Assembly: GCA_903828785.1 (NCBI GenBank)
Contig: CAIKNP010000016.1
Coordinates: 1 to 64,000, forward strand
Source of the DNA: an uncultured Actinomycetes bacterium
GTDB taxonomy: Bacteria; Actinomycetota; Acidimicrobiia; Acidimicrobiales; RAAP-2
Direction of reading: 5' to 3'
Length of the DNA stretch: 64,000 nt
Shown here: in pieces, positions 1-64,000 of the stretch
How the letters are laid out: each line of letters opens with the position of its first letter
Numbering within the stretch: position 1 is the first letter of the stretch
Translations under genes and position numbers: made by a program
Notes under the pieces: generated by a model
Database searches by the model: none
What the model saw: only the letters and a program-made list of their open reading frames with translations
Told to the model about the DNA's origin: nothing

Positions 1-1482
1 ACCGCGGCCACCACGATGACTGTGGCCAAGAAGACTTTCACCTACGCCCAGGGCAGTCAGACGCTCAGCGCCACGGTGAAGTCAAGTACGAACGCGAGCT
101 CCTTGCTCTCCGGCAGCGTCGCCTTCAGCACGGGGGGCAGCCCCTTGTGCACCGCTACTTTGACCTCCCAGACCGCCAGTTGCACTATTGGCGCCACCAC
201 CCTGGACGCGGGTGTCCATACGCTCACCGCTTCGTACAGTGGCAACAGTGCCTTCGCTCCTCATTCGGCGAGTACTTTGGCTACCGTGGGCGTTGATAGC
301 ACCACGCTCAAAGTCGCACGATCAGTGGCTTCCGTGCCTCTATCAAACTTGGCGGCGATGGCCATTACCACTTCCCTTACGGCCAAATACGGAGCGGCCC
401 CGTCGGGCAACGTGACCTTGAGCATGGACGGTACCTTGCTCTCCAACAACGCCGGCTCCTTCAGTTTTTCCTCTCTCGTACCCTCATCGGTAGCGCTGGG
501 CGTGCACACCATTACGGTTCACTTCAACGGGGATAATAACTACAAGCCCGCTTCGGCTCACACCAGCTTCAGTGTTACGGCGGCCACTTCCGGCCTGCCC
601 GTAACTAACCCATCGTTCGTGACGAATTACGACGTCAGTCATGGCAGCCTCGTGTGGTCGGAGACATTCGCCGGAGCGGCAGGCACGGCACTGAATTCTA
701 CTTACTGGACGCCGGAAATTGGTCAAGGAACTGGTGTGACGGGCGTGGCTCCTAACGTCCTTTACTGGTACTACGGCACCGGGGAAATCGAAACAAACAC
801 CGCTGACGCCGCCAACGTCAGTAGCGACGGCAGCGGCAACCTTGCGATTACCGCACGTTGCACACTGAACTGCACGAGCTCGGGTAACTGGACCAGCGCG
901 CGAGTGTCCACCGCGGGAAAGTTGAATTTTGAGTACGGGCAGATTGAGGCCAACATCAAAATGCCCGCCGGCTCATTTAACTGGCCAGCTTTTTGGATGC
1001 TCGGGCAGAATTTCTTCCCCAGCAACTCGTGGCCCAATTGTGGCGAGATTGACGTCATGGAGGGCCTCGCCGCTGAGACGTCTGATCAGTCCACCCTGCA
1101 CGCAAACTACCCAGGTGGGGGTGATTGGAACGGCGGTGGGGGGCTCACCGCTAGAGCTCCCTTAGCCAACCTGTCGTCGGCCTTTCACACCTTCGGGATG
1201 ATTTGGACGCCGACCTCGATTTCCTTCACTCTCGACGGTTTCGTTTTTGTCACTGATGTCTACAGTGCTTCGACGGGCACGGTGACGCAGACGTTCCCGA
1301 ACGGCGCCAGCAGTACCTTCACCATCGGTGGGGCAGTCTGGCCCTTCAACCAGCCGTTTTTCCTTATCCTGCAGGACGCCATTCCTGGCGGAACGACGGC
1401 CCCCAATGGCACTTCAGCGACCATGGACGTGAACTGGATCAAGTACTACAAGTACCAAGGCTTGGGTGGGACAAGCATCTAG
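1..1482 (+). CDS. Ig-like repeat / GH16 glycoside hydrolase (5' partial)
   Basis: The frame is open from base 1, so the N-terminus, including any signal peptide, lies outside the window; the ATG at 16 is probably internal. Counting from that ATG, residues about 1-92 and 95-190 are two bacterial Ig-like (Big_3-type) repeats rich in Ser/Thr/Gly. Residues about 205-488 are a GH16 beta-jelly-roll domain of the laminarinase/beta-1,3-glucanase type. The GH16 active-site motif GEIDVMEG is visible, with E344 the likely nucleophile, D346 the helper and E349 the acid/base. It is likely an exported enzyme acting on beta-glucan, but the substrate cannot be fixed. It ends in TAG and converges on the next gene. 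Confidence 0.88.
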   Translation, partial: TAATTMTVAKKTFTYAQGSQTLSATVKSSTNASSLLSGSVAFSTGGSPLCTATLTSQTASCTIGATTLDAGVHTLTASYSGNSAFAPHSASTLATVGVDSTTLKVARSVASVPLSNLAAMAITTSLTAKYGAAPSGNVTLSMDGTLLSNNAGSFSFSSLVPSSVALGVHTITVHFNGDNNYKPASAHTSFSVTAATSGLPVTNPSFVTNYDVSHGSLVWSETFAGAAGTALNSTYWTPEIGQGTGVTGVAPNVLYWYYGTGEIETNTADAANVSSDGSGNLAITARCTLNCTSSGNWTSARVSTAGKLNFEYGQIEANIKMPAGSFNWPAFWMLGQNFFPSNSWPNCGEIDVMEGLAAETSDQSTLHANYPGGGDWNGGGGLTARAPLANLSSAFHTFGMIWTPTSISFTLDGFVFVTDVYSASTGTVTQTFPNGASSTFTIGGAVWPFNQPFFLILQDAIPGGTTAPNGTSATMDVNWIKYYKYQGLGGTSI

Positions 1483-1573
1483 TTTGTCGGCGCAACATGG
1501 CGACGGAAATGGGCGACGCTTGCTTGGCACGTAACGCTCAGGTCACTACCACCGACATCACCCGTTTAGGGTA

Positions 1574-1593
1574 GCAATCGCTGCCTCGATTGC
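1574..1593. terminator. Possible bidirectional hairpin between convergent genes
   Basis: GCAATCG (1574-1580) and CGATTGC (1587-1593) form a perfect 7-bp stem around a 6-base loop. It lies in the 266-bp gap between the convergent glucanase and MaoC genes. No T-run follows on either strand, so a terminator role is only suggested by position. Confidence 0.25.
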
Positions 1594-1748
1594 CACCTCC
1601 AGGCCCCTACGCAACTTGGGCAATGGTCTTCACCGTCTTCGCCGGTAATTCCTAGACGCTCTGGGTCACGGATACTTCTTGTTGCACTCTGAGGTCGGAA
1701 ACACTCATCGCTCTCTGAAAAAATTACGCCGTGAACATCACCTTGGCT

Positions 1749-2243
1749 TCAGGCCCCGGGGTGAGGTATTGTCGGGGCAAAACCCCGTCTGTACACCAAA
1801 AGTGTTCGAGTGAATTCGATGATAGTCACGCCGTCTTGATTAAACCCGGTGGTGCGTACTGTTACGACGCCGACCTGGGGGCGGCTCTTGGAGTCTCGCA
1901 GGGCGATAACTTCTGACTTTGAGTAGACGGTGTCGCCTTCGAAGAGAGGGTGGGGGAGTCGAACAGCGTCCCAACCGAGGTTGGCCATCACATTTTGCGA
2001 AACGTCCGAGACGGACTGCCCCGTGACGAGAGCCAGGGTGAAGGTCGAGTTGACGAGCGGCCGTCCGAATTCGGTTTGCGCGGCGTAGTGGCGATCAAAG
2101 TGCAGAGCGGCGGTATTTTGAGTGAGGAGCGTGAACCACGTGTTGTCGGTTTCACTTATGGTCCGGCCCAGTGCGTGATGATAGATGTCGCCGATTTGAA
2201 AATCCTCAAAAAACCGTCCTCGCCAACTCTCAACCGTTCCCAT
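1749..2243 (-). CDS. MaoC-family mesaconyl/itaconyl-CoA hydratase candidate
   Basis: This 164-aa single hot-dog domain of the MaoC (R-specific enoyl-CoA hydratase) family carries the hydratase signature around residues 33-55 (DNTWFTLLTQN followed by LHFD). A single-domain MaoC next to a CitE-like lyase is the pairing known for itaconyl-CoA or mesaconyl-C4-CoA hydratases, which make citramalyl-CoA. That assignment is an inference from context. The start codon shares one base with the stop of the upstream lyase (TGATG), so the two are translationally coupled. It is last in a minus-strand operon of GntR regulator, lyase and hydratase. Confidence 0.85.
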   Translation of the reverse strand: MGTVESWRGRFFEDFQIGDIYHHALGRTISETDNTWFTLLTQNTAALHFDRHYAAQTEFGRPLVNSTFTLALVTGQSVSDVSQNVMANLGWDAVRLPHPLFEGDTVYSKSEVIALRDSKSRPQVGVVTVRTTGFNQDGVTIIEFTRTLLVYRRGFAPTIPHPGA

Positions 2244-3142
2244 CAGTTCTCTCCTTCGCCCTTGAGCTCACTTGTCGATTTCGACCACTGGAGGAGTTGG
2301 CGATAGTGGCGCACCACCGCCTCATCGACCATCCGCCCCTCGTCATCGAGGACGACACCGACGCCCTTCGTCAAGGCTTCGTCATAACGGCTGAGGAGTC
2401 GATGCGCCTCGTTCATTTCCTCAGCGCTCGGGGTGTACACCTCGTGAATGACGGGAATCTGGGCGGGGTGAATAGCGGCGCGACCAATGAACCCCTGCTC
2501 GCGTAGCCGAAGAGTTGACTGCCGGAAGGCATCGAGGTCACGAAATTCGGGAGAGACCCCTCCCAAGGGCGGCAGAATCTGGGCTGACACTGAAGCGATA
2601 AGGACTCCAGCGCGAACGTGGTCGAGGATGGACGAGGCCGCGTCGCCAGCAATTCCCAGATCGGCCGCTAGGTCCAGTTCGCCAAGTTGCAAGCGTCGCA
2701 CTCGAGGCCTCGCCGCAATGGCTGGAAGCTCTTCAACGGCTCGGGCGGTCTCAATCATGGGCATCAAAGCAATAGACCCTTCGCTACCGCGAGTCGTCTC
2801 GAGTTCATCAAGCAGGTCGCTGGCGGTGTCAATCTCGGCAGGGCTGCTGATTTTGGGCAAACAGAAGCCGCTGAGATCATCGCGGGCGAGCAGGGCGATC
2901 TCTTCGAGCCCCCGGTCACCTGGGTTAACTCGAATCCAGCGCTCAAGTCCCTGCGGTAGAGGCGTGCGCATCCATTCGAGCAGGTTCTCGAGCGCTTCGC
3001 GCTTGGCCCCGGGCGCGACACCGTCTTCGAGATCGGCGATGAGAGCATCGGCTCCTCGCTGCAGTGCCCGGTGGAGCCGTTCGCTACGGTCGGCGGGTAC
3101 GTAGAGATAACTACGCGCGAGACCAGCGCCCGGAACGTTCAT
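2243..3142 (-). CDS. HpcH/HpaI-family CoA-ester lyase (CitE-like, probable citramalyl-CoA lyase)
   Basis: The 299-aa TIM-barrel lyase has the family N-terminus RSYLYVPADRSER, the ADLEDGV segment, a Mg-binding Glu in MIETARAVEE and the ELDLAADLG segment near residue 150. The family cleaves malyl-, citramalyl- or citryl-type CoA thioesters to acetyl-CoA plus a 2-oxoacid. With the coupled MaoC hydratase and the divergent methylaspartate lyase and CoA-transferase, citramalyl-CoA to acetyl-CoA plus pyruvate is the best fit; malyl-CoA lyase is the main alternative. It overlaps the upstream GntR gene by 4 bases. Confidence 0.88.
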   Translation of the reverse strand: MNVPGAGLARSYLYVPADRSERLHRALQRGADALIADLEDGVAPGAKREALENLLEWMRTPLPQGLERWIRVNPGDRGLEEIALLARDDLSGFCLPKISSPAEIDTASDLLDELETTRGSEGSIALMPMIETARAVEELPAIAARPRVRRLQLGELDLAADLGIAGDAASSILDHVRAGVLIASVSAQILPPLGGVSPEFRDLDAFRQSTLRLREQGFIGRAAIHPAQIPVIHEVYTPSAEEMNEAHRLLSRYDEALTKGVGVVLDDEGRMVDEAVVRHYRQLLQWSKSTSELKGEGEN

Positions 3143-3807
3143 CGGGTAAACATCAACTGAACGAGTTGCCCCGATGATCGCAGGTGACTGCGCATCGCCT
3201 CCTCAGCCTTCCTTGAGTCCTGACTCTCAATTGCGGCGAACAGTGGCGCGTGTGAAAGCATGGCTTCGAGGCGGGCCGGCCGGTCCCGCCAGTACAGACG
3301 CCAAAAGCGCAGGTTATGAGCGAGCAGCAGCTCGGCCGCTTCCTGCAAGATGGGGTTCTTGATGAGGTGGACTAGGAAGCGGTGGACGGCGCAATCGGCC
3401 CGCAAAAACTGCTCGGTGTCGCCAGTGAGTCGCGCCTCGTCAGCAGCCGTAACGAGTAGTCGCAATTCGACCAAGGTCTCCGCGGTCACACGACTCGCGG
3501 CGATGTACGCAACGCCACACTCAATCGTTTCGCGGGCTTCGAACATCGCGACAATGTCGTCAAAGCTTATTGAGGTGACGATGACGCCTCGCCTCGGCAG
3601 TACGGTGATGAATCGATCGGTTACCAAACGGGCCAGCGCCTCGCGAACGGGGGTGCGACCTAGTTCTAATTCATTGGCGAGAGTCAACTCGTTCAGGAAG
3701 GCCCCCGGAGCAATCGTGAGGTCGACGATTCGTTCTCGCAATAAGTTGTAGGCGGTGTCGCTGTCACGCTGGCCGGCCACTTGCTTCTCCTGCAAACTGA
3801 CGTTCAT
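3139..3807 (-). CDS. GntR/FadR-family transcriptional regulator (FCD domain)
   Basis: A 222-aa regulator. The winged helix is at about residues 20-85, with the recognition segment LANELELGRTPVREALARL and the wing VLPRRGVIV. An all-helical FCD ligand-binding domain follows at about residues 90-215 (FEARETIECGVAYIAA; SHAPLFAAIESQDSRKAEEAMRSHL). FCD regulators usually sense small carboxylates. It is first in the minus-strand operon with the lyase and hydratase and is divergent from the methylaspartate-lyase operon, so it probably controls both. An AGAGG ribosome-binding site precedes the ATG. Confidence 0.9.
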   Translation of the reverse strand: MNVSLQEKQVAGQRDSDTAYNLLRERIVDLTIAPGAFLNELTLANELELGRTPVREALARLVTDRFITVLPRRGVIVTSISFDDIVAMFEARETIECGVAYIAASRVTAETLVELRLLVTAADEARLTGDTEQFLRADCAVHRFLVHLIKNPILQEAAELLLAHNLRFWRLYWRDRPARLEAMLSHAPLFAAIESQDSRKAEEAMRSHLRSSGQLVQLMFTR

Positions 3808-3860
3808 GTCATTCGCCTCTTCGCGCTTAGGGCCTACGAAACATCCTTAACGGGGTAATC

Positions 3861-3885
3861 CAACTACTCATTGCGAGGGTAGTTG
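3861..3885. promoter_or_regulatory. Inverted repeat, candidate GntR operator
   Basis: CAACTAC-N11-GTAGTTG is a perfect 7-bp-arm inverted repeat in the 210-bp region between the divergent GntR gene and the cysteine-hydrolase operon. Its place and symmetry suit an operator for the adjacent regulator. The binding itself is an inference. Confidence 0.45.
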
Positions 3886-4017
3886 CATTGTCCTTCAACG
3901 TGAAGTATCTTACCAATCAGTTCTGAAATATCACATACTCTCTTGGCTATTGCTGGTGCATCTAGGGTCAGTGGCACGAGTGACGAGAGCTGTGGTCACC
4001 CTGTCTAAAGAGGCCCC

Positions 4018-4707
4018 ATGATTAAAGTTTGTGGCAAAAATGTACTGACCGACCTTGACGAGTTGGTGGCACCGTCGCACACGGCTCTCATCGTGATCGA
4101 CATGCAGTTCGACTTCATTGACCCTCGCGGTCTCTTCGGTCAATTGGGGGTAGACCTGAGCATGTACGACGAGTCGCGTCCGCGACTGCGCCAACTGCTC
4201 GAAGCGGCTCGAGATCATGGGGTACTGGTGATTCACTTGCAAAACACCCAGTTGGCTAATCACATGAGTGACTCACCGGCGCAGCACCGCTTCAATCTCC
4301 GTATGCATGGCGGTTTCCGCCAGGGGGACCAGCCCCTGACCTACACGGTGCCCGGCACTCCCGGTCACGAGTTTCTCCCCGAATTTCAACCACTGGCCCA
4401 CGAGTTGGTCGTGCGCAAATACCGATCCAGTGGTTTCTGGGGAACCAACCTACCCATGCTCTTACGCTCGAACCAGATCGAGACCGTAGTGATGACTGGC
4501 TGCACTACTGAGGGTTGTGTCGAATCCACCGCCCGTGATGCGATGTTCAATGACTTCTACGTGGTCATTGCGGAAGATTGCGTGGCGAGCGACGATCGCT
4601 CACAGCACGACGCCTCGCTCCACTTGATGCGCCACCGCTTTGATTTGGCCACTGGCGCGCAAATACAAAATGTCTGGGAGGCTAGTGCGCCTGCCGGGGA
4701 GGAATAA
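4018..4707 (+). CDS. Isochorismatase-like cysteine hydrolase (amidase/half-amidase)
   Basis: This 229-aa member of the cysteine-hydrolase family (nicotinamidase, maleamate amidase, N-carbamoylsarcosine amidase) shows the full catalytic triad: D28 in VIDMQFDF, K134 in VVRKYRSSGF and C167 in TGCTTEGCVEST. The family hydrolyses amide or carbamoyl C-N bonds. It is first in the plus-strand operon. A PuuE-like cyclic-imide/allantoin hydrolase closes the same operon, so a role as half-amide or carbamoyl amidase is plausible but unproven. AAGAGG lies four bases before the ATG. Confidence 0.87.
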   Translation: MIKVCGKNVLTDLDELVAPSHTALIVIDMQFDFIDPRGLFGQLGVDLSMYDESRPRLRQLLEAARDHGVLVIHLQNTQLANHMSDSPAQHRFNLRMHGGFRQGDQPLTYTVPGTPGHEFLPEFQPLAHELVVRKYRSSGFWGTNLPMLLRSNQIETVVMTGCTTEGCVESTARDAMFNDFYVVIAEDCVASDDRSQHDASLHLMRHRFDLATGAQIQNVWEASAPAGEE

Positions 4708-4711
4708 CAAC

Positions 4712-5461
4712 ATGGGAAAACTCGAAGGAAAGATTGCCGTAGTCACCGGAGCGGGCTCGGGAATAGGTCAGGGAATTGCCATCGCTTTCGCTCGGGAGGG
4801 CGCCAGTGTGATCGTGGTGGACGTCTGTGAACAAGCAAAAGCGCAGGTGACCCTCGACGCGGTGGCCGAATTCGGAGGGGCCAGTCACTTCATCAGTGCT
4901 GACGTGAGTGATGCGGCAGCCGTTAGCGCCATGGCCGACGAGGCACTCGCACGTTTCGGTCGCGTCGACGTGCTGGTCAACAACGCCGGGATTTTTACTG
5001 AGCATCTCCTCGAAGAGATGAGCGTTGAGCAGTGGGACCACGTAATCAACGTCAATTTGCGCAGCGTGTTTCTCTGCACCAGGGCCCTCATTGGCCAGAT
5101 GCTCGATCGGGGCGAAGGACGCATCATCAATATCGCTTCGCAACTCGCCTACATCGGAGGTACTTCGGCGGTGCACTACACCGCCAGCAAGGCCGGCGTC
5201 ATTGGTCTGACCAAGGCGCTCGCGCGTGAAGTATCGCATCGTGGCGTATTGGTGAACGCCATCGCGCCGGGCCCTATCATCACACCTTTACTCGAGGACG
5301 AGTCCGAAGAGTGGCGTTCGGCAAAATTGGCAGAATTGCCGATTCGCCGATTTGGTCGTGTTGACGAAATCACTCCCACCGCCGTTTTGTTGGCGTCGGC
5401 GGACGGGTCCTACTACGTTGGTGCCACCCTGGGGCCAAACGGTGGCGACGTGATGGTATGA
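4712..5461 (+). CDS. SDR-family NAD(P)-dependent oxidoreductase
   Basis: A classical 249-aa short-chain dehydrogenase/reductase. The cofactor motif TGAGSGIGQG is near residues 12-21, NNAG near residue 90, the catalytic Ser in NIASQLAY, and Tyr/Lys in YTASK near residues 155-159. The frame is open further upstream, but ATG 4712 is preferred because GGGGAGGAA precedes it and the previous gene stops at 4707. Its stop overlaps the next start (ATGA). The substrate is unknown; it sits between the cysteine hydrolase and methylaspartate lyase. Confidence 0.88.
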   Translation: MGKLEGKIAVVTGAGSGIGQGIAIAFAREGASVIVVDVCEQAKAQVTLDAVAEFGGASHFISADVSDAAAVSAMADEALARFGRVDVLVNNAGIFTEHLLEEMSVEQWDHVINVNLRSVFLCTRALIGQMLDRGEGRIINIASQLAYIGGTSAVHYTASKAGVIGLTKALAREVSHRGVLVNAIAPGPIITPLLEDESEEWRSAKLAELPIRRFGRVDEITPTAVLLASADGSYYVGATLGPNGGDVMV

Positions 5462-6726
5462 GAATTCTCGACGTGGTGTGCACGCCCGTCGATGCCGGCT
5501 TCTTTCGTGACGACCAAAACGCCATTCGAAGTGGTCTCGGCCATAACGGTTTTCTCTACGAAGGTACTCCCGTTACGCCGGGATTTCGCGAGATTCGTGA
5601 GGCCGGTGTTGCGGTTTCCGTCATGCTGATTCTTGACGATGGTCAGGTGGCCTTAGGGGACTGCGCTGAAGTTCAGTACGCGGGTGCCGGCGGACGCTCA
5701 GTGCCCTTGTCGTGTGCGCAACTGGTGGAGCAACTGAACTCTCACGTGCTACCGCGCTTGCGCGGCCGCTCCTTCGAAGGCTTTCGCGAGGCGGCCGAAG
5801 AAATAGATTCCCTCGAGCTGGCTGGAGAACGTTTGTCTACGCCGCTACGCTACGGCGTTACGCAAGCGCTGTTACACGCTGCGGCCCTGACCAATGGTGA
5901 AACCATGGCCGAAGTAGTGCAGCGCGAATACGGCGTGCGCTCCCCGATTGATCTCGTGGCTATTTTTTCTCAGTGTGGTGACAATCGTTACGACAACGTT
6001 GACAAGATGATCCTCAAACGGGTTGACGCTTTGCCTCACGGTCTTATTAACGACGTGGAGAGCAAATTAGGCCGTACTGGTGAGATATTGCTCGAGTACG
6101 TGGGCTGGTTGCGACGGCGTATTCTCGAGATTCGCACTAGCCCCGACTACGAGCCGCGTTTGCACTTTGACACTTACGGCACCATTGGAATGGCCTTCGA
6201 GGGCGATCTCGATCGGATAGTGGACTACCTCGCCGAGGTGGCGCGGGTGGCGGCTCCCTTTGCGGTGTGGGTGGAGCACCCTATTGACGCCGGAAGTCGT
6301 GACGAACAGGTCGCGGTCTACGTTCGCCTGCGGGCGCTTTTGCGGGAGCGTGGCGTGCCAGTGGCCCTGGTGGTTGACGAGTGGTGCAACACGCTCGAGG
6401 ACATCGATGCGTTCACCTCGGCACAGGCGGCGGACGTGATTCACGTTAAGACGCCTGACCTCGGAGGAGTGAATAACACTATTGAGGCCCTGTTGATGGT
6501 TCGTTCTCGTGGCCTGAAGGCCTACAGCGGCGGAACCTGTAACGAAACCGAGCAATCGGCGCGCGTCACCACCCACATTGCCATGGCCTGCGGAGCGGAT
6601 CAGGTATTGGCTAAGCCCGGCATGGGAGTGGACGAGGGCATCATGATTGTGCGAAACGAGATGGCCCGCACCCGTGACCTCGTGCGTTGGCGAGCTGAGC
6701 AATCTGGTCGGCAAGGACTCTCGTGA
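5458..6726 (+). CDS. mal: 3-methylaspartate ammonia-lyase
   Basis: A 422-aa enolase-superfamily enzyme that deaminates (2S,3S)-3-methylaspartate to mesaconate. The numbering matches the characterised clostridial and Citrobacter enzymes residue for residue: metal ligands D238, E273 and D307; catalytic K331 (VKTPDLGG) and H194; substrate-pocket Q73, Q172, T360, C361 and L384. One pocket residue differs: position 329, Gln in those enzymes as I recall, is His here. No glutamate mutase lies in the window, so the methylaspartate source is unknown. It overlaps its neighbours by 4 bases on each side. Confidence 0.95.
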   Translation: MRILDVVCTPVDAGFFRDDQNAIRSGLGHNGFLYEGTPVTPGFREIREAGVAVSVMLILDDGQVALGDCAEVQYAGAGGRSVPLSCAQLVEQLNSHVLPRLRGRSFEGFREAAEEIDSLELAGERLSTPLRYGVTQALLHAAALTNGETMAEVVQREYGVRSPIDLVAIFSQCGDNRYDNVDKMILKRVDALPHGLINDVESKLGRTGEILLEYVGWLRRRILEIRTSPDYEPRLHFDTYGTIGMAFEGDLDRIVDYLAEVARVAAPFAVWVEHPIDAGSRDEQVAVYVRLRALLRERGVPVALVVDEWCNTLEDIDAFTSAQAADVIHVKTPDLGGVNNTIEALLMVRSRGLKAYSGGTCNETEQSARVTTHIAMACGADQVLAKPGMGVDEGIMIVRNEMARTRDLVRWRAEQSGRQGLS

Positions 6727-7967
6727 AACCGCTGGCTGACGTTCGCATCCTGGCCATTGAACAATACGGTGCTGGCCCCTTTGGCTCCGTTCAGCTCGCC
6801 GACCTTGGGGCGGACGTCATTAAAATTGAAGACCCCAGTGTCGGTGGTGACATTGGTCGTTACGTCAGCCCCTTGCAATCGGGGGAAGACAGCATCTTTT
6901 ACGAAACCTTCAATCGCAACAAGCGCAGCCTCAGCCTTGATTTGACGACGAGCTCAGGGCGCGCCGTCTTCGAAGACCTCGTACGGGTGAGCGATATCGT
7001 CTACTCCAACTTGCGCGGTGACGTTCCCGAACGGCTCGGCATTCGCTTTGAGGACCTGCGCCACCTCAATCCCCTCATCGTGTGCTGTTCACTCAGTGGC
7101 TACGGCATGACCGGACCACGCCGTGCCGATCCCGGCTACGACTACGTGGTTCAGGGACTCGCTGGTTGGATGGACCTCACGGGTGAGCCTGACGGTCCAC
7201 CCACCAAATCAGGATTGTCGGTGGTCGATTTTTCGGGGGGCCTGGTCGCCGCCATTTCCATGCTGGCCGCCTTGCACGCCGCACGTCGCGACGGTGTGGG
7301 CAGTGATTGCGACGTCAGTCTCTTCGAAACAGCCATGTCGATGCTCACCTATCCGGCCGCCTGGGCCCTCAATAGCGACTTTGAACCACGACGCACGCAC
7401 CATTCAGCCCACCCTTCCATCGTTCCCTTTCAAGCCTTCGAGTCGAAGGACGGGTGGATCGTCGTGGCCTGTCCCAAAGAAAAGTTTTGGCAACGGCTCG
7501 TTGAGGCCATGGGGCTTCACGAACTCGCCACTGAACCCCGCTTTCAGGGTTTTGCCAACCGTCACCGATACGCGGCGGACGTTCTCGCCATACTGGAACC
7601 AGCCTTTGCCAAACGCAGCACCGCCGAGTGGCTCGACCTGCTCAGCGCGGCGCAGGTGCCTTGCGGGCCGGTCAATTCCGTGGCGCAGGCGCTCGCGGAT
7701 GTCCAGTCCACGGCCCGCGGCGTTGTCGTAAGTACCGAGCATCCCCACTTTGGTCACGTGCGCCAAGTGGCCAGTGCCGTTCGAGTGGGCAGTGAACCCA
7801 GCGAGCATCGTCGAGCACCACTGCGTCATGAGGACGCCGCCGAGGTACTGGGTACGCTGCTCGGGTACTCTCCTGAACAGCAAGTCCATCTAGCGACCGA
7901 GGGCGCCTTCGGTGCCCATTTTTCGTCGAATCGTCAAAAAGAAGCGGAAGGAAATAATCATGTTTGA
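6723..7967 (+). CDS. CaiB/BaiF class III CoA-transferase
   Basis: A 414-aa family III CoA-transferase. The N-terminal Rossmann-like part (YGAGPFGSVQLADLGADVIKIE) and the catalytic region with D140 in GYDYVVQGLAGWM are visible, followed by the TKSGLSVVDFSGGL segment. Starting at GTG, it overlaps the methylaspartate-lyase stop (GTGA). This position makes it the likely enzyme that activates mesaconate to mesaconyl-CoA, with succinyl- or acetyl-CoA as donor; the donor and regiochemistry cannot be read from the sequence. Confidence 0.9.
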   Translation: MKPLADVRILAIEQYGAGPFGSVQLADLGADVIKIEDPSVGGDIGRYVSPLQSGEDSIFYETFNRNKRSLSLDLTTSSGRAVFEDLVRVSDIVYSNLRGDVPERLGIRFEDLRHLNPLIVCCSLSGYGMTGPRRADPGYDYVVQGLAGWMDLTGEPDGPPTKSGLSVVDFSGGLVAAISMLAALHAARRDGVGSDCDVSLFETAMSMLTYPAAWALNSDFEPRRTHHSAHPSIVPFQAFESKDGWIVVACPKEKFWQRLVEAMGLHELATEPRFQGFANRHRYAADVLAILEPAFAKRSTAEWLDLLSAAQVPCGPVNSVAQALADVQSTARGVVVSTEHPHFGHVRQVASAVRVGSEPSEHRRAPLRHEDAAEVLGTLLGYSPEQQVHLATEGAFGAHFSSNRQKEAEGNNHV

Positions 7968-8733
7968 ACTAAAGAATCAGGTGGCGGTCATCACGGGGGC
8001 GGCGTCGGGTATCGGCGCGGCGACGGCTCGCGTCTTCGCGGCCGCCGGAGCCGACGTGGCCCTCGCGTGGTATCCCTCGGACCCGCACGACATCGAGCTC
8101 GTGCGGCGTGACGTCGAGGCCAGTGGTCGACGTTGCATCGTCGAAGCGGTGGACGTAGGGGTGAGTGCCGACGTTGATCGGCTGATTGCACGGACCGTCG
8201 CCGAGCTCGGAGCGGTACATATCGCCGTCGCCAACGCCGGCATTGCTCGCCGGGTGCCCCTGGAGAAGCATGATGATGACGCTTGGAATCGGGTCGTGAA
8301 TGTCAATCTGCAGGGGGCCTACCGCGTCTTTCGAGCCTGCATTCCTCACATGCGCGAGCAGGGTTTCGGTCGATTGCTGGCTACATCATCAATCGCGGGA
8401 ACCGTTTCTGCCTGGCCCCAGCATCTGGACTACGTCAGTTCGAAGGCCGGATTGGTTGGTCTGATGCAGACGCTCGCCGTCGAGTTTGGTCCCTTTGGCA
8501 TTACGTCGAACGCGGTAGCTCCCGGCACTATCCGCACACCACAGGCCCTGGACCCCGTTAACTCACTCGGTCCTGATGGTATTGCCGAGCTCGCCGACAA
8601 AGTACCCGTTGGTCGAGTGGGTGACCCCGAAGACATCGCTTACGTCTTTGCCTTCCTGGCTAGTCAAGAAGCCTCCTACGTCAACGGTCAGGTAATCGTT
8701 GTTGATGGAGCCCGCCACCTAGCCGGTCTGTAA
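7960..8733 (+). CDS. SDR-family oxidoreductase
   Basis: A second classical SDR in the operon, 257 aa. TGAASGIGAA binds the cofactor, NAGIA follows, and the catalytic Ser, Tyr and Lys lie in TSSIAG and YVSSK (about residue 157). ATG 7960 is chosen because GGAAGGAA precedes it; this overlaps the CoA-transferase by 8 bases. It resembles 3-oxoacyl-ACP reductase/FabG-type enzymes, as most SDRs do, and no substrate can be assigned. Its presence with the other SDR suggests an alcohol/ketone step upstream of the dicarboxylate. Confidence 0.88.
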   Translation: MFELKNQVAVITGAASGIGAATARVFAAAGADVALAWYPSDPHDIELVRRDVEASGRRCIVEAVDVGVSADVDRLIARTVAELGAVHIAVANAGIARRVPLEKHDDDAWNRVVNVNLQGAYRVFRACIPHMREQGFGRLLATSSIAGTVSAWPQHLDYVSSKAGLVGLMQTLAVEFGPFGITSNAVAPGTIRTPQALDPVNSLGPDGIAELADKVPVGRVGDPEDIAYVFAFLASQEASYVNGQVIVVDGARHLAGL

Positions 8734-8760
8734 GCGTCGCCTTGTCAAGAAAGGATAAGT

Positions 8761-9708
8761 ATGAGTATGAATGAACAGTTCTTTCGGCGTAGCGATAGCA
8801 CTGAGGGTGTCTCGGGTCCTCCACGAGAGCTCGTGGGCTACGGCGAGTTTCCGCCCCGCGTTCGCTGGGCGAACGGGGCCAAGGTGGCGATTCAAATCGT
8901 CGTCAATTACGAAGAGGGGTCGGAGAAAACCTTCGCGATGGGCGACGGCGTTAACGACGGCATGTACGAACTGCCTTTTGCGATTGAGGGTATTCGCGAC
9001 CTAGCGGTGGAGTCGATGTACGAATACGGTTCACGGGCTGGTATTTGGCGGCTCTTTCGCGTCTTCGACAGTGCCAATATTCCCGTGACGATTTTCGGAT
9101 CGGCCGTGGCCCTCGAACGCAACCCCGAAGTGGCCGCCAAAATTGTGCGTCGCGGTGACGAAGTGGTCGGTCACGGGTACCGCTGGTCGAATCACTTCGA
9201 GATGACCCGTGACGAAGAGCGCGAAGCCATTCGACGCGCGATCGACTCGATAGAAGGCAGTACCGGTGTCCGGCCGCTGGGCTGGTACTGCCGAGAGATG
9301 AGTCCCAACACCCGTGAACTCGTCGTTGAAGAGGGCGGATTCTTCTACGACTCCGACTCGTACAACGAGGATTTGCCCTACTGGACAAGCATCCTGGGCC
9401 GGTCGCACTTGGTGGTTCCCTACACCCTGGTGGTCAACGACGTGCGCTACATCGCTGGTACCGGCTTTGGAAGTCCCGAAGACTTCTTCGCCACCGCGAA
9501 GGCGACCATTGATCGACTCCGAAATGACGGGGACGACCTCGGACGGATGATGTCCATAGGTCTGCACCCGCGCATCACCGGTAACCCGGCACGCGCCGAC
9601 GCGCTGGCGCGATTCATTGCCTACGCTCAACAGTTTGATGACGTCGTCTTCATGCGGCGAATTGACCTCGCGCGCACCTTCGCCGATCAGGTGCCTCGAC
9701 CCGCCTAA
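8761..9708 (+). CDS. Polysaccharide-deacetylase-family hydrolase, PuuE/cyclic-imide-hydrolase type
   Basis: A 315-aa NodB-fold protein of the PuuE (allantoinase)/cyclic imide hydrolase branch rather than a sugar deacetylase. It has the branch's NYEEGSE segment at about residues 49-55, GHGYRWSNH with H138 and H145, and GWYCREMSPNTRELV. Members open cyclic ureides or imides. Paired with the cysteine hydrolase that opens this operon, it could convert an imide through a half-amide to a dicarboxylate; this is inference. AAAGGAT precedes the ATG. Confidence 0.83.
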   Translation: MSMNEQFFRRSDSTEGVSGPPRELVGYGEFPPRVRWANGAKVAIQIVVNYEEGSEKTFAMGDGVNDGMYELPFAIEGIRDLAVESMYEYGSRAGIWRLFRVFDSANIPVTIFGSAVALERNPEVAAKIVRRGDEVVGHGYRWSNHFEMTRDEEREAIRRAIDSIEGSTGVRPLGWYCREMSPNTRELVVEEGGFFYDSDSYNEDLPYWTSILGRSHLVVPYTLVVNDVRYIAGTGFGSPEDFFATAKATIDRLRNDGDDLGRMMSIGLHPRITGNPARADALARFIAYAQQFDDVVFMRRIDLARTFADQVPRPA

Positions 9709-9767
9709 CTCGTCCCTAGTGGGTAGCATCAAGACGACCAGACAGACCGGCAAACGAAGGAGCGGTG

Positions 9768-9863
9768 ATGAACGTCGTTGCGAGTTCGTACCAGGAAAGG
9801 GCGTCGAGGTGTCGAAAGTCGCGCTCGCGAGGCTCGCCTGAAGAGGGCCGCCGTGCCCTGTGA
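9768..9863 (+). CDS. Possible 31-aa leader peptide upstream of glycerate kinase
   Basis: A short reading frame with a strong GAAGGAG ribosome-binding site before ATG 9768. The product is Arg/Ser-rich (ending SPEEGRRAL), and its TGA at 9861 overlaps the proposed GTG start (9853) of the glycerate kinase. It could couple translation of that gene. No homology is recognised, and chance occurrence is quite possible. Confidence 0.25.
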   Translation: MNVVASSYQERASRCRKSRSRGSPEEGRRAL

Positions 9864-10926
9864 ATCCTTGCTTCGAGTGTCGAAGACTGTCGGCAAGGGG
9901 CGACACCCCCGAGCCCTCGTCGCCATGGATAAATTTCGTGGAACGGCGAGTGCGTCCGACCTCGCCGCGACGGTAGCGGCGTCACTGGAGCGTCGAGGCT
10001 GGGAAGTGAAAGTGCAGGCCATTTCTGACGGAGGCGAGGGTTTTCGAGCCTGTTTTGAAGGAAGGGTCAGCTACGTGGACGCCTCCGATGCCTACGGAAC
10101 TATCCGCGCCGTCCCCATCACCTGGCTGCGAGAGGGCAGTGAACGTATCGCCGTCATCGAGGTGGCCGAGATAGTGGGACGCCGCATAGGTAACCCCTCG
10201 AGCGAAGAGGCTCTGCGCGCCTCCAGCGCGGGCCTGGGGCAGGTCATTCTCGCGGCGCACGCCGCGGGCGCCACCGGCGTTCTCGTGGGCCTGGGGGGAT
10301 CGGCCACGTCCGACGGCGGCGAGGCGTGCTACGAACTACTGAGGGATGGGGCCGCCCTGCCCATCACGGCTGCCACTGACGTGATGCTTCCCTTTTTCGG
10401 CGCGATGCACTTCGCCGCACAGAAGGGAATCCAGGTCAAGGACGAGCCGGTCCTCGAGGCCCGCTTGGCGATGGTGGCCGAGCGATACCGAAATGAATGC
10501 GGCGTTGACGTTGCGGCCATTGACGGCGCCGGCGCTGCGGGTGGGATTGGTGGCGCTCTGGTGGCCCGTGGTGCCACACTGGCCCGAGGTTTCGACGTGG
10601 TTGCTCGTCACCTGAATCTGGCCAGTGGTGTTCATTGGGCCGATCTCGTTATCACGGGTGAAGGACGTCTGGATCAGGGCAGCCTGGAGGGAAAAGTGGT
10701 CGACGGCGTCGGTGCGCTGCTCGGGGCAACCCCGGGTCTCGTGCTCTGCGGGGCGAGTGAGGCATCGGCCCGCGCCACCCTCCTCCAGCGCTATCCCTCC
10801 TACGAAGTACTGAGTCTGAGCGAGGAGTGTGGCGAGCGCGCCCTGCGTGATCCGCTGGGGTGTATCGCCGATCTGCTCGCCATTAGCAACAATGACCGCG
10901 AGGAGCTAGGGCCTGGACATCACTGA
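9853..10926 (+). CDS. Glycerate kinase (GK2/GarK family)
   Basis: About 357 aa from GTG 9853; the frame is open back to ATG 9778 and GTG 9877 is also possible. GK2 hallmarks are clear: DKFRGTASASDLA near the start, SDGGEGF, GLGGSATSDGG, and DLVITGEGRLDQGSLEGK near the C-terminus. The family phosphorylates D-glycerate to 2- or 3-phosphoglycerate and so feeds glycolysis and gluconeogenesis. AGAGG lies before 9853. It converges on, and overlaps by 21 bases, the FAD oxidoreductase. Confidence 0.9.
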   Translation: MPCESLLRVSKTVGKGRHPRALVAMDKFRGTASASDLAATVAASLERRGWEVKVQAISDGGEGFRACFEGRVSYVDASDAYGTIRAVPITWLREGSERIAVIEVAEIVGRRIGNPSSEEALRASSAGLGQVILAAHAAGATGVLVGLGGSATSDGGEACYELLRDGAALPITAATDVMLPFFGAMHFAAQKGIQVKDEPVLEARLAMVAERYRNECGVDVAAIDGAGAAGGIGGALVARGATLARGFDVVARHLNLASGVHWADLVITGEGRLDQGSLEGKVVDGVGALLGATPGLVLCGASEASARATLLQRYPSYEVLSLSEECGERALRDPLGCIADLLAISNNDREELGPGHH

Positions 10927-12435
10927 AGTGTCACCCCGCAGGTCCGCTAAGACTTCTCGAGCGGCGTTGCGTCCGGGGCGACCGGACACCGAGCCACCGG
11001 GGTGCGATGTCGAACCGGTGAGGTACAGACCATCAATCTCGGTACGAACGTCGCGCCACCCGGGAATAACGGAGCCGTCGGGGAGATGGAACTCGCCCCC
11101 GTGACAGGAACCACTGATGTTGGCCAAATTGTGCGCGGCGATGCTGGTAGGCGACTCGGCCCGCATGGCCAGAATGTTGTCGTCGTCAAGACCCTTGACG
11201 TAGGGACGGGCGAAGGAGAGAAGGTGGTTGGCGTAGTCATTGGTTTGCTGCTCGGTCCAAGCCTGTCCATCGCGCAGCATGGGTGCAATAGTGAGGAATT
11301 TAAACACCGCTCCGGGGGCCCGGGTGGGATCAACCACGGTGGAATCAACCATCAAGAGCCAGGGACTTTCGGCCGAGAGCTCTCCGGCCAGGGCCGCGTT
11401 GACTTGCGCCCGCAGTCCTTCGGGTGATCCCAAACCGGCGGCCACGGCGCGCGTCATACCAGCACTCGTGTTGTAGGTCGGGTGCTCCTTGAGGGCGAAG
11501 TGAACGGCGAAGACCGACAGTCCGGGGTGCCACTGGGCCGCCGCTTCGTCCAAACCGGGGGTTTCGCACTCGATGCTCTTGGCCAAGGTCAGCAGATGGC
11601 TACCCGCCACGACCGCTCGCCGTGCTCCAAACTCTCGACCGTCCGCACAGCGAACGCCAACGCAGCGTCCGTCGGCAACCAGGTATTCGTCCACCCAAGC
11701 CCCCGTAATCACGCGCCCCCCGTGATCTTCGAGGTGGGCGACGAGGGCCTTGGGGAGCGCGTCGGAACCGCCGACGGGCGTGGTCCAACCAAATTTCAGT
11801 CGTCCCGCGAGTATGGCCGCGGGGAGCGCCCCCGTTCCCGGACGTTCTGGAGGCTGAATAGTGGCAAAGGCCATCCACATAACGGCGCGACGAATGAGAG
11901 GGTGTTCGAAGGATGTCATCACGACTTCCCAGGCACTACGTTGGCGCAGAGTTTCGTAGCGCGAAGACCACTCGTCGTCGGGGTAGGGGAGTCCGGCTTG
12001 AAAGTAGGCGTGCGCGTTGCGCAGCCCCTGGTCCCATTCCGTCATCATTGAGCGAAGGGCGTCGCCGTCGTGCATCGAATACTGGTCGAAGTTGCGAGCG
12101 GTGGCCTCAAGGTCGGGGTGCATGACCAGCGCCTCACCATCGAGGACGGGGAGCACGACGGCGGGGTCAGTGATGAGGTAGGTGAGGCCGTACTTGGCGA
12201 TCAGGCCCAGCTCGTCCTTGGCCAGCAAGGGATTGGACTGAATGACCACGTGAGCGCTCGAGCACGAATCGTGGCGCCAACCGGGCAGGGTCAACTCCTC
12301 AGTTGCGGTGTTGCCACCCACAAAATCACGGCCCTCCACCACGGTGACGCTTAAACCGGCCTGCGCGAGATAGGCCGCGCAGGTCAACGAATTATGACCA
12401 CCGCCGACAACAACCACATCACTGACTTGTTCCAT
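10906..12435 (-). CDS. FAD/NAD(P)-dependent oxidoreductase, phytoene-desaturase/PYROXD2-like
   Basis: A 509-aa flavoprotein. The dinucleotide motif VVVGGGHNSLTCAAYLA is at residues 7-23, followed by VVEGRDFVGGNTATEE. The CrtI-type C-terminal FAD motif LYLTGSTSHPGGSVSGRPGRNAA is near residue 480. The family includes carotenoid desaturases, retinol saturase and PYROXD2; the substrate is unknown. ATG 12435 is preferred over an upstream in-frame start because GGGGG precedes it. Confidence 0.85.
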   Translation of the reverse strand: MEQVSDVVVVGGGHNSLTCAAYLAQAGLSVTVVEGRDFVGGNTATEELTLPGWRHDSCSSAHVVIQSNPLLAKDELGLIAKYGLTYLITDPAVVLPVLDGEALVMHPDLEATARNFDQYSMHDGDALRSMMTEWDQGLRNAHAYFQAGLPYPDDEWSSRYETLRQRSAWEVVMTSFEHPLIRRAVMWMAFATIQPPERPGTGALPAAILAGRLKFGWTTPVGGSDALPKALVAHLEDHGGRVITGAWVDEYLVADGRCVGVRCADGREFGARRAVVAGSHLLTLAKSIECETPGLDEAAAQWHPGLSVFAVHFALKEHPTYNTSAGMTRAVAAGLGSPEGLRAQVNAALAGELSAESPWLLMVDSTVVDPTRAPGAVFKFLTIAPMLRDGQAWTEQQTNDYANHLLSFARPYVKGLDDDNILAMRAESPTSIAAHNLANISGSCHGGEFHLPDGSVIPGWRDVRTEIDGLYLTGSTSHPGGSVSGRPGRNAAREVLADLRGDTSVMSRP

Positions 12436-12498
12436 AGTTCCCCCTACGAAGAGGATAGAAGCCACACTTCGTGGCCGGCGATGAAAAGTTTTTGCCGC

Positions 12499-13353
12499 TC
12501 AGTTTTGCGGATCAAAGGCCCGCTGGGGGCGTTGTCCGTGCTTGATTTCTTGGCGAACCAGAAACTGCGCGAGGGGCAGGTCGTTGGCGTGGGTTACCCC
12601 AATGCATCGAGCGGCCGTCGTGAGCACGTCAAAGATCACCGCGTCGCGTCGCATCGCGTCAGCGACGAAGGTGGGCAGCAGCACTTCGTCGTTTTCGGCG
12701 AAATCGTGCTCCTCCAATGCTCGCTGTAGGAGGGGCCACACCTCGGGTTGAAAGCCCCACAGGTTCATCGACACCAAGAGATCGTCGTTCAAGATCGTGG
12801 GTCGAAGCCCATCGTCAGCGGCGAAACCGTTGGGTGTGAAGGTCACGTTGCGTCGTTCCGTGATATTGACCAGCCGTCCGTCAGCGACGGCGCAGACACC
12901 ACGTGATACGGGAAGGTCTCCAATGAGGGAGTTTTCGAGTTCGTAGGCGACGAGGCAGGAGTTGGGCGAGCTCGACAAATGCGCTACCAGCTGGCCGAAG
13001 GCGTCAGGGCCGTAGAGGTCGTCGGCGTTGGACACCGCAAAAGGACGCTCAGGGTCCACGACGGAACGCGCGGCCAGGACGGCGTCGACGGTGCCGCGCA
13101 GTTGCTCCTGGTACACGTAGGAGACCGCTAGATGTTCGGGCCAGTTAACCGCAATGTGTTCTTGAATTGTGGGCCCGGTGTCGCGATTAACGACCATGAC
13201 GATGTGGGAAAAACCGGCGCGCATCGCGTCAGCCGCCGTCAAGTCAATAACGCCTTCGCCGTGGCGCCCAATTGGGGCTAACTGCTTTAGGCCGCCGTAA
13301 CGTCGGGCGCGTCCGGCCGCCAAGATTACGAGAGTGGGTCCGGTCATAGTCAC
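12499..13353 (-). CDS. Nucleotidyltransferase (NTP-transferase domain)
   Basis: About 284 aa from GTG 13353; ATG 13347 two codons further in is an alternative. The N-terminus has the nucleotidyltransferase fingerprint LAAGRARRYGGLKQLAPIG and a metal-binding SNADDLYG near residue 95. It resembles NDP-sugar or MobA-like pyrophosphorylases, but no specific product can be named. TAGGGT lies 7 bases before GTG 13353, which suggests a leaderless transcript. Confidence 0.78.
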   Translation of the reverse strand: MTMTGPTLVILAAGRARRYGGLKQLAPIGRHGEGVIDLTAADAMRAGFSHIVMVVNRDTGPTIQEHIAVNWPEHLAVSYVYQEQLRGTVDAVLAARSVVDPERPFAVSNADDLYGPDAFGQLVAHLSSSPNSCLVAYELENSLIGDLPVSRGVCAVADGRLVNITERRNVTFTPNGFAADDGLRPTILNDDLLVSMNLWGFQPEVWPLLQRALEEHDFAENDEVLLPTFVADAMRRDAVIFDVLTTAARCIGVTHANDLPLAQFLVRQEIKHGQRPQRAFDPQN

Positions 13354-13360
13354 GCCGTAA

Positions 13361-13366
13361 ACCCTA
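13361..13366 (-). promoter_or_regulatory. Candidate -10 element (leaderless) for nucleotidyltransferase
   Basis: TAGGGT read on the minus strand, 7 bases upstream of GTG 13353 with no Shine-Dalgarno between. It nearly matches the 6-base spacing seen at eleven other starts in the window. Confidence 0.35.
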
Positions 13367-13465
13367 TCCCTTACGGCCCGCATCGCCGTGGCACCACCGG
13401 GTCCATGGTCGGGGGTCTCGCAGCAAGGGCTCTAGGCTGGGTACGGCAGTGGAGAGGAGAATGGT

Positions 13466-14701
13466 GTGAGTTTTTGTGGCATGTGTGGTTCGCCCATCTC
13501 CCCGCACACCGCCTATTGCGGCGTCTGCGGAGCCCCGCAAACGTCGAGCACTTCCATTGACCCCATGCCCGCGCTCGCCGAGCTTGGAACGGCCGCGCCG
13601 AGTGGTGCCATTTTTCGCCTGCGGCTCCCGCTCGACGTCGTTCGCCAGTCGCGTTGGAGTGTTCTCTTTCGCGGCGTGCTGGCCTTGCCACTGCTGCTGT
13701 TTATGGTGATTGCGGGGACCGGGCTCTTCTTCGTCGTTATCAGTGGCTGGCTGGGTGCCCTGTTTCTGGGCCGACTGCCCGAACCCCAGCGTCGCTACAT
13801 CACTAACTTCCTGCGCTTCAGTACTGATCTCGACGCCTACCTGGCCTTTGTAACTGACAAGTGGCCAGGTGTGCAGTGGCACCCGCGCCCGGGTGCCGCC
13901 GTCGTGGTCGAGGCTGATCCCGTCCGCCTGCGCCGCACGGCGGTCTTTTTCCGCCTGTGGCTCGCCATTCCGGCTCTGGTCGTGGCGCAAATACTGAGCG
14001 TGCCCTCGACACTTTTGCAATTACTGCAGTGGTTCTGGGGGATACTCGCGGGTCGACAAAGTCTGGTGCTGCACCAGAGCCGTTGCTTGCTCATTCGCTA
14101 CCAGCAACGTACCGTGGCCTATTACCTCCTCCTCACCCCGACCCAACCCTTCGAAAAGTTGCTCGGTGATTCGGTGTTGACAAGCGAGTCCGCCCCCAGC
14201 GGTGGTGACCCTTTTCACTGGGCCGTCGTGTCTCGAGCACGTCAGGTCGTGGTGGCCAGCCTCGTTGTTGGTGCGCCTCTGCTCGTCGTGACCTCGCACT
14301 ACCAATCAGCCTTTGTTCCCCAGCCCCTTAGCGTCGCCATCGGGCACCTGGGAATTTGGGCTGGCGAACAGAGTTATCAGAGCGAGATCAGCACATTGCG
14401 ATCCCTGCAATCCACCTGCGCTTCCAGTGAAATGACCGCCTGCTTCATGCAGCAACAGCCGGCCTTTCTGAAGACCCTGAACGCGGACACGCAAACCTTT
14501 AGCAAGATTCATTCCTTGGTACCGGGTCGCGAAGCGGCCTTCACTGCTCTGGAGGCGGTTTTGGCCGAGAGCTACGTGCTCGCTTCGAGAGTATCGGGGT
14601 CCACTCCCTCCTCGTCCACGGCGGTGACCTTGCAGGTACTGACGTCGACCTTGGCTCAACAGTTCACGATTGACGCCCGAACGTGGTCCTCATCCTTATA
14701 G
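13466..14701 (+). CDS. Zinc-ribbon DUF4389 membrane protein
   Basis: A 411-aa protein with an N-terminal zinc ribbon (C4, C7, C18, C21) followed by DUF4389-like membrane regions. One hydrophobic segment is at about residues 72-95, another at about 170-190 and another at about 255-275. The C-terminal third is a Ser/Thr-rich, probably extracytoplasmic domain with two Cys near residue 320. GTG 13466 follows GGAGAGGAGA. The function of DUF4389 proteins is not established. Confidence 0.8.
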   Translation: MSFCGMCGSPISPHTAYCGVCGAPQTSSTSIDPMPALAELGTAAPSGAIFRLRLPLDVVRQSRWSVLFRGVLALPLLLFMVIAGTGLFFVVISGWLGALFLGRLPEPQRRYITNFLRFSTDLDAYLAFVTDKWPGVQWHPRPGAAVVVEADPVRLRRTAVFFRLWLAIPALVVAQILSVPSTLLQLLQWFWGILAGRQSLVLHQSRCLLIRYQQRTVAYYLLLTPTQPFEKLLGDSVLTSESAPSGGDPFHWAVVSRARQVVVASLVVGAPLLVVTSHYQSAFVPQPLSVAIGHLGIWAGEQSYQSEISTLRSLQSTCASSEMTACFMQQQPAFLKTLNADTQTFSKIHSLVPGREAAFTALEAVLAESYVLASRVSGSTPSSSTAVTLQVLTSTLAQQFTIDARTWSSSL

Positions 14702-14717
14702 TGGCCGGTGGACGGAG

Positions 14718-15698
14718 ATGACGGAATTGCCCTTCGTTGATCAGCCGGTCTTGCGTTCACTCGGCCGTCGTGACGACGACCCCGTAAACGTACCGGCCGG
14801 CACGTGGCTAGGGCGACTAACGATCATGCACGGAGCTGAAGCCGACGTCATTTGGGCGACCGCGGCTGACGAAGAGGCTTCGGGTCGTTGTCGACTGGCT
14901 CGAACACTGGGCACGGTCCCGGTGGCTGGCGACTGGGTGATAGTCAAGGGCGAACGGGTAGTTAAGGTTCTTAGCCGTCGTAATGAACTTCGCCGTACCC
15001 AGACCCACGGCCGTCCGGCCCAAGTACTCGCGGCCAACGTGGACGTCGTGCTCATTGTGATACCGCTGCGGGGCGAATTGCACCACCGCATGATCGAGGG
15101 CCTTACCGCCATGGCTCGCGATAGTGGGGCCAAGGCGCTAATCGTTATTTCGAAGAGTGACGAGGGCCCCGAGTCCGAGGTTGAGGACATAAAACGTCGT
15201 ATTGCGGCCCTGGTCGGAGAGGTCAGTGTATTGGTGACCAGTTCGCACCACGGCGAGGGGGTGGAGTTGTTGCGCGAGACCCTGGGTCCGGGCGTGACCG
15301 GCGTTCTCCTCGGCGCATCGGGAGCCGGGAAGACCTCGCTGCTCAATGCCCTCGAGGGTCGCGTTGAGCGAACGAAGACCCTGAGTCGAACGGGTGAAGG
15401 TCGTCACGCGACCAGCACTCGTAAGTTGTATCGCCTGTCGTCGGGAGGAGTGCTGTTGGACATCCCGGGCGTACGCTTCAGTCGAGCGGTCGCCGACGCC
15501 CAATCCTCCGGTGATGACTACGCCGATCTGGAACTTCTGGGGGAGTCCTGCCGCTTCGCCAACTGTCATCATCGTCGCGACGACGGATGTGCCGTCACGC
15601 TGGCCGTCGAGAGTGGCGAACTTTCGCGATTGCGCGTTGAGCAGTGGCTGACGTGGCGCGAGGTCGTCGCATCTTCGACGACAACGCCACCTCACTAG
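14718..15698 (+). CDS. rsgA: Ribosome small-subunit-dependent GTPase A
   Basis: A 326-aa circularly permuted GTPase that assists late 30S maturation. The N-terminal OB domain is at about residues 30-95. The G motifs are permuted: G4 comes first, then G1 (GASGAGKTS, near residue 200) and G3 (DIPGVR). A C-terminal zinc knuckle has Cys and His in CRFANCHHRRDDGC. G4 reads SKSD instead of the usual NKxD. ATG 14718 follows GGACGGAG. Confidence 0.92.
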   Translation: MTELPFVDQPVLRSLGRRDDDPVNVPAGTWLGRLTIMHGAEADVIWATAADEEASGRCRLARTLGTVPVAGDWVIVKGERVVKVLSRRNELRRTQTHGRPAQVLAANVDVVLIVIPLRGELHHRMIEGLTAMARDSGAKALIVISKSDEGPESEVEDIKRRIAALVGEVSVLVTSSHHGEGVELLRETLGPGVTGVLLGASGAGKTSLLNALEGRVERTKTLSRTGEGRHATSTRKLYRLSSGGVLLDIPGVRFSRAVADAQSSGDDYADLELLGESCRFANCHHRRDDGCAVTLAVESGELSRLRVEQWLTWREVVASSTTTPPH

Positions 15699-15701
15699 AA
15701 T
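15696..15701 (+). promoter_or_regulatory. Candidate -10 element for the tRNA gene
   Basis: TAGAAT overlaps the rsgA stop codon and lies 8 bases before the tRNA 5' end. TTCGAC at 15674-15679 could be the -35 element, with a 16-base spacer. The positions suggest that the tRNA has its own promoter. Confidence 0.4.
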
Positions 15702-15709
15702 TGCGAAGC

Positions 15710-15782
15710 GGGGCCGTAGCTCAGTGGTTAGAGCAGGGGACTCATAATCCCTGGGTCGTGGGTTCGATCCCCACCGGCCCTA
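15710..15782 (+). tRNA. tRNA with CAU anticodon (elongator Met or Ile2)
   Basis: A cloverleaf folds by eye: acceptor GGGGCCG (15710-15716) with CGGCCCT, D arm GCTC/GAGC, anticodon arm GGGGA-CTCATAA-TCCCT with anticodon CAT at 15743-15745, and T arm GTGGG-TTCGATC-CCCAC. The discriminator is A and no CCA is encoded. The first pair would be a G-U wobble. CAU with this loop fits either elongator Met or the lysidine-modified Ile2 tRNA; the AGGGGACTCATAATCCCT arm resembles some Ile2 tRNAs. It is not an initiator, since the GGG/CCC anticodon-stem signature is absent. Confidence 0.93.
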
Positions 15783-15870
15783 CGCAGGCAGTGTGATTGA
15801 AGAGTGGCGTCCTGATTCCGTCGATGCCCCTAGCGCGGCGAGTAGGGTACGCCTTAACGAAGGAGAGTTG

Positions 15871-16290
15871 ATGTCACCTCGGTTCGCCAGTGGTGCCGGC
15901 CAGACCGTCGCTCGACGGGCGTGGGGAGTGGCGCTGCTGGATTTCCTGCTCGTCACCCTCTTCGTGGCTATTGGTCTGCACTCGCACCATCAAGGTGCAC
16001 ACCTTTCTGAATTTGCGCTGGTGCTCTACCCCTTCGCGCTGGGAACCGGGCTGGGCGAGTTCGGAGTACGACGAACCAACCTTTCCCCCGAGACCCTCGC
16101 AGGGGGCGTGATTGTTGCCCTGAGTACGGTGGTGCTGGGAATGCTTCTACGTGTTTTCAATGGTCAGGGGACCGATGTGGCCTTCGTAATCGTCGCCACC
16201 CTCTTCGTCAGTTTCTTTCTGCTGAGCTGGCGCCTCGCGGTCCATTTCTGGCGTCGGCGTTCGGCTAAGACCGACACCACGTCGCCCTAG
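15871..16290 (+). CDS. DUF3054 family membrane protein
   Basis: A 139-aa protein with four hydrophobic segments (about residues 15-35, 45-65, 75-95 and 105-125) and the DUF3054 pattern GLGEFGVRRTNLSPETLAGGVIVAL. ATG 15871 is chosen because AAGGAGAG precedes it; TAGGGT at 15843-15848 could be the -10 of its own promoter. DUF3054 proteins are small actinobacterial membrane proteins of unknown function. Confidence 0.8.
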   Translation: MSPRFASGAGQTVARRAWGVALLDFLLVTLFVAIGLHSHHQGAHLSEFALVLYPFALGTGLGEFGVRRTNLSPETLAGGVIVALSTVVLGMLLRVFNGQGTDVAFVIVATLFVSFFLLSWRLAVHFWRRRSAKTDTTSP

Positions 16291-16389
16291 GCTAGAAGGC
16301 GTGTGAATTTCTTCGCCGAAATCCCCAACAATGGTGCACCCACTGTGTAAATTCTGGGGCGTAGTGGTGCTGTGACTGACTAGGAGAGC

Positions 16390-16959
16390 GTGGTGTTTCG
16401 GCGTCTAATGATGTTGATTGGCCTTGGTGCGATGGCCTACGCGGTCCCAATAATTCGGGTAGCGCACCGGCGCTCGGTAACGTGTACCAACTTAACCTTG
16501 CACCACGCCCCATCGGGAACATTGACGCTGGCCAACTGCGCCAATGTCACTATGCCCTTTCTGCTTGGGCTGGGCTACTTGATTGTGGGTGCCGTCATTG
16601 TTTTGGTGGGACTCGTCTTAGGCAAATCGCTTAAGGGTCAAGATCGCAAGAATGAGCGAGCCTTTAGGAGAGACCTAAAAGCCGGCAAGTACGACTTTGA
16701 CCCCAACAAATTGGATCCGTCGAAGAATCTCGGGCGTTTTAAGTTGGCGGCCGAAGAAGTGCGCCAACGCGAGGCGAAGGTGAGCGCCCCCATTCCTTGG
16801 GAGGACAAGTTTCTCAAGCCCTTCCCGGAGTCGGGTGAAACGCAGGAATCAGCCCCCGAAGGCGAGAGTGCTAACGACCAAGACCTCGAGTCAGGAGAGG
16901 ACGCGGCGGCGGAAATTGCGCAATCCGAGACTCAAGAAACCGGCGAAAAAGACCAGTAA
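16390..16959 (+). CDS. Hypothetical two-TM protein with acidic C-terminus
   Basis: The 189-aa product is not recognised. Membrane segments lie at about residues 5-22 and 56-78. Between them is a short loop with two Cys (about residues 32 and 50) that may form a disulfide outside the cell. A charged cytoplasmic tail follows, becoming strongly acidic over the last 40 residues. AGGAGAG precedes the GTG start. Its 3' end overlaps the end of the convergent ABC permease by 69 bases. Confidence 0.68.
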   Translation: MVFRRLMMLIGLGAMAYAVPIIRVAHRRSVTCTNLTLHHAPSGTLTLANCANVTMPFLLGLGYLIVGAVIVLVGLVLGKSLKGQDRKNERAFRRDLKAGKYDFDPNKLDPSKNLGRFKLAAEEVRQREAKVSAPIPWEDKFLKPFPESGETQESAPEGESANDQDLESGEDAAAEIAQSETQETGEKDQ

Positions 16960-17757
16960 GACGGGGTAGATAAGGTAAAGGTGAATATGCGCAACGTCGG
17001 TAAAGGCGGCGCGCATCCCCTCGTTAACGTAGAGCAAGGGATTGACCAGCACTATGGTTTGTAGCCAGTGCCAGCCGCCAATCTGTACCGGAGCGAGCCT
17101 GTTCCATTGGTAGTAGGTCCCGCCAAGAAAAGTGATGGGTAAAACGATAAAGCCGAACATCAAGCCAATGTTGCGGGGCTCAAAACTGGTTCCGATAACT
17201 AGACCCAAAGATCCCATCGCCAGGGCGGCCAGGGGAACGAGGGTTAGCATCACGAGCCAATGAATGTGAATAGCTGCGTGCACCCCGTTCGCGTGCACCA
17301 GGGCGGCGATGGGCAGAACAATGAGGGCCGAAAGCATGCCCTGCAGCGCTCCCGAAACGACCTTCTCGAGGGCTACCAGCCATATTGGACAGGGCGCTTG
17401 GACGCGGTCTTCGATTTCTCGGGTGAAACCAAACTCTTGGGACATTTGTAGGGCCACCGATTGCAGTCCTTGAAACATCACCGAAATGCCCACTACTCCC
17501 GCCACGAGTACGGTGGCGAAGTCGCTCTCGGCCGCGCCCGGTGAGCCACCCCCACCACCTACCGACTGTCCGATTTTCGGGAAGACGTAGAGGAAGACGA
17601 AACAGAGCAAGAAGGGTTGGATAACTGTGCGCAAAAAGAAGAGCTTGATGTCTTTTTTGATTACGGTGAAGTCGCGCAACAGGAGGGCCACGAGCGCGCT
17701 ACGCCCCGCCGACCACGTACTGCGCTGGGACGATAGTGAGATCGGCGAAGGTTTCAT
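16891..17757 (-). CDS. ABC-2 type exporter permease (DrrB-like)
   Basis: A 288-aa integral membrane protein with about six hydrophobic segments of the ABC-2 family and the family segment FEPRNIGLMFGFIVLPITFLGG. It pairs with the ATPase encoded immediately upstream; the two frames meet at base 17757. DrrAB-type systems export hydrophobic drugs or lipids, and the cargo here is unknown. Its last 69 bases overlap the convergent hypothetical gene. Confidence 0.88.
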   Translation of the reverse strand: MKPSPISLSSQRSTWSAGRSALVALLLRDFTVIKKDIKLFFLRTVIQPFLLCFVFLYVFPKIGQSVGGGGGSPGAAESDFATVLVAGVVGISVMFQGLQSVALQMSQEFGFTREIEDRVQAPCPIWLVALEKVVSGALQGMLSALIVLPIAALVHANGVHAAIHIHWLVMLTLVPLAALAMGSLGLVIGTSFEPRNIGLMFGFIVLPITFLGGTYYQWNRLAPVQIGGWHWLQTIVLVNPLLYVNEGMRAAFTDVAHIHLYLIYPVLLVFFAGFLSLGLRNFRRRVLS

Positions 17758-18722
17758 TAGTCGCGAAGTTCCCTTCCGGTGAGTCGAATGAAGACGGTTT
17801 CGAGTGACGGCTCGGCGACGGACACGTCCTGTACCTGAGCGCCGACCCCCTCAGCCGCCGCGATGACGCGCGTCAGTAGGCGTTCACCCCCGGCAACGTG
17901 TAGTTCCACTCCTCGTTCGACCGCACGTACCGATGAAGCTCCGTCGAGCAGCGCCAGGGCGCGCCCCAGCTCGTTCAGGTCTCCCGTGGCCTTGACCGTG
18001 ACGATGGTGTCAATCCCCGTGCTGTGTTTAAGGTTCGTCGGAGTGTCGAGGGCCAGGAGCTTCCCGTGATCCATGATGGCGACCCGGTGGCAGAGCTGCT
18101 CGGCCTCTTCCATGTAGTGGGTAGTGAGGAGTATGGTCTGACCGTCGGCGTTGAGTTGCTTCATGATCTCCCATAGCGCCAGGCGACTTTGGGGATCGAG
18201 ACCGGCGGTGGGTTCGTCGAGAAAAAGGACGGCTGGTCGGTGAAAAATTGCGCGCGCCACCATGAGTCGTTGCGCCATGCCGCCCGAGAGTGCGTAGACC
18301 GAGGCCTTCGCCCAGCGAGTGAGCTGAAACGTCTCCAGGAGTTCGCTGGCGACCTCGCGTGATTCAATCGCCCCCATGCCAAAGAGCCGACCGTGAAAGT
18401 AGAGATTTTCCCAAACGCTGAGTTGGCGGTCCAGGGTATTGACCTGGGAGACCACACCAATGAACTGCTTGGTGAGGTTCGGCTGGGCCACGACGTCAAT
18501 CCCCGCAACAAAAGCGGAGCCGGCGCTCGGGAGTACCCGAGTGGTCAGCATGCCGGCGGTCGTCGTCTTACCCGCGCCATTGGGACCCAGCAGTCCGAAG
18601 ATCTCACCCTGGTACACCGTCAGGTTGAGGCCATCAACGGCGGTGACGTCGGTTCCCGCGTAGACCTTGGTCAGGTCGCTGGTGTGAATCACCGGTAGGG
18701 AAGTCACCGGGGGATTCGTCAC
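17757..18722 (-). CDS. ABC-2 type exporter ATP-binding protein (DrrA-like)
   Basis: A 321-aa ATPase with Walker A GPNGAGKTTT near residue 47, signature LSGGMAQRLMVARA, Walker B VLFLDEPTAGLD and the switch His in LLTTHYMEEAEQLC. The C-terminal extension after residue 230 is typical of DrrA/DUF4162-type exporter ATPases. It starts at GTG 18722 with TAAGAT six bases upstream and no Shine-Dalgarno, which suggests a leaderless message shared back-to-back with the MFS gene. Confidence 0.92.
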   Translation of the reverse strand: MTNPPVTSLPVIHTSDLTKVYAGTDVTAVDGLNLTVYQGEIFGLLGPNGAGKTTTAGMLTTRVLPSAGSAFVAGIDVVAQPNLTKQFIGVVSQVNTLDRQLSVWENLYFHGRLFGMGAIESREVASELLETFQLTRWAKASVYALSGGMAQRLMVARAIFHRPAVLFLDEPTAGLDPQSRLALWEIMKQLNADGQTILLTTHYMEEAEQLCHRVAIMDHGKLLALDTPTNLKHSTGIDTIVTVKATGDLNELGRALALLDGASSVRAVERGVELHVAGGERLLTRVIAAAEGVGAQVQDVSVAEPSLETVFIRLTGRELRD

Positions 18723-18728
18723 GGCGCC

Positions 18729-18734
18729 ATCTTA
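18729..18734 (-). promoter_or_regulatory. Leaderless -10 element of the ABC exporter operon
   Basis: TAAGAT on the minus strand, then exactly six bases (GGCGCC), then GTG 18722. Transcription starting about 7 bases downstream of the hexamer would begin at the start codon. Confidence 0.5.
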
Positions 18735-18755
18735 GGTTCGCTCGCCAAATCGTCG

Positions 18756-18761
18756 TACGAT
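18756..18761 (+). promoter_or_regulatory. Leaderless -10 element of the MFS gene
   Basis: TACGAT, six bases (GATGCC), then GTG 18768, with no Shine-Dalgarno. It lies only 21 bases from the divergent exporter -10, so the two promoters overlap. Confidence 0.5.
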
Positions 18762-18767
18762 GATGCC

Positions 18768-20063
18768 GTGCGTAAACGTGGATTCGCTTCCCTGGTTTGG
18801 GGGGCGCTCGAAGATCTTTTCGATCAGTCCACGGCCTTCGGGCGGCTGGCCCTGGTGCACGTCATCATGATGGCGGGTGACACCTTGGTCACCATCTCCT
18901 TGGCGGGATCCCTCTTCTTTTCGGTGTCCCCTACCGAAGCGAAGAGCAAAGTGTTGCTCTATTTAGTCTTGACCATCGCCCCCTTCGCCGTGGTCTCCCC
19001 ACTTCTGGGTCCACTTATTGATCGCTCGGCCAACGGCCGGCGTCTCTTGGTCATCGCTTCGGCCGGACTGCGGGTGGTGCTGTGCTGGTCAATGAGTCAA
19101 CACCTGAACTCCCTCTGGCTCTTCCCCGAGGCCTTCGCCGTACTCATCTGTTCCAAGCTCTACGGCGTGACCCGCGCGACTCTGGTGCCCGAGATGGCCC
19201 GAACCGACCAGTTACGGGTTACGCGCTCGACGATGTCGAGTAGTGGCTGGCCGGCGAGTGACGAGCCCGAGGGGGTTGGCTTTGCCGGATTCAACGCCCA
19301 ACTCACCTTGCTCGGAACCGTCTGCGGTCTGCTCATCGGCTCAGTGGGAGCGGTCGTGCTCAAACTACTGGGGGCACCCAGCGTTCTCGCCGCCGCCGCC
19401 ACAGTCTTTTTGCTTGGCGTTGTCGCGGCGTCACGCCTCAAGCGTCCCCAGCGACGTTCGCGCGACGCGATGGTTCCCATGTCGCAGGATGAACGCGATC
19501 GCCAGCGTCTACGACCCGTTGAGGACGCTGACGTGATCTGGGGGCTGGGTGCGGCCGCGCTCATGCGCTTCGCCGTGGGCTTCACCACCTTTCTCTTAGC
19601 CTTCGGTTTGCGTCGCGAACACGCCTCACTTTCGTGGTTCGCGGTGGCCCTGGGCCTGAGTGCCCTGGGATCCTTACTGGGATTGGCGCTGGTCAATCGT
19701 CTTCGACTGCGCTGGCACGAAAGTACGATGCTGACGCTGGCCTTGCTCGTCACGGGTGTGGCCGCGGAATCCGCGGCTCGTCACCCCGTTCTCATGGCGC
19801 AAGTGGCCCTGGCGGGTGCTCTGGGGGTTACGGCTGCGGTCACGCAACCAAGCTTTGACGCTTTGACCCAACGACTCGTGGCACCGGGAGCCCAAGGTCG
19901 AACCTTTGCTCGTTTTGCGGTGCGCCAGCAATTGACCTGGGTGCTCGGGGCCCTGCTCCCCGTTGCCGTCTCGTGGCGATTCGGTGCGGGAGACCAGTTT
20001 CTCGCCGTCGTCTTACTGGTGGGCGCCGTGGGCTACGCCATAGGGCGCCGGCGGCCGCTGTAG
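18768..20063 (+). CDS. MFS transporter
   Basis: A 431-aa multi-spanning permease with ten to twelve hydrophobic segments and the loop 2-3 type motif [21 protein letters not shown] near residue 80. A basic central loop (about residues 222-245) separates the two halves. The substrate is unknown; the N-terminal half resembles uncharacterised actinobacterial MFS exporters. Its 3' end overlaps the convergent PEPCK gene by 31 bases. Confidence 0.82.
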
Positions 20064-21850
20064 GCCAGTCGCGCCTCGAGCGCGTCAACCTCGTCGCGCA
20101 GGGCGTTGGGAAGGTGATCACCGAATTGTGCGTAGTGACTACGCAGACGGGGGATTTCTTCCCGCCATTCGTCCCGATCAACGTTGAGTAGCTCGCGCAG
20201 GTCGTCGCTGCTGACGTGGATGCCCTCGAGGTTGAGAGCGTCCATCGTGGGGATGAGGCCAATGGGTGTGGTCTCGGCCGCTCCCTTTCCGTCGACGCGG
20301 TTGAAGACCCATTCGAGGACGCGTGAGTTTTCACCGAAACCGGGCCACAACCAACGACCGTCACTACCCTTGCGGAACCAGTTGACGTAGAAGAGTTTGG
20401 GCAGTGCCGCTTCGTCAAAACGCTGGGCGAAGGTGAGCCAGTGGGCGAAGTAGTCAGCCATGTTGTAGCCACAGAAGGGCAGCATCGCAAAGGGGTCGCG
20501 ACGCAGATTGCCGACTGCGCCCACCGCGGCGGCGGTGGTCTCCGAGGCCATCGTTGATCCCATGAAGACGCCGTGGTTCCACGAGAAGGACTCGGTCACC
20601 AGGGGAACGACACTGCCGCGTCGACCGCCAAAGAGGATGGCGTCGATGGGTACCCCGGCCGGGTCCTCCCACTCGGGGGCGATTGCTGGGTCTTGGCCCG
20701 CGGGGGCGGTGAAGCGTGAGTTGGGGTGCGCGGCTGGCGTCGTCATTTCGGGGGTCCAGGGATTGCCGCGCCAGTCAATAATGCCGCTGTCGGGCAGGTC
20801 CATTCCCTCCCACCAAACGTCGCCGTCGGTCGTTCGGGCCACGTTGGTGAAAATGGTGTTCTCCAGTACCGATTCCATCGCGTTGGGGTTGGTCTGGTAG
20901 TTGGTACCTGGTGCCACACCGAAGAAGCCCGCTTCGGGATTGATCGCGTAGAGGCGTCCGTCCGGACCGGGCTTCATCCAGCAAATGTCGTCTCCAATGG
21001 TCTCAACCGTCCAGCCCGGGACGGTGGGCACCAGCATGGCGAGGTTGGTCTTACCGCAGGCGCTGGGGAAGGCGGCCGCGATGTACTTACTGCGACCTTC
21101 GGGATTGGTGAGCTTCAAGATCAGCATGTGCTCGGCGAGCCAGCCACCCTCTCGGCCCATTACTGAAGCAATGCGCAAGGCAAAACACTTCTTGCCGAGG
21201 AGTGCGTTGCCCCCGTAGCCCGAACCAAAAGAAATTATCTCTTTGGTTTCGGGAAAGTGCACGATGTACTTGTGTTCGGCGTTGCAGGGCCAAGGAACGT
21301 CGGCCTGACCATCGGCGAGGGGGGCCCCGACGGAGTGCAAGGCCGGTACGAAGTCGCCGTCCTCGCCGAGCAGGTCCAAAACGGCCTGACCAATGCGGGT
21401 CATAATGCGCATTGACACGGCCACGTAGGCCGAGTCGGTGAGTTCCACACCAATGTGGGCGATGTCAGACCCGAGGGGGCCCATGGAGAAGGGCACCACG
21501 TAGAGGGTGCGCCCCTTCATGCACCCGGCGAAGAGGCCATTAAGGGTGGCGCGCATCTCGGCCGGATCCACCCAATTATTCGTTGGGCCCGCCTGGTCTT
21601 GGGTGGCCGAACAAATGAAGGTGCGGTCTTCGACGCGGGCGACGTCGCCGGGGTCGGACATTGCGTAGAAGGAGTTGGGGCGCTTGGTGTCGCTGAGTCG
21701 CATGAAGGTACCGCTGGCGACCAGTTCGCCGCACAGTGCTTGGTACTCCGCTTCTGATCCGTCGCACCAGTAGATGCGATCGGGGGTGGTGAGCTGCGCT
21801 ACTTCTTGCACCCAGGCGATGAGCTTGGCATTTCGAGTTGGACTCGTCAC
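20033..21850 (-). CDS. pckG: Phosphoenolpyruvate carboxykinase (GTP)
   Basis: A 605-aa enzyme of the GTP-dependent class. It has the diagnostic nucleotide-binding loop [12 protein letters not shown] (residues 261-272, with the hyper-reactive Cys265), the metal-binding GDD at about 286-288 and the mobile-lid region near [12 protein letters not shown]. It makes PEP from oxaloacetate for gluconeogenesis, which suits a genome feeding on C2-C5 acids. The start is a GTG preceded by GGGAGG. It is divergent from thiL. Confidence 0.97.
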
Positions 21851-21898
21851 GCACGGCCTCCCAAAAAATTCTCACGAGCCTCGTTGCTCGAGAGTCAC

Positions 21899-21904
21899 TA
21901 CAGT
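21899..21904 (+). promoter_or_regulatory. Leaderless -10 element of thiL
   Basis: TACAGT, six bases (ACTGCT), then GTG 21911. There is no Shine-Dalgarno. This helps choose GTG 21911 over the longer open frame that would overlap pckG. Confidence 0.5.
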
Positions 21905-21910
21905 ACTGCT

Positions 21911-22861
21911 GTGAGTCTCGAATCAAACGCCACTTCGAATGAAGCGAACGCGCGGTCCGAGGACGTCCTTATTCATCGTATAGCGAGCATCGTCACCCGT
22001 AGACCCCCCAAGAGGGGTGAAATCTTTATAGGTGACGACGCCGCCGTTCTCGATTCCTTCGCCGGTCAGGTCGTCATGAGCGTGGACGTCTGCGTCTACG
22101 GTGTGCACCTTGACGAGGAACTGTTCACCCTCGAGGATTTAGGATTTAAGGCCGTAACGACGGCCCTTTCGGACTTAGCCGCCATGGGCGCACGCCCCCG
22201 GGGGGTCGTCCTCGGGGTCGTCGCCCCGTCCGGAACTGATTTGGACATCTTGCATCGCGGGGCCGCTACCGCCGCGACCCTGTGTGACACTGACATAGTC
22301 GGGGGGGATTTAACGACGGGTACGGGGGTCAGCGTGGCCGTGACCGTCGTGGGGGAGTGCCCCGGGAGCAGCGCGGTTCTTCGCTCGGGTGCGTTGCCGG
22401 GGGACTCCATCTACGTTTCGGGGTCCCTAGGACGTTCGGCGGCTGGACTGCGACTCGCGCGTGCGGGTGCCTCCAAGGACGACCCCCTCGTGGTGGCCCA
22501 TCGGCACCCTTGGCCCCGACTGCGCGAGGGCTGGAACTTTCGCCTCGCCGGCGTCCACGCGATGATGGACCTCAGTGACGGTTTAGGCCTTGACTTACAT
22601 CGTTTAGCGGATGCGTCAGGGGTGGGTTTCGAGCTCGACGACGTGCCCGTCGCGACGGGCGCCAGCTTGCTGGAGGCCTTGAGCGGGGGAGAGGATTACG
22701 AGTTGCTCTTCACCACCGCTGATGAAGAGCGTCTTCGCGAACGATGTGACGCACAAAATATTCGTCAACCCTTGCGAATTGGCACCATCGTCAGTGATCC
22801 CCTCGTGCGGACGTGGCGAGGAGAAGCCTTAGTGCGTGAAGGGTGGCAACACCGGCTCTAG
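21911..22861 (+). CDS. thiL: Thiamine-phosphate kinase
   Basis: A 316-aa ATP-dependent kinase that converts thiamine monophosphate to thiamine diphosphate. It has the PurM/ThiL fold with metal-binding GDDAAVL near residue 40, SVDVCV, the ALSDLAAMGARPRG helix, GGDLTTG, MMDLSDGLGLDL and SGGEDYELL near the C-terminus. The product cofactor is used by the E1 subunits encoded at 61-63 kb. thiL next to rpmB and the DAK-domain gene is a familiar actinobacterial order. Confidence 0.95.
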   Translation: MSLESNATSNEANARSEDVLIHRIASIVTRRPPKRGEIFIGDDAAVLDSFAGQVVMSVDVCVYGVHLDEELFTLEDLGFKAVTTALSDLAAMGARPRGVVLGVVAPSGTDLDILHRGAATAATLCDTDIVGGDLTTGTGVSVAVTVVGECPGSSAVLRSGALPGDSIYVSGSLGRSAAGLRLARAGASKDDPLVVAHRHPWPRLREGWNFRLAGVHAMMDLSDGLGLDLHRLADASGVGFELDDVPVATGASLLEALSGGEDYELLFTTADEERLRERCDAQNIRQPLRIGTIVSDPLVRTWRGEALVREGWQHRL

Positions 22862-22871
22862 TGCCGGCGGC

Positions 22872-23084
22872 TTAGGCGCTGGGAGCGGTTTTGCGGCTGG
22901 GCTTGGTTACTTTGCCCGAGCGCAGACAGCCGGTGCAGACGTTCATTCGAACCGGGGTAGCCCCGACGAGAGCACGGACGCGCTGAATGTTCGGATTCCA
23001 GCGACGCTTGGTGCGACGGTGGGAGTGCGAGACGTTCATGCCGAACGACGGCTTCTTGCCGCAGATTTCGCAGACGGATGCCAT
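22872..23084 (-). CDS. rpmB: 50S ribosomal protein L28
   Basis: A 70-aa protein with the L28 core [21 protein letters not shown]. It is the zinc-binding form, with C5, C8, C50 and C53 forming two CxxC pairs. In actinobacteria such ribosomal proteins often have Zur-controlled Cys-less paralogues elsewhere. AGGAG precedes the ATG. It is read away from the DAK-domain gene and has its own recognisable promoter. Confidence 0.97.
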
Positions 23085-23147
23085 GTGAACAATCTCCTTG
23101 ATTTACCGACGTTGCCCGTTGCGAACATCAGTGAGTACCGAAGGACC

Positions 23148-23175
23148 ATTGTAGCATCACTAGCAATGCCCACAA
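23148..23175 (-). promoter_or_regulatory. Promoter of rpmB
   Basis: On the minus strand TACAAT (23148-23153) is preceded by TGC, an extended -10. TTGTGG lies at 23170-23175 with a 16-base spacer. The start site would fall about 60 bases before the rpmB ATG, so unlike many genes here rpmB has a leader. It overlaps the first codons of the divergent DAK-domain gene. Confidence 0.45.
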
Positions 23176-24782
23176 TCAATTCCCTTACCGCGAACGACCT
23201 TGAGCGAGCCGTACGGGTGTTCGCCGCCCTTTTGGGCGAACACCGTGAAGTTATCAACCGCCTCAATGTTTACCCGGTTCCCGATGGGGATACCGGCACC
23301 AATATGTCCCTAACGATGACGTCGGTGGTCCAGGAACTCGACGCCTTGCCCGACCCCGCCCCCCTAAAAGATGTCGCCGCGGCAATTGCTCGAGCCTCCT
23401 TGATGGGGGCCAGAGGAAACTCCGGCGTGATTTTGTCCCAAATGCTGCGAGGTTTCGTCCAGGGTCTGGTGAACGAGGAGGCCCTGGACGTCGAGCAGCT
23501 CGTCGCGGGCCTCGTTCGGGCCGACGAAATGGCCAGGGCCGCAGTGTCTAATCCGGTGGAGGGCACTATCTTGTCGGTCGCCCGCGCCGGCGCCCTCGGC
23601 GCTCAGAGTGAGCACGAACACCTGGCCACCGCCGTGGTGGCGGCTCGCGACGCGGCGCGTCTGGCCCTCGCCCTCACCCCCGAACAGCTGCCGGTATTGA
23701 AACAGGCTGGCGTCGTCGATTCGGGTGGAACGGGATTGCTCTTGTGGTTTGACGCACTCTGCCACGTCGTCCTCGACGCCCCCCTGCCCCCAACCCCGGC
23801 CTTGCCCGATGTGCACTTCGCCAGTACTCCCGAGAGTGAATCGACCAGTACCCTGGCCCAGTTGCGCTACGAAGTCATGTTTCTCTTAGAGGGTGACGAC
23901 GATCGCGTGGCCGCCTTTCGAGCGGCCTGGGAATCATTGGGAGATTCCATCGTGATTGTTGGAGGCGATGGTCTGTACAACTGCCACATTCACACCGACC
24001 TCATCGGCGCATCGATTGAAGCGGCACTTGACGTGGGCCGACCCTCGAAGATCCGCGTCACCGACCTCCTCGAACAAGTGGGTGAGGAATCCATGCACCG
24101 TGCCTTCGCCGACCGAGGTCCATCGCCGCGAACTTCCGTGGTGGCGGTCGTCGCGGGCGAAGGTGCCGCCGCGCTCTATCGATCACTGGGTGTGCGAGAA
24201 GTGGTGATCGGGGGCCAGACGATGAACCCTTCAACGGCTGAATTAGTCGCGGCGGTTAAGGCCAGCGGCTCGAGCGAGGTTGTCATCTTGCCGAACAACA
24301 AGAACATTCGCCCCGTCGCCCAGCAGATTGATGCCTTGGTCGACGCCACTGTCCGGGTGGTTCCCACGAATTCAGTGCTGGAGGGGCTCGCGGCCATGGT
24401 CGCCTATCAGGCTGACGCCGACGCGCAGGGTAATGAGAAAACGATGTCTGACTTTGCGTCCCGCATCGTCACCGGAGAAGTCACCCGAGCCGTTCGCGAC
24501 ACGACCACTGACGCCGGGGAGGTCCACGTCGGTGACTGGATTGGCGTGGCGCGCTCGGGCATCTGTGCCATCGCATCGTCACTCGAAACCGCGCTCATTG
24601 ACCTCGCCACTTTCCTGGGTGAGGAGCAGCACGAAATTCTTACCGTCCTCGAAGGCGAAGGTTCTTCAAAGTCCACCACGGATGCACTACTCAGCTTCGT
24701 CGCTGAGCGCTTTCCCGCTATCGACGTCGAAGTGCACGCCGGGGGTCAACCGCTCTACCCCTACCTCCTCGGATTCGAATGA
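23166..24782 (+). CDS. DAK (DhaL)-domain protein, YloV/FakA-like
   Basis: A 538-aa protein. The N-terminal DhaL-type nucleotide-binding domain (residues about 8-200) carries the metal/ATP motif NVYPVPDGDTGTNM (34-47) and GARGNSGVILSQMLRG. A linker and a FakA-type C-terminal region with ILPNNKNIRPVAQQ follow. Relatives are fatty-acid kinase subunits that phosphorylate FakB-bound fatty acids; no FakB is in the window. ATG 23166 is chosen; TAGCAT 8 bases upstream and no ribosome-binding site suggest a leaderless message. It overlaps recG by 4 bases. Confidence 0.9.
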   Translation: MPTINSLTANDLERAVRVFAALLGEHREVINRLNVYPVPDGDTGTNMSLTMTSVVQELDALPDPAPLKDVAAAIARASLMGARGNSGVILSQMLRGFVQGLVNEEALDVEQLVAGLVRADEMARAAVSNPVEGTILSVARAGALGAQSEHEHLATAVVAARDAARLALALTPEQLPVLKQAGVVDSGGTGLLLWFDALCHVVLDAPLPPTPALPDVHFASTPESESTSTLAQLRYEVMFLLEGDDDRVAAFRAAWESLGDSIVIVGGDGLYNCHIHTDLIGASIEAALDVGRPSKIRVTDLLEQVGEESMHRAFADRGPSPRTSVVAVVAGEGAAALYRSLGVREVVIGGQTMNPSTAELVAAVKASGSSEVVILPNNKNIRPVAQQIDALVDATVRVVPTNSVLEGLAAMVAYQADADAQGNEKTMSDFASRIVTGEVTRAVRDTTTDAGEVHVGDWIGVARSGICAIASSLETALIDLATFLGEEQHEILTVLEGEGSSKSTTDALLSFVAERFPAIDVEVHAGGQPLYPYLLGFE

Positions 24783-26989
24783 GTGAAGCGGCGCCACGCC
24801 GACTCCGCCAGCTGGGGGAGATTTCCGTGGGCCAGCTTCGCCTCGTCGGCGCTAAGCGCTTAGAGGCCTTGGCATCCCTGGGCATCGAAACGGTCTTTGA
24901 TCTGCTCACCGTGTATCCCCGCCGCTATATCGACCGCACCCGACGGGCGGAACTCGCCGACCTCAGCGTGGGGGAGGAGGCGGCGATTTTCGCCACCGTG
25001 ACGGCCAATTCGTCGAGACGTACCCGTCAAGGAAAGAGCATGGTCGAAGTCCTGGTGTCCGATGGCGACGAGGCCATGAAAATTGCCTTTTTCAACCAAC
25101 CCTGGCGGGGCGCTCAACTGGCTCCGGGCATTCAGGCCATCTTTTTTGGCAAGGTGAGTGACTTTCGCGGTCAGCGCCAGATGGCGAACCCCGTCGTGGA
25201 CATCATTGTGGGACCATCGGGTGAGGAGCGTGACGCCAGCCGGGTGGGCTTTATCGTGCCCATCTACCCGGCGTCGGGCAAAGCGGGTTTGACGTCGTGG
25301 GAAATGGGTGGTTTCATCGAGCAGTCACTACGACGGGCGGGGCCGCTGCTTGATCCCGTGCCGCAAGAGGTGCTCGACGAACTGGGCTTGGTGAGCCGCA
25401 CTGATTCGTTTTGGGGTATTCACCTCCCCTCCACTATGGAATACATCATTGAGGCTCGGCGGCGTCTGGTGTTTGACGAATTTCTCCGCCTGCAGCTCCT
25501 CTTGGCCCTTCGTCGTCGCCGGCTCGTTGCCACCGCCGCTGGGGTGCAGCACCCCATCGCCGACGATGATCTCTCGGTGAGCCCGGGGGCGCTCGTCAAT
25601 CCCGATTCGAGGCTCGTTCGCCAGTTTCTGGCCGGACACCGCTTCACACTGACCGGGGCGCAGCAACGGGTGCTGGGCGAGATCGCGGCCGATCTACGCT
25701 CCCCGCTCCCCATGCATCGCTTGTTGCAGGGTGACGTTGGCTCCGGCAAGACGGTGGTGGCCCTCACGGCGCTGCTCGCAGCCATTGATGGCGGTCGGCA
25801 AGGGGCGCTCATGGCGCCAACGGAAGTGCTGGCTGAGCAACACGTGGCCAGTATTCGTCGAGACCTCGAGGGACTGGTTGTTCGCGACGAAGCAGTGCTT
25901 GGCGGGGTGCGACCATTGCGCATCCAGTTGCTCACTGGACGTATTAAGGGCAAGGAACGGACGAGCGCCTTGGCGGCCCTCGCCGACGGTGGCATTGACA
26001 TCGTTATCGGCACCCACGCACTGCTCACCGATGATGTTCGATTCGCCGCCTTGGGAATCGTGGTTATTGACGAGCAGCACCGCTTTGGGGTCGAACAGCG
26101 GGCTCAGTTGCGCGACAAGGGGAGGGCGCATTCGCTGGAAGGCCGCGACCCCGACTTGTTGGTAATGACCGCCACTCCTATTCCGCGCACCGCGGCCATG
26201 GTGGTCTTCGGTGACCTCGATCGATCGGTCCTGGACGAGCTCCCTCGGGGTCGTCAAGCCATTGCGACCTCCTGGGCCCGGACGGCCCAAGCCGAGCAAG
26301 CGGCGTGGCAGCGCGTTCGAGAAGAAGTGGCCGCCGGGAAGCGGGCCTACGTAATTTGCCCCTTGGTCGAGGGTTCGGAAAAAATCGAGGCCAGCTCCGC
26401 GGTCGAGGAACGAACTCGATTGGCCACCCAGGAGTTGCGTGGCCTGTCGGTGGGGCTGCTCCACGGGCAGATGAAGAGTGGCGAAAAGGACGCCGTGATG
26501 GATGAGTTCCGGCGAGGCGAAATCCAGGTGTTGGTGGCGACCGTGGTGATCGAAGTCGGCGTCGACGTACCCGAAGCGACCGTGATCGTCATCGAGGATG
26601 CCTGGCGATTTGGCCTCGCCCAACTGCACCAATTACGAGGACGCGTTGGACGAGGTCACGACCCCAGTTACTGCGTTTTGCTGGGCGAACCGTCGACGCC
26701 CGACGGGGCGACGCGCCTGGAGGCGCTGGTGTCGTCGAGTGACGGCTTCGCGCTGGCCGAAATTGACCTGGACCTTCGCGGCGAGGGCACGCTGCTCGGT
26801 TCGCGTCAACGTGGGCAGAGCGACCTGCGTCTGGCCAATTTGCGGCGCGACGAAAGTACCTTGCAGCAAGCTCGTTCGGTCGCGCTGTCCTTGGTCGAGT
26901 TAGACGGTCTGGCTAGTCGACCGGACCTGGTGGACGAACTCAAACTTTTCGTCGACGAAGAAGAAGCCGACTACCTCTTTAAGTCCTGA
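24779..26989 (+). CDS. recG: ATP-dependent DNA helicase RecG
   Basis: A 736-aa helicase that remodels stalled forks and Holliday junctions. A wedge/OB domain occupies about residues 20-170. Walker A GDVGSGKT is near residue 318, the DEQH box (VIDEQHRFG) near 431, motif III TATPIPRT follows, and the arginine-finger motif QLRGRVGRG lies near 618. The start overlaps the DAK-domain gene stop (ATGA). The length is normal for the family. Confidence 0.96.
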   Translation: MSEAAPRRLRQLGEISVGQLRLVGAKRLEALASLGIETVFDLLTVYPRRYIDRTRRAELADLSVGEEAAIFATVTANSSRRTRQGKSMVEVLVSDGDEAMKIAFFNQPWRGAQLAPGIQAIFFGKVSDFRGQRQMANPVVDIIVGPSGEERDASRVGFIVPIYPASGKAGLTSWEMGGFIEQSLRRAGPLLDPVPQEVLDELGLVSRTDSFWGIHLPSTMEYIIEARRRLVFDEFLRLQLLLALRRRRLVATAAGVQHPIADDDLSVSPGALVNPDSRLVRQFLAGHRFTLTGAQQRVLGEIAADLRSPLPMHRLLQGDVGSGKTVVALTALLAAIDGGRQGALMAPTEVLAEQHVASIRRDLEGLVVRDEAVLGGVRPLRIQLLTGRIKGKERTSALAALADGGIDIVIGTHALLTDDVRFAALGIVVIDEQHRFGVEQRAQLRDKGRAHSLEGRDPDLLVMTATPIPRTAAMVVFGDLDRSVLDELPRGRQAIATSWARTAQAEQAAWQRVREEVAAGKRAYVICPLVEGSEKIEASSAVEERTRLATQELRGLSVGLLHGQMKSGEKDAVMDEFRRGEIQVLVATVVIEVGVDVPEATVIVIEDAWRFGLAQLHQLRGRVGRGHDPSYCVLLGEPSTPDGATRLEALVSSSDGFALAEIDLDLRGEGTLLGSRQRGQSDLRLANLRRDESTLQQARSVALSLVELDGLASRPDLVDELKLFVDEEEADYLFKS

Positions 26990-27009
26990 CGAAGGATTCC
27001 CCTCCTTCG
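26990..27009. other. Hairpin between recG and rsmD
   Basis: CGAAGGA-N6-TCCTTCG forms a perfect 7-bp stem starting inside the recG stop codon (TGAC). No T-run follows, so it is not a standard intrinsic terminator. It may protect or shape the recG 3' end. Confidence 0.35.
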
Positions 27010-27044
27010 TGGGGCGCACGTCGCGGCGATGTTGCTTCGTCGCC

Positions 27045-27050
27045 TAGCCT
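27045..27050 (+). promoter_or_regulatory. Leaderless -10 element of rsmD
   Basis: TAGCCT, six bases (TAGGGC), then GTG 27057. There is no Shine-Dalgarno, and the recG hairpin lies just upstream. This suggests a promoter internal to the gene block. Confidence 0.45.
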
Positions 27051-27056
27051 TAGGGC

Positions 27057-27578
27057 GTGCGTGTCATTGGTGGAGTAGCTCGGGGTCGCCCACTTAAGGC
27101 CAAATTGCCCGCCACGGTGCGGCCCACGACCGATTACGCCCGGGAGGCAATCTTCTCCATGCTCGAGAGCCGTGGGGGGCTGCACGACCTGGTTGTCGCC
27201 GACCTGTATTGCGGATCCGGAGCGCTGGGAATCGAGGCGCTCTCGAGGGGCGCGGCGAAATGTTACTTCTACGACGCTGACGCCCTCTGTCTCGCCGCCG
27301 CGAAAACCAATCTCAGTCCCCTCGGACTCGAGGGCGAAGCCGTGTACACGAAGGCCACTCTTCCGCTCTGGACCCCTCCGCCCGATATTGACCTGGTCCT
27401 CGCCGACCCGCCCTACGGGCCACTGGACCTCGCGAGCCTCCTCAAGGGCGTGCGAGCCCAGCGAGTCGTCATTGAAAACGACCGACACATGGAGGCTCCC
27501 GCCGCTTGGGTGGTCACCAAAACGAAGCGATACGGGACTACGCTCGTAACCATGCTGGAGCCCGAGGAGGTGGCCTGA
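27057..27578 (+). CDS. rsmD: 16S rRNA (guanine(966)-N(2))-methyltransferase
   Basis: A 173-aa SAM-dependent methyltransferase with the RsmD N-terminus RVIGGVARGRPLKAK, the PTTDYAREAIFSML segment, SAM-binding DLYCGSGALGIEALSRGA and the catalytic DPPYG near residue 117. It modifies G966 of 16S rRNA during 30S assembly. Its TGA shares one base with the coaD ATG (TGATG). The rsmD-coaD pair is nearly universal in bacteria. Confidence 0.95.
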   Translation: MRVIGGVARGRPLKAKLPATVRPTTDYAREAIFSMLESRGGLHDLVVADLYCGSGALGIEALSRGAAKCYFYDADALCLAAAKTNLSPLGLEGEAVYTKATLPLWTPPPDIDLVLADPPYGPLDLASLLKGVRAQRVVIENDRHMEAPAAWVVTKTKRYGTTLVTMLEPEEVA

Positions 27579-28066
27579 TGCGAATTGGTCTGATTCCTGG
27601 TTCCTTTGACCCCTTCCACAATGGTCACCTCGAGGTCGTCGAGCGTGCCTCCAAGATCTTTGATGAAGTCGTCGTGGCGGCCATACGTAATCCGCAGAAA
27701 TCCGAAGCCCTGTTCACGCTCGAAGAGCGACACGAGATGATTGCCGAATCCTGCGCGCATATTTCTGGTGTGACCATTGTGTCCATCGCGACTCTGCTGG
27801 TGAACGTCGCCAAGGAGGTCAACGCCACGGCCATTGTTAAGGGTCTCCGAGCGGTGTCTGATTTCGAGAATGAGTTGCAAATGGCCCAAATGAACCGGTC
27901 CCTCTCGGGCGTTGAAACGCTCTTTATTCCCACCAGTTCGAACCATTCCTTCATTGCCTCGCGCCTTCTGCGGGAAGTTGCACGGTACGGTGGTGACGTG
28001 TCCGCGTTCGTTCCGGCGCCCGTCCAGCGACGACTGGCGGAGAAATTTTCGGGAGGTCACCAATGA
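27578..28066 (+). CDS. coaD: Phosphopantetheine adenylyltransferase
   Basis: A 162-aa enzyme that makes dephospho-CoA from ATP and 4'-phosphopantetheine. The nucleotidyltransferase motif GSFDPFHNGH is at residues 8-17, and the C-terminal substrate loop reads SNHSFIASRLLREVARYGGDVS. ATG 27578 is the family start; the frame is open upstream inside rsmD. It overlaps the next gene by 4 bases. The CoA product links it to the acyl-CoA pathways elsewhere in the window. Confidence 0.96.
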   Translation: MRIGLIPGSFDPFHNGHLEVVERASKIFDEVVVAAIRNPQKSEALFTLEERHEMIAESCAHISGVTIVSIATLLVNVAKEVNATAIVKGLRAVSDFENELQMAQMNRSLSGVETLFIPTSSNHSFIASRLLREVARYGGDVSAFVPAPVQRRLAEKFSGGHQ

Positions 28067-28743
28067 GTGTCTTTGATGGATACGACAGCGAGCCCGTCGT
28101 TGATCCCCACAGCGATCCCAACGACCAGTTCTACGTTCCCGACGAAGAAGTCCCGGAACTGAGCTACGGGCGACGGGCTCGACGAAGTATCGAGGACAAT
28201 TTGCAAGAGGCGATTGAGCTGGTTCGCTCGGCCAAATCCATGCCCCTCTCCTCGTCAGCCCTGGTTTCGCGCGAGGATCTGCTCGCCGTCCTGGAGGAAG
28301 CGCAGCGCAACATTCCCGAAGAGATTCGTGAGGCACGGTGGGCCTTGCGAGAGCGTGAAGCCCTGATGCTCGAAGAGCAGCGCAAAATTGACGTTTTGAT
28401 GGAGCGCGCTCAGGCGCGAGCGGACGCCCTGGTTGAGCAAACCGAAATTGTTCGTCAGGCCAGTATCACGGCCCAACAAATAGTCGCCGATGCGCAAGCC
28501 GCTTCGCGCAAGATGGTGAATGAGCACGAGGACTTTCTCGACCTGAAATTGGCGGAGTTTGAAAAGACCCTCGGATTCTTGTTGACGACGGTCCAACGGG
28601 GTCGTTCGCGTCTCGCTACTCAGACCTTGCCCGAACCCGCACACATGACCGAGCGGGCCGATCAATTCTTCGCCGAGGCCACCCCGCGGTCAACGGGCGT
28701 GTTCGACTACGACGCCGACGTCGAGTCCGAGCCTGGCTTCTAA
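28063..28743 (+). CDS. sepIVA: SepIVA-like coiled-coil (DivIVA-domain) septation protein
   Basis: A 226-aa protein. The acidic N-terminus (1-40) is followed by a DivIVA-like segment (IEDNLQEAIELVRSAKSMPLSSSALVSREDLLAVL) and a long coiled coil at about residues 75-190 rich in Glu, Ala, Arg and Gln. Position supports the name: the mycobacterial SepIVA gene (Rv2927c) is likewise followed by DUF177, rnc, mutM and smc. SepIVA is a cytoplasmic division-site protein. The assignment rests on synteny and architecture. Confidence 0.72.
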   Translation: MSVFDGYDSEPVVDPHSDPNDQFYVPDEEVPELSYGRRARRSIEDNLQEAIELVRSAKSMPLSSSALVSREDLLAVLEEAQRNIPEEIREARWALREREALMLEEQRKIDVLMERAQARADALVEQTEIVRQASITAQQIVADAQAASRKMVNEHEDFLDLKLAEFEKTLGFLLTTVQRGRSRLATQTLPEPAHMTERADQFFAEATPRSTGVFDYDADVESEPGF

Positions 28744-28751
28744 GCCCCCTC

Positions 28752-29306
28752 GTGTCGTCGCTCTACCGCATTCCGGTGGCACTCCTGCTGCGCGATGTGC
28801 CGTCGACCCAGGCCGTCGTCATGGCGGCGCCCTTCGACGAAAGGCGCCAATTCCTGCCTCGAGGAATCGCCGAGACCGATATTGCCCCCGATGCCGAGGT
28901 TGACGTCAATCTTCAGATTCAAAGTTTCGTGGGTGGTCTCTGGGTGCGGGGCGAGGTCGCCGCGCCGTGGTTTGGTGTCTGTCGACGTTGCTCGCTGCGG
29001 GTGGAGGGGCGCACCAGCGTCATACTTTCTGAGCGATACGTCGACGAACGTCGCGTGGAAGACGACGACGCGTACCTCATTGAGAACGATTTCATTGACC
29101 TCGAACCCATGATTCACGACGCCCTTTTGTTGGAAATTCCCTTAGCGCCCTTGTGCCGCGAGGACTGCGCCGGCCTTTGTTTGCACTGTGGCGGTGATCG
29201 AAACGAGACGCCTTGTGACTGCCAAGCACCGACGGACCCGCGGTGGGCTACACTGGACGGACTCAAGTTCGTGGACGATTCGTCCACTGAGTCGAACGAA
29301 GCGTGA
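28752..29306 (+). CDS. DUF177 (YceD-like) protein
   Basis: A 184-aa protein with the DUF177 Cys pattern: CRRCS near residue 79, and C-terminal CREDCAGLCLHCGGDRNETPCDC, probably metal-binding. DUF177 genes sit directly upstream of rpmF in most bacteria, as here, and have been linked to rRNA processing and precursor accumulation. It starts at GTG 28752 nine bases after the preceding gene. Confidence 0.87.
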   Translation: MSSLYRIPVALLLRDVPSTQAVVMAAPFDERRQFLPRGIAETDIAPDAEVDVNLQIQSFVGGLWVRGEVAAPWFGVCRRCSLRVEGRTSVILSERYVDERRVEDDDAYLIENDFIDLEPMIHDALLLEIPLAPLCREDCAGLCLHCGGDRNETPCDCQAPTDPRWATLDGLKFVDDSSTESNEA

Positions 29307-29320
29307 CGGGCTTTCCCGTC
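29305..29320 (+). other. Hairpin between DUF177 gene and rpmF
   Basis: GACGGG-CTTT-CCCGTC forms a 6-bp stem with a tetraloop overlapping the DUF177 stop and ending 19 bases before the rpmF start. It could modulate rpmF translation or mark a processing site. Confidence 0.3.
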
Positions 29321-29339
29321 GTTGTTGAAAGAGAAGATC

Positions 29340-29519
29340 GTGCCAGTTCCTAAGCGTAAAACGAGTAAGTCCGTAACGCGCAGTCGTCGCGCCAGTGCTT
29401 GGCGTCTCGACCGTCCGGCCCGCAGCGTCTGCCCCCAGTGCTCCACGTCCAAGTTGCCGCACATCGTGTGCCCCAACTGTGGCTGGTACAAGGACCGTGT
29501 CGCCATCGAGGTCAAGTAA
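29340..29519 (+). CDS. rpmF: 50S ribosomal protein L32
   Basis: A 59-aa protein with the L32 N-terminus VPVPKRKTSKSVTRSRRASAWRL. It is a zinc-ribbon form with C31, C34, C44 and C47. GTG 29340 gives the expected N-terminus and follows AAAGAGAAG. It is the usual neighbour of DUF177 and plsX. Confidence 0.97.
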   Translation: MPVPKRKTSKSVTRSRRASAWRLDRPARSVCPQCSTSKLPHIVCPNCGWYKDRVAIEVK

Positions 29520-29520
29520 C

Positions 29521-30504
29521 TTGTCGCTCCCCATCGCTGTCGACGCGATGGGCGGTGATTTTGCGCCGGACCTGATTATCAAGGGCGCTCGACGCGCCGT
29601 CGATGAATTGGGTCTCGACGTCCTCCTCGTTGGGGTGCCGGCATTGATGGGTGATCCCTTGGGGCTGCCGGTCATCGCGTGCAGCGAAGTAATCGCCATG
29701 GACGACGAACCCGGATCGAGTGTTCGCAAAAAGAAGGACTCCTCACTGGTTCGCTGCGGCGAGCTGGTCCGCGACGGCGAAGCATCCGCCATGGTTTCTG
29801 CCGGCAACACCGGGGCCACGATGGCCGCCGCCCTCCTACGAATGGGACGACTCCCGGGCGTTATTCGCCCCTGTATTGCCACCCCCATTCCTAATCCGGG
29901 GAAAAATCCCTGCGTCATGACCGACGCCGGTGCGAACGCCGAGTGCACGCCCGAAATGCTCGTCCAGTTCGCCAAGCTCGCCAGCGCCTACGCGGGGGCT
30001 AACTACGGCATCGCGTCGCCCCTAGTGGGACTGCTCTCGATTGGTGAGGAGTCCTCCAAGGGCACCACGCTGGTGAAAGAAACCAACGAACTGCTGGGCG
30101 CGGACCCTTTGATTAACTTCTTCGGTAACGTCGAGGGACGCGACCTCATCCCCGGCACGGTAGACGTGGTCGTGACCGATGGCTTCACTGGCAACGTTGC
30201 GCTCAAGACCCTCGAGGGGGCCTTCAAGTTTGTCGTCGGCGCCATGCTGAGCGTCATTGACACCAACGACGAGACTCGTCGGGCCGGCGAAACCTTGTTT
30301 CCCTACCTGCAGAACCAATTCCGATCCCTTTCCCCCGATCACCACGGTGGTGCCTTGCTCCTGGGACTGAACGGTATTTGCGTGATTAGTCACGGTTCGA
30401 GCAACGACACGGCCATTATGAACGCCATTCGTATTGCTAACGAGATGCACTCCGCTGGGGTCATCAACAAGATGCGCCTCGCTATTCGTCCTGATCAAGA
30501 ATAG
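29521..30504 (+). CDS. plsX: Phosphate acyltransferase PlsX
   Basis: A 327-aa enzyme that converts acyl-ACP to acyl-phosphate for phospholipid synthesis. It has the PlsX N-terminus IAVDAMGGDFAPDLIIKGA, SAGNTGATMAAAL, DAGANAECTPEML, GEESSKGT and DGFTGNVALKTLEG. TTG 29521, one base after the rpmF stop, gives the canonical N-terminus. The open frame continues upstream inside rpmF, but that extension has no PlsX similarity. Confidence 0.94.
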   Translation: MSLPIAVDAMGGDFAPDLIIKGARRAVDELGLDVLLVGVPALMGDPLGLPVIACSEVIAMDDEPGSSVRKKKDSSLVRCGELVRDGEASAMVSAGNTGATMAAALLRMGRLPGVIRPCIATPIPNPGKNPCVMTDAGANAECTPEMLVQFAKLASAYAGANYGIASPLVGLLSIGEESSKGTTLVKETNELLGADPLINFFGNVEGRDLIPGTVDVVVTDGFTGNVALKTLEGAFKFVVGAMLSVIDTNDETRRAGETLFPYLQNQFRSLSPDHHGGALLLGLNGICVISHGSSNDTAIMNAIRIANEMHSAGVINKMRLAIRPDQE

Positions 30505-30564
30505 TTTTTGTTGCTGGCACCTTCGCCAGTGGGTACGCTGGAGCAATGCGCAAAAGGAGTTGGC

Positions 30565-30849
30565 ATGACTGACGCAACGAAGGCCCCACTCGATAAAGCT
30601 GCGGTGCTCGACATCGTGAAGGCCGAACTCGCCCAGATTCTCGAAACCTCGCCTGACGAGATTCTTGATGACGTGCCCTTTACCGACTTAGGGGCAGATT
30701 CGCTGGCTCTCATTGAGCTGGTTGAGGCGCTGGAAGAGGCCATTATGGCGGAGTACCCGTCCTTCCACATCGACGACGAAGACCTCGAGGGCCTCGCCAG
30801 CGTGCGAGACGCCGTGGACTACGTCGCCGCCAAACTCAATCTGGCCTAG
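30565..30849 (+). CDS. acpP: Acyl carrier protein
   Basis: A 94-aa four-helix carrier with the phosphopantetheine attachment motif GADSLALIEL (Ser46). It carries acyl chains for PlsX and fatty-acid synthesis. ATG 30565 follows AAAGGAG. The N-terminus is about 10 residues longer than E. coli ACP. The gene order plsX-acpP-rnc is conserved in many bacteria. Confidence 0.94.
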   Translation: MTDATKAPLDKAAVLDIVKAELAQILETSPDEILDDVPFTDLGADSLALIELVEALEEAIMAEYPSFHIDDEDLEGLASVRDAVDYVAAKLNLA

Positions 30850-30852
30850 GTC

Positions 30853-31533
30853 GTGGTGGTCATTACCGACCTCGCTTCCTTCGCCGCGCGCGTAGGCCTG
30901 GACGCTGATTCCGCCCTTCTGTCCCAAGCCCTCACGCACTCCTCCTACGCCACGGAACACGATCTCGTTTCCAACGAGCGACTCGAATTTGTGGGCGACG
31001 CCGTCGTGGGTTTAGCCGTGGCCGACCACGTGGTGGCGAGTTACCCCGCCCTTAACGAGGGGCAGGCCTCAGTCCTTCGCTCCCGAGTCATCAACGAAAA
31101 CGCCCTCGCGGACGCCGCGCGACTCGTGGACGTGGGCTCCGTCTTGCGAGTGGGCAAGGGGGTCTTGAAGGAAAACGGTCTCGAGAGACCCTCACTCCTG
31201 GCCGACGCTTTCGAAGCCGTGGTGGCGGCGATTTATCTGGAAAAGGGTTTTGCTGTCGCCAAGGCTTTCGTGCTGGAAGTGCTGGCCGAGATCATTGTGG
31301 TGGCCGCTCAATCGACCTCGACGCTCGATCCCAAGACTCGACTGCAACAGTGGGCCGGCTTCGCCGGTCTGGGGGCGCCCCAGTACGAAGTGCACGCGCA
31401 AGGTTCCGCGACCGACGCGAGTTTCGTCGCCACGGTGCGGGTGGGTTCCATTGTGGCTACGGGCATAGGTCGTTCGAAGAAGCGTGCCGAGGCGGCTGCG
31501 GCCGTGGCGGCCTGGGAGGAAACCCGTGCCTGA
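30853..31533 (+). CDS. rnc: Ribonuclease III
   Basis: A 226-aa double-strand RNA endonuclease that processes rRNA and mRNA hairpins. The RNase III signature NERLEFVGDAVVG is at residues 41-53 (E45, D49), with second-site acidic residues in LLADAFEAVVAAIYLEKG near 116-133. A dsRNA-binding domain occupies about 155-226. It starts at GTG 30853 three bases after acpP and overlaps mutM by 8 bases. Confidence 0.95.
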   Translation: MVVITDLASFAARVGLDADSALLSQALTHSSYATEHDLVSNERLEFVGDAVVGLAVADHVVASYPALNEGQASVLRSRVINENALADAARLVDVGSVLRVGKGVLKENGLERPSLLADAFEAVVAAIYLEKGFAVAKAFVLEVLAEIIVVAAQSTSTLDPKTRLQQWAGFAGLGAPQYEVHAQGSATDASFVATVRVGSIVATGIGRSKKRAEAAAAVAAWEETRA

Positions 31534-32431
31534 ACTGCCCGAAGTAGAAACGGTACGCGCTGGTCTCCAGCGTGAAATCGCCGGAAAAAAGATCAAGACC
31601 GCCACCGTAAGCAAGGCCAGCATGGTCCGTCGTCATAAGACGGCCAAGGATTTTCGCGCCCTGGTTGAAGGTCGAACCGTGCGCGGGGTGCAGCGACTCG
31701 GCAAAAACCTCGTCGTTGGCTTCGATAATGGGAGCTCGCTGGTTATTCACTTGGGAATGAGTGGCCAGGTGCTCAAGGCGAAGTCCGCCAAGGACCCTAA
31801 GCCCAAGCACACGCACGTCGTTTTAACCTTCACCAGCGGTGAAGAAATACGTTTCGTCGACGCTCGAACCTTTGGCGAACTCTACGTTTCGACCCCGCCG
31901 GCGGAGGGAGTAGTGGTCGAGGTATCGAAGTATTCGCGACTCTCTATTGGAGGTGACGGGATTGAACTACGAAAGCGGGTCCCCGAATTAGCGCACCTCG
32001 GTATCGATCCTTTCGAGGACCAAGTCAGTTGGGACCGTTTGGCCGCGGTACTGCGCTCGCGCTCAGTGGGTCTAAAGACGCTGCTCACCGACCAGGACAT
32101 CATCGCCGGAATCGGCAATATCTACGCCGACGAGATTCTGTTCGGCGCAAATTTGCGCTTTGATCGCGAGAGCGACACGCTGTCGACCATTGAAATTCGC
32201 CGCTTGCACCGCACTATTCCCGAAGTGCTTACTGACGCCATTAAGGCGGGTGGTACCACGCTCGGGGACGAAACCTTCGTCAATGTCGAGGGTCAGGCTG
32301 GCTCCTATCAGAATCAGTTACAAGTGCACACTCGTGAAGGGCAAGCCTGTCCCACCTGCCGCACGCCGATTGAAAAGGTTACCTTCCACCAGCGTTCGAC
32401 CTATTTCTGCCCCAAGTGTCAACAAAGTTGA
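31526..32431 (+). CDS. mutM: Formamidopyrimidine-DNA glycosylase
   Basis: A 301-aa Fpg/MutM that excises 8-oxoguanine. GTG 31526 yields the obligatory mature N-terminus PELPEVETV with catalytic Pro2 and Glu3. The H2TH region includes LLTDQDIIAGIGNIYADEILF. A C-terminal zinc finger has CPTC and CPKC. The start overlaps rnc by 8 bases. The order rnc-mutM-smc is typical of actinobacteria. Confidence 0.96.
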   Translation: MPELPEVETVRAGLQREIAGKKIKTATVSKASMVRRHKTAKDFRALVEGRTVRGVQRLGKNLVVGFDNGSSLVIHLGMSGQVLKAKSAKDPKPKHTHVVLTFTSGEEIRFVDARTFGELYVSTPPAEGVVVEVSKYSRLSIGGDGIELRKRVPELAHLGIDPFEDQVSWDRLAAVLRSRSVGLKTLLTDQDIIAGIGNIYADEILFGANLRFDRESDTLSTIEIRRLHRTIPEVLTDAIKAGGTTLGDETFVNVEGQAGSYQNQLQVHTREGQACPTCRTPIEKVTFHQRSTYFCPKCQQS

Positions 32432-32464
32432 CCGTAGTGCGCCCACCAGCCCCAGCGCGGTTGC

Positions 32465-32470
32465 TAGCGT
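32465..32470 (+). promoter_or_regulatory. Leaderless -10 element of smc
   Basis: TAGCGT, six bases (TCATCC), then GTG 32477, with no Shine-Dalgarno in the 45-base mutM-smc gap. Confidence 0.5.
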
Positions 32471-32476
32471 TCATCC

Positions 32477-35400
32477 GTGTTTCTTAAGCGATTGACCATG
32501 AAGGGCTTTAAGTCCTTCGCCGACAACACCGTTCTCGAGTTTGAGCCTGGCGTCACGGCCGTGGTTGGCCCGAATGGTTCAGGTAAATCGAACGTCGTTG
32601 ATGCCGTCACCTGGGTACTGGGCGCCCAGGGAACCAAGGCCCTGCGTTCGGCCAAGATGGATGACGTTATTTTTGCCGGCACGGCGAACAAGGCCGCCCT
32701 CGGAAGGGCCGAAGTGGCCCTCACGCTCGACAACGCCGACGGCCTGCTTTCAATAGAGGGGGCTGAAGTAACGATTTCGCGCACGCTCTTTCGAAACGGG
32801 GACTCCGAGTACGCGATTAACGGCACCATTTGCCGCCTCTTGGACATCCAAGAACTGCTGAGCGACTCGGGTGTCGGGCGCCAGCAACACATGATCATTG
32901 GTCAGGGGCAACTCGACTCCATCTTAAATTCGAGCTCCGAGAATCGCCGGGCCGTCATTGAGGAAGCGGCCGGCGTTTTAAAGCACCGTCGCCGCAAGGA
33001 ACGCGCCGAGCGACGCCTCGCCTCGACGCAAGAAAATTTGGAGCGCCTCGGGGACCTGGTCCGCGAAGTTCGCCGCCAGATGCGTCCGCTTGAACGTCAG
33101 GCCGTGTCGGCGCGCACCTACGTCGAAATCGAGGCCGACCTCCGCGCCGCTCGCCAGGCGCTCTTCGCCCAGCGACTGGAGCAATTCCGGTTGCGTCGCG
33201 TTGAACTCGAAGGGGTCGTTACGAGCTCGAGCGAAGACGAGCGACGTTTGCGAGGCGAATTAGTCACCCTCGACGCCCAGGCCAGTGCGGCCGCCGCCGA
33301 CATGGCCTCGCGTCGTGAGGAATTGCTGGCTTCCACGCTGGGTACCTTGCAGGGTTTGGCCGAGCGAGCCCGAGGCACCCTGCAGGTCATCGCGGAGCGC
33401 GAACGAGCCCTGCAGACCGCATTGGTGGCTTCGGCCGATGAAAATGTGACGGCGACGTTGGAGGCGGACGCGGCTCGCTTAGAAGCGGACCTGGTGGCGG
33501 TGGGCCAGGAAGAGGGTGAATTGCGAGCCTTGCGTGACGAGCGCACCCAGGCCGAAGAACAATTGGCCTCACTCGAAGCCGCTTTCGAGGCCACGTGGGG
33601 CAATGTTTCGCTCGAGAACGATCAGCGCGCTCTCCAGGCCGCCACTGAGCGCCAGCGACTGCTGGAGAGATCAATTTCGAGCCTCCGCGAAAACCAACGT
33701 CGAGCGGACGAACGCCTGAGCGACCATCACGGTCGCCACGACGCCACTATCCTCGCTCAGGCTAAGGCGAAGGTCGCGGTCGAGGCGGCGCTCCAGAGCG
33801 AGTCACTTAGTCTCGCCGCCCGAGCCAGCGCCGAAGTGCACGCCCGCGATGCGGAAGGCGCCCGCGATGCGGCTGACCAGCAATTGCGAGACTCGAGTGA
33901 ACTCGCCGCTCGCACCCACGCTCGATCAGAAGCATTCTCGCGAGCACTCGACGAGCTGTCGGGGTCGGGTGGACGCAGCTTGCTCGGAAACGTGAGCGGC
34001 GTACTCGGGGCCTTCTTGGATCTCATCGAGATTGACGAGGGCTGGGAGAAGGCCGTGGAGTCCGCCGTTGGTGCCTCGGTGGGGGCGATGGTGGTTGACG
34101 GACGAAGCAGCGCCAAGGCCGCATTGGAAGTTCTTCGCCGCGAAGGGGGAGCCGGAATGATTCTGCCCACCGGCGAAGGCGCAATCACCCCCGGTGCACC
34201 CCCCACCGGCACCGTCGCTTTACGATTGCACGTTCGTGCCCGAGCCACCGCCCCCGATCACGTCGCTCGGGTTTTGGATGCACTCCTAGCGCGCGCCTTC
34301 GTGGCGAGTGACTGGCAGGCGGGAGTTGATATCGCCGTTGCGCACCCGGACCTGGTCGTGGTTACCCGTGACGGAGACCGCTTTGCGGCGTCTGGCTGGC
34401 GCGTGGCTTCTGGTCGTTCCGTGATCACCCGTTCAACGGTTGAAGAAGCTCAGCGGGCGGCGACTGACGCCAATGAGGCGCTCGAACCCATACGAATCGC
34501 TCGCCAGGCAGCGCAGGAGAACGCCACCCTGGCGCGCGCCGCCTTGAACACCGCCACGGCGGCCGCGATTGGCGCCACGGCTCAGCGCGAACGGGCCGAG
34601 CGAGAGTTCGCTCGCCTGGTCGAACAAGCGAGCGAACTCAGCGAGCGAATTGTCCTACTCGAAATTGACGTGACGACGAGCTCCACTGAGCGCGCCGCCC
34701 TCGACCAGGAGGCCGAGGCCCTGGCCTTAACCATTCCCGCCCTCGAGGCAGCGGTGGCTGAAGTGCACGTTCGCGCCGCCCAAGCCGACGAAGCCCGCGG
34801 CGCTATCGTGGCGCAGCGTCAGCGATCGCTCGATGTGGCGACGGCCCTTTCTCGTCGTGAGGCCCAGTTCGGCGAGCGGCGTCGACTGATCGAGCAACGC
34901 CAAAGTGAGATCGAGCTACGCCTCAGCGGTCGCAGCCAGGAGCGGCTTGAGGCCACCCAGCGCCGTGAAGCCTTGGAGTTTGACCTCGACGTGCTTAGTC
35001 GCCTGGCGGCGCTCGTTCGATTGGCCGGCGACGATATTCGACTCAGCCAAGAAGCCATGGACTCGACCTACCGTGAACAGCTTGAGGCATCGCGCGCCGG
35101 AGCGGAAAAGCTCGAGTCCTTGCGAAGCGCGCGCCAAAACGTGGAGTCCCGTCTGGGCGCCGTGGCGTCAGCCGCGCAGCGCGCGCAGATTGAACAGGCC
35201 GAACTGGCCGTGAAGGTGCAAAACCTCCATGAGGCCATTCGGCGTGACCTGCGAATCGAGCCCGACGCCGTCGAGGGGGCCTTGGTGGAACTGCCCGAAG
35301 GGATTACTCTCGAACAGCGCGTGGGCGACCTCGAAGCTCGTATCACCTCGCTGGGGCCGATTAATCCCCTGGCACTTGAAGAACTGGCTGCTTTAGAGGA

Positions 35401-35980
35401 GCGATATCAAGAGCTCGACACGCAGGTCGCCGACGTGCGCCATACTCGCCGGGAGTTGCTCGAAGTGATGCGCGCCCTCGACGAGGAGATCATGGCGACC
35501 TTCTCCAGTGCCGTGGCGGACGTTAACGAGCACTTTTCGAACTTGATCGCGATGTTGTTCCCCGGTGGGCAAGGTCGCCTCATTTTGACCGAGCCCGAAG
35601 ACCCCCTCAACACCGGTGTTGAAATCGAAGTGCGACCCATGGGTCGCAACGTGCGCCGTATTTCACTCTTGAGTGGCGGCGAGCGTTCGCTGGCCGCTCT
35701 GGCCTTCCTCTTCGCCGTCTTTCGCTCGCGCCCCTCACCCTTCTACATGATGGACGAGGTGGAAGCCGCCCTCGACGACGTCAACTTGCAGCGATTCCTA
35801 CAGTTGATTAATGAGTTCCGCGAGGGTGCACAGCTGCTTATCGTGACCCACCAGAAGCGAACAATGGAGGCCGCCGACGCGCTCTACGGCGTCACCATGG
35901 TGCCCGGTGCCTCTTCGAAGGTCATCTCACAAAGAGTTAAGCGCGCGGAGGATGCTCCGAAACTGGAGATCTCAGCATGA
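32477..35980 (+). CDS. smc: Chromosome segregation protein SMC
   Basis: A 1167-aa condensin ATPase. The N-terminal head has MFLKRLTMKGFKSFADNT and Walker A GPNGSGKSN (31-39). Coiled coils flank a hinge at about residues 500-650. The C-terminal head has the ABC signature LSGGERSLAALAFLF near 1065 and Walker B MMDEVEAALDD. It is full length for the family. It overlaps ftsY by 4 bases. No ScpA or ScpB gene is in the window. Confidence 0.96.
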   Translation: MFLKRLTMKGFKSFADNTVLEFEPGVTAVVGPNGSGKSNVVDAVTWVLGAQGTKALRSAKMDDVIFAGTANKAALGRAEVALTLDNADGLLSIEGAEVTISRTLFRNGDSEYAINGTICRLLDIQELLSDSGVGRQQHMIIGQGQLDSILNSSSENRRAVIEEAAGVLKHRRRKERAERRLASTQENLERLGDLVREVRRQMRPLERQAVSARTYVEIEADLRAARQALFAQRLEQFRLRRVELEGVVTSSSEDERRLRGELVTLDAQASAAAADMASRREELLASTLGTLQGLAERARGTLQVIAERERALQTALVASADENVTATLEADAARLEADLVAVGQEEGELRALRDERTQAEEQLASLEAAFEATWGNVSLENDQRALQAATERQRLLERSISSLRENQRRADERLSDHHGRHDATILAQAKAKVAVEAALQSESLSLAARASAEVHARDAEGARDAADQQLRDSSELAARTHARSEAFSRALDELSGSGGRSLLGNVSGVLGAFLDLIEIDEGWEKAVESAVGASVGAMVVDGRSSAKAALEVLRREGGAGMILPTGEGAITPGAPPTGTVALRLHVRARATAPDHVARVLDALLARAFVASDWQAGVDIAVAHPDLVVVTRDGDRFAASGWRVASGRSVITRSTVEEAQRAATDANEALEPIRIARQAAQENATLARAALNTATAAAIGATAQRERAEREFARLVEQASELSERIVLLEIDVTTSSTERAALDQEAEALALTIPALEAAVAEVHVRAAQADEARGAIVAQRQRSLDVATALSRREAQFGERRRLIEQRQSEIELRLSGRSQERLEATQRREALEFDLDVLSRLAALVRLAGDDIRLSQEAMDSTYREQLEASRAGAEKLESLRSARQNVESRLGAVASAAQRAQIEQAELAVKVQNLHEAIRRDLRIEPDAVEGALVELPEGITLEQRVGDLEARITSLGPINPLALEELAALEERYQELDTQVADVRHTRRELLEVMRALDEEIMATFSSAVADVNEHFSNLIAMLFPGGQGRLILTEPEDPLNTGVEIEVRPMGRNVRRISLLSGGERSLAALAFLFAVFRSRPSPFYMMDEVEAALDDVNLQRFLQLINEFREGAQLLIVTHQKRTMEAADALYGVTMVPGASSKVISQRVKRAEDAPKLEISA

Positions 35981-37020
35981 CCTGGCTGCTCATTGCCCTG
36001 GCCCTGGCCCTGCTACTGCTGGCGCTCTTGCTTCGACGCCGTCGTGGGCGCGCAAGGGCTACCGCGCCACGACGTGCTCCAATGCCCGAGGTGCTGGTTC
36101 GCGACGTGGCTCCCATTCCCACCCTCGCTCCCAGCGAGCGGGCGGCCTCGCTGGACGATCGCTTGGCGTCGTCGCGGGGAATCTTCGACCGCGTCCGGGG
36201 ATTAGGGGCGAGTGGGTCGCTGAGCGAAGCCGAACTCGAAATCGTCGAAGAGGTCCTGTTGCGTTCCGACGTGGGCGTAGTCACCACCACAGCGCTGCTC
36301 GACGACCTGCGGGCGAACGGGGCCCCCAACGGGGTGGCCGCCGCCGTGCGCGGCGTTCTCGAGGCCTCGTTCGTGGCGGAGCGTTCGGTTCGCGATTACG
36401 CCGATGCCGACCGCGTTCCGGTGTGGCTCTTCGTAGGCGTCAACGGGGTAGGAAAGACCACCACGATTGGAAAATTAGCGTGGCGTAACACGAACGAGGG
36501 CCGCAAGGTCGTCCTGGCCGCCGGTGATACCTTCCGCGCAGCCGCCGCCGATCAACTGGAACGCTGGGCGACGCGTACGGGGGCTGACATTGTCCGCGCC
36601 GCTGAAGGGGCCGACCCGGGATCCGTGATCCACGACGCCCTCGGACGAGCCCACGCTCGCGGGGCAGACCTCGTTTTAGCCGACACGGCCGGTCGTCGGG
36701 CGAACTCGACCAACTTGCTCGACGAACTGGCCAAAATTCGCCGCGTCGCCGACCGCGCCCCCGGTCAGGTGGTTGAGACCTTTATGGTCCTCGATGCCAC
36801 CACCGGACAGAACGCCCTTAGTCAAGCCAAGGAGTTTCTCGCCGCGGCCGCGGTGACCGGCATCGTGCTCACCAAACTCGACGGAACGGCGCGTGGCGGC
36901 ATCGTGGTCGCCATTGAACGTGAACTGGGTATCCCGGTCAAGTTCGTCGGTATTGGTGAACAGGCCGCCGATCTCATACCCTTTGATCCCGCCGACTTCG
37001 TTCAGTCCCTCCTGGGCTAG
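35977..37020 (+). CDS. ftsY: Signal recognition particle receptor FtsY
   Basis: A 347-aa SRP-receptor GTPase. Residues 3-20 are a strongly hydrophobic, Leu/Ala-rich membrane anchor followed by an Arg-rich stretch, as in many actinobacterial FtsY proteins. The NG domain has GVNGVGKTTTIGKLA near residue 155, DTAGR, and TKLDGTARGG. It receives ribosome-nascent-chain complexes from Ffh, which is encoded immediately downstream. Confidence 0.95.
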   Translation: MTWLLIALALALLLLALLLRRRRGRARATAPRRAPMPEVLVRDVAPIPTLAPSERAASLDDRLASSRGIFDRVRGLGASGSLSEAELEIVEEVLLRSDVGVVTTTALLDDLRANGAPNGVAAAVRGVLEASFVAERSVRDYADADRVPVWLFVGVNGVGKTTTIGKLAWRNTNEGRKVVLAAGDTFRAAAADQLERWATRTGADIVRAAEGADPGSVIHDALGRAHARGADLVLADTAGRRANSTNLLDELAKIRRVADRAPGQVVETFMVLDATTGQNALSQAKEFLAAAAVTGIVLTKLDGTARGGIVVAIERELGIPVKFVGIGEQAADLIPFDPADFVQSLLG

Positions 37021-37046
37021 GGCCGACCACCTCGAGGGAAACGAAT

Positions 37047-37052
37047 TAGTCT
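37047..37052 (+). promoter_or_regulatory. Leaderless -10 element of ffh
   Basis: TAGTCT, six bases (TTACGT), then ATG 37059. A purine-rich stretch lies about 20 bases upstream, too far for a ribosome-binding site. Confidence 0.5.
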
Positions 37053-37058
37053 TTACGT

Positions 37059-38549
37059 ATGTTTGACGCCCTAAGTAACCGCCTCGAGAAGGTTGGACAG
37101 ACGCTTCGTTCACGGGGGCGACTGAGTGACGCCGACCTCGACCAAGCCCTCGGAGACGTTCGCGCGGCCCTCCTCGAGGCTGACGTTGAGCTTTCGGTGG
37201 TTCGGGCCTTCATTGAGGCCGTGCGGGAGCGCGTTTCGGGAGAAAATGTTTCCCAGAGTCTGTCACCGGGTCAGCACGTCATCAAGGCGGTCAACGACCA
37301 ACTGATTGAAGTGTTGGGTGGCGAGCCCCTCAAGATCTCGTACGCCTCAAAGCCCCCTACCGTCATTCTTCTGGCCGGTCTCCAGGGCGCCGGAAAGACG
37401 ACCACCGCGGCGAAATTGGCGAACTGGTTCAAATCCCAGGGTCGCCAGCCGTACCTCATTGGTACCGACCTGCAGCGACCCGCCGCGGTTGAGCAGCTGC
37501 GGGTACTCGGCGGACAAATCGGGGTAGAGGTGTACTCGGAAACCTCCGACCCGGTGACCGTTGCTCGAAAGGGTCTCGCTGAAGCGCAGCGACTGGGCCG
37601 CGACGTCGTGATCATCGACACCGCCGGTCGACTTTCAATCGACGCTGCTCTCATGGCTGAAGTCCGCTTCATTTCGGGCGCCGTTAACCCCCACTACACC
37701 TTCCTGGTCATTGACGCGGTTACTGGTCAAGATGCGGTTCACACCGCCCGCGCCTTCCACGAGTCCTTGACCTTGTCGGGTCTCATCGTGACCAAGCTGG
37801 ACTACGACGCCCGTGGTGGTGCTGTTCTGTCCGCTCGTGGGGTGGTGGGCCGACCAGTGGTTTTCGCCTCAACGGGCGAAAAGTTGGCCGATTTCGACCT
37901 CTTCTATCCCGATCGGATGGCCTCACGCATTCTGGGAATGGGTGACATCCTCACCCTCATTGAGCAGGCTGAGCGCAGCATGGACGCCGACGTCGTGGCC
38001 GACTCGGCCGGACGCATGCTCTCGGGGCAATTCACCCTCGACGATTTCATGGCGCAACTCGGCCAAGTGCGAAAAATGGGTTCACTCGGCGGCCTCATGA
38101 AACTCATGCCGGGAATGACCAAAGAAATGCGCGACGCCGCGAAGAATGTTGACGAGAGCCAGCTCGATCGCATCGAAGCCATCGTCCGTTCCATGACGCC
38201 GAAGGAGCGACGCGATCCCAGCATCATTGACGGATCTCGCCGAACGCGAATCGCCAAGGGCTGCGGACGAACGGTAAATGACGTCAATCAGTTGCTCAAG
38301 CAATTTGACAAGATGAAGAAAATGATGAAGACCATGGGCCGAGGCGGTATGCCCCAGATTCCCGGTGGCATGGGCAAGATGGCGTCTATGGCCGCGCGCG
38401 CTTCGGCCGCGAGTGGTCGTGATCTTCCACCCGGCTTCGAAGCCCTGGGGGCCGGCCTGCAGTCGGGAGCCCGTCCGGCGCCGGCTTCATCAGGGCCAAA
38501 GGGCAAGAAGAAGAAGGGTGGGAGGGTTACCCCTCCCAAAAGTCGCTAA
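37059..38549 (+). CDS. ffh: Signal recognition particle protein Ffh
   Basis: A 496-aa SRP54 homologue that binds signal sequences and 4.5S RNA. The N domain comes first, then the G domain with GLQGAGKTTTAAKLA near residue 108, DTAGRLSID and a G4 region near 245 reading TKLDYDARGG, where the usual residue after the Asp is Gly. The methionine-rich M domain includes RRTRIAKGCGRTVNDVNQLL and KKMMKTMG. The C-terminal tail is Lys-rich. No SRP RNA gene was recognised in the window. Confidence 0.95.
   Translation: MFDALSNRLEKVGQTLRSRGRLSDADLDQALGDVRAALLEADVELSVVRAFIEAVRERVSGENVSQSLSPGQHVIKAVNDQLIEVLGGEPLKISYASKPPTVILLAGLQGAGKTTTAAKLANWFKSQGRQPYLIGTDLQRPAAVEQLRVLGGQIGVEVYSETSDPVTVARKGLAEAQRLGRDVVIIDTAGRLSIDAALMAEVRFISGAVNPHYTFLVIDAVTGQDAVHTARAFHESLTLSGLIVTKLDYDARGGAVLSARGVVGRPVVFASTGEKLADFDLFYPDRMASRILGMGDILTLIEQAERSMDADVVADSAGRMLSGQFTLDDFMAQLGQVRKMGSLGGLMKLMPGMTKEMRDAAKNVDESQLDRIEAIVRSMTPKERRDPSIIDGSRRTRIAKGCGRTVNDVNQLLKQFDKMKKMMKTMGRGGMPQIPGGMGKMASMAARASAASGRDLPPGFEALGAGLQSGARPAPASSGPKGKKKKGGRVTPPKSR
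38520..38537 (+). other. Hairpin at the 3' end of ffh
   Basis: GGGAGGG-TTAC-CCCTCCC is a perfect 7-bp stem inside the last ffh codons, followed by AAAAG rather than T. Its meaning is unclear. Confidence 0.3.
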
Positions 38550-38574
38550 ACTAGAGCGCTCGGGTATATCACCC

Positions 38575-38594
38575 CGTTCTGGTGGTCCAGAACG
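38575..38594 (+). other. Hairpin upstream of rpsP
   Basis: CGTTCTGG-TGGT-CCAGAACG is a perfect 8-bp stem with a tetraloop in the ffh-rpsP gap, 24 bases before the rpsP start. It has no following T-run. It could be a processing site or an autoregulatory site for the rpsP-trmD-rplS operon. Confidence 0.4.
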
Positions 38595-38618
38595 TAATGG
38601 TTTGAGGAGAATTTCGAC

Positions 38619-38906
38619 GTGGCTGTGAAACTTCGTTTGGTGCGTATGGGTAAGAAGAAGCAACCGACCTATCGCGTGGTAGCTATCGACTCGCGACGCT
38701 CGCGTTCGGGAGCGTATCTTGAAGTGGTCGGTACCTACCAGCCACGAGGACACTCAACGGCCGAGCCCGACACGATCATCTCTATCGATAACCAAAAGGC
38801 CGTCCAGTGGCTTCTCCACGGCGCCCAGCCCACTGAGCGGGTCGCTAAATTGCTGAAGGCTTCCGGCGCGCTCGACGAGTTCGCCGCGTCGAAGGCCGCC
38901 AAGTGA
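38619..38906 (+). CDS. rpsP: 30S ribosomal protein S16
   Basis: A 95-aa S16 with the signature VKLRLVRMGKKKQPTYRVVAIDSRRSRSG split across the first 35 residues and the C-terminal helical part GAQPTERVAKLL. It starts at GTG 38619 after GAGGAGA. It is first in the rpsP-khpA-rimM-trmD-rplS operon and overlaps khpA by 4 bases. Confidence 0.97.
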   Translation: MAVKLRLVRMGKKKQPTYRVVAIDSRRSRSGAYLEVVGTYQPRGHSTAEPDTIISIDNQKAVQWLLHGAQPTERVAKLLKASGALDEFAASKAAK

Positions 38907-39229
38907 GCGCCCAGGACGACTACGTCGCGGGCGACGTCAACGTCATTGACGATGCGGGCTACGACGAAGAGTTTTCCGCCGTCGTCGAAGCACCAACTGC
39001 GGTCGCCGCTTTGGAATACATCGCCAAGGCCCTCGCCGACGAGCCGGGTGCGGTTAACGTCGCTGTCTCGGAGAAGTCGGGCAAGGTTGTATTGGCGCTC
39101 AGTCTCGCTGGCGACGACATCGGCCGGGTGATTGGTCGTCGTGGCCGCACGGCGCAGGCCATTCGGGCCCTCATCGCCGCTGCCGGCACCCGCGACGGTG
39201 TGACCACCTCGGTCGACATTCTCGACTAG
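38903..39229 (+). CDS. khpA: KH-domain RNA-binding protein KhpA
   Basis: A 108-aa protein. A roughly 30-residue acidic N-terminal extension precedes a single type II KH domain with the RNA-binding loop GRVIGRRGRTAQAIRAL (GRRG as GxxG). KhpA works with KhpB/Jag in RNA binding and affects cell length in firmicutes; it is the standard rpsP-rimM neighbour. The acidic extension makes it longer than the usual 75-80 aa. Confidence 0.92.
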   Translation: MSAQDDYVAGDVNVIDDAGYDEEFSAVVEAPTAVAALEYIAKALADEPGAVNVAVSEKSGKVVLALSLAGDDIGRVIGRRGRTAQAIRALIAAAGTRDGVTTSVDILD

Positions 39230-39232
39230 GCC

Positions 39233-39712
39233 ATGACCGACGAGCGCACCACGCTCGAGGTTGGGCGAATAGTTAAAGCACACGGCCTCAAGGGCCAAGT
39301 GATTGTCGATCTCTGGACCGATCGTGATGAACGTCTGGCGAAGAAGAGCGTCCTCGAAACGCCTCGTGGTCCCATGACGGTGATTGCTGCCGCGCGACAC
39401 CAGGAACGCTGGATTGTCACCTTCGAGGGCGTCACCACCCGCGAAGGTGCTGACGCCTTACGGGGAGTAGTGCTGTCCGCCGAGCCCCTCGAAGACGACG
39501 ACGCCATATGGATTCACGAACTCTTTCAGGCCCTCGTCGTCGACCAGCGGGGCCGAGAACTCGGTCGCGTCGTTGACGTGGAAGCAAACCCCGCCTCCGA
39601 TTTGCTGGTGTTGGAGGATGGCATCTTGATCCCGCTGACCTTCGTCACGGCCATCGAGGCCAACGAACGCATCGACGTGAATATTCCCGACGGATTGCTG
39701 GAGGAGGCGTGA
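39233..39712 (+). CDS. rimM: 16S rRNA processing protein RimM
   Basis: A 159-aa 30S maturation factor. The N-terminal RimM domain begins [16 protein letters not shown], and a C-terminal PRC-barrel starts at about residue 90 ([28 protein letters not shown]). It helps assemble the 30S head around S19. It overlaps trmD by 4 bases. Confidence 0.94.
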
Positions 39713-40458
39713 CGCTGCGAGTTGACGTTCTCACGCTCTTCCCCGAGGCCGTGGCAGCCTACGCCAACACTTCGGTGCTGGGACGGGCTCGTGAGCGCGG
39801 GGTCTGGGAGCTGCACCTCCACGACTTTCGCGAGGCCACGTCGGACGTTCACCGCAGTGTTGACGACACCCCCTACGGCGGGGGAGCGGGTATGGTCTTG
39901 TCACCCGAACCCATCGTGTCGACAATCGAGAACACGCCCCAGCTCGCTCGGCCGGTCATTGCGCTCACTCCTTCGGGGCGCCCCTTCAACCAGGGTGTCG
40001 CTCGTGAATTAAGTGCCTTAAGTGGATTCACCCTCCTGTGTGGGCGCTACGAGGGTTTCGACCAGCGCATTCTGGATTCGGTAGTCGACCTGGAGATTTC
40101 CTTGGGTGACTTCGTCCTGGCGGGTGGTGAATTAGCGGCGCTCGCCATTATCGAAGCGGTGGTCCGACTGCGCCCCGGGGGACTGGGTAATGACGAGTCC
40201 AGCCAGGAGGAATCCTTCAGCGAGGGACTTCTCGAGTATCCCCACTACACCAAGCCGGCTCGTTTTCGGGGCCGCGAGGTGCCGGAAATACTGCGATCGG
40301 GGGACCACGCCCGCATCGCCCGTTGGCGCCGAGCCCAGGCGCTGCAACGCACCTTGAGCCGTCGCCCCGACCTCTTGACACTGGCGCAATTGTCTCCAGC
40401 GGACCAAAAACTCCTAAAAGAGTTCCCCGTGGTGGACAGCACCGCCGAAGAGCGCTAA
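39709..40458 (+). CDS. trmD: tRNA (guanine(37)-N(1))-methyltransferase
   Basis: A 249-aa SPOUT methyltransferase making m1G37. It has the N-terminal [11 protein letters not shown], the [13 protein letters not shown] loop, [13 protein letters not shown] and the trefoil-knot SAM site [22 protein letters not shown], followed by the conserved [20 protein letters not shown] is the start. The order rimM-trmD-rplS is nearly universal. Confidence 0.96.
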
Positions 40459-40492
40459 ACTTATTCTTCCCCGTGATCCGAAAGGGACTCAC

Positions 40493-40849
40493 ATGAATCC
40501 GACTGATCTCATTGACCGCGACTCGATGCGCGACGACATTCCGGCCTTCCGTCCGGGCGACACCGTCAAGGTGCACGTCCGCGTGGTGGAAGGTACCCGC
40601 GAGCGCGTCCAGGTGTTCCAGGGTGCGGTCATCCGACGCCAGGGCTCGGGTCTCCAGGAGACCTTCACCGTTCGCAAGTTGAGCTTCGGTGTTGGTGTCG
40701 AGCGCACCTTCCCGCTGCACACCCCCACGATCCAGAAGATCGAAGTCGATTCCTACGGTGACGTGCGTCGGGCCAAGTTGTACTACCTCCGTGATCTGCG
40801 TGGCAAGGCCGCCAAGATCAAGGAACTGCGCGTTAACGACCGCGCCTAG
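40493..40849 (+). CDS. rplS: 50S ribosomal protein L19
   Basis: A 118-aa L19 with the family features [26 protein letters not shown], the Arg-rich [15 protein letters not shown] and the C-terminal [28 protein letters not shown] precedes the ATG. It ends the rpsP operon core. Confidence 0.97.
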
Positions 40850-40855
40850 TCGCCC

Positions 40856-41152
40856 GTGGGCGAAGAGGAGCTCGACGAGTACGAGTCAACACTCGAGCTC
40901 GCGTTAGTTCAGGAATACAAGGCCGTGGTTGGCATGTTCGACTACGCCGTGGAAACCGATCGCCGTTTCTACCTCGCGAACCACGTGGAGACCGTGGTTT
41001 CGTCCACTCAACCCGTGATGATTGAACTCACCTTGACCGACGCCTGGGTCTGGGACATGTACCGGTCGGCCCGTTTCGTCCCTAGCGTTCGGGTGCTCAC
41101 CTTTCGGGACGTCAACATAGAGAAGTTGCCGAAGGAAGATTTACAGCCCTGA
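40856..41152 (+). CDS. DUF2469 family protein
   Basis: A 98-aa acidic protein matching the actinobacterial DUF2469 family: EEELDEYESTLELALVQEYKAVVGMF, VETDRRFYLANHVE and LTDAWVWDMYRSARFVPSVRVLTFRDVNIE. This gene regularly follows rplS, with lepB or rnhB between, in actinobacteria. The function is unknown. It starts at GTG 40856 six bases after rplS and shares a base with the next start (TGATG). Confidence 0.85.
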   Translation: MGEEELDEYESTLELALVQEYKAVVGMFDYAVETDRRFYLANHVETVVSSTQPVMIELTLTDAWVWDMYRSARFVPSVRVLTFRDVNIEKLPKEDLQP

Positions 41153-41628
41153 TGCAGCTCGAGTGTTTTGACGTGCAAGCCGAGGAATTGTCAACGATGG
41201 TGAAGCGTGAAGTGACGGGCGTCCTTCGCGTCCACGGTGGCGACCCCGTTCTGCTCCTTGCCGCTTACGGACCGGACTGGCCCGGTGAGTGGGGGCTGTG
41301 GCTCGAGGCCAGCGAGGGCTACCCGGCCGCCCTCATCGCCCGTGACCTTAAGACCCTCAGTCACCTCATGAAACTGACCACGGTGGTCATCGCCGCTGCT
41401 CAGCACCCTGACCAACACGCCGAAGTGGTCCGACGCTTGTTGAGTGACGAGACAATTGACCTGCGTAACGACGTGGTCACCTTGAGCGGTGCCGTGAATC
41501 GCCCCGCGCCTCCCGCCCACATTCGAGTCTGGCACGCCGAAGGATCGCGGCTCTTCAGCGAAAGTACGGTGCTCGCTGCGAGCGTCATGGAGGATAGGTA
41601 CACCCTTTACGAGGACGCCACGAAGTAG
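41152..41628 (+). CDS. Hypothetical protein coupled to DUF2469 gene
   Basis: The 158-aa product is not recognised. It looks soluble and mixed alpha/beta, with LEASEGYPAALIARDLKTLSHLMKLTTVVIAA in the middle and no signal peptide or membrane segment. The TGATG junction with the DUF2469 gene and codon use like its neighbours argue for a real gene. An antisense frame of similar length reads as low-complexity shadow. Confidence 0.6.
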   Translation: MQLECFDVQAEELSTMVKREVTGVLRVHGGDPVLLLAAYGPDWPGEWGLWLEASEGYPAALIARDLKTLSHLMKLTTVVIAAAQHPDQHAEVVRRLLSDETIDLRNDVVTLSGAVNRPAPPAHIRVWHAEGSRLFSESTVLAASVMEDRYTLYEDATK

Positions 41629-41843
41629 CCGTTTTCTCAAGGGGGCGACCGACCGACGAAAGTACCAATGACTCCCTCGGGTTTTCCCGTCACTGCAGTG
41701 GCGAGCGGACTCAACGACCTGCGATCAATGTGGCCGTCAAGGACCAGGAGTGGGAGCGGTGATCACGGCGAAGCGCGGGAGCTGGGGTCGAAAAAGCGAT
41801 TGGCCCGGTGGCCCGCTCGAGCCTACGAGGTGGGGCCCTCGAA

Positions 41844-42245
41844 TCAGTCGGGCTGGACCGAAATCAGTTCGGGACGAATGCGAACCGTCACGCGTACTTC
41901 GCCCTCAACGCGGCTATCACGGAAGTCCTCGCCCGTGTACTTTCGAGCCAGTCGGTCGATGACTTCGTCGGCGCCCTGGGTGCTAAAGCCAACAACGAGG
42001 CCCCGGGCGGCAATACACGTGCCGGGGTCGTCAGGGTCAGTAAGCGAAATTGCCACGCGGGGATCATTGGCAAGATTTCGCGCCTTCTTGCGGCCAAGGG
42101 CGGTATTGATGATGATGTCGACGCCATCCAACTCTGTCCACACCGGTGTCACGTGCGGCTCACCATCACTGCCAATGGTCGCCAGGTGCAGCAAGACGCG
42201 TTTCGCGAAAATAGACCGAGCCGCGGGGGTGAAGATTGCGGCCAC
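41844..42245 (-). CDS. PPOX-class F420-type oxidoreductase (split beta-barrel)
   Basis: A 133-aa flavin/F420 split-barrel protein with the family pattern LLHLATIGSDGEPHVTPVWTELDGVDIIINTALGRKKARNLANDPRVAISLTDPDDP. Similar actinobacterial proteins bind F420 and reduce small substrates or biliverdin-like compounds. The GTG start is uncertain, since no good ribosome-binding site is visible. It follows the lipoprotein gene by 26 bases on the same strand. Confidence 0.83.
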   Translation of the reverse strand: MAAIFTPAARSIFAKRVLLHLATIGSDGEPHVTPVWTELDGVDIIINTALGRKKARNLANDPRVAISLTDPDDPGTCIAARGLVVGFSTQGADEVIDRLARKYTGEDFRDSRVEGEVRVTVRIRPELISVQPD

Positions 42246-42271
42246 GGCTGCTTCGTCAGAGGAAGTCAGAG

Positions 42272-42811
42272 TTAGGCCCTCGCGTTAACGAGAGCCGGGT
42301 CCATGATTGCCTGGTCGGCTTTCATAATGACTTCGTCCGCGGGAATCAGTGACTTGTACTTCGTCGAGATCAAGCCCACGAAAAGCCACTGGCCGGCTTC
42401 GGTGACGGCACAGTCGTAGTTGTGCAGTCGACAACCAACCGCCGTGATGAAACCCTTCTCGTTCACCAATTTGACCAAGTCGTCGTGCTTGGCGAAGTAG
42501 TCCACCAGGGTCAGCGTCGACTTGGTCTCGCAGGAGACTGCTCCAGTAACGTGCACTTTTACCTCGGCGGGGGTGAGGGTTTTGCCGGCGAGTTCGGTGA
42601 ACTTGCCCTGGCATACCTTCGAACTCTTGAGGTAGTTCACGACCTGCGCAAAGGTTTTGGAACTCGACGGAACCGTAACGGCGCTGGACGCCAAAGTTGT
42701 GGTCGTCGAGGGAGCGGTGGTGGGAGTGGGCGAGCTTGATCCACACGAAGCTAAGACCAGTGAGGAAAGGGCCATAGTGAGGACGAGGGTTAAACGCATA
42801 GGTTTGTGCAT
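42272..42811 (-). CDS. Putative lipoprotein
   Basis: A 179-aa protein with a signal peptide ending in the lipobox LASC, so Cys23 would be acylated and anchored in the membrane. A Thr/Ser/Pro-rich linker (about residues 25-52) and a mostly helical domain with four Cys follow. The family is not recognised. TAGCGT sits six bases before ATG 42811, suggesting a leaderless message. Confidence 0.72.
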   Translation of the reverse strand: MHKPMRLTLVLTMALSSLVLASCGSSSPTPTTAPSTTTTLASSAVTVPSSSKTFAQVVNYLKSSKVCQGKFTELAGKTLTPAEVKVHVTGAVSCETKSTLTLVDYFAKHDDLVKLVNEKGFITAVGCRLHNYDCAVTEAGQWLFVGLISTKYKSLIPADEVIMKADQAIMDPALVNARA

Positions 42812-42817
42812 GGTCCC

Positions 42818-42823
42818 ACGCTA
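42818..42823 (-). promoter_or_regulatory. Leaderless -10 element of the lipoprotein gene
   Basis: TAGCGT on the minus strand, six bases (GGGACC), then ATG 42811. Confidence 0.5.
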
Positions 42824-42907
42824 GTAGGTTGGCGAGACGGCGTCATTCTGCCGAAAGATCCCGTTGGCGGCAATGGCGTTGGCCGATCCGGCGCTGGCGA
42901 ACACGAC

Positions 42908-42933
42908 GGTGACGGAGTTGGTCAATCGTCACC
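42908..42933. other. Inverted repeat upstream of fumC
   Basis: GGTGACG-N12-CGTCACC is a perfect 7-bp-arm repeat about 100 bases before the fumC start, in a 218-bp non-coding region. It could be an operator or a hairpin. Confidence 0.3.
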
Positions 42934-43029
42934 TTTCCTGGTCGATGCGAGTGGTGGGGCGCAAAACAGGGCCTTCTTCGGTAACGTGGAAGCGCAGCAC
43001 CCGCGCAGGGTGGTGATGAAAGGCGAGAA

Positions 43030-44415
43030 ATGAACTACCGCAGCGAATCGGACACCATGGGCAGCATTGACGTCCCCGCCGAGCACTATTGGGGAGCCCA
43101 AACGCAGCGCAGTCTTCACCACTTCGAGATTGGCCACGACACCATGCCAGTGGCGGTCATTCGTGCTTTTGGCGTCTTGAAACTGGCCTCCGCACTAACG
43201 AACCACGACCTCGGCAAACTCAGTGTGGAGAAGGCCACGTTGATTGAGCGCGCCGCCAGGGAAGTTATAGACGGGACCTTGTCGAATGAGTTCCCCCTGC
43301 GCATCTGGCAGACGGGTTCAGGCACCCAGACCAACATGAACGTTAACGAGGTCATTGCCAACCGGGCCATCGAAATGGCGGGCGGTGTTATGGGTTCGAA
43401 GACGCCCATTCATCCCAACGATGACGTCAACATGAGCCAATCATCGAACGACACCTTCCCGACTGCCATGCACATTGCAGCGGTGATTGAAATCACGGAC
43501 CGACTTCTTCCTTCCGTGCGACGCCTCCGCGAGGCTCTGAACGCGAAAGCCGTGGCCTACGCGGACGTGGTCAAAATTGGACGCACCCACCTGATGGACG
43601 CCGTGCCGCTTACGCTGGGCCAGGAGTTCTCGGGTTACGTCGCCCAACTCGACGCCGACCTTATTCGCCTCGACCAGGTGCTCGCGGGGATTAGCGAACT
43701 GGCCGTCGGTGGATCGGCCGTGGGCACTGGCCTCAACACCCATCCCGAATACGCCCGCCGAGTCGCCGAACACATTGCTGCTTTGACGGGAAAGCCTTTC
43801 GTAACGGCCCCCAACAAGTTTGCGGCCCTCGCCGCGCACGACGCTCTGGTTTTCGCGCACGGAGCCATCAAGACCCTCGCGACCAGTTTGGTGAAGATTG
43901 CCGACGATCTGCGTTGGCTGGGCTCGGGTCCGCGCTCGGGACTGGGTGAATTGCAGCTGCCCGAAAACGAACCCGGCTCGTCCATCATGCCCGGGAAGGT
44001 GAACCCCACGCAGTCCGAAGCAATGATTATGGTGTCAATCCAGGTCTTCGGCAATGACGTGGCAATTTCTCTGGCCGGTTCACGCGGGAACCTCGAACTC
44101 AACGTGTGTAAGCCGGTGCTCATACACAACTTCTGTCACTCCATCGACCTCCTCACTGACGCCTGCGACCGCTTCCGGGAGTTTTGCGTCGAGGGGCTGG
44201 AGCCGGATTACGAACAAATTGAGCACCACCTCAGCAACTCACTGATGCTGGTGACCGCCCTCAACCCCCTCATTGGCTACGACAAGGCGGCCCAGGTCGC
44301 CAAGAAGGCCCATAAGGAGCGGCTCACCCTTAGGCAGGCGGTACTGGCTCTGGGCTACCTGAGTGAAGATGCCTTCGACGCGGCTATCGTGCCCGCCGAC
44401 ATGACTCACCCCTAA
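43030..44415 (+). CDS. fumC: Class II fumarate hydratase
   Basis: A 461-aa Fe-independent fumarase interconverting fumarate and malate in the TCA cycle. It has [22 protein letters not shown] at the N-terminus (read in two parts), [13 protein letters not shown], the active-site His in [10 protein letters not shown] and the superfamily signature [13 protein letters not shown] near residues 316-328 with the catalytic Ser. The length is typical. AGGCGAG precedes the ATG. Confidence 0.96.
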
Positions 44416-44419
44416 AGAC

Positions 44420-45304
44420 TTAGGCCAGTCCCGCAGCGCTCATGAGCCCGTCGAGAATCTCGTCACGCTTGCCAACGCCGATTGAGAGATGCCCCTCACC
44501 GTCGAGCAAGTGCACACTGGCGTTGGGAACATTGGCCCCCAGCCATTGCCCGTGCGCGTAGGGGACCATGAGGTCAGCGCTCCCTTGCCAGATGGCCACC
44601 GGTACCGTGATCTCGTTCAGTGAAAAGCCCCAGGGCTGGCAAAAGGCGAGATCGTCGTCGGCCCAGCCACTGACACCCTCGCGCAAACCTTCACCCATTG
44701 ACGCAATCATCTCGGCGCCCATCTCCTCGGTAATACAGGCCTTGTCCACGTCGGGGAGGATGGAGTTCATAATCTTGAGCAAATCGCCGGGGGTCGCGTT
44801 TGCGAGTCCGGCGGCGTCGGCTTCGAGGTAGGGCACCAGGACGTCAATTCCCCCGAGTACTTTCGAAAACTCGACGATGTTCCCTTCCCCCATTCCGGCG
44901 AGGAAGTCCAGGTCACTGAGTCCGTAGGGGGCGATACCCGCGACGCTGGCCGCGGCGAGAACTCCGGGCAGACGCGCGGCGCAGGCGAGGGAGTGTGGTC
45001 CACCCCCTGACGTCCCGGCGATCAGTGAATGTGGCGCCCCGAGGTGATCCAGTAGGGCCGCGGTGTCCGCCACCACGTCCACAATGCTTCGGCCAGCGTG
45101 GCGCGTACTCATGCCGTAGCCGGCCCGCGACATCGTTACGTAGCGAAGTCCTCGAGCGTGGATTGCTTCTTGTACTTTAGGATTCTGGTAACCCGACCCC
45201 GGTGTTCCGTGGTGCCACACCAGGGGGGTGCCGCCCGCGGGACCCGAAACATAAAAGTCGAGAAAGCGTCCGTCGGGCAATTGCAAACGTTGTTTTTCGG
45301 TCAT
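44420..45304 (-). CDS. Alpha/beta-fold hydrolase
   Basis: A 294-aa hydrolase with the oxyanion-hole HHGTPGSG near residues 30-37, nucleophile elbow GTSGGG near 96-101, an acidic residue in WQGSADLMVPYAHG and the catalytic His in DGEGHLSIG. The substrate is unknown. TAAGGT is six bases before ATG 45304. It converges on fumC with 4 bases between the stops. Confidence 0.88.
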   Translation of the reverse strand: MTEKQRLQLPDGRFLDFYVSGPAGGTPLVWHHGTPGSGYQNPKVQEAIHARGLRYVTMSRAGYGMSTRHAGRSIVDVVADTAALLDHLGAPHSLIAGTSGGGPHSLACAARLPGVLAAASVAGIAPYGLSDLDFLAGMGEGNIVEFSKVLGGIDVLVPYLEADAAGLANATPGDLLKIMNSILPDVDKACITEEMGAEMIASMGEGLREGVSGWADDDLAFCQPWGFSLNEITVPVAIWQGSADLMVPYAHGQWLGANVPNASVHLLDGEGHLSIGVGKRDEILDGLMSAAGLA

Positions 45305-45310
45305 TGCAGT

Positions 45311-45316
45311 ACCTTA
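45311..45316 (-). promoter_or_regulatory. Leaderless -10 element of the alpha/beta hydrolase gene
   Basis: TAAGGT on the minus strand, six bases (ACTGCA), then ATG 45304; no Shine-Dalgarno. Confidence 0.5.
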
Positions 45317-45363
45317 CACAGCAAAGCGCGTGACATTCTCCACTCGAGTGGGTACGCGGGCGT

Positions 45364-45936
45364 TCAGTGAACGGGCAGATCCCAAAGGGCCATCCAACGA
45401 CCCAGATCCTTTTCAATAGGGAGCTCGTGGCTGAGGAAGGAGCGCACCCGCAGTTCGAGTTCACTGTTGCGCTCCGTGGTGCTGGTGGGAGCGAAGGGGT
45501 ACCAGGTTCCTTGCTTGGTGAGGTAGACCATTCGCAGTGAGCCTTCCCCGGGGGCCAGAGTGGGCACGAAACCGAAGGCGGCGCAGAGGAGGCGGTCGCC
45601 CACACCCTTCTCGACGAGGGCGCCGGCCAGTGCGTGCAGCGTCGTGACGAGGGCGTTCTCGTCAATGTCCTTCTTTAGGAGCCAGGTGAACCCGAGGTCA
45701 TCAATGGTTTTTGTCACGCCGAGCAGCGCTGGGACGGTCGCAATCAAGGTCGAGACTGTCTGGTCACTCGAAACCGCCTGGGCCGAGGTGGCGGGCTTCA
45801 GGCACAGTCCGGCTTGGCCCGACGAGACAAAATCAAATTCCTGGGCGAGGGATCGCGCAGCGACGGGCAAGGCCAAGAGGTTGTCGAGTTTATTGCTAAC
45901 GGCGTTGCGCCGAAACATCGTCTCGAGCAGTCCCAC
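45364..45936 (-). CDS. pspAB: PspA-associated protein PspAB
   Basis: A 190-aa soluble protein matching the actinobacterial PspAB family: MGLLETMFRR, LDNLLALPVAARSLAQEFDF and a C-terminal SELELRVRSFLSHELPIEKDLGRWMALW. GTG 45936 directly abuts the htpX stop (TAAGTG), so the two are coupled. The HtpX-PspAB pair is linked to the phage-shock envelope-stress response; its precise role is unclear. No PspA gene is in the window. Confidence 0.8.
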   Translation of the reverse strand: MGLLETMFRRNAVSNKLDNLLALPVAARSLAQEFDFVSSGQAGLCLKPATSAQAVSSDQTVSTLIATVPALLGVTKTIDDLGFTWLLKKDIDENALVTTLHALAGALVEKGVGDRLLCAAFGFVPTLAPGEGSLRMVYLTKQGTWYPFAPTSTTERNSELELRVRSFLSHELPIEKDLGRWMALWDLPVH

Positions 45937-46848
45937 TTAGGCGTGACCGTTGATCTCGTGCTCGAGTTTGTTGAGTTGGTCGAGACGCTTCTGCAAGGTG
46001 GGGTGGGTGGAAAACAGCGACGATGCGGTGCCGCCCGCGAGCGCTGGAGCGAAGAAGAAGGTGTTCATACCCTCGGCCTTGCGCAGGTCCGTTCGCGGAA
46101 TTCGTCCCATGTCACCCGTTATCTGAATGAGCGCCGACGCCAAGACGCTGGGTTTGCCGGTGAGCAATGCCCCCGATCGGTCCGCCGATAACTCGCGGTA
46201 GCGCGAAAGGGCCATCGTGAGAAAGAACGCCACGATGGAGATAACAATTGACAACAACCACACGACCATTTCGATGGCCACTATGTTCCCGCCGTCGCGG
46301 CTATTGCGACCACCCCCGAGGAAGGCCCCCCACATGGCCATGCGGCCGACGAGACCGGCGAGCATCCCCACTCCCGAGGCAATCGTCATGACGGCGACGT
46401 CGCGGTGGGCGACGTGGCTCAGTTCGTGGGCCAGAACGGCTTCGAGCTCTTCGTCGCTCAGGCGATTCATAATGCCCCGCGTGGCGCACACCACGGCGGC
46501 CTTCGGTGAGCGTCCCGTGGCGAAGGCGTTGGGTATGTCCATTTCGGCGACGCCCACTTTGGGCTTGGGCATGTTGGCCAATTGGCAAAGGCGGTCAACG
46601 ATGGCGTGAAGTCGGGGCTCTTCGGCCGCACTCACCTCGTGGGCTTGCATGGAAAACATGGCCACTTTTGCGCTGAAGAAATACTGCGAAAAGAGGAGGG
46701 CCGCGGCAATGACCAGGACGAAGACCGTTGAGATGCCGAGGTTGATGAGGACGCCCACGATAAGCATGTACAGCACCAGCAACATGAGGGCGGTGAACAC
46801 CATACGCAGACTGAGACCGTGGTCGGGTTTGATGGTGGATGTCGTCAT
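45937..46848 (-). CDS. htpX: Membrane zinc metalloprotease HtpX
   Basis: A 303-aa M48B peptidase for membrane-protein quality control. There are two N-terminal TM segments (about 15-55), the zinc site HELSH at 141-145 (H141, H145, E142 catalytic), a second pair of TM segments at about 155-205 and the third ligand Glu in SRYRELSADR. It is first in an operon with pspAB. An inverted repeat lies 24 bases upstream of its start. Confidence 0.95.
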   Translation of the reverse strand: MTTSTIKPDHGLSLRMVFTALMLLVLYMLIVGVLINLGISTVFVLVIAAALLFSQYFFSAKVAMFSMQAHEVSAAEEPRLHAIVDRLCQLANMPKPKVGVAEMDIPNAFATGRSPKAAVVCATRGIMNRLSDEELEAVLAHELSHVAHRDVAVMTIASGVGMLAGLVGRMAMWGAFLGGGRNSRDGGNIVAIEMVVWLLSIVISIVAFFLTMALSRYRELSADRSGALLTGKPSVLASALIQITGDMGRIPRTDLRKAEGMNTFFFAPALAGGTASSLFSTHPTLQKRLDQLNKLEHEINGHA

Positions 46849-46872
46849 AGATACCTCTTCTGTTTCGTAGGG

Positions 46873-46894
46873 CGAGCGTTTATGTCAACGCTCG
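46873..46894 (-). promoter_or_regulatory. Inverted repeat with embedded TTGACA upstream of htpX
   Basis: Read on the htpX strand, CGAGCGTT-GACATA-AACGCTCG has perfect 8-bp arms, and TTGACA spans the junction. It could be an operator overlapping a -35 box or a 5'-UTR hairpin. Three TTCGC direct repeats lie just upstream at 46915, 46923 and 46930. The arms do not match the CIRCE, HAIR or ClgR consensus sequences I know. Confidence 0.4.
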
Positions 46895-47032
46895 GTCAAA
46901 GCCATCGTGGAAGCTTCGCCGATTCGCTCTTCGCTCGGTGACTTCAGCGGAGCAGATCCGCGTCACTCATCCAGCCTAGGTTCGAGGTGACCAATAAGTG
47001 ATCATTACGTGACATTCGCCGGATAGTACTGA

Positions 47033-47533
47033 CTAGGGTCGAGGCAGCTCAGCGTCCTGATTACGAGCCTGATCAGCGATTTCGTCACGGTAAGCAGTAA
47101 GGGCACTGGTCAGCGTCGGGTCGGCAATGGCCAGCATTCGCAGGGCCAAGAGACCGGCGTTGGCCGCGCCATTCACGGCGACGGTGGCGACGGGGACGCC
47201 GCGCGGCATCTGGACGATGGAAAGCAGTGAGTCGAGGCCGTCGAGTCGGGCTAGCGACACGGGAACGCCGATGACGGGAAGAGTCGTCATGGCGGCGACC
47301 ATGCCGGGCAGGTGTGCGGCCCCACCGGCCCCGGCGATCAGGACTTTGAGGCCTCGACCCGCGGCGTCGCGTGCGTAGGCGACCATGTCCTCAGGGGTTC
47401 GATGCGCCGAGACGACCCGAATCTCGTAGGGCACGCCAAATCGCTGAAGGACGTCGGCGGCGGGCAACATGACCTCGTGGTCACTCGACGAACCCATAAT
47501 GATCGCAACAATGGGTGGGCTTACTTCGCTCAT
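47033..47533 (-). CDS. purE: N5-carboxyaminoimidazole ribonucleotide mutase
   Basis: A 166-aa class I PurE that converts N5-CAIR to CAIR in purine synthesis. It has the [11 protein letters not shown] loop, VVSAHRTPE, and [29 protein letters not shown] 47533 follows GGAGAG and overlaps the purK stop by 4 bases; the open frame extends further upstream inside purK. Confidence 0.96.
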
Positions 47534-48675
47534 GTGGGGCTCTCCTGGCTTTGTGTTCCGTAGGCGTGGGCGCTTTTCCACGCGGTCACTCGTAGAGCCG
47601 CGGGATCGTCACCGACAACCGTCACGTGACCCAACTTACGGCCCGGCCGCCAGGACTTGCCGTAGTCGTGCACGTGGGCGCCGCCGACGGCTCGTGCCGC
47701 CTCGAGTGAACCCGGCCGATCAGCCCCCACGACGTTGACCATCACCGCGGCTTCAACGAGGGGGGTGGTGGGACCAAGTGGCTGACCGCTAACCGCGAGG
47801 AGGTGATTCGCGAATTGGGAGGTGGCGCAAGCCTCAATCGTCCAGTGCCCCGAATTGTGAGGACGCAGGGCGAGTTCGTTGACCACCAGTCCGGCCTCGG
47901 TGACGAAGTATTCCACCGCCATCACTCCGACGAGTTCGACGGCTTTGGCAATGTGGCGAGTCAGTCCCTCCGCCTGGTCCACCAGCGCCGCAGCGAGCGT
48001 GGTCGGGTAGCGAACCTCGTTGCACATACCCCGCGCCTGCACCGTCGTGACGAGTGGGTAAGTCTCAATCGCACCGTCCACTCCCCGAACCACCATTTGG
48101 GAAACCTCGGCGATCAGCTCGAGTCTTTCCTCGAGAACGATGGTGCCACTGGGGGCAATGTCGGTAATCAGTTGGGTGGCCGTCGCGGGGCTGTCGGCGA
48201 AGAAGACGCCACGACCGTCGTAGCCACCGGTGGCAAGTTTCACAACGGCGCGGCCCTCGTGCGCTTGGAGGAAGGAGGCCACCGCTGCGGGGTCCGGCTC
48301 GCGGAGCACGAGGAAGTCGGGCAAGGGCATTCCCAATTGGGCGAAGTATTCGCGTTGGGCGGCCTTGTCAACGCTGTACGCGAGGGACCGCGGGCTGGGG
48401 CGCAGGACAACACCCTCTCGTTCGAGCCGGGCCAGAACTTCTAGGTCGACTAACTCGTGATCGAAGGTGAGGAATTCGCAGCTCGCCGCCAAATCGCTGA
48501 GCGCCTCGTAGGAAGTTGCTGCGCCCAGCTTGCATTCGGAGGCCAGGGAGACGGCTGAATCATCGTTCGTGCTAGCCAACACCACTACCTGAACCCCGCA
48601 GTCAGCGGAGGCTTCAATCATCATGCGGGCTAGCTGTCCGGCCCCCACCACACCAACGCGCCGGGTTTTTGTCAC
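47530..48675 (-). CDS. purK: N5-carboxyaminoimidazole ribonucleotide synthase
   Basis: A 381-aa ATP-grasp enzyme that forms N5-CAIR from AIR, ATP and bicarbonate for PurE. The N-terminus is [17 protein letters not shown], the ATP-grasp region includes [16 protein letters not shown], and the C-terminal part has [26 protein letters not shown] 48675 is supported by TATCGT six bases upstream, with TTGGCT a further 17 bases up as a -35. Confidence 0.95.
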
Positions 48676-48681
48676 CCCCCT

Positions 48682-48687
48682 ACGATA
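48682..48687 (-). promoter_or_regulatory. Leaderless -10 element of purKE
   Basis: TATCGT on the minus strand, six bases (AGGGGG), then GTG 48675. TTGGCT at a 17-base spacing gives this promoter a recognisable -35 as well. Confidence 0.55.
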
Positions 48688-48752
48688 ACGGCGAAAGCTC
48701 CTTGAGCCAAACGCAGCGCGCTGCTTCACTACAATTGCCTCGAGGAGATTTT

Positions 48753-49118
48753 GTGAACCAGTTAGCCAGTATCTTGACCATCGCCTTGTTCGTTGTCTTC
48801 GGGTCCCTTGGCGCCCAGCGCATCATGTACAACGAAACGATGAGCGCCACCGCCGAGCGCCTAGGTTTCTCCAAGAACCTATTTCGAATCATTGGCAGTG
48901 TTGAAATCCTGCTCGCGGTAGCGCAGCTCGCCACCGTCAAGAATGCTGCGGGCGGTCTGCGCACCCTCGCCGTCATCGTGACCATTCTCATGATTGCTAT
49001 GGCGGGTGGAGAGCTCTTCCACAATCTTCGCCGTCGTCAGGACCGTAAGTACCTTTGGCCCGTCCTTGCACTGCTCGTGGCGACAATTGTCGAGCTCGTC
49101 GCTCGACTCATTCACTGA
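48753..49118 (+). CDS. DoxX-like small membrane protein
   Basis: A 121-aa protein with four hydrophobic segments (about residues 3-20, 43-60, 68-85 and 97-117) and the DoxX-like pattern GSLGAQRIMYNE followed by RLGFSKNLFRIIGSVEILLAVAQL. GTG 48753 follows GAGGAG. DoxX-like proteins are small membrane proteins of uncertain redox-related function. Confidence 0.78.
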   Translation: MNQLASILTIALFVVFGSLGAQRIMYNETMSATAERLGFSKNLFRIIGSVEILLAVAQLATVKNAAGGLRTLAVIVTILMIAMAGGELFHNLRRRQDRKYLWPVLALLVATIVELVARLIH

Positions 49119-49126
49119 GGCTGGGC

Positions 49127-49723
49127 TTAGAGCGGCACCTTGGTGTGCTTGAACTCATTGAGATCGGCCTGCTCGGCCATCAAGGTCACGAGGGCGGAGA
49201 TAATCGCCGTTGAGTGAGCCCCGTCTTCGGTGGGGGGTTTCATATAGCGAACGAAGGTGGCATCGTCATTGACGACGAAGGTCGGTACCCCAAAGGCCTC
49301 ATAACGCTGCATGGACCGGAAGTGCTCACCCAGTACCTCAAAAGGGCGGCGAGTGGCCAGATCTTCGCGAACGCGGTCCAGGTCAACGCCGAGTGGCGCG
49401 AGCACGCCGTCGATTTGCTCGAGAGTGCTGAGCCGGATGCCTCCTTCGTGTCGCGCTCGGAAGAGAGCATCGTGGGCGTCGAGGAAGTACTCGGGTTGAT
49501 GGTCTCGAACCGAAATTGACACTGCCAGAGCCAAGTTGGCGCTGTCTTGGGTGGGGTCATCCCAGACGTCAGGCGCCGTCGCTGCTTTGTGCCCCTGGCC
49601 CATCGTCCAGGGAATAAAGGTCACGTCAAAATCGGCTCCGGTGCGCAGAGCTTTCACCACGTGCAGGTGAATGTTCTTGGCGAAGGGGCAACGGTAGTCG
49701 TAGGAGAGTTGAAAGGAAATCAC
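49127..49723 (-). CDS. DsbA-family (thioredoxin-fold) protein
   Basis: A 198-aa thioredoxin-fold protein of the DsbA/2-hydroxychromene-2-carboxylate isomerase superfamily. The active-site region reads DYRCPFAKN near residues 10-16, with one Cys instead of CxxC. Conserved GVPTFVVND lies near residue 150. A single Cys suggests a monothiol or isomerase-like role rather than disulfide exchange. GTG 49723 is preferred over GTG 49729 because TAGGCT lies exactly six bases before it. Confidence 0.8.
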   Translation of the reverse strand: MISFQLSYDYRCPFAKNIHLHVVKALRTGADFDVTFIPWTMGQGHKAATAPDVWDDPTQDSANLALAVSISVRDHQPEYFLDAHDALFRARHEGGIRLSTLEQIDGVLAPLGVDLDRVREDLATRRPFEVLGEHFRSMQRYEAFGVPTFVVNDDATFVRYMKPPTEDGAHSTAIISALVTLMAEQADLNEFKHTKVPL

Positions 49724-49729
49724 GTACAC

Positions 49730-49735
49730 AGCCTA
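49730..49735 (-). promoter_or_regulatory. Leaderless -10 element that decides the DsbA-family start
   Basis: TAGGCT on the minus strand, six bases (GTGTAC), then GTG 49723. The alternative GTG 49729 would abut the hexamer and could not be transcribed from it. Confidence 0.45.
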
Positions 49736-49770
49736 GGGTGCCGAGGCGTGGCTGCGGCCAGCGTCGAAGC

Positions 49771-50607
49771 TCAACGGGTTTCGACGACGTTGATTCCTTC
49801 GCTACGACAGCGCTGCTTGTAGTCCTCGGGACAAAAACGGCAAGCACTGGCTGAGGGCGTGGCTTCGAAATCGCCCGCCGCGTGCGCTTCGGTGATGCGA
49901 CCCCAGGCCGCGGCCGCCGCTCGGGCCCGTGCTTCGGGGAATATCTCCTTCGGGCTACGTTCGACCGTACGTCCCGCGGCGACGTACATCAGTCGAATTT
50001 TCACCGGGGTTTCGCGGAGTTTGGCCTTGCAGAGTTCGACGTAGAGGGCCGAATTCGCGAACGCGCTGGACAGGTAGGTCTCGTTTCGGGGAAGAGATCC
50101 CGTTTTGTAATCGACAATTATCAAGTCACCGTTGTCGTCTCGGTCAAGGCGGTCGAGAATGCCGTAGAGGGGCGCCCCTTCGATTTCTTCGCGAATGCCA
50201 ATTTCAATTCCCGGCGCCTCGTCAACCTCCGCCAGGGTGATGCGGGTCGGATCTTCCATGGCGAAATAGGTCGTCAGGATTTCCGCCGTTTCGCGACGTA
50301 ATTTGGCCTCGAGCTGGTCGTCGTAGTTGAGGTCGAGTCGAACATCGGGCGTTAGGACTGCCTCGGTGGCCGCGGCAATGAAATCTGAAGACAGCGCCCG
50401 ATCGATGGTGCGTTCGGGGCCGGGCAAGGCAAGGAGAAACTCTAAGAGGGCGTGAACAAAACGACCTTTGGTGCTCGCGTAGCTTGCGGGCTGTTTAATT
50501 TTTTCAACGGCGGAGTACTGGTACTTACGCGGACAGGACTGAAAGTCGTTTAGACGAGAGGGGGAGAGAGCTTGGGGGAGCGGGTGCAGGTCGGGATCAA
50601 ATGGCAT
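49771..50607 (-). CDS. RecB-family PD-(D/E)XK exonuclease with Cys cluster (Cas4/AddB-like)
   Basis: A 278-aa stand-alone nuclease. The N-terminus LSPSRLNDFQSCPRKYQY holds the first Cys. The nuclease core GILDRLDRDDNGDLIIVDYKTG has the metal-binding D and D-x-K. The C-terminus CRFCPEDYKQRC supplies three Cys. Together the four Cys resemble the Fe-S cluster of AddB and Cas4. Such single-domain PDDEXK_1 proteins are common in actinobacteria, and their role is unknown. No CRISPR array is nearby. The N-terminus begins MPFDPDLHPLPQAL. Confidence 0.87.
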   Translation of the reverse strand: MPFDPDLHPLPQALSPSRLNDFQSCPRKYQYSAVEKIKQPASYASTKGRFVHALLEFLLALPGPERTIDRALSSDFIAAATEAVLTPDVRLDLNYDDQLEAKLRRETAEILTTYFAMEDPTRITLAEVDEAPGIEIGIREEIEGAPLYGILDRLDRDDNGDLIIVDYKTGSLPRNETYLSSAFANSALYVELCKAKLRETPVKIRLMYVAAGRTVERSPKEIFPEARARAAAAAWGRITEAHAAGDFEATPSASACRFCPEDYKQRCRSEGINVVETR

Positions 50608-50613
50608 AGTGAC

Positions 50614-50619
50614 ACCCTA
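50614..50619 (-). promoter_or_regulatory. Leaderless -10 element of the RecB-like nuclease gene
   Basis: TAGGGT on the minus strand, six bases (GTCACT), then ATG 50607; no Shine-Dalgarno. Confidence 0.5.
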
Positions 50620-50669
50620 GATGTGGCTTGTGACGCGTCGTTGTCACTCTCGTCGGGTTTAATAGTCTG

Positions 50670-50975
50670 GTGAGAAAGCGCGCCATCGTGGCCACCACCG
50701 GTAATCGGGAGCGAACGACGCTGTGGTGTGGATTGCGGCCCGGTGACCCGGTCATCGTCAATTCGGACAAAGAATTGCGTAAATCATGGGTGTTCGTGGC
50801 GCACGTGCGAAACGTCGTCTCCAATGAAGAGTGGGTCGAGGTGCGTGGTGGTCGGGCCGGAGAACATCAGACGAGGAGCTTTCGCTGTGACCTTATTTTC
50901 CCCGCTTCGGCCAAGAAAAATGGAAAAGTGCGAGGACCCTCGCTGGCCCAGGCACCTCAGCTGAATCTGGGCTAG
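50670..50975 (+). CDS. Small hypothetical protein
   Basis: A 101-aa basic protein. The N-terminal MRKRAIVATTGNRERTTLW and the segment GLRPGDPVIVNSDKELRKSWVFVAHVRN suggest a small beta-barrel-like fold; I recall similar short actinobacterial hypotheticals but no function. It starts at GTG 50670 with TTTAAT six bases upstream (a weak match to the leaderless pattern) and is divergent from the RecB-like nuclease. Confidence 0.62.
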   Translation: MRKRAIVATTGNRERTTLWCGLRPGDPVIVNSDKELRKSWVFVAHVRNVVSNEEWVEVRGGRAGEHQTRSFRCDLIFPASAKKNGKVRGPSLAQAPQLNLG

Positions 50976-51025
50976 CGAGCTTCGACGTCCAGGTGCCGGC
51001 CGGTAGCCAGCTCTCAGCGTGGGGC

Positions 51026-51619
51026 TTATTCTTCTGGAGCGACGAGTGCGTCGGCCAAAACTTGTAATGCGGCGAGCCAATGCGTCTGATCAATGGAGAG
51101 AGGGTGCTCGCCATCGAGGGCAATCTGTCCGAAGAACAAGGCGTACCAAATGCGGGCAAACGCGACGGCCGTGACGCCGGGAGCGAGAAGACCACGCTCC
51201 TCGAGGGGTTCGACGATGGCGACGATTCGCGAAGAAGCTTCGGTTTTCGCCTCAGCGATTCCTTGGGAGGCGGTGAGGTTGTGGTGGGCAAAGGACATTC
51301 CCTCAATGCGCAAGAGGCGCTGCTCGTCGCGCGCTGGGTCCTGCGCATCCACGAGCATTCGTCCGAGCGCTTCGCGCAGTTGGTCTCGAGAGCGTATGTC
51401 GCGCAAGGGGTCAGTGAAGATGTCGGCCTGACTCAGTAATACCTGGCGAAATCGATGCACAATGGTGGTCGCAATAAGTTCTTCGCGATCAGTGAAGTAG
51501 GAATACATCAAAGCGACCGAGATGCCCGCTTCGGCGGCGACGCGCTTGACTCGGTACATGGTGAGTCCATTGCGTTCAATTTCGTGGGCCGAAGCTTCGA
51601 GGATGCGATCGCGGGTCAC
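51026..51619 (-). CDS. TetR-family transcriptional regulator
   Basis: A 197-aa regulator with an N-terminal HTH at about residues 22-45 (YRVKRVAAEAGISVALMYSYFTDREELI) and a helical ligand-binding domain. It overlaps the upstream E2 gene by 4 bases and is third in the minus-strand operon of alpha/beta hydrolase, E2 and TetR. It probably controls this operon and the divergent importer operon; this is inferred from position only. Confidence 0.9.
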   Translation of the reverse strand: MTRDRILEASAHEIERNGLTMYRVKRVAAEAGISVALMYSYFTDREELIATTIVHRFRQVLLSQADIFTDPLRDIRSRDQLREALGRMLVDAQDPARDEQRLLRIEGMSFAHHNLTASQGIAEAKTEASSRIVAIVEPLEERGLLAPGVTAVAFARIWYALFFGQIALDGEHPLSIDQTHWLAALQVLADALVAPEE

Positions 51620-53001
51620 GTGTTTGACTCTACTTTTTTCTTAGGAAGGAACGACAGGTCACTAGTCCAATTCCGATTCTGAATTGTCTCACTCAGGTGT
51701 TTTAAGAATCGAGCGGCGTACCCACCGTCAACCGCACGGTGATCAAAGGTCAGGGCCACGAGACCGACGGAATGGATAGCAATTGCCTCGCCACCCTGAC
51801 TATCGGTGACGACAACGGGCTTTCTACTGACACCATCGGTGGCGAGGATCGCCACCTGGGGCTGGTTGATAATGGCCCCCGTCATTAGAGTCCCGTAGGG
51901 GCCGGGATTAGAAATGGTGAAGGTGCCACCTTCCATGTCACTCACCCCGAGTTGCTTGGAGCGAGCTCGCGTCGCTCGGTCTCGAATGGCGGCGGCCATA
52001 GCGACAACCGAGAGTCGATCCGCGTCGGCGAGCACCGGAACAACGAGCCCGTCACCGTCGAGGTCAACGGCGATGCCGAGGTTAACTCTCCCGTGAACAA
52101 TAAGTTCATTGTCGCCTACCGAAGCATTGAGGTGAGGGAACGCCCGCAACGCCTCGACCACGGCAACGGCGATAAAGGGAAGATAGGTGAGCGAGTAGCC
52201 CTCACGGAGTTTGAAGGCTGGTCCGAAGGAACGTCGAACGACGTCAACTCGTTCAAAGTCAATTTCCTTCACCATGAGCGTGTGAGGTGACGTGGACTTT
52301 GATCGCACCATGTGTTCGGCGGTGAGTCGGCGAATCTTCGTAAAGGGAATGCGCATTTCTTGGTTGGCGACGGGCGTGGCAGTTCGCAGGGCGATGGCGT
52401 CATCAACGTCTTTGCGAGTGAGGCGACCCTGCGGTCCGCTTCCACGAAGGGAAGAGGGGTCGAGGTTGTTCTCACTCAAGAGACGGCGCACGACGGGGGA
52501 AAGTGGCGTCGCGGTGGCGGAACTCGCGGTGGTGGCAGTGGCGCGTGCAGCAACGGCCGCGAGAACGTCATCCCTGGTGATTCGCCCCTGCGGCCCCGTA
52601 GCGGTGACCTCGCTACTCTCGAGACCATTTTCCGCCAGGAGTCGGCGAACTACTGGGGAGAGTTTCTCACCGCCGTCGTCTCGCGGTTTCGGAACTGCTG
52701 GCGAAGTGCTCGTTGCCACGGATGCGTGACTGCTCGATGCAGGAGTGGCCTCCGTCGGAATCTCCACCTCGCTTCCGATGCGAGCGAGAATAGTTCCCAC
52801 GTCCACGGTGACCCCTTCGGCCACGAGAATGATGGCCAGAATTCCGTCCACGGGGGCGGGTATCTCCGTGTCGACCTTGTCGGTGGACACTTCAAAGAGT
52901 GCTTCGCCGCGGGTTACGACGTCGCCTACGGATTTGAACCACTTCGCGACGGTACCGTCAGCGACGGTCTCGCCAAGTTGGGGCATCACAATGTCAGTCA
53001 T
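51616..53001 (-). CDS. 2-oxoacid dehydrogenase E2 (dihydrolipoamide acyltransferase) with two PSBDs
   Basis: A 461-aa E2. The lipoyl domain is at residues 1-77 with lipoyl-Lys K42 in STDKVDTE. Two peripheral-subunit-binding domains lie in tandem at about 113-150 and 166-204 (each with LSPVVRRLL and GPQGR), joined by Ala/Thr-rich linkers. The catalytic domain at about 215-450 has the active-site DHRAVDG at 420-426. It should transfer acyl groups from the E1 alpha/beta pair encoded at 61-63 kb. No E3 gene is in the window. Most E2 proteins have only one binding domain. Confidence 0.93.
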   Translation of the reverse strand: MTDIVMPQLGETVADGTVAKWFKSVGDVVTRGEALFEVSTDKVDTEIPAPVDGILAIILVAEGVTVDVGTILARIGSEVEIPTEATPASSSHASVATSTSPAVPKPRDDGGEKLSPVVRRLLAENGLESSEVTATGPQGRITRDDVLAAVAARATATTASSATATPLSPVVRRLLSENNLDPSSLRGSGPQGRLTRKDVDDAIALRTATPVANQEMRIPFTKIRRLTAEHMVRSKSTSPHTLMVKEIDFERVDVVRRSFGPAFKLREGYSLTYLPFIAVAVVEALRAFPHLNASVGDNELIVHGRVNLGIAVDLDGDGLVVPVLADADRLSVVAMAAAIRDRATRARSKQLGVSDMEGGTFTISNPGPYGTLMTGAIINQPQVAILATDGVSRKPVVVTDSQGGEAIAIHSVGLVALTFDHRAVDGGYAARFLKHLSETIQNRNWTSDLSFLPKKKVESNT

Positions 53002-53016
53002 GGAGCAACCTTACTT

Positions 53017-54078
53017 TCATGCATTGAGGTGACGAGCCAGCCAGTCAGCGCTCTGCGACCGGTGGTGATTGATCACATTGGCGCAACCGTGGTTGCCCTC
53101 GGGGAGCATCCACACTTCAGAAGGCCCGACCGTTTCGTTCGCCAATCGTTGGCCGTCAGTGGGCGGGAAGAGACGGTCGCGAGCCCCCATAATGACCAAG
53201 AGCGGCTCGGTGATGTTGCCGCTCACTCCTTCGAGCGTCAGGTCCTGTGCCCGCAGGGCCGCCTCTTCCATGGTGGACGACCCCGAACGTACCTGGAAGG
53301 CTCGCCGCGTGAGGGGGTTGAGGCCGTTCCAGGCCGCGCCGAAGTCGTAGGGCCCGGAAAGAGCGATAGTGGCGCGCACCGCCAGTCCCGCGGCGGCCAC
53401 GCGAGCTGCGTAATAAGCACCGAGACTGACTCCCCAAACACCGATGCGGTCATCATCCACACGGTCAAAGGTGCGCAGGTGGCGAAGTACGACCTCCCCA
53501 ACCTCACTCCAGTCCGGCTCAATAGGGAGGTACCACTCAACCTCGCCCTGCCCCGGCCCGTCGCAGGCGAAGGTGGCCATGCCCCGGTGAAGAAAACTTC
53601 GTTCAACTTCGCGCAGTTCTTCCTTGGTCGAGTCCAAGCCAGGAATCAACCAAACAGTAGGGAAGGGCCCGGGACCTTGGGGTATACGTACGACACCCAC
53701 GAGGCGCTGGCCACGAAAGGGAATTTCGACTCGCTCTCCCGCGGGATCGAGGTGGGGCAGGGCCCGGGTGAGCGCGTCAGCCGCTCGATTACTCGCGAGG
53801 CGAGCCTGATCACGATCGTGGACGAAGAGAAACTTGGCGAAGTGAAAGTAGGTGGCGGCGCGCGCAAAGTGTTCACCTGCGGTCCGGGTGCTCTCTTGTT
53901 CGAGGGCGATAGCGGCCAGTTCGAGGTAGCTTTCGGCCCCGGTACTCCACGCCTGACACCACTCACCCCAGGACTGCAGCGGCGCCGTGATGCTGGCGAA
54001 ATCAGAGGCGTCGACACCGTTGGCGGTGAAGCGGGGTCCCCAGTGAGCAATTGCGGTGGTCAATAAATCGTCAGCCAC
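53017..54078 (-). CDS. Alpha/beta hydrolase, C-C hydrolase / prolyl-oligopeptidase-like type
   Basis: A 353-aa two-part hydrolase. A helical N-terminal region (about residues 1-105) precedes the alpha/beta core. The triad is visible: Ser in GVSLGAY (near residue 216), Asp in MGARDRLFPPTDG and His in PEGNHGCANV. The architecture resembles 2,6-dihydropseudooxynicotine hydrolase and related enzymes that split C-C bonds next to a ketone, and FrsA-like esterases. It is first in the operon with E2 and TetR. Confidence 0.83.
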   Translation of the reverse strand: MADDLLTTAIAHWGPRFTANGVDASDFASITAPLQSWGEWCQAWSTGAESYLELAAIALEQESTRTAGEHFARAATYFHFAKFLFVHDRDQARLASNRAADALTRALPHLDPAGERVEIPFRGQRLVGVVRIPQGPGPFPTVWLIPGLDSTKEELREVERSFLHRGMATFACDGPGQGEVEWYLPIEPDWSEVGEVVLRHLRTFDRVDDDRIGVWGVSLGAYYAARVAAAGLAVRATIALSGPYDFGAAWNGLNPLTRRAFQVRSGSSTMEEAALRAQDLTLEGVSGNITEPLLVIMGARDRLFPPTDGQRLANETVGPSEVWMLPEGNHGCANVINHHRSQSADWLARHLNA

Positions 54079-54242
54079 AATTTCCCCCTAACTCAATCGC
54101 ACGTGCTGGAAACCAATTCTGACCAGTGATTGCCCACGGAGGGCCTTAATTCTTTTAATTGATTGGAAAAGATTTCACAAGTTCAACTCGTGGAGCGTCG
54201 CACGGAAGTGAATTACGATAAGCGAATCGCTCATCGAGCGGT

Positions 54243-54275
54243 CGTTGCGAAAACCTATGGGGGATGTTCGCAACG
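54243..54275. promoter_or_regulatory. Inverted repeat upstream of the importer operon
   Basis: CGTTGCGAA-N15-TTCGCAACG has perfect 9-bp arms and ends 24 bases before the ATG of the substrate-binding protein. TACGAT at 54214-54219 could be the -10 element, which would put the repeat in the 5' leader. It is a candidate operator for the TetR regulator or a leader hairpin. Confidence 0.5.
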
Positions 54276-54299
54276 TCAACTAGTAGTGGGGGAATAAAG

Positions 54300-55550
54300 A
54301 TGAAGAAGAACGCAATGGCCTTGCGATCACTCGGCATCATTGGAGTGGCCGCAGCCACTCTGTTGACCATGTCGACCGTTAGTGGAGCAGCACCGAAGGC
54401 ACGCGGAACCGCCAGTGTCATCAAAATTGGTATTTCGCTGTCCTTGTCTGGTGACTTCTCGGCCGACGGCATCGCGTACAAGCAGGGCTACCAGCTCTGG
54501 GCAAAAGACGTCAACGCGGCGGGTGGTCTTATGGGGCACCCCGTCCAGTTAGTAATCCTGTCCGACGCCTCGGATCCCACTCAAGTGGTCACTAATTACA
54601 AGACCTTGATTTCAACCGACCACGTGAACTTGGTGTTCGGACCTTTCTCTAGTCTCTTGACCTTGCCATCGGCTGAAGCAGTTTCTCGCTACGGCTACGC
54701 CATGGTCGAAGGTGCTGGTGGGGCCCCATCGGTTTTTAGTGCCAACTTGAAGAACGTCTTTGACGTGACACTGCCCGTGGCCTTTGACTTGCAGCCCTTT
54801 GCGAAGTGGGTGAAGGCCTTGCCCTCAGCAACACGTCCCAAGTCAATTTTTTACGTGACGTCAAACGACCCTTTCACCCAGCCCGTTGTCGACACCGCTC
54901 GCTCCATGATCGGTAGTTCGATTAAGAGTGTCGGTCACTTGGTCTTCCCATCGGAAGCGACGGACTGGAAGTCCATCGCGGACCAGGTCGCGACTGCCAA
55001 GCCCGACGCCGTCGTTCTGGGCTCGGTTGACGTACCCACCGTTTCCGCCTTCATGCTGGCCTTTCAGCAAATGCACTACACGCCGAAGATTTTCGTGTGC
55101 ACGGCCGGTCCCGACCAGGGCAGGGCCTTCACTTCCGCGGTGGGCGCCAAGAACGCGGACGGCATGATGGTCCCCAACTCGTGGTACGGCGGGTCAGTTA
55201 ACCCGATGTCCAAGCGGATGGTTTCGGAGTACGTTACGCAGTATGGTGGCACCGCTTCTGGTGTGAACGCCGACATTGCCGAGGCTTACTCGGTCGGTCA
55301 GACGGTGGCCGCCGCGGTGAAGGCCACGGGTGGCACCGACAACGCCAAGATCATGACCTACCTGCACTCGGGCGTGACCATCGCCACGGTACAGGGCGCG
55401 GTCAAGTTCAATAGCCTGGGTGAGAATCTGTCCCAGACCGCGTACACCTTCCAGTGGCAAAAGGCCGGCACCGCATTCGTGCAGGTCAACCCCGTTGGTG
55501 ACAAGGCGTCGGTGGCTATTGAATACCCGAAGAACGCGTGGGGTAAGTAA
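54300..55550 (+). CDS. livK: ABC importer substrate-binding protein (Leu/Ile/Val or amide type)
   Basis: A 416-aa periplasmic-binding-fold type I protein. The signal peptide is at about 1-28, ending near SGAAP, and the family start IKIGISLSLSGDFSADG follows at about residue 40. It belongs to the HAAT family that binds branched amino acids, amides, urea or aromatic acids; the ligand cannot be read. ATG 54300 follows GTGGGGGA. It heads the operon with four further importer genes and four catabolic genes. Confidence 0.92.
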   Translation: MKKNAMALRSLGIIGVAAATLLTMSTVSGAAPKARGTASVIKIGISLSLSGDFSADGIAYKQGYQLWAKDVNAAGGLMGHPVQLVILSDASDPTQVVTNYKTLISTDHVNLVFGPFSSLLTLPSAEAVSRYGYAMVEGAGGAPSVFSANLKNVFDVTLPVAFDLQPFAKWVKALPSATRPKSIFYVTSNDPFTQPVVDTARSMIGSSIKSVGHLVFPSEATDWKSIADQVATAKPDAVVLGSVDVPTVSAFMLAFQQMHYTPKIFVCTAGPDQGRAFTSAVGAKNADGMMVPNSWYGGSVNPMSKRMVSEYVTQYGGTASGVNADIAEAYSVGQTVAAAVKATGGTDNAKIMTYLHSGVTIATVQGAVKFNSLGENLSQTAYTFQWQKAGTAFVQVNPVGDKASVAIEYPKNAWGK

Positions 55551-55553
55551 CTC

Positions 55554-56444
55554 TTGCACGCATCTGGCGCAGCACTCGTGGGTGCCCTGACTGACGGGGT
55601 ACTCACGGGTTCGGTCTACGCACTGATGGCAACGGGGCTAACCCTGGTCTTTGGTGTTATGGACATAATCAACGTGGCGCAGGGAATCTTCGTGATTCTC
55701 GGGGCCTACCTCAGCTACACCTTGCAGGTGCACTTTGGTATTGACCTTTTCCTCGGTCTCTTGATCACGATTCCCACCATGTTTTTGGTGGGAATCGTGA
55801 TCGAGCGGGCCTTTTTGGCCCGACTGAAGGGACCAGAAAAGACCGCAATGTCAATTCTGGTGACCTACGCCATTTCCTTGGTCATCGAGGGATTGCTGAA
55901 TGAGATTTTCTCTGTCAACAACGTCCAACTGAGTGCGTCATACGTCAACGAGTCCTTCAAACTGTTCGGCATCTACCTGCCCTACATCTACCTTGACGGC
56001 TTCCTTCTCGCGATAGGGCTCCTAGGGGCCCTCTACTTCATGTTGTACCGAACGCGCTTCGGAGCATCCATACGAGCGTCATTAGCCGATCAATCAGCCG
56101 CGGCGCTCGTGGGAATTGACGTAAAGAAGGTATCGACCATCTGCTTCGGCATAGGCATTGCCGTCACGGCCGCGGGTGGGATGATTTTCGGAGCAACGAA
56201 TTCATTCAACGCATCAACCAGCTACGACCTCATTTCCCGTCTGCTGACAATCATCGTCCTTGGCGGGATGGGTTCTTTGGCGGGAGCGCTCGTGGCGGGC
56301 ATTCTCATGGTCACCCTGGAAGACCTCGTAGGAGTTTTGTGGTCACCGGTGTGGTCGACGATGTCCTTCTTTGTTGTGCTCATTATCGTGCTGTCGCTGC
56401 GTCCGCAAGGCCTCTTCGGCAAGCAGTCTGCGCGCGTTGCCTAA
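55554..56444 (+). CDS. livH: ABC importer permease, LivH type
   Basis: A 296-aa permease with eight or so TM segments and the LivH features GLTLVFGVMDIINVAQG near residue 27 and GGMGSLAGALVAG near 245. It starts at TTG 55554, three bases after livK. Its stop and the next ATG share a base (TAATG). Confidence 0.93.
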   Translation: MHASGAALVGALTDGVLTGSVYALMATGLTLVFGVMDIINVAQGIFVILGAYLSYTLQVHFGIDLFLGLLITIPTMFLVGIVIERAFLARLKGPEKTAMSILVTYAISLVIEGLLNEIFSVNNVQLSASYVNESFKLFGIYLPYIYLDGFLLAIGLLGALYFMLYRTRFGASIRASLADQSAAALVGIDVKKVSTICFGIGIAVTAAGGMIFGATNSFNASTSYDLISRLLTIIVLGGMGSLAGALVAGILMVTLEDLVGVLWSPVWSTMSFFVVLIIVLSLRPQGLFGKQSARVA

Positions 56445-57454
56445 TGACCGAGCGCTCAACTCCCCGCTGGCGCCAAGCATCCACTGCTGTGTGGCTGGTG
56501 GCGGGACTCTTGGCCCTGCTCTTTCCGGTCTTGGAGCACAACGCCGCGTACCAACAGATTGGTGTCTACACCCTAATTTTTACGGCCTGTGCGACGTCTT
56601 GGAATATGTTTTCGGGTTACTCGGGCTACGTCAACTTGGGGGCGGGGGTTTCGTACGGTACGGGTGCTTACACGATGGCTATCGTTTCACGTCACCTCGA
56701 TCCCAACAACGCCCAAGGTGGTGCTTCTCTCTTCTGGGTCTGTCTCCTGTCGGGCGTGGCTGCAATGGTGGTCGCCTATCCAATTGGTCTCGTTGCGCTG
56801 CGTGTTCGCCGTCACACCTTCGTGGTCATCACAATCGCCATCTTCTTCACTTTTCAGCTCATCGCCATTAATGCGAGCTTTACCGGGGGAACGGGTGGGC
56901 TCTTCTTGCCCTATATTCCCTGGAACGCTAGCTACTACGACGTCCCCTTCTATTACGTCGGCTTGGCCATGGTTATCTTCGCCATTGTGCTTTCGGCCCT
57001 GGTTCGTCGTAGTCGCTTCGGCCTGCAACTCTTGGCAATACGCGACGATGAAGACCGCGCCATGGGCCTCGGCGTCGAGGTCGGGAAAATCAAGCTGACG
57101 GGTTACGTCATGTCCGCTTTCACCATCGGCATGTGCGGCGGCCTCTTCGCCCTGCTTCAGGGGCAGATCTATCCTCAGTTCGTCTTCAATCCACTGTTTG
57201 ACATTTCGATCGCCCTGATGTGTTTCTTTGGTGGCTTTGGAACTTTGGTTGGACCAATTCTCGGTGCGGTGGTCCTCGAGAGTTCGCAGCAGTATTTGAC
57301 GGTGCAGTACTCCAACGGATCGCTCTACCTGATTCTGTTCGGAGCCCTATTCCTAGTCGTCATTCTCTTCATGCCCCAGGGCATTGTCGTGTTTATTCGC
57401 CAAAAGCGTAAGCAGCGGTCCGATCGACGAATCGCTGCGCTGGGGGCCCAATGA
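56444..57454 (+). CDS. livM: ABC importer permease, LivM type
   Basis: A 336-aa permease with about ten TM segments and the LivM features SWNMFSGYSGYVNLGAGVSYG, GLQLLAIRDDEDRAMGLGVE and FFGGFGTLVGPILGAVVLE. ATG 56444 is coupled to livH; the open frame extends into livH. It overlaps livG by 4 bases. Confidence 0.93.
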   Translation: MTERSTPRWRQASTAVWLVAGLLALLFPVLEHNAAYQQIGVYTLIFTACATSWNMFSGYSGYVNLGAGVSYGTGAYTMAIVSRHLDPNNAQGGASLFWVCLLSGVAAMVVAYPIGLVALRVRRHTFVVITIAIFFTFQLIAINASFTGGTGGLFLPYIPWNASYYDVPFYYVGLAMVIFAIVLSALVRRSRFGLQLLAIRDDEDRAMGLGVEVGKIKLTGYVMSAFTIGMCGGLFALLQGQIYPQFVFNPLFDISIALMCFFGGFGTLVGPILGAVVLESSQQYLTVQYSNGSLYLILFGALFLVVILFMPQGIVVFIRQKRKQRSDRRIAALGAQ

Positions 57455-58221
57455 GTTCGTTAATTGAAGTGCGCAACGTCGCCAAGGCCTTCGGCGGTGT
57501 GCGGGCCTTGGATGGAGCCACCCTCAACGTAGCCAAGGGGTCCATTACTGGACTCATCGGACCAAACGGCTCGGGTAAAACCACCTTGTTCAACGTCATA
57601 ACTGGTTACGTAAAGGCGGACTCCGGAACGGTGTCGTTTAATGGTCAGGACATTACCGGCGCGCGCCCTGACGCCGTCTTTGCGCTCGGGGTGGGTCGGA
57701 CTTTCCAAATTACTCGAATCTTTTCACGGATTTCGGTGCTGGAAAACATGCTCGTCGCTTCCCAGCGCAAGGAATCGTGGATTCGTGGCCTCACGAGAGG
57801 AATGAGTTCGGCAGAGGAAATCGATAACGCGATGACCTGGTTGCATTTCGTGGGCCTCGGCGCAAAATCGCACCTGGAAGCCGGCTCCCTTTCCTACGGA
57901 CAGCGCAAGTTGCTCGAACTCGCGTACATTTTGGTCGCCAACCCCGACGTGATTCTGCTGGACGAACCCGCGGGTGGGGTTAATTTGACCTTGATTAATG
58001 ACATCAGTGAGAAGATTCAAGCGCTGAATGAGCAGGGCAAGACCTTCTTAATCGTCGAACACAACATGGAGTTCGTGATGAAGATTTGCCACTCGGTGAC
58101 CGTTATGCATCAGGGCAAGGATCTAACGGAGGGTTCGCCCGAGCAGGTGCGGTCGAACCCCGCCGTCCTTGATGCGTATCTCGGTGGTGCTGATGAAGGT
58201 GACGACGAGGTGGGCGCATGA
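57451..58221 (+). CDS. livG: ABC importer ATP-binding protein, LivG type
   Basis: A 256-aa ATPase with Walker A GPNGSGKTT near residue 38, signature LSYGQRKLLEL, Walker B VILLDEPAGGVN and a switch His in IVEHNMEF. The Tyr in the signature is typical of LivG proteins. It overlaps livF by 4 bases. Confidence 0.94.
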   Translation: MSSLIEVRNVAKAFGGVRALDGATLNVAKGSITGLIGPNGSGKTTLFNVITGYVKADSGTVSFNGQDITGARPDAVFALGVGRTFQITRIFSRISVLENMLVASQRKESWIRGLTRGMSSAEEIDNAMTWLHFVGLGAKSHLEAGSLSYGQRKLLELAYILVANPDVILLDEPAGGVNLTLINDISEKIQALNEQGKTFLIVEHNMEFVMKICHSVTVMHQGKDLTEGSPEQVRSNPAVLDAYLGGADEGDDEVGA

Positions 58222-58970
58222 CCAACAGCCCCTACGTGTCCTTTTCTGGGGTGTTCGCTGGCTACGGTGGCGGTGACGTCCTAAAAGATGTCACTTTTAA
58301 CGTTCCCCAAGGTGGTATCACGACCATCGTCGGTCCGAACGGGTCTGGCAAATCCACCTTGCTCAAAACTGTTTCTGGCTTGGTGCGTCCACGGGCCGGC
58401 GAGATTGTTTTTAAGGGTCAGAATCTGGTGGGGAAGTCGGCGCGCGATATTTTACGCCTCGGTGTCGTCCAAGTTCCCCAGAACCACAGTCTCTTTCGAG
58501 AGATGTCGGTTGAAGAAAACGTTGAACTGGGCGCTTTTCTGGTTCGTGATCGCAACGTCATTGCGAAGCGACTAAGCGTCATCAAGGAAATGTTCCCCAT
58601 CGTCGCCGAGCGCTCGAAGGATAAGGCTGGTTCCCTGTCGGGTGGACAGCAGCGTCTCGTCGAGTTCGCCCGCTGCCTCATGCTCGAACCAGACCTCGTC
58701 GTACTGGACGAACCGTCCATGGGTCTTGATCCCAAGACGTTGAAGTCGATGTTTGCCACTGTCAAGATGATGAATGAGGCGGGGCGGACCGTGCTCTTGG
58801 TCGAGCAGAACGCGCGCCAGGCCTTGAAGCTCTCGGACTTCGGAGTCGTACTCGAAAACGGACACGTTCGTTTATCGGGGTCGGGATCTGAGGTCTTGAA
58901 TCACCCCGAAATTGGAGCCCTCTACCTGGGTGGCACCATAACCAAGGCAAGTAATGAAAGCGAGCAGTGA
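58218..58970 (+). CDS. livF: ABC importer ATP-binding protein, LivF type
   Basis: A 250-aa ATPase with Walker A GPNGSGKST near residue 37, signature LSGGQQRLVEFAR, Walker B LVVLDEPSMGLDP and LVEQNARQAL. It completes the five-component importer. The next gene starts one base after its stop codon. Confidence 0.94.
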   Translation: MTNSPYVSFSGVFAGYGGGDVLKDVTFNVPQGGITTIVGPNGSGKSTLLKTVSGLVRPRAGEIVFKGQNLVGKSARDILRLGVVQVPQNHSLFREMSVEENVELGAFLVRDRNVIAKRLSVIKEMFPIVAERSKDKAGSLSGGQQRLVEFARCLMLEPDLVVLDEPSMGLDPKTLKSMFATVKMMNEAGRTVLLVEQNARQALKLSDFGVVLENGHVRLSGSGSEVLNHPEIGALYLGGTITKASNESEQ

Positions 58971-58971
58971 G

Positions 58972-59889
58972 ATGAAGCAGACTCTGGGTTGGATTGGGTG
59001 CGGTCGTATGGGGACGGCGATGGCCGGGCGGCTCATCGCGGCCGGTAATGACGTGACGGTGCAAAATCGTACCCGCGCGAAGGCCGAGGCCCTTAGTTCG
59101 CACGTCGTGGACGCGCCCGCGGACCTCGCCGACCGCGACATTGTTTTCATCATGGTCTCAGCGAACGATGATTTGATCGAGGTCACCACTGGACCCAGTG
59201 GATTGCTGACCAACCCTAACCATGTTCCCAAGGTCGTCGTCGACTGTTCGACCGTTTCCACTGAAGCCTCGGCTATCGTGCGAGCCGCCTGCGCGCAGCG
59301 CGGCGTCTCCTTCTTAGCCGCGCCCATAAGTGGAAATCCCAAGGTCGTGTCGTCGGGTAAGGCAACTCAGGCGGTCTCGGGTAGCCGAGAGGCCTACGAC
59401 GTCGCCAAGCCCTACTTGGAGCAGATTTCCACGTCCGCCGTTTACGTCGGTGACGACGAGGTGGCTCGTCTGGTAAAAATTTGCCACAACATGATGCTCG
59501 GTATTGTTACCCAGGCCATGGCGGAAATTACCGTGCTGGCGGAAAAGGGTGGCATCAAACGCAGTGCTTGGCTGGAGTTTTTAAATGCCTCGGTGATGGG
59601 TTCGACCTTCACCAAGTACAAGTCACCCGCCTTCGTCAATCTGGATTTCACCCCCACCTTCACGCCAACCTTGCTGCGCAAAGATTTCGACCTAGGCATG
59701 AAGGCGGCCTACGAACTCGATGTTGCGATGCCGGTCTCGGCCCTGTGTACCGAGCTTGTTAAGGCCACCGTCGGTGCCGGCTACACCGACGATTTTGCCG
59801 TTTTGCTGCTCGAGGCGGCCCGGGCGTCGGGACTCGTGATGGAGGCGGAGAACATCGCGGTCGATGATGGGCTGTCGGGGTCGAACTGA
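58972..59889 (+). CDS. Beta-hydroxyacid dehydrogenase (HIBADH/GlxR-like)
   Basis: A 305-aa NAD(P)-binding enzyme. The Rossmann motif GWIGCGRMGTAMAGRL is at residues 6-21, the substrate-binding segment reads AAPISGNPKVVSSG (usually DAPVSGG), and the catalytic Lys lies in LVKICHNMMLG near residue 168. The family oxidises 3-hydroxyisobutyrate or reduces tartronate semialdehyde; the altered SG-motif leaves the substrate open. ATG 58972 is preferred over 58954, which would overlap livF. Confidence 0.87.
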   Translation: MKQTLGWIGCGRMGTAMAGRLIAAGNDVTVQNRTRAKAEALSSHVVDAPADLADRDIVFIMVSANDDLIEVTTGPSGLLTNPNHVPKVVVDCSTVSTEASAIVRAACAQRGVSFLAAPISGNPKVVSSGKATQAVSGSREAYDVAKPYLEQISTSAVYVGDDEVARLVKICHNMMLGIVTQAMAEITVLAEKGGIKRSAWLEFLNASVMGSTFTKYKSPAFVNLDFTPTFTPTLLRKDFDLGMKAAYELDVAMPVSALCTELVKATVGAGYTDDFAVLLLEAARASGLVMEAENIAVDDGLSGSN

Positions 59890-61136
59890 TGGAAGGATTT
59901 GGTCCAGTCATTCACGCACCTGGCCATATGGGTGTGGACTACGAAGAACGTGTCGACTTTGACCGGCTTCGTAACTACCGCCTCGGTCGGGCCCGCGAGG
60001 CACTCGAGAAGTCCGAATTCGGAGCGATTTTGCTCTTTGATTTTTACAACATCCGTTACGTGTCGGGCACGTGGGTGGGCGGCGCGCTCGGGGACAAAAT
60101 GACCCGCTACTGCCTGCTAACGCGCGGCGGTGAGCCCATCGTCTGGGACTTCGGATCCGCGGCGCGACACCATAAGTTGTACTCGCCTTGGCTGGAGCCG
60201 GACAATTGTCGAGCGGGAATGCTTGGTATGCGAGGAGCTATCGCTCCCAAGGCCGGACTCTTCGAAATTGCGGTCAAGGAGCTGGCGGGCTTGTTGCGGG
60301 ACGCCGGTGTGGCCGATCAGCCCGTTGGCATCGACATCATTGAATTGCCAATGTTGTTTGAGCTGCAAAAGAACGGAATTGACGTTCGCGATGCGCAGCA
60401 GACCATGCTGGATGCTCGCGTGATCAAGAATCAAGACGAGCTGATGCTGCTCAGCCAAGCGGCCGCGATGGTCGACGGGGTGTACCAAGACATCTTTGAA
60501 GCCCTAAAGCCCGGCGTTCGAGAGAACGAAATCGTGGCGCTCGCTAACAAGCGACTCTACGAAATGGGCTCGGACCAAGTCGAAGCCATCAACGCCATTT
60601 CGGGTGAACGCTGTAACCCGCACCCGCATAACTTCACCGACCGCATCATTCGCCCGGGCGACCAAGCCTTTTTTGACATTATCCACTCCTATAACGGCTA
60701 CCGCACCTGCTACTACCGCACCTTGGCGGTAGGGTCGGCGACCGCGCCACAACACGCCGCCTTTTCGCAGGCGCGCGAGTGGATGGATAAGGCGATTGAT
60801 CTAGTGCAACCGGGCAATACCACCGACCAAATTGCCCTGGCGTGGCCGGCCGCCACCGAGTTCGGTTTCCCCAACGAGATGGCGGCGTTCGGCTTGCAAT
60901 TCGGCCACGGTTTGGGCCTAGGACTGCACGAACGTCCGATTATTTCCCGTCTAAACTCAATTGCTGATCCTATTGAGCTCAAGGTTGGCATGGTCTTCGC
61001 GCTGGAGACGTACTGCCCAGCCACGGATGGCCAGTCGGCGGCTCGCCTGGAAGAAGAGGTCGTCGTGACCGAGACGGGGCCGGCTATTTTGACGAAGTTC
61101 CCCTGCCAAAAATTAATGATTGCCAACGAGTATTAG
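59889..61136 (+). CDS. M24-fold (creatinase/aminopeptidase P-like) protein lacking one metal ligand
   Basis: A 415-aa pita-bread-fold protein with an N-terminal creatinase-type domain (about 25-175). The C-terminal domain keeps D263, H340 (FGHGLGLGLHERP), E373 and E388. The second metal Asp of the canonical D-x10-D-x-T-R-T motif is C274 (GYRTCYYRT). The loss makes ordinary dinuclear peptidase activity doubtful. Non-peptidase relatives include creatinase, ectoine hydrolase and the DMSP lyase DddP. Its ATG overlaps the preceding stop by one base (TGATG). Confidence 0.85.
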   Translation: MEGFGPVIHAPGHMGVDYEERVDFDRLRNYRLGRAREALEKSEFGAILLFDFYNIRYVSGTWVGGALGDKMTRYCLLTRGGEPIVWDFGSAARHHKLYSPWLEPDNCRAGMLGMRGAIAPKAGLFEIAVKELAGLLRDAGVADQPVGIDIIELPMLFELQKNGIDVRDAQQTMLDARVIKNQDELMLLSQAAAMVDGVYQDIFEALKPGVRENEIVALANKRLYEMGSDQVEAINAISGERCNPHPHNFTDRIIRPGDQAFFDIIHSYNGYRTCYYRTLAVGSATAPQHAAFSQAREWMDKAIDLVQPGNTTDQIALAWPAATEFGFPNEMAAFGLQFGHGLGLGLHERPIISRLNSIADPIELKVGMVFALETYCPATDGQSAARLEEEVVVTETGPAILTKFPCQKLMIANEY

Positions 61137-61145
61137 GAGTCTGAA

Positions 61146-62138
61146 GTGACGATAGAAACCCTCGATCTCGACGCCAAGGTCGGCCTCTACCAAGCGCAGG
61201 TTGAACTTCGCCAGTTCGAGAAGCGCGCGTACGACTTGTTCCTTGAGAACTTCGTCAAGGGGACGAGCCATCTCTCCCTCGGCCAAGAAGCCATCGCGGC
61301 CGGCTTCGCCGCCGCCATGCGCCAAGACGACTACACCTTCGCCACTTACCGTGGTCACGCTCACACGCTGGCTCGTGGCGTCACCATGACTGCAGTATTG
61401 GCCGAGCTGATGGGTCGAACGAATGGCCTGATGGCTGGTAAGGGTGGCTCGATGCACCTCACCAGCGTCGAGCACGGGGTAATGGGTTCCTACGCCATCA
61501 TCGGCGCGCACTTGCCCATCGCCTGCGGTGCCGCCTGGTCGGCCCAGTATCGCGGCAGTGGCCAAGTAGCGGTCTGCTTCTTCGGTGACGGTACGACCAA
61601 CATCGGGGCGTTTCACGAGGCGCTCAACTTCGCCGCCATTTGGAAACTGCCAGTGGTCTTTGTCTGCGAAAACAACTTGTGGATGGAGTACACCCGAACG
61701 ACCGACATTACGGCGGTCGAGCACCCCGCGGCGGACCGCGCCAGCGCCTACGGTATGGAGCGCATTTTGGTTGACGGCAACGACGTCGACGCCGTCTTCG
61801 AAGTCGCCAAAACCGCAATCGATCGTGCTCGCGCTGGTGAAGGACCCAGCATGATTGAGGCCCTGACCTACCGCCAGGCTGGCCACAGTCGAGCCGACCC
61901 GGGTAAGTACCGTCCCGATGAGGAAGTTGCGGAGTGGTTGGCCAAGGACCCAATCCCCATGTACCACGCTCGGCTCTTGTCCGAAGGAGTCAGCGAGGAA
62001 ACGCTCGCCGATATTGATCGCAAGGTCGCCGCGATGGTGGATCTGGCGACCGAGGAAGCGAAAGCCGGCGAAGCGCCCGGTAGGGAGTATTTAATGAAGG
62101 ATGTTTGGGCAGACGGAGGCTCCGCATGGCGCAATTAA
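61146..62138 (+). CDS. Thiamine-diphosphate 2-oxoacid/acetoin dehydrogenase E1 alpha
   Basis: A 330-aa E1 alpha of the pyruvate/acetoin dehydrogenase type. It has GTSHLSLGQEAIAAG, the YRGHAHTLARG loop, GKGGSMH and the ThDP motif GDGTTNIGAFHEALNFAA ending in VCENN. The sequence is closer to the PDH/acetoin group than to branched-chain E1. AGGAG precedes the GTG start. It overlaps E1 beta by 13 bases; the E2 partner is encoded 8 kb away on the other strand. Confidence 0.93.
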   Translation: MTIETLDLDAKVGLYQAQVELRQFEKRAYDLFLENFVKGTSHLSLGQEAIAAGFAAAMRQDDYTFATYRGHAHTLARGVTMTAVLAELMGRTNGLMAGKGGSMHLTSVEHGVMGSYAIIGAHLPIACGAAWSAQYRGSGQVAVCFFGDGTTNIGAFHEALNFAAIWKLPVVFVCENNLWMEYTRTTDITAVEHPAADRASAYGMERILVDGNDVDAVFEVAKTAIDRARAGEGPSMIEALTYRQAGHSRADPGKYRPDEEVAEWLAKDPIPMYHARLLSEGVSEETLADIDRKVAAMVDLATEEAKAGEAPGREYLMKDVWADGGSAWRN

Positions 62139-63103
62139 CGTTTCGCGAAGCAATAGCTCGGGGTATAGCCCAAGAGATGCGACGCGATGAATCAGTGCTG
62201 TTGATCGGTGAAGACATCGGCGCCGCTGGTGGGGTCTTCAAGGGAACGGTTGGTCTCTTCGAGGAGTTTGGCGGGGTCCGAGTTCGCGACACCCCTATTT
62301 CGGAGCAGGCCATCCTCGGCGCCGCCATGGGAGCTGCGATGACCGGTCTGCGGCCCATCGCCGAGATCATGTTCTCGGACTTCTTCGCCGTCTGCTGGGA
62401 CATTGTGGCTAATGAAATTGCCAAGTCTCGCTATATGACGAACGGTCAGATGTCCTTTCCTCTCGTGATTCGTTCGGGGAATGGTGGGGGATTGCGCTTT
62501 GGCGCACAGCACTCCCAATCAGTAGAAAACTGGGCAATGATGATCCCGGGTCTCAAGGTGGTAGTGCCCTCGAATGCGGTGGACGTCATTGGTTTGATGG
62601 CGGCCGCAGTGCGCGACCCCGACCCCGTGATTTTCCTCGAAGCCAAGTCGCTCTACGCATCAAAAATGGACGTTCCCGATGGGGAGATTGTCGACACTCT
62701 CGGCACGGCCAAGGTGCTGCGGCAGGGCTCGAGTGCGACCATTGTCACCCTGGGGGGCATGGTCCCCAAGACCATGGCTGCCGCCGAAGAACTGGCGGCG
62801 CAGGGAATTGATTGCACGGTGGTGGACGTCCGCACCCTGGTGCCACTCGACACGCAAACCATATTGCGCGAAGTGTCAGCCACCGGTCGGCTCTTCACCG
62901 TTGAAGAGAATCCTCGGGTACTCGGTTGGGGTGCGGAACTTAGTTCCATCGTGGCGGAGGAACTCTTTTACGACCTCGATGGGCCCATCGTTCGCATCAC
63001 CACACCGCACATTCCCCTGCCCGCCGCTGACGCGTTGGAAGACATGGCCATTCCTTCAGTGGAGCGCATTGTGTCAGAGATTTCGCGCTCAATGAACCAA
63101 TAA
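62126..63103 (+). CDS. Thiamine-diphosphate 2-oxoacid/acetoin dehydrogenase E1 beta
   Basis: A 325-aa E1 beta (transketolase-like) with LTFREAIARGIAQEMRRDESVLLIGEDIGAAGGVFKGT at the N-terminus (read in parts), PISEQAILGAAMGAAMTGLRPIAEIMFSDF and the C-terminal VDVRTLVPLDTQTI. ATG 62126 follows GGAGG and lies inside the E1 alpha 3' end. With E1 alpha and the remote E2 it should oxidatively decarboxylate a 2-oxoacid or cleave an acetoin-like diketone. Confidence 0.93.
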   Translation: MAQLTFREAIARGIAQEMRRDESVLLIGEDIGAAGGVFKGTVGLFEEFGGVRVRDTPISEQAILGAAMGAAMTGLRPIAEIMFSDFFAVCWDIVANEIAKSRYMTNGQMSFPLVIRSGNGGGLRFGAQHSQSVENWAMMIPGLKVVVPSNAVDVIGLMAAAVRDPDPVIFLEAKSLYASKMDVPDGEIVDTLGTAKVLRQGSSATIVTLGGMVPKTMAAAEELAAQGIDCTVVDVRTLVPLDTQTILREVSATGRLFTVEENPRVLGWGAELSSIVAEELFYDLDGPIVRITTPHIPLPAADALEDMAIPSVERIVSEISRSMNQ

Positions 63104-64000
63104 ATGCCCGACGCGTTTAGTCCCGCGCACCGAGCACTACTAGAGGCCGAGTACCCACAATTCTCCACGGCGGAGCTCGAACGTCGGCGGAACTTGGTGG
63201 ACGAACTGCTCGTCTCGTCAGGGATTGACCATCTCCTCGTCCATGGCATTGGCACCCGGGGCGGGGCGATTGGTTGGTTGACCCAGTGGGTGGTTACCAA
63301 CGAAGCTCAATTGATTGTGAGCCCGGGCGAGCGCAGCCAACTGTACGTCCAGTACTACAACCACGTGCCACTCGCGAGTCACCTGGCTCGGAATACGGAG
63401 GTGGATTGGGGCGGAACGTCAACCATCGCCTCTTCGATAGCCGAGTTGCGGCGACGCGGCGCCACCGGGGGGCGCATTGGCGTCATGGGACCCTTGCCCT
63501 TATCGATGGTGCGGGCCCTCGAATCGGCCTTCGGTCCGGTGACTGATTTGTCGCCGGCGTACAACCGACTGCGGCTCATTAAATCAGCAGAGGAACTCAC
63601 CTGGTTTTCCCTAGGGGCGACCTTGGGTGATCGAGCCATTGCGGCCTTGACGAATGAAGTGACCATAGGTATGAGTGAGCGCGAGCTGGGGGCCGTGGTC
63701 GAGGCGACCTGGCTACCCCATGGTGGCGTTAACGCGCTGCACTACTTCGCCGTCAACGAGATGGCTAATCCGAACTACTGCGTGCCTCGTCAACACCCGT
63801 CTTCTCGTCGCATCGCTGCGGGAGACGCGATCACCACTGAAATCACGGCAAACTTTTTTGAGTACGGGGGCCAGGTGCTGCGTACCTTCTCAGTGGGCGC
63901 AGAATTGAGTCCGCTCTACCGCGACCTCCACGACGTGGCCGACGCGGCCTTCGCCGCCATCGCAGCTCTCGTCCGACCGGGTGTCACGGCGGCCGAGCTG
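63104..64000 (+). CDS. Second M24-fold protein (3' partial), degenerate metal site
   Basis: The frame starts with ATG immediately after the E1 beta stop (TAAATG) and stays open for 299 codons to the window edge. A creatinase-type N-terminal domain (about 20-155) precedes the M24 domain. The motif region reads ITTEITANFFEYGGQVLRT. Aligned to D-x10-D-x-T-R-T, the first Asp is E246 and the second is Q257. The remaining ligands lie beyond the window. It is probably a hydrolase of the creatinase-like class, not a metallopeptidase. Confidence 0.85.
   Translation, partial: MPDAFSPAHRALLEAEYPQFSTAELERRRNLVDELLVSSGIDHLLVHGIGTRGGAIGWLTQWVVTNEAQLIVSPGERSQLYVQYYNHVPLASHLARNTEVDWGGTSTIASSIAELRRRGATGGRIGVMGPLPLSMVRALESAFGPVTDLSPAYNRLRLIKSAEELTWFSLGATLGDRAIAALTNEVTIGMSERELGAVVEATWLPHGGVNALHYFAVNEMANPNYCVPRQHPSSRRIAAGDAITTEITANFFEYGGQVLRTFSVGAELSPLYRDLHDVADAAFAAIAALVRPGVTAAEL

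Follow-up and report, generated by a model that had tools for sequence, protein, structure and literature searches.

A nine-gene cluster in the window, the whole 64,000-nucleotide stretch of actinobacterial DNA analyzed here (probably Acidimicrobiales), probably degrades a five-carbon amino acid, released from a bound form, to acetyl-CoA and pyruvate. Profile searches place the genes in two divergent arms between positions 1749 and 9708 (Table 1), with a leftward arm ordered GntR regulator, CitE-like lyase, and MaoC hydratase, and a rightward arm ordered isochorismatase-type amidase (Isoch), SDR dehydrogenase, methylaspartate ammonia-lyase (MAL), class III CoA-transferase (CoAT), SDR, and PuuE-like hydrolase. 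Five of the seven adjacent pairs inside the arms overlap by 1 to 8 bases (MaoC/CitE, 1; CitE/GntR, 4; SDR1/MAL, 4; MAL/CoAT, 4; CoAT/SDR2, 8) and the other two have gaps of 4 and 27 bases, with the SDR1 and SDR2 starts set at internal ATG codons picked by the analyst. Profile scores bear out the positions and the divergent two-arm layout that an earlier note on this DNA gave for the MAL, class III CoA-transferase, GntR/FCD regulator, CitE-like lyase, and MaoC hydratase, but that inventory overlooked four of the nine genes (the Isoch amidase, both SDRs, and the PuuE-like hydrolase). All four co-occur with MAL in relatives too, and reading the cluster as complete without this amidohydrolase/dehydrogenase side is not supported.

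Table 1. Features of the cluster, with positions in the window
Feature	Position	Strand	Evidence
MaoC-type hydratase, closest profile RipB/Ich (itaconyl-/mesaconyl-C4-CoA hydratase), single domain	1749..2243	-	NF038241 204 bits (cut-off 340); PF19315 and PF01575 over cut-off; PDB 8hgn, 4e3e
CitE-like C-C lyase, closest profile RipC/Ccl (citramalyl-CoA lyase)	2243..3142	-	PF03328 99.7 bits; NF038242 161 bits (cut-off 375); PDB 9nzb, 8khl
GntR/FCD regulator	3139..3807	-	PF07729, PF00392 over cut-off
Putative operator-like imperfect palindrome CTGAAATATCAC	3923..3934	.	Divergent intergenic region, 210 bp
Isochorismatase-family amidase (Isoch), nearest BiuH/RutB	4018..4707	+	PF00857 146 bits; NF050097 120 bits (cut-off 370)
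SDR dehydrogenase 1	4712..5461	+	PF00106 over cut-off; S...Y...K motif; PDB relatives mostly FabG-like
MAL family protein, H274/H329 subfamily	5458..6726	+	TIGR01502 507.5 bits (cut-off 286); residues; clade
Class III CoA-transferase (CaiB/BaiF), Asp169 present	6723..7967	+	PF02515 398 bits; NF041294 mesaconate CoA-transferase 235 bits (cut-off 700)
SDR dehydrogenase 2	7960..8733	+	PF13561 over cut-off; SDR motif
PuuE-like ring-opening amidohydrolase, by score not allantoinase	8761..9708	+	TIGR03212 339 bits (cut-off 424.6)

The full proposal, a two-arm inducible catabolic cluster in which hydrolysis of a bound 3-methylaspartate-like compound supplies a CoA-dependent C5 route, has about an even chance of being right. 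The PuuE-like ring hydrolase, isochorismatase-type amidase, and two dehydrogenases would, in a presumed order, act on an amide, cyclic imide, or ureide taken up from outside and convert it by hydrolysis and oxidation to an aspartate substituted at position 3, in the simplest case 3-methylaspartate. The MAL would remove ammonia to give mesaconate, the class III CoA-transferase would form mesaconyl-C4-CoA, the MaoC protein would hydrate this to citramalyl-CoA, and the CitE-like lyase would split citramalyl-CoA into acetyl-CoA and pyruvate. Ich-type enzymes hydrate mesaconyl-C4-CoA (PMC12290011, in part), and citramalyl-CoA is the product of this hydration (PMC5592240). Because the arrangement recurs in relatives, the succession from MAL through CoA-transferase and hydratase to lyase is a fair reading, and the conserved linkage bears out the earlier suggestion that these four enzymes belong together. 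No description of this gene combination was found in the part of the open-access literature covered.

The MAL scores far above its profile cut-off and keeps the base K331, H194, and the Mg ligands D238, E273, and D307, as well as Q73, Q172, T360, and C361. It had been described as having all catalytic residues, but position 329 is His instead of Gln, and position 274, adjoining Mg ligand E273, is His instead of Gly. Among the matches listed, H329 is present in 40 of 95 sequences (the window MAL and the other 39 of the H clade), and Gln in all 52 G274/Q329 (G/Q) sequences. The H329 proteins form a single clade (SH-aLRT 100) in a tree from a short search that includes 69 of the 95 rows (26 of the 52 G/Q) and has long branches flagged for L067, L114, and L064. 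Five positions are diagnostic of the clade and four of these (274, 306, 329, and 330) are in or next to the Mg/C4-carboxylate site; judged by sequence, the window MAL belongs to a separate lineage within its family and has an altered active site. The part of the open-access literature covered yielded no description of an H329 subfamily.

Gln329 of MAL helps stabilize the enolate (PMC7241714, in part), and its replacement could mean that the substrate is other than 3-methylaspartate. It is possible, if on the unlikely side, that the subfamily acts on another 3-substituted or differently configured aspartate (e.g., D- or hydroxyalkyl-aspartate), with the CoA-transferase, hydratase, and lyase handling the matching non-mesaconate acid. 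The placement of the diagnostic positions and the loss of Q329 point this way, as do the distance of the downstream enzymes from mesaconate/itaconate equivalogs and the peptidase families of context C (below), whereas most H-clade members retain the pocket residues L384, F170, and Y356, and the best-scoring profiles of the MaoC and CitE proteins are the C5 itaconate/mesaconate ones.

Glutamate is disfavored as the source of the amino acid by whole-genome searches for the glutamate mutase GlmE. No PF06368 (GlmE) candidate was found in the window's genome (1.56 Mb, estimated 96.5% complete), so the absence of glutamate mutase reported earlier for the window extends to the genome; of the genome's matches to B12-binding domains, which had been suggested for the same search, two over the cut-off lie in open frames of 1,208 and 1,115 aa and a third, sub-threshold, in a frame of 474 aa. 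Among the matches listed, GlmE is over the cut-off in 20 of 21 G274/Q329 genomes versus 1 of 39 H-clade genomes (a distant Nonomuraea match of 291 bits), and lies near MAL in 50 of 52 G/Q loci versus none of 37 H/H loci; in its place, MAL in the H clade is accompanied by amidases, ring hydrolases, gamma-glutamyl enzymes, or peptidases. The usual breakdown of glutamate through methylaspartate, with a mutase that was replaced or missed through assembly gaps, would account for the high MAL score, and at 96.5% completeness a gap is possible, but these counts and the large frames holding the over-cut-off B12 domains make it very improbable. Annotation would assign H-clade proteins, which pass the MAL profile, to glutamate fermentation, yet, among the matches listed, 38 of 39 H-clade genomes are without an over-cut-off GlmE and their lyases have a common active-site change.

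An external substrate rather than glutamate, as proposed before, is supported by the lack of glutamate mutase and by transporter genes that adjoin the cluster in relatives. That transporter is missing at the window cluster, and outside the cluster the genome's closest permease match has 34% identity. The window's branched-chain-type ABC system (54-59 kb) was rejected as a substitute, as it is not an orthologue of the Cryobacterium system: its binding protein has no match to Cryobacterium or Nocardioides binding proteins, and for the remaining subunits identity to the Cryobacterium counterparts is 29-41%. Candidate substrates would include microcystin-type methyl-isoaspartate, peptidoglycan peptides, methylated ectoines, and pyrimidine derivatives.

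The CoA-transferase is assigned to class III by its PF02515 score and catalytic Asp169, and scores far below the cut-off of NF041294 (succinyl-CoA:mesaconate CoA-transferase). The MaoC and CitE proteins reach 60% and 43% of the RipB/Ich and RipC/Ccl cut-offs, respectively; they, the CoA-transferase, the amidase, and the PuuE-like protein are all below their nearest NCBIfam cut-offs, so any of them may have another substrate. A haloarchaeal route would suit the class III CoA-transferase and a MaoC protein that passes PF19315 (Pfam mesaconyl-CoA hydratase), but it is improbable and was set aside on profile scores that favor RipB/RipC: the hydratase is a single domain of 164 aa scoring 204 bits with RipB/Ich versus 77 with the two-domain haloarchaeal Mch-type family (NF041625, cut-off 560), and the lyase scores 161 with RipC versus 87 with haloarchaeal malyl-CoA lyase.

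The cluster shares features with several known systems. The haloarchaeal methylaspartate cycle (Mct, Mch, Mcl) also places a class III CoA-transferase and MaoC-type hydratase after MAL, but the window has a single-domain RipB-like hydratase, a RipC-like lyase, and no glutamate mutase. The clostridial/enterobacterial methylaspartate pathway of glutamate fermentation has a MAL-family lyase and C5 branched intermediates in common with it, and some methylaspartate-pathway clusters also carry a GntR regulator (PMC4682846, in part); in contrast to that pathway, the window cluster is without glutamate mutase, class I fumarase (mesaconase), and citramalate lyase complex, its MAL is H274/H329, and it would use CoA esters instead of free citramalate. 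The pseudomonad itaconate/methylsuccinate cluster Ict-Ich-Ccl likewise groups a CoA-transferase, MaoC hydratase, and CitE-like lyase, whereas the window cluster is MAL-fed, with hydratase and lyase under the RipB and RipC cut-offs. Proteobacterial glutamate mutase-MAL-CaiB-CoA lyase-fumarase clusters (Ensifer, Gemmobacter, and Rhizobium plasmids) similarly have a CaiB-type CoA-transferase and a CoA ester lyase directly behind MAL, but they carry glutamate mutase, a G274/Q329 MAL, and fumarase.

On the amidohydrolase/dehydrogenase side, Isoch falls below the cut-off for biuret amidohydrolase BiuH, and a search for orthologues in 396 genomes of the phylum reached E ≤ 1e-50 in its own genome only. 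A Variovorax relative of Isoch adjoins two polysaccharide-deacetylase-family genes and an amino-acid ABC transporter, without MAL. Both SDRs match many FabG-like PDB entries, and no pathway step clearly uses both. The Aspergillus nidulans nicotinate breakdown enzymes HxnW-HxnM-HxnN comprise a dehydrogenase, a cyclic imidase related to HP0310/PuuE-type proteins, and then an amidase (PMC9304392, in part), which is an analogy only, as the amidase family differs and there is no MAL. That the amidohydrolase genes serve purine/allantoin use and stand beside MAL by chance is highly unlikely. In its favor, no named family is nearer than PuuE, the next gene, at 9778, encodes a glycerate kinase, and the L139 PuuE-like protein shares more identity with urate-linked PuuE (51-57%) than with the window protein (45%). 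Against it, the window protein is below the PuuE allantoinase cut-off (two urate-linked PuuE proteins score 500 and 569 bits) and 47-48% identical to the three aligned PuuE proteins beside urate genes, the MAL linkage is kept across genera, and no glycerate kinase match at E ≤ 1e-10 was found in the 92 loci searched, among the matches listed.

Cryobacterium and Acidimicrobiales relatives have the arrangement too, and it is not due to chance, since orthologues keep it in several genera. It is the same in L060, L063, L065, L066, L075, and L083, and lacks MaoC and CitE in L073 and in Nocardioides; GntR-MAL-CoAT-CitE-MaoC run along a single strand in an Amycolatopsis MAG, as do MAL-CoAT-CitE-MaoC in L080, which has no amidase. 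Planotetraspora, Nonomuraea, and Streptosporangium have MAL-CoAT-MaoC, and in L139 MAL is followed by an AMP-binding acyl-CoA ligase in place of CoAT. In three Dormibacterota loci, amidase, MAL, and CoAT occur without SDR and PuuE-like genes; these loci and L080 indicate that the complete four-gene upstream side is sometimes lacking. Among the matches listed, 35 H/H loci extend 1.2 kb or more downstream; CoAT is the gene right after MAL in 23 of these and not in the other 12, at a threshold of ≥50% identity to the window protein that leaves less similar CaiB-type transferases behind MAL in six plasmid loci uncounted; orthologues of MaoC, CitE, and the amidase are present in 12, 7, and 15 of 37 H/H loci, respectively, the last also in both Q/H loci. 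Within type A loci, conservation is lowest for CitE (42-58% identity; the L063 alignment spans only 115 aa). These counts describe the nearest relatives rather than all MALs, as the best 80 of at least 542 confirmed loci were kept; L071, L074, L084, and L091 were left out as duplicates of L065, L063, L059, and L064, and gene calls in relatives come from the analyst's own script and contain errors. Many of the genomes are incomplete MAGs with taxon labels that can be wrong; L059/L084 is labeled Acidobacteria yet lies in a genome of the window's genus, and L078 is labeled Gammaproteobacteria.

Hydrolases are beside MAL in all three context types defined by the analyst: a PuuE-like hydrolase (A), amidohydrolase_2 and gamma-glutamyl enzymes (B), or asparaginase_2/M55/M19/M20 peptidases, including D-aminopeptidase and asparaginase/isoaspartyl-peptidase families (C). 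A tentative generalization, somewhat short of an even chance, is that H274/H329 lyases are a functionally separate, mostly actinobacterial subfamily deaminating 3-substituted aspartates hydrolyzed from cyclic amides and isoaspartyl or D-peptides. If true, they would open C5 acid catabolism, independently of B12, to a class of amino acids that occur bound in soil and fresh water. Named cultured strains of Cryobacterium, Nocardioides, Planotetraspora, Nonomuraea, and Streptosporangium carry the clusters, making the substrate accessible to growth and induction tests, and the His/Gln switch is open to enzymology; the answer would tell which bound C5 amino acids are so abundant that bacteria, some of them with 0.8-1.6 Mb genomes, retain such clusters.

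The GntR protein is predicted to control both arms from the shared intergenic region. A promoter and terminator scan gave no excess over shuffled sequence. The intergenic region holds the imperfect palindrome CTGAAATATCAC, a predicted operator that is the one match with two or fewer mismatches in the 64 kb (0.48 expected in the whole window), and its perfect form, CTGATATATCAG, is present in three of six relatives examined.

The methylaspartate ammonia-lyase (MAL) cluster is organized as nine genes and one operator-like site in two divergent arms, within which five of the seven adjacent gene pairs overlap by 1 to 8 bases each. The cluster is real and conserved and was partly misread: the earlier note named MAL, the CoA-transferase, GntR, the CitE-like lyase, and MaoC, all of which stand, and missed the amidase, two short-chain-type dehydrogenases (SDRs), and a PuuE-like hydrolase. 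Beyond the leftward arm, a glycoside hydrolase family 16 domain is fused to Ig-like domains (16-1482). A glycerate kinase gene lies directly 3' of the PuuE-like gene, followed by a convergent CrtO/CrtI-like FAD oxidoreductase gene (9778-12465); no counterpart of the latter two genes was found in 92 related loci.

Genes and operator-like site of the MAL cluster
Feature	Position	Orientation or location
MaoC	1749-2243	leftward
CitE-like	2243-3142	leftward
GntR	3139-3807	leftward
Operator-like site, two mismatches to CTGATATATCAG	3923-3934	GntR-amidase intergenic region
Isochorismatase-type amidase	4018-4707	rightward
SDR, first	4712-5461	rightward
MAL	5458-6726	rightward
Class III CoA-transferase	6723-7967	rightward
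SDR, second	7960-8733	rightward
PuuE-like hydrolase	8761-9708	rightward

Alignment with the crystallised MALs 1kcz and 1kko gives EHP in place of EGP and IHVK in place of VQIK, such that the window MAL has H274 and H329, and the claim that all catalytic residues are intact fails at Q329, which is replaced by His. Passages of PMC7241714 describe an enolate stabilised by Mg, Q329, and H194, and report a distance of 3.08 Å between the Q329 amide nitrogen and the C4 carboxylate for the reference structure. Among 95 MALs (the window and 94 loci), residues 274/329 are H/H in 38, Q/H in 2, G/Q in 52, and S/Q in 3. A tree of 69 of the 95 sequences, with columns 274 and 329 taken out beforehand, splits the full set of 40 H329 sequences from the rest at one branch (SH-aLRT 100, length 0.52), with a single change between Q and H at 329. 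Only five positions (274, 306, 329, 330, and 348) separate the 40 H329 from the 52 G/Q MALs at fixation of at least 85%; position 306 adjoins the Mg ligand D307 and 330 adjoins K331, and residues 274 and 306, from their sequence position, may shape the pocket.

A profile search for glutamate mutase (GlmE; PF06368) in 60 genomes, 39 H-clade (H329) and 21 G/Q by MAL type, gave over-cut-off matches in one H-clade genome (G579, Nonomuraea, 291 bits) and in 20 of the G/Q genomes (best matches, 714 to 778 bits), the exception being a Cytobacillus (G596); in three H-clade genomes the match is sub-threshold (20 to 24.5 bits). Counted by locus, 50 of 52 G/Q loci have GlmE close to MAL, and none of the 37 H/H, 2 Q/H, and 3 S/Q loci does. 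The H329 subfamily, with its changed active site and, one distant exception apart, a lack of over-cut-off GlmE across the searched genomes, is a stronger finding than the pathway core, and no description of it was found in the open-licence literature that was consulted. The MAL trait is rare and patchy: of 172 genomes from the window's family, 9 have a MAL above the family cut-off, as do 4 of the 396 in a phylum sample; among those four, only the window's own genome (G000) is H-clade and the other three carry glutamate mutase.

The third MAL type, S274/Q329, is on Mesorhizobium and Sinorhizobium plasmids (loci L154, L156, and L157; MAL at 14001) with a CaiB CoA-transferase, a CoA lyase, a fumarase, a succinate-semialdehyde-type dehydrogenase, and an aminotransferase. 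The L154 MAL lies among ectoine genes, including the ectoine hydrolase doeA and transporter genes ehuACD, suggesting that the substrate may be a substituted ectoine or aspartate; L156 and L157 have aminotransferase, semialdehyde-type dehydrogenase, and Lrp genes in common with L154, and none of their genes in the stretch read carries an ectoine label. Because these loci are without GlmE in the stretch, MAL may have been recruited away from glutamate more than once, judging by the rhizobial loci only.

Gene linkage backs the proposed route from methylaspartate through mesaconate to acetyl-CoA and pyruvate by MAL, CoA-transferase, hydratase, and lyase. Of the 35 H/H loci with room downstream (at least 1.2 kb), 23 have a CoA-transferase at least 50% identical to that of the window directly behind MAL, compared with none of 46 G/Q loci under this criterion; L080 is ordered GntR-MAL-CoA-transferase-CitE-MaoC on a single strand, and L139 has an acyl-CoA ligase behind MAL. 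A less similar CaiB-type transferase also comes after MAL in each of the six plasmid loci read, including three G/Q loci, and the H-clade is therefore not alone in pairing MAL with CoA activation. By profile score, the hydratase and lyase resemble the Ich/Ccl type (mesaconyl-C4-CoA, citramalyl-CoA) more than the haloarchaeal type. Mesaconyl-C4-CoA hydratase is an additional activity of itaconyl-CoA hydratase in a portion of PMC12290011, and part of PMC5592240 describes hydration of mesaconyl-C4-CoA to citramalyl-CoA, then cleavage to acetyl-CoA and pyruvate. The pathway core is a reasonable reading, with the chances evenly balanced.

Conservation was assessed by tblastn of window proteins against 92 loci and by our own gene calls in relatives. 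The window's arrangement (type A) is repeated in L060, L063 (MaoC and CitE matched only partially by tblastn), L065, L066, L075, and L083, and in L073 without MaoC/CitE; the hosts are relatives of the window's genus as well as Cryobacterium and Nocardioides. The cluster is present in part in L072 and L078, and three Dormibacterota loci have only the amidase, MAL, and CoA-transferase among the window's genes. Type B (L061, L062, L064, L079, and L108) combines a permease, amidase, and SDR with a glutamine-synthetase-like ligase and amidohydrolase_2, plus an EgtC-like amidotransferase in four of five loci. In type C (Planotetraspora, Nonomuraea, Streptosporangium, Microbispora, Nanopelagicaceae, and others), MAL is surrounded by a dipeptide-type ABC transporter, asparaginase_2, M55, M20, and M19 peptidases, and an ApbA-amidase fusion. 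The domains were assigned from L085 and L100 proteins and followed by homology in the other loci, some of which lack part of the set. The ketopantoate-reductase-like domain fused to amidase at L085:292-2433 and in relatives has homologues in 15 of 37 H/H loci. L063 and L086 mix modules, and genome G115 has two H-clade MALs, which may serve different substrates because they are in different cluster types (L060, type A; L059, type C-like).

Three of six relatives examined (L060, L063, and L065) have CTGATATATCAG in the interval separating GntR from the first gene of the rightward arm; L075 and L083 have the half CTGATATA in common, and L073 has neither. At two or fewer mismatches, the 64 kb contain no copy other than the one at 3923-3934; 0.48 are expected over the whole window, which under an even spread would be ∼0.002 for the 210 bp. 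This putative operator supports a possible joint control of both arms. The GntR-amidase position holds an amino-acid permease gene in L060, L063, L065, and L066 (the last by homology), a branched-chain-type ABC transporter in L083, and genes from the same clusters as the relatives' transporters in L073 and L075. In the window this interval is just 210 bp (3808-4017) and lacks the permease gene, whose nearest match in the rest of the genome shares only 34% identity. Branched-chain-type ABC transporter genes, then an M24 peptidase gene, are at 54264-61136, and this transporter is not orthologous to that of the Cryobacterium clusters.

Read most simply, the upstream genes would provide a dehydrogenase step, opening of a ring, and hydrolysis of an amide, and so yield a 3-substituted aspartate. 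In Aspergillus, as described in part of PMC9304392, HxnM, of a family related to the PuuE-like proteins and active in cyclic imide hydrolysis, acts between a dehydrogenase and an amidase by opening 3-hydroxypiperidine-2,6-dione. The three type A PuuE-like proteins scored (window, L065, and L083) reach 335 to 339 bits, below the profile cut-off of 424.6, two PuuE proteins encoded next to urate genes reach 500 and 569 bits, and identity between the two groups is 42 to 48%; by these comparisons the type A proteins are a group of their own, outside which the L139 protein falls (51 to 57% to urate-linked PuuE). A Variovorax plasmid without MAL codes for an Isoch-family amidase (38% identity), two polysaccharide-deacetylase-family proteins only 27 to 28% identical to the window PuuE-like protein, and an amino-acid ABC transporter.

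Apart from MAL, contig 1 of the window's genome (∼97.6-101.1 kb; L173:9590-13081) codes for an SDR, a 2-hydroxyacid dehydrogenase, M55, and asparaginase_2, of which the SDR, M55, and asparaginase_2 are 68 to 74% identical to type C ones, and the organism may therefore encode the peptide side too, at a second locus. This type C-like module lies close to genes for an Ala-racemase/D-serine-dehydratase-domain protein and a class V aminotransferase.
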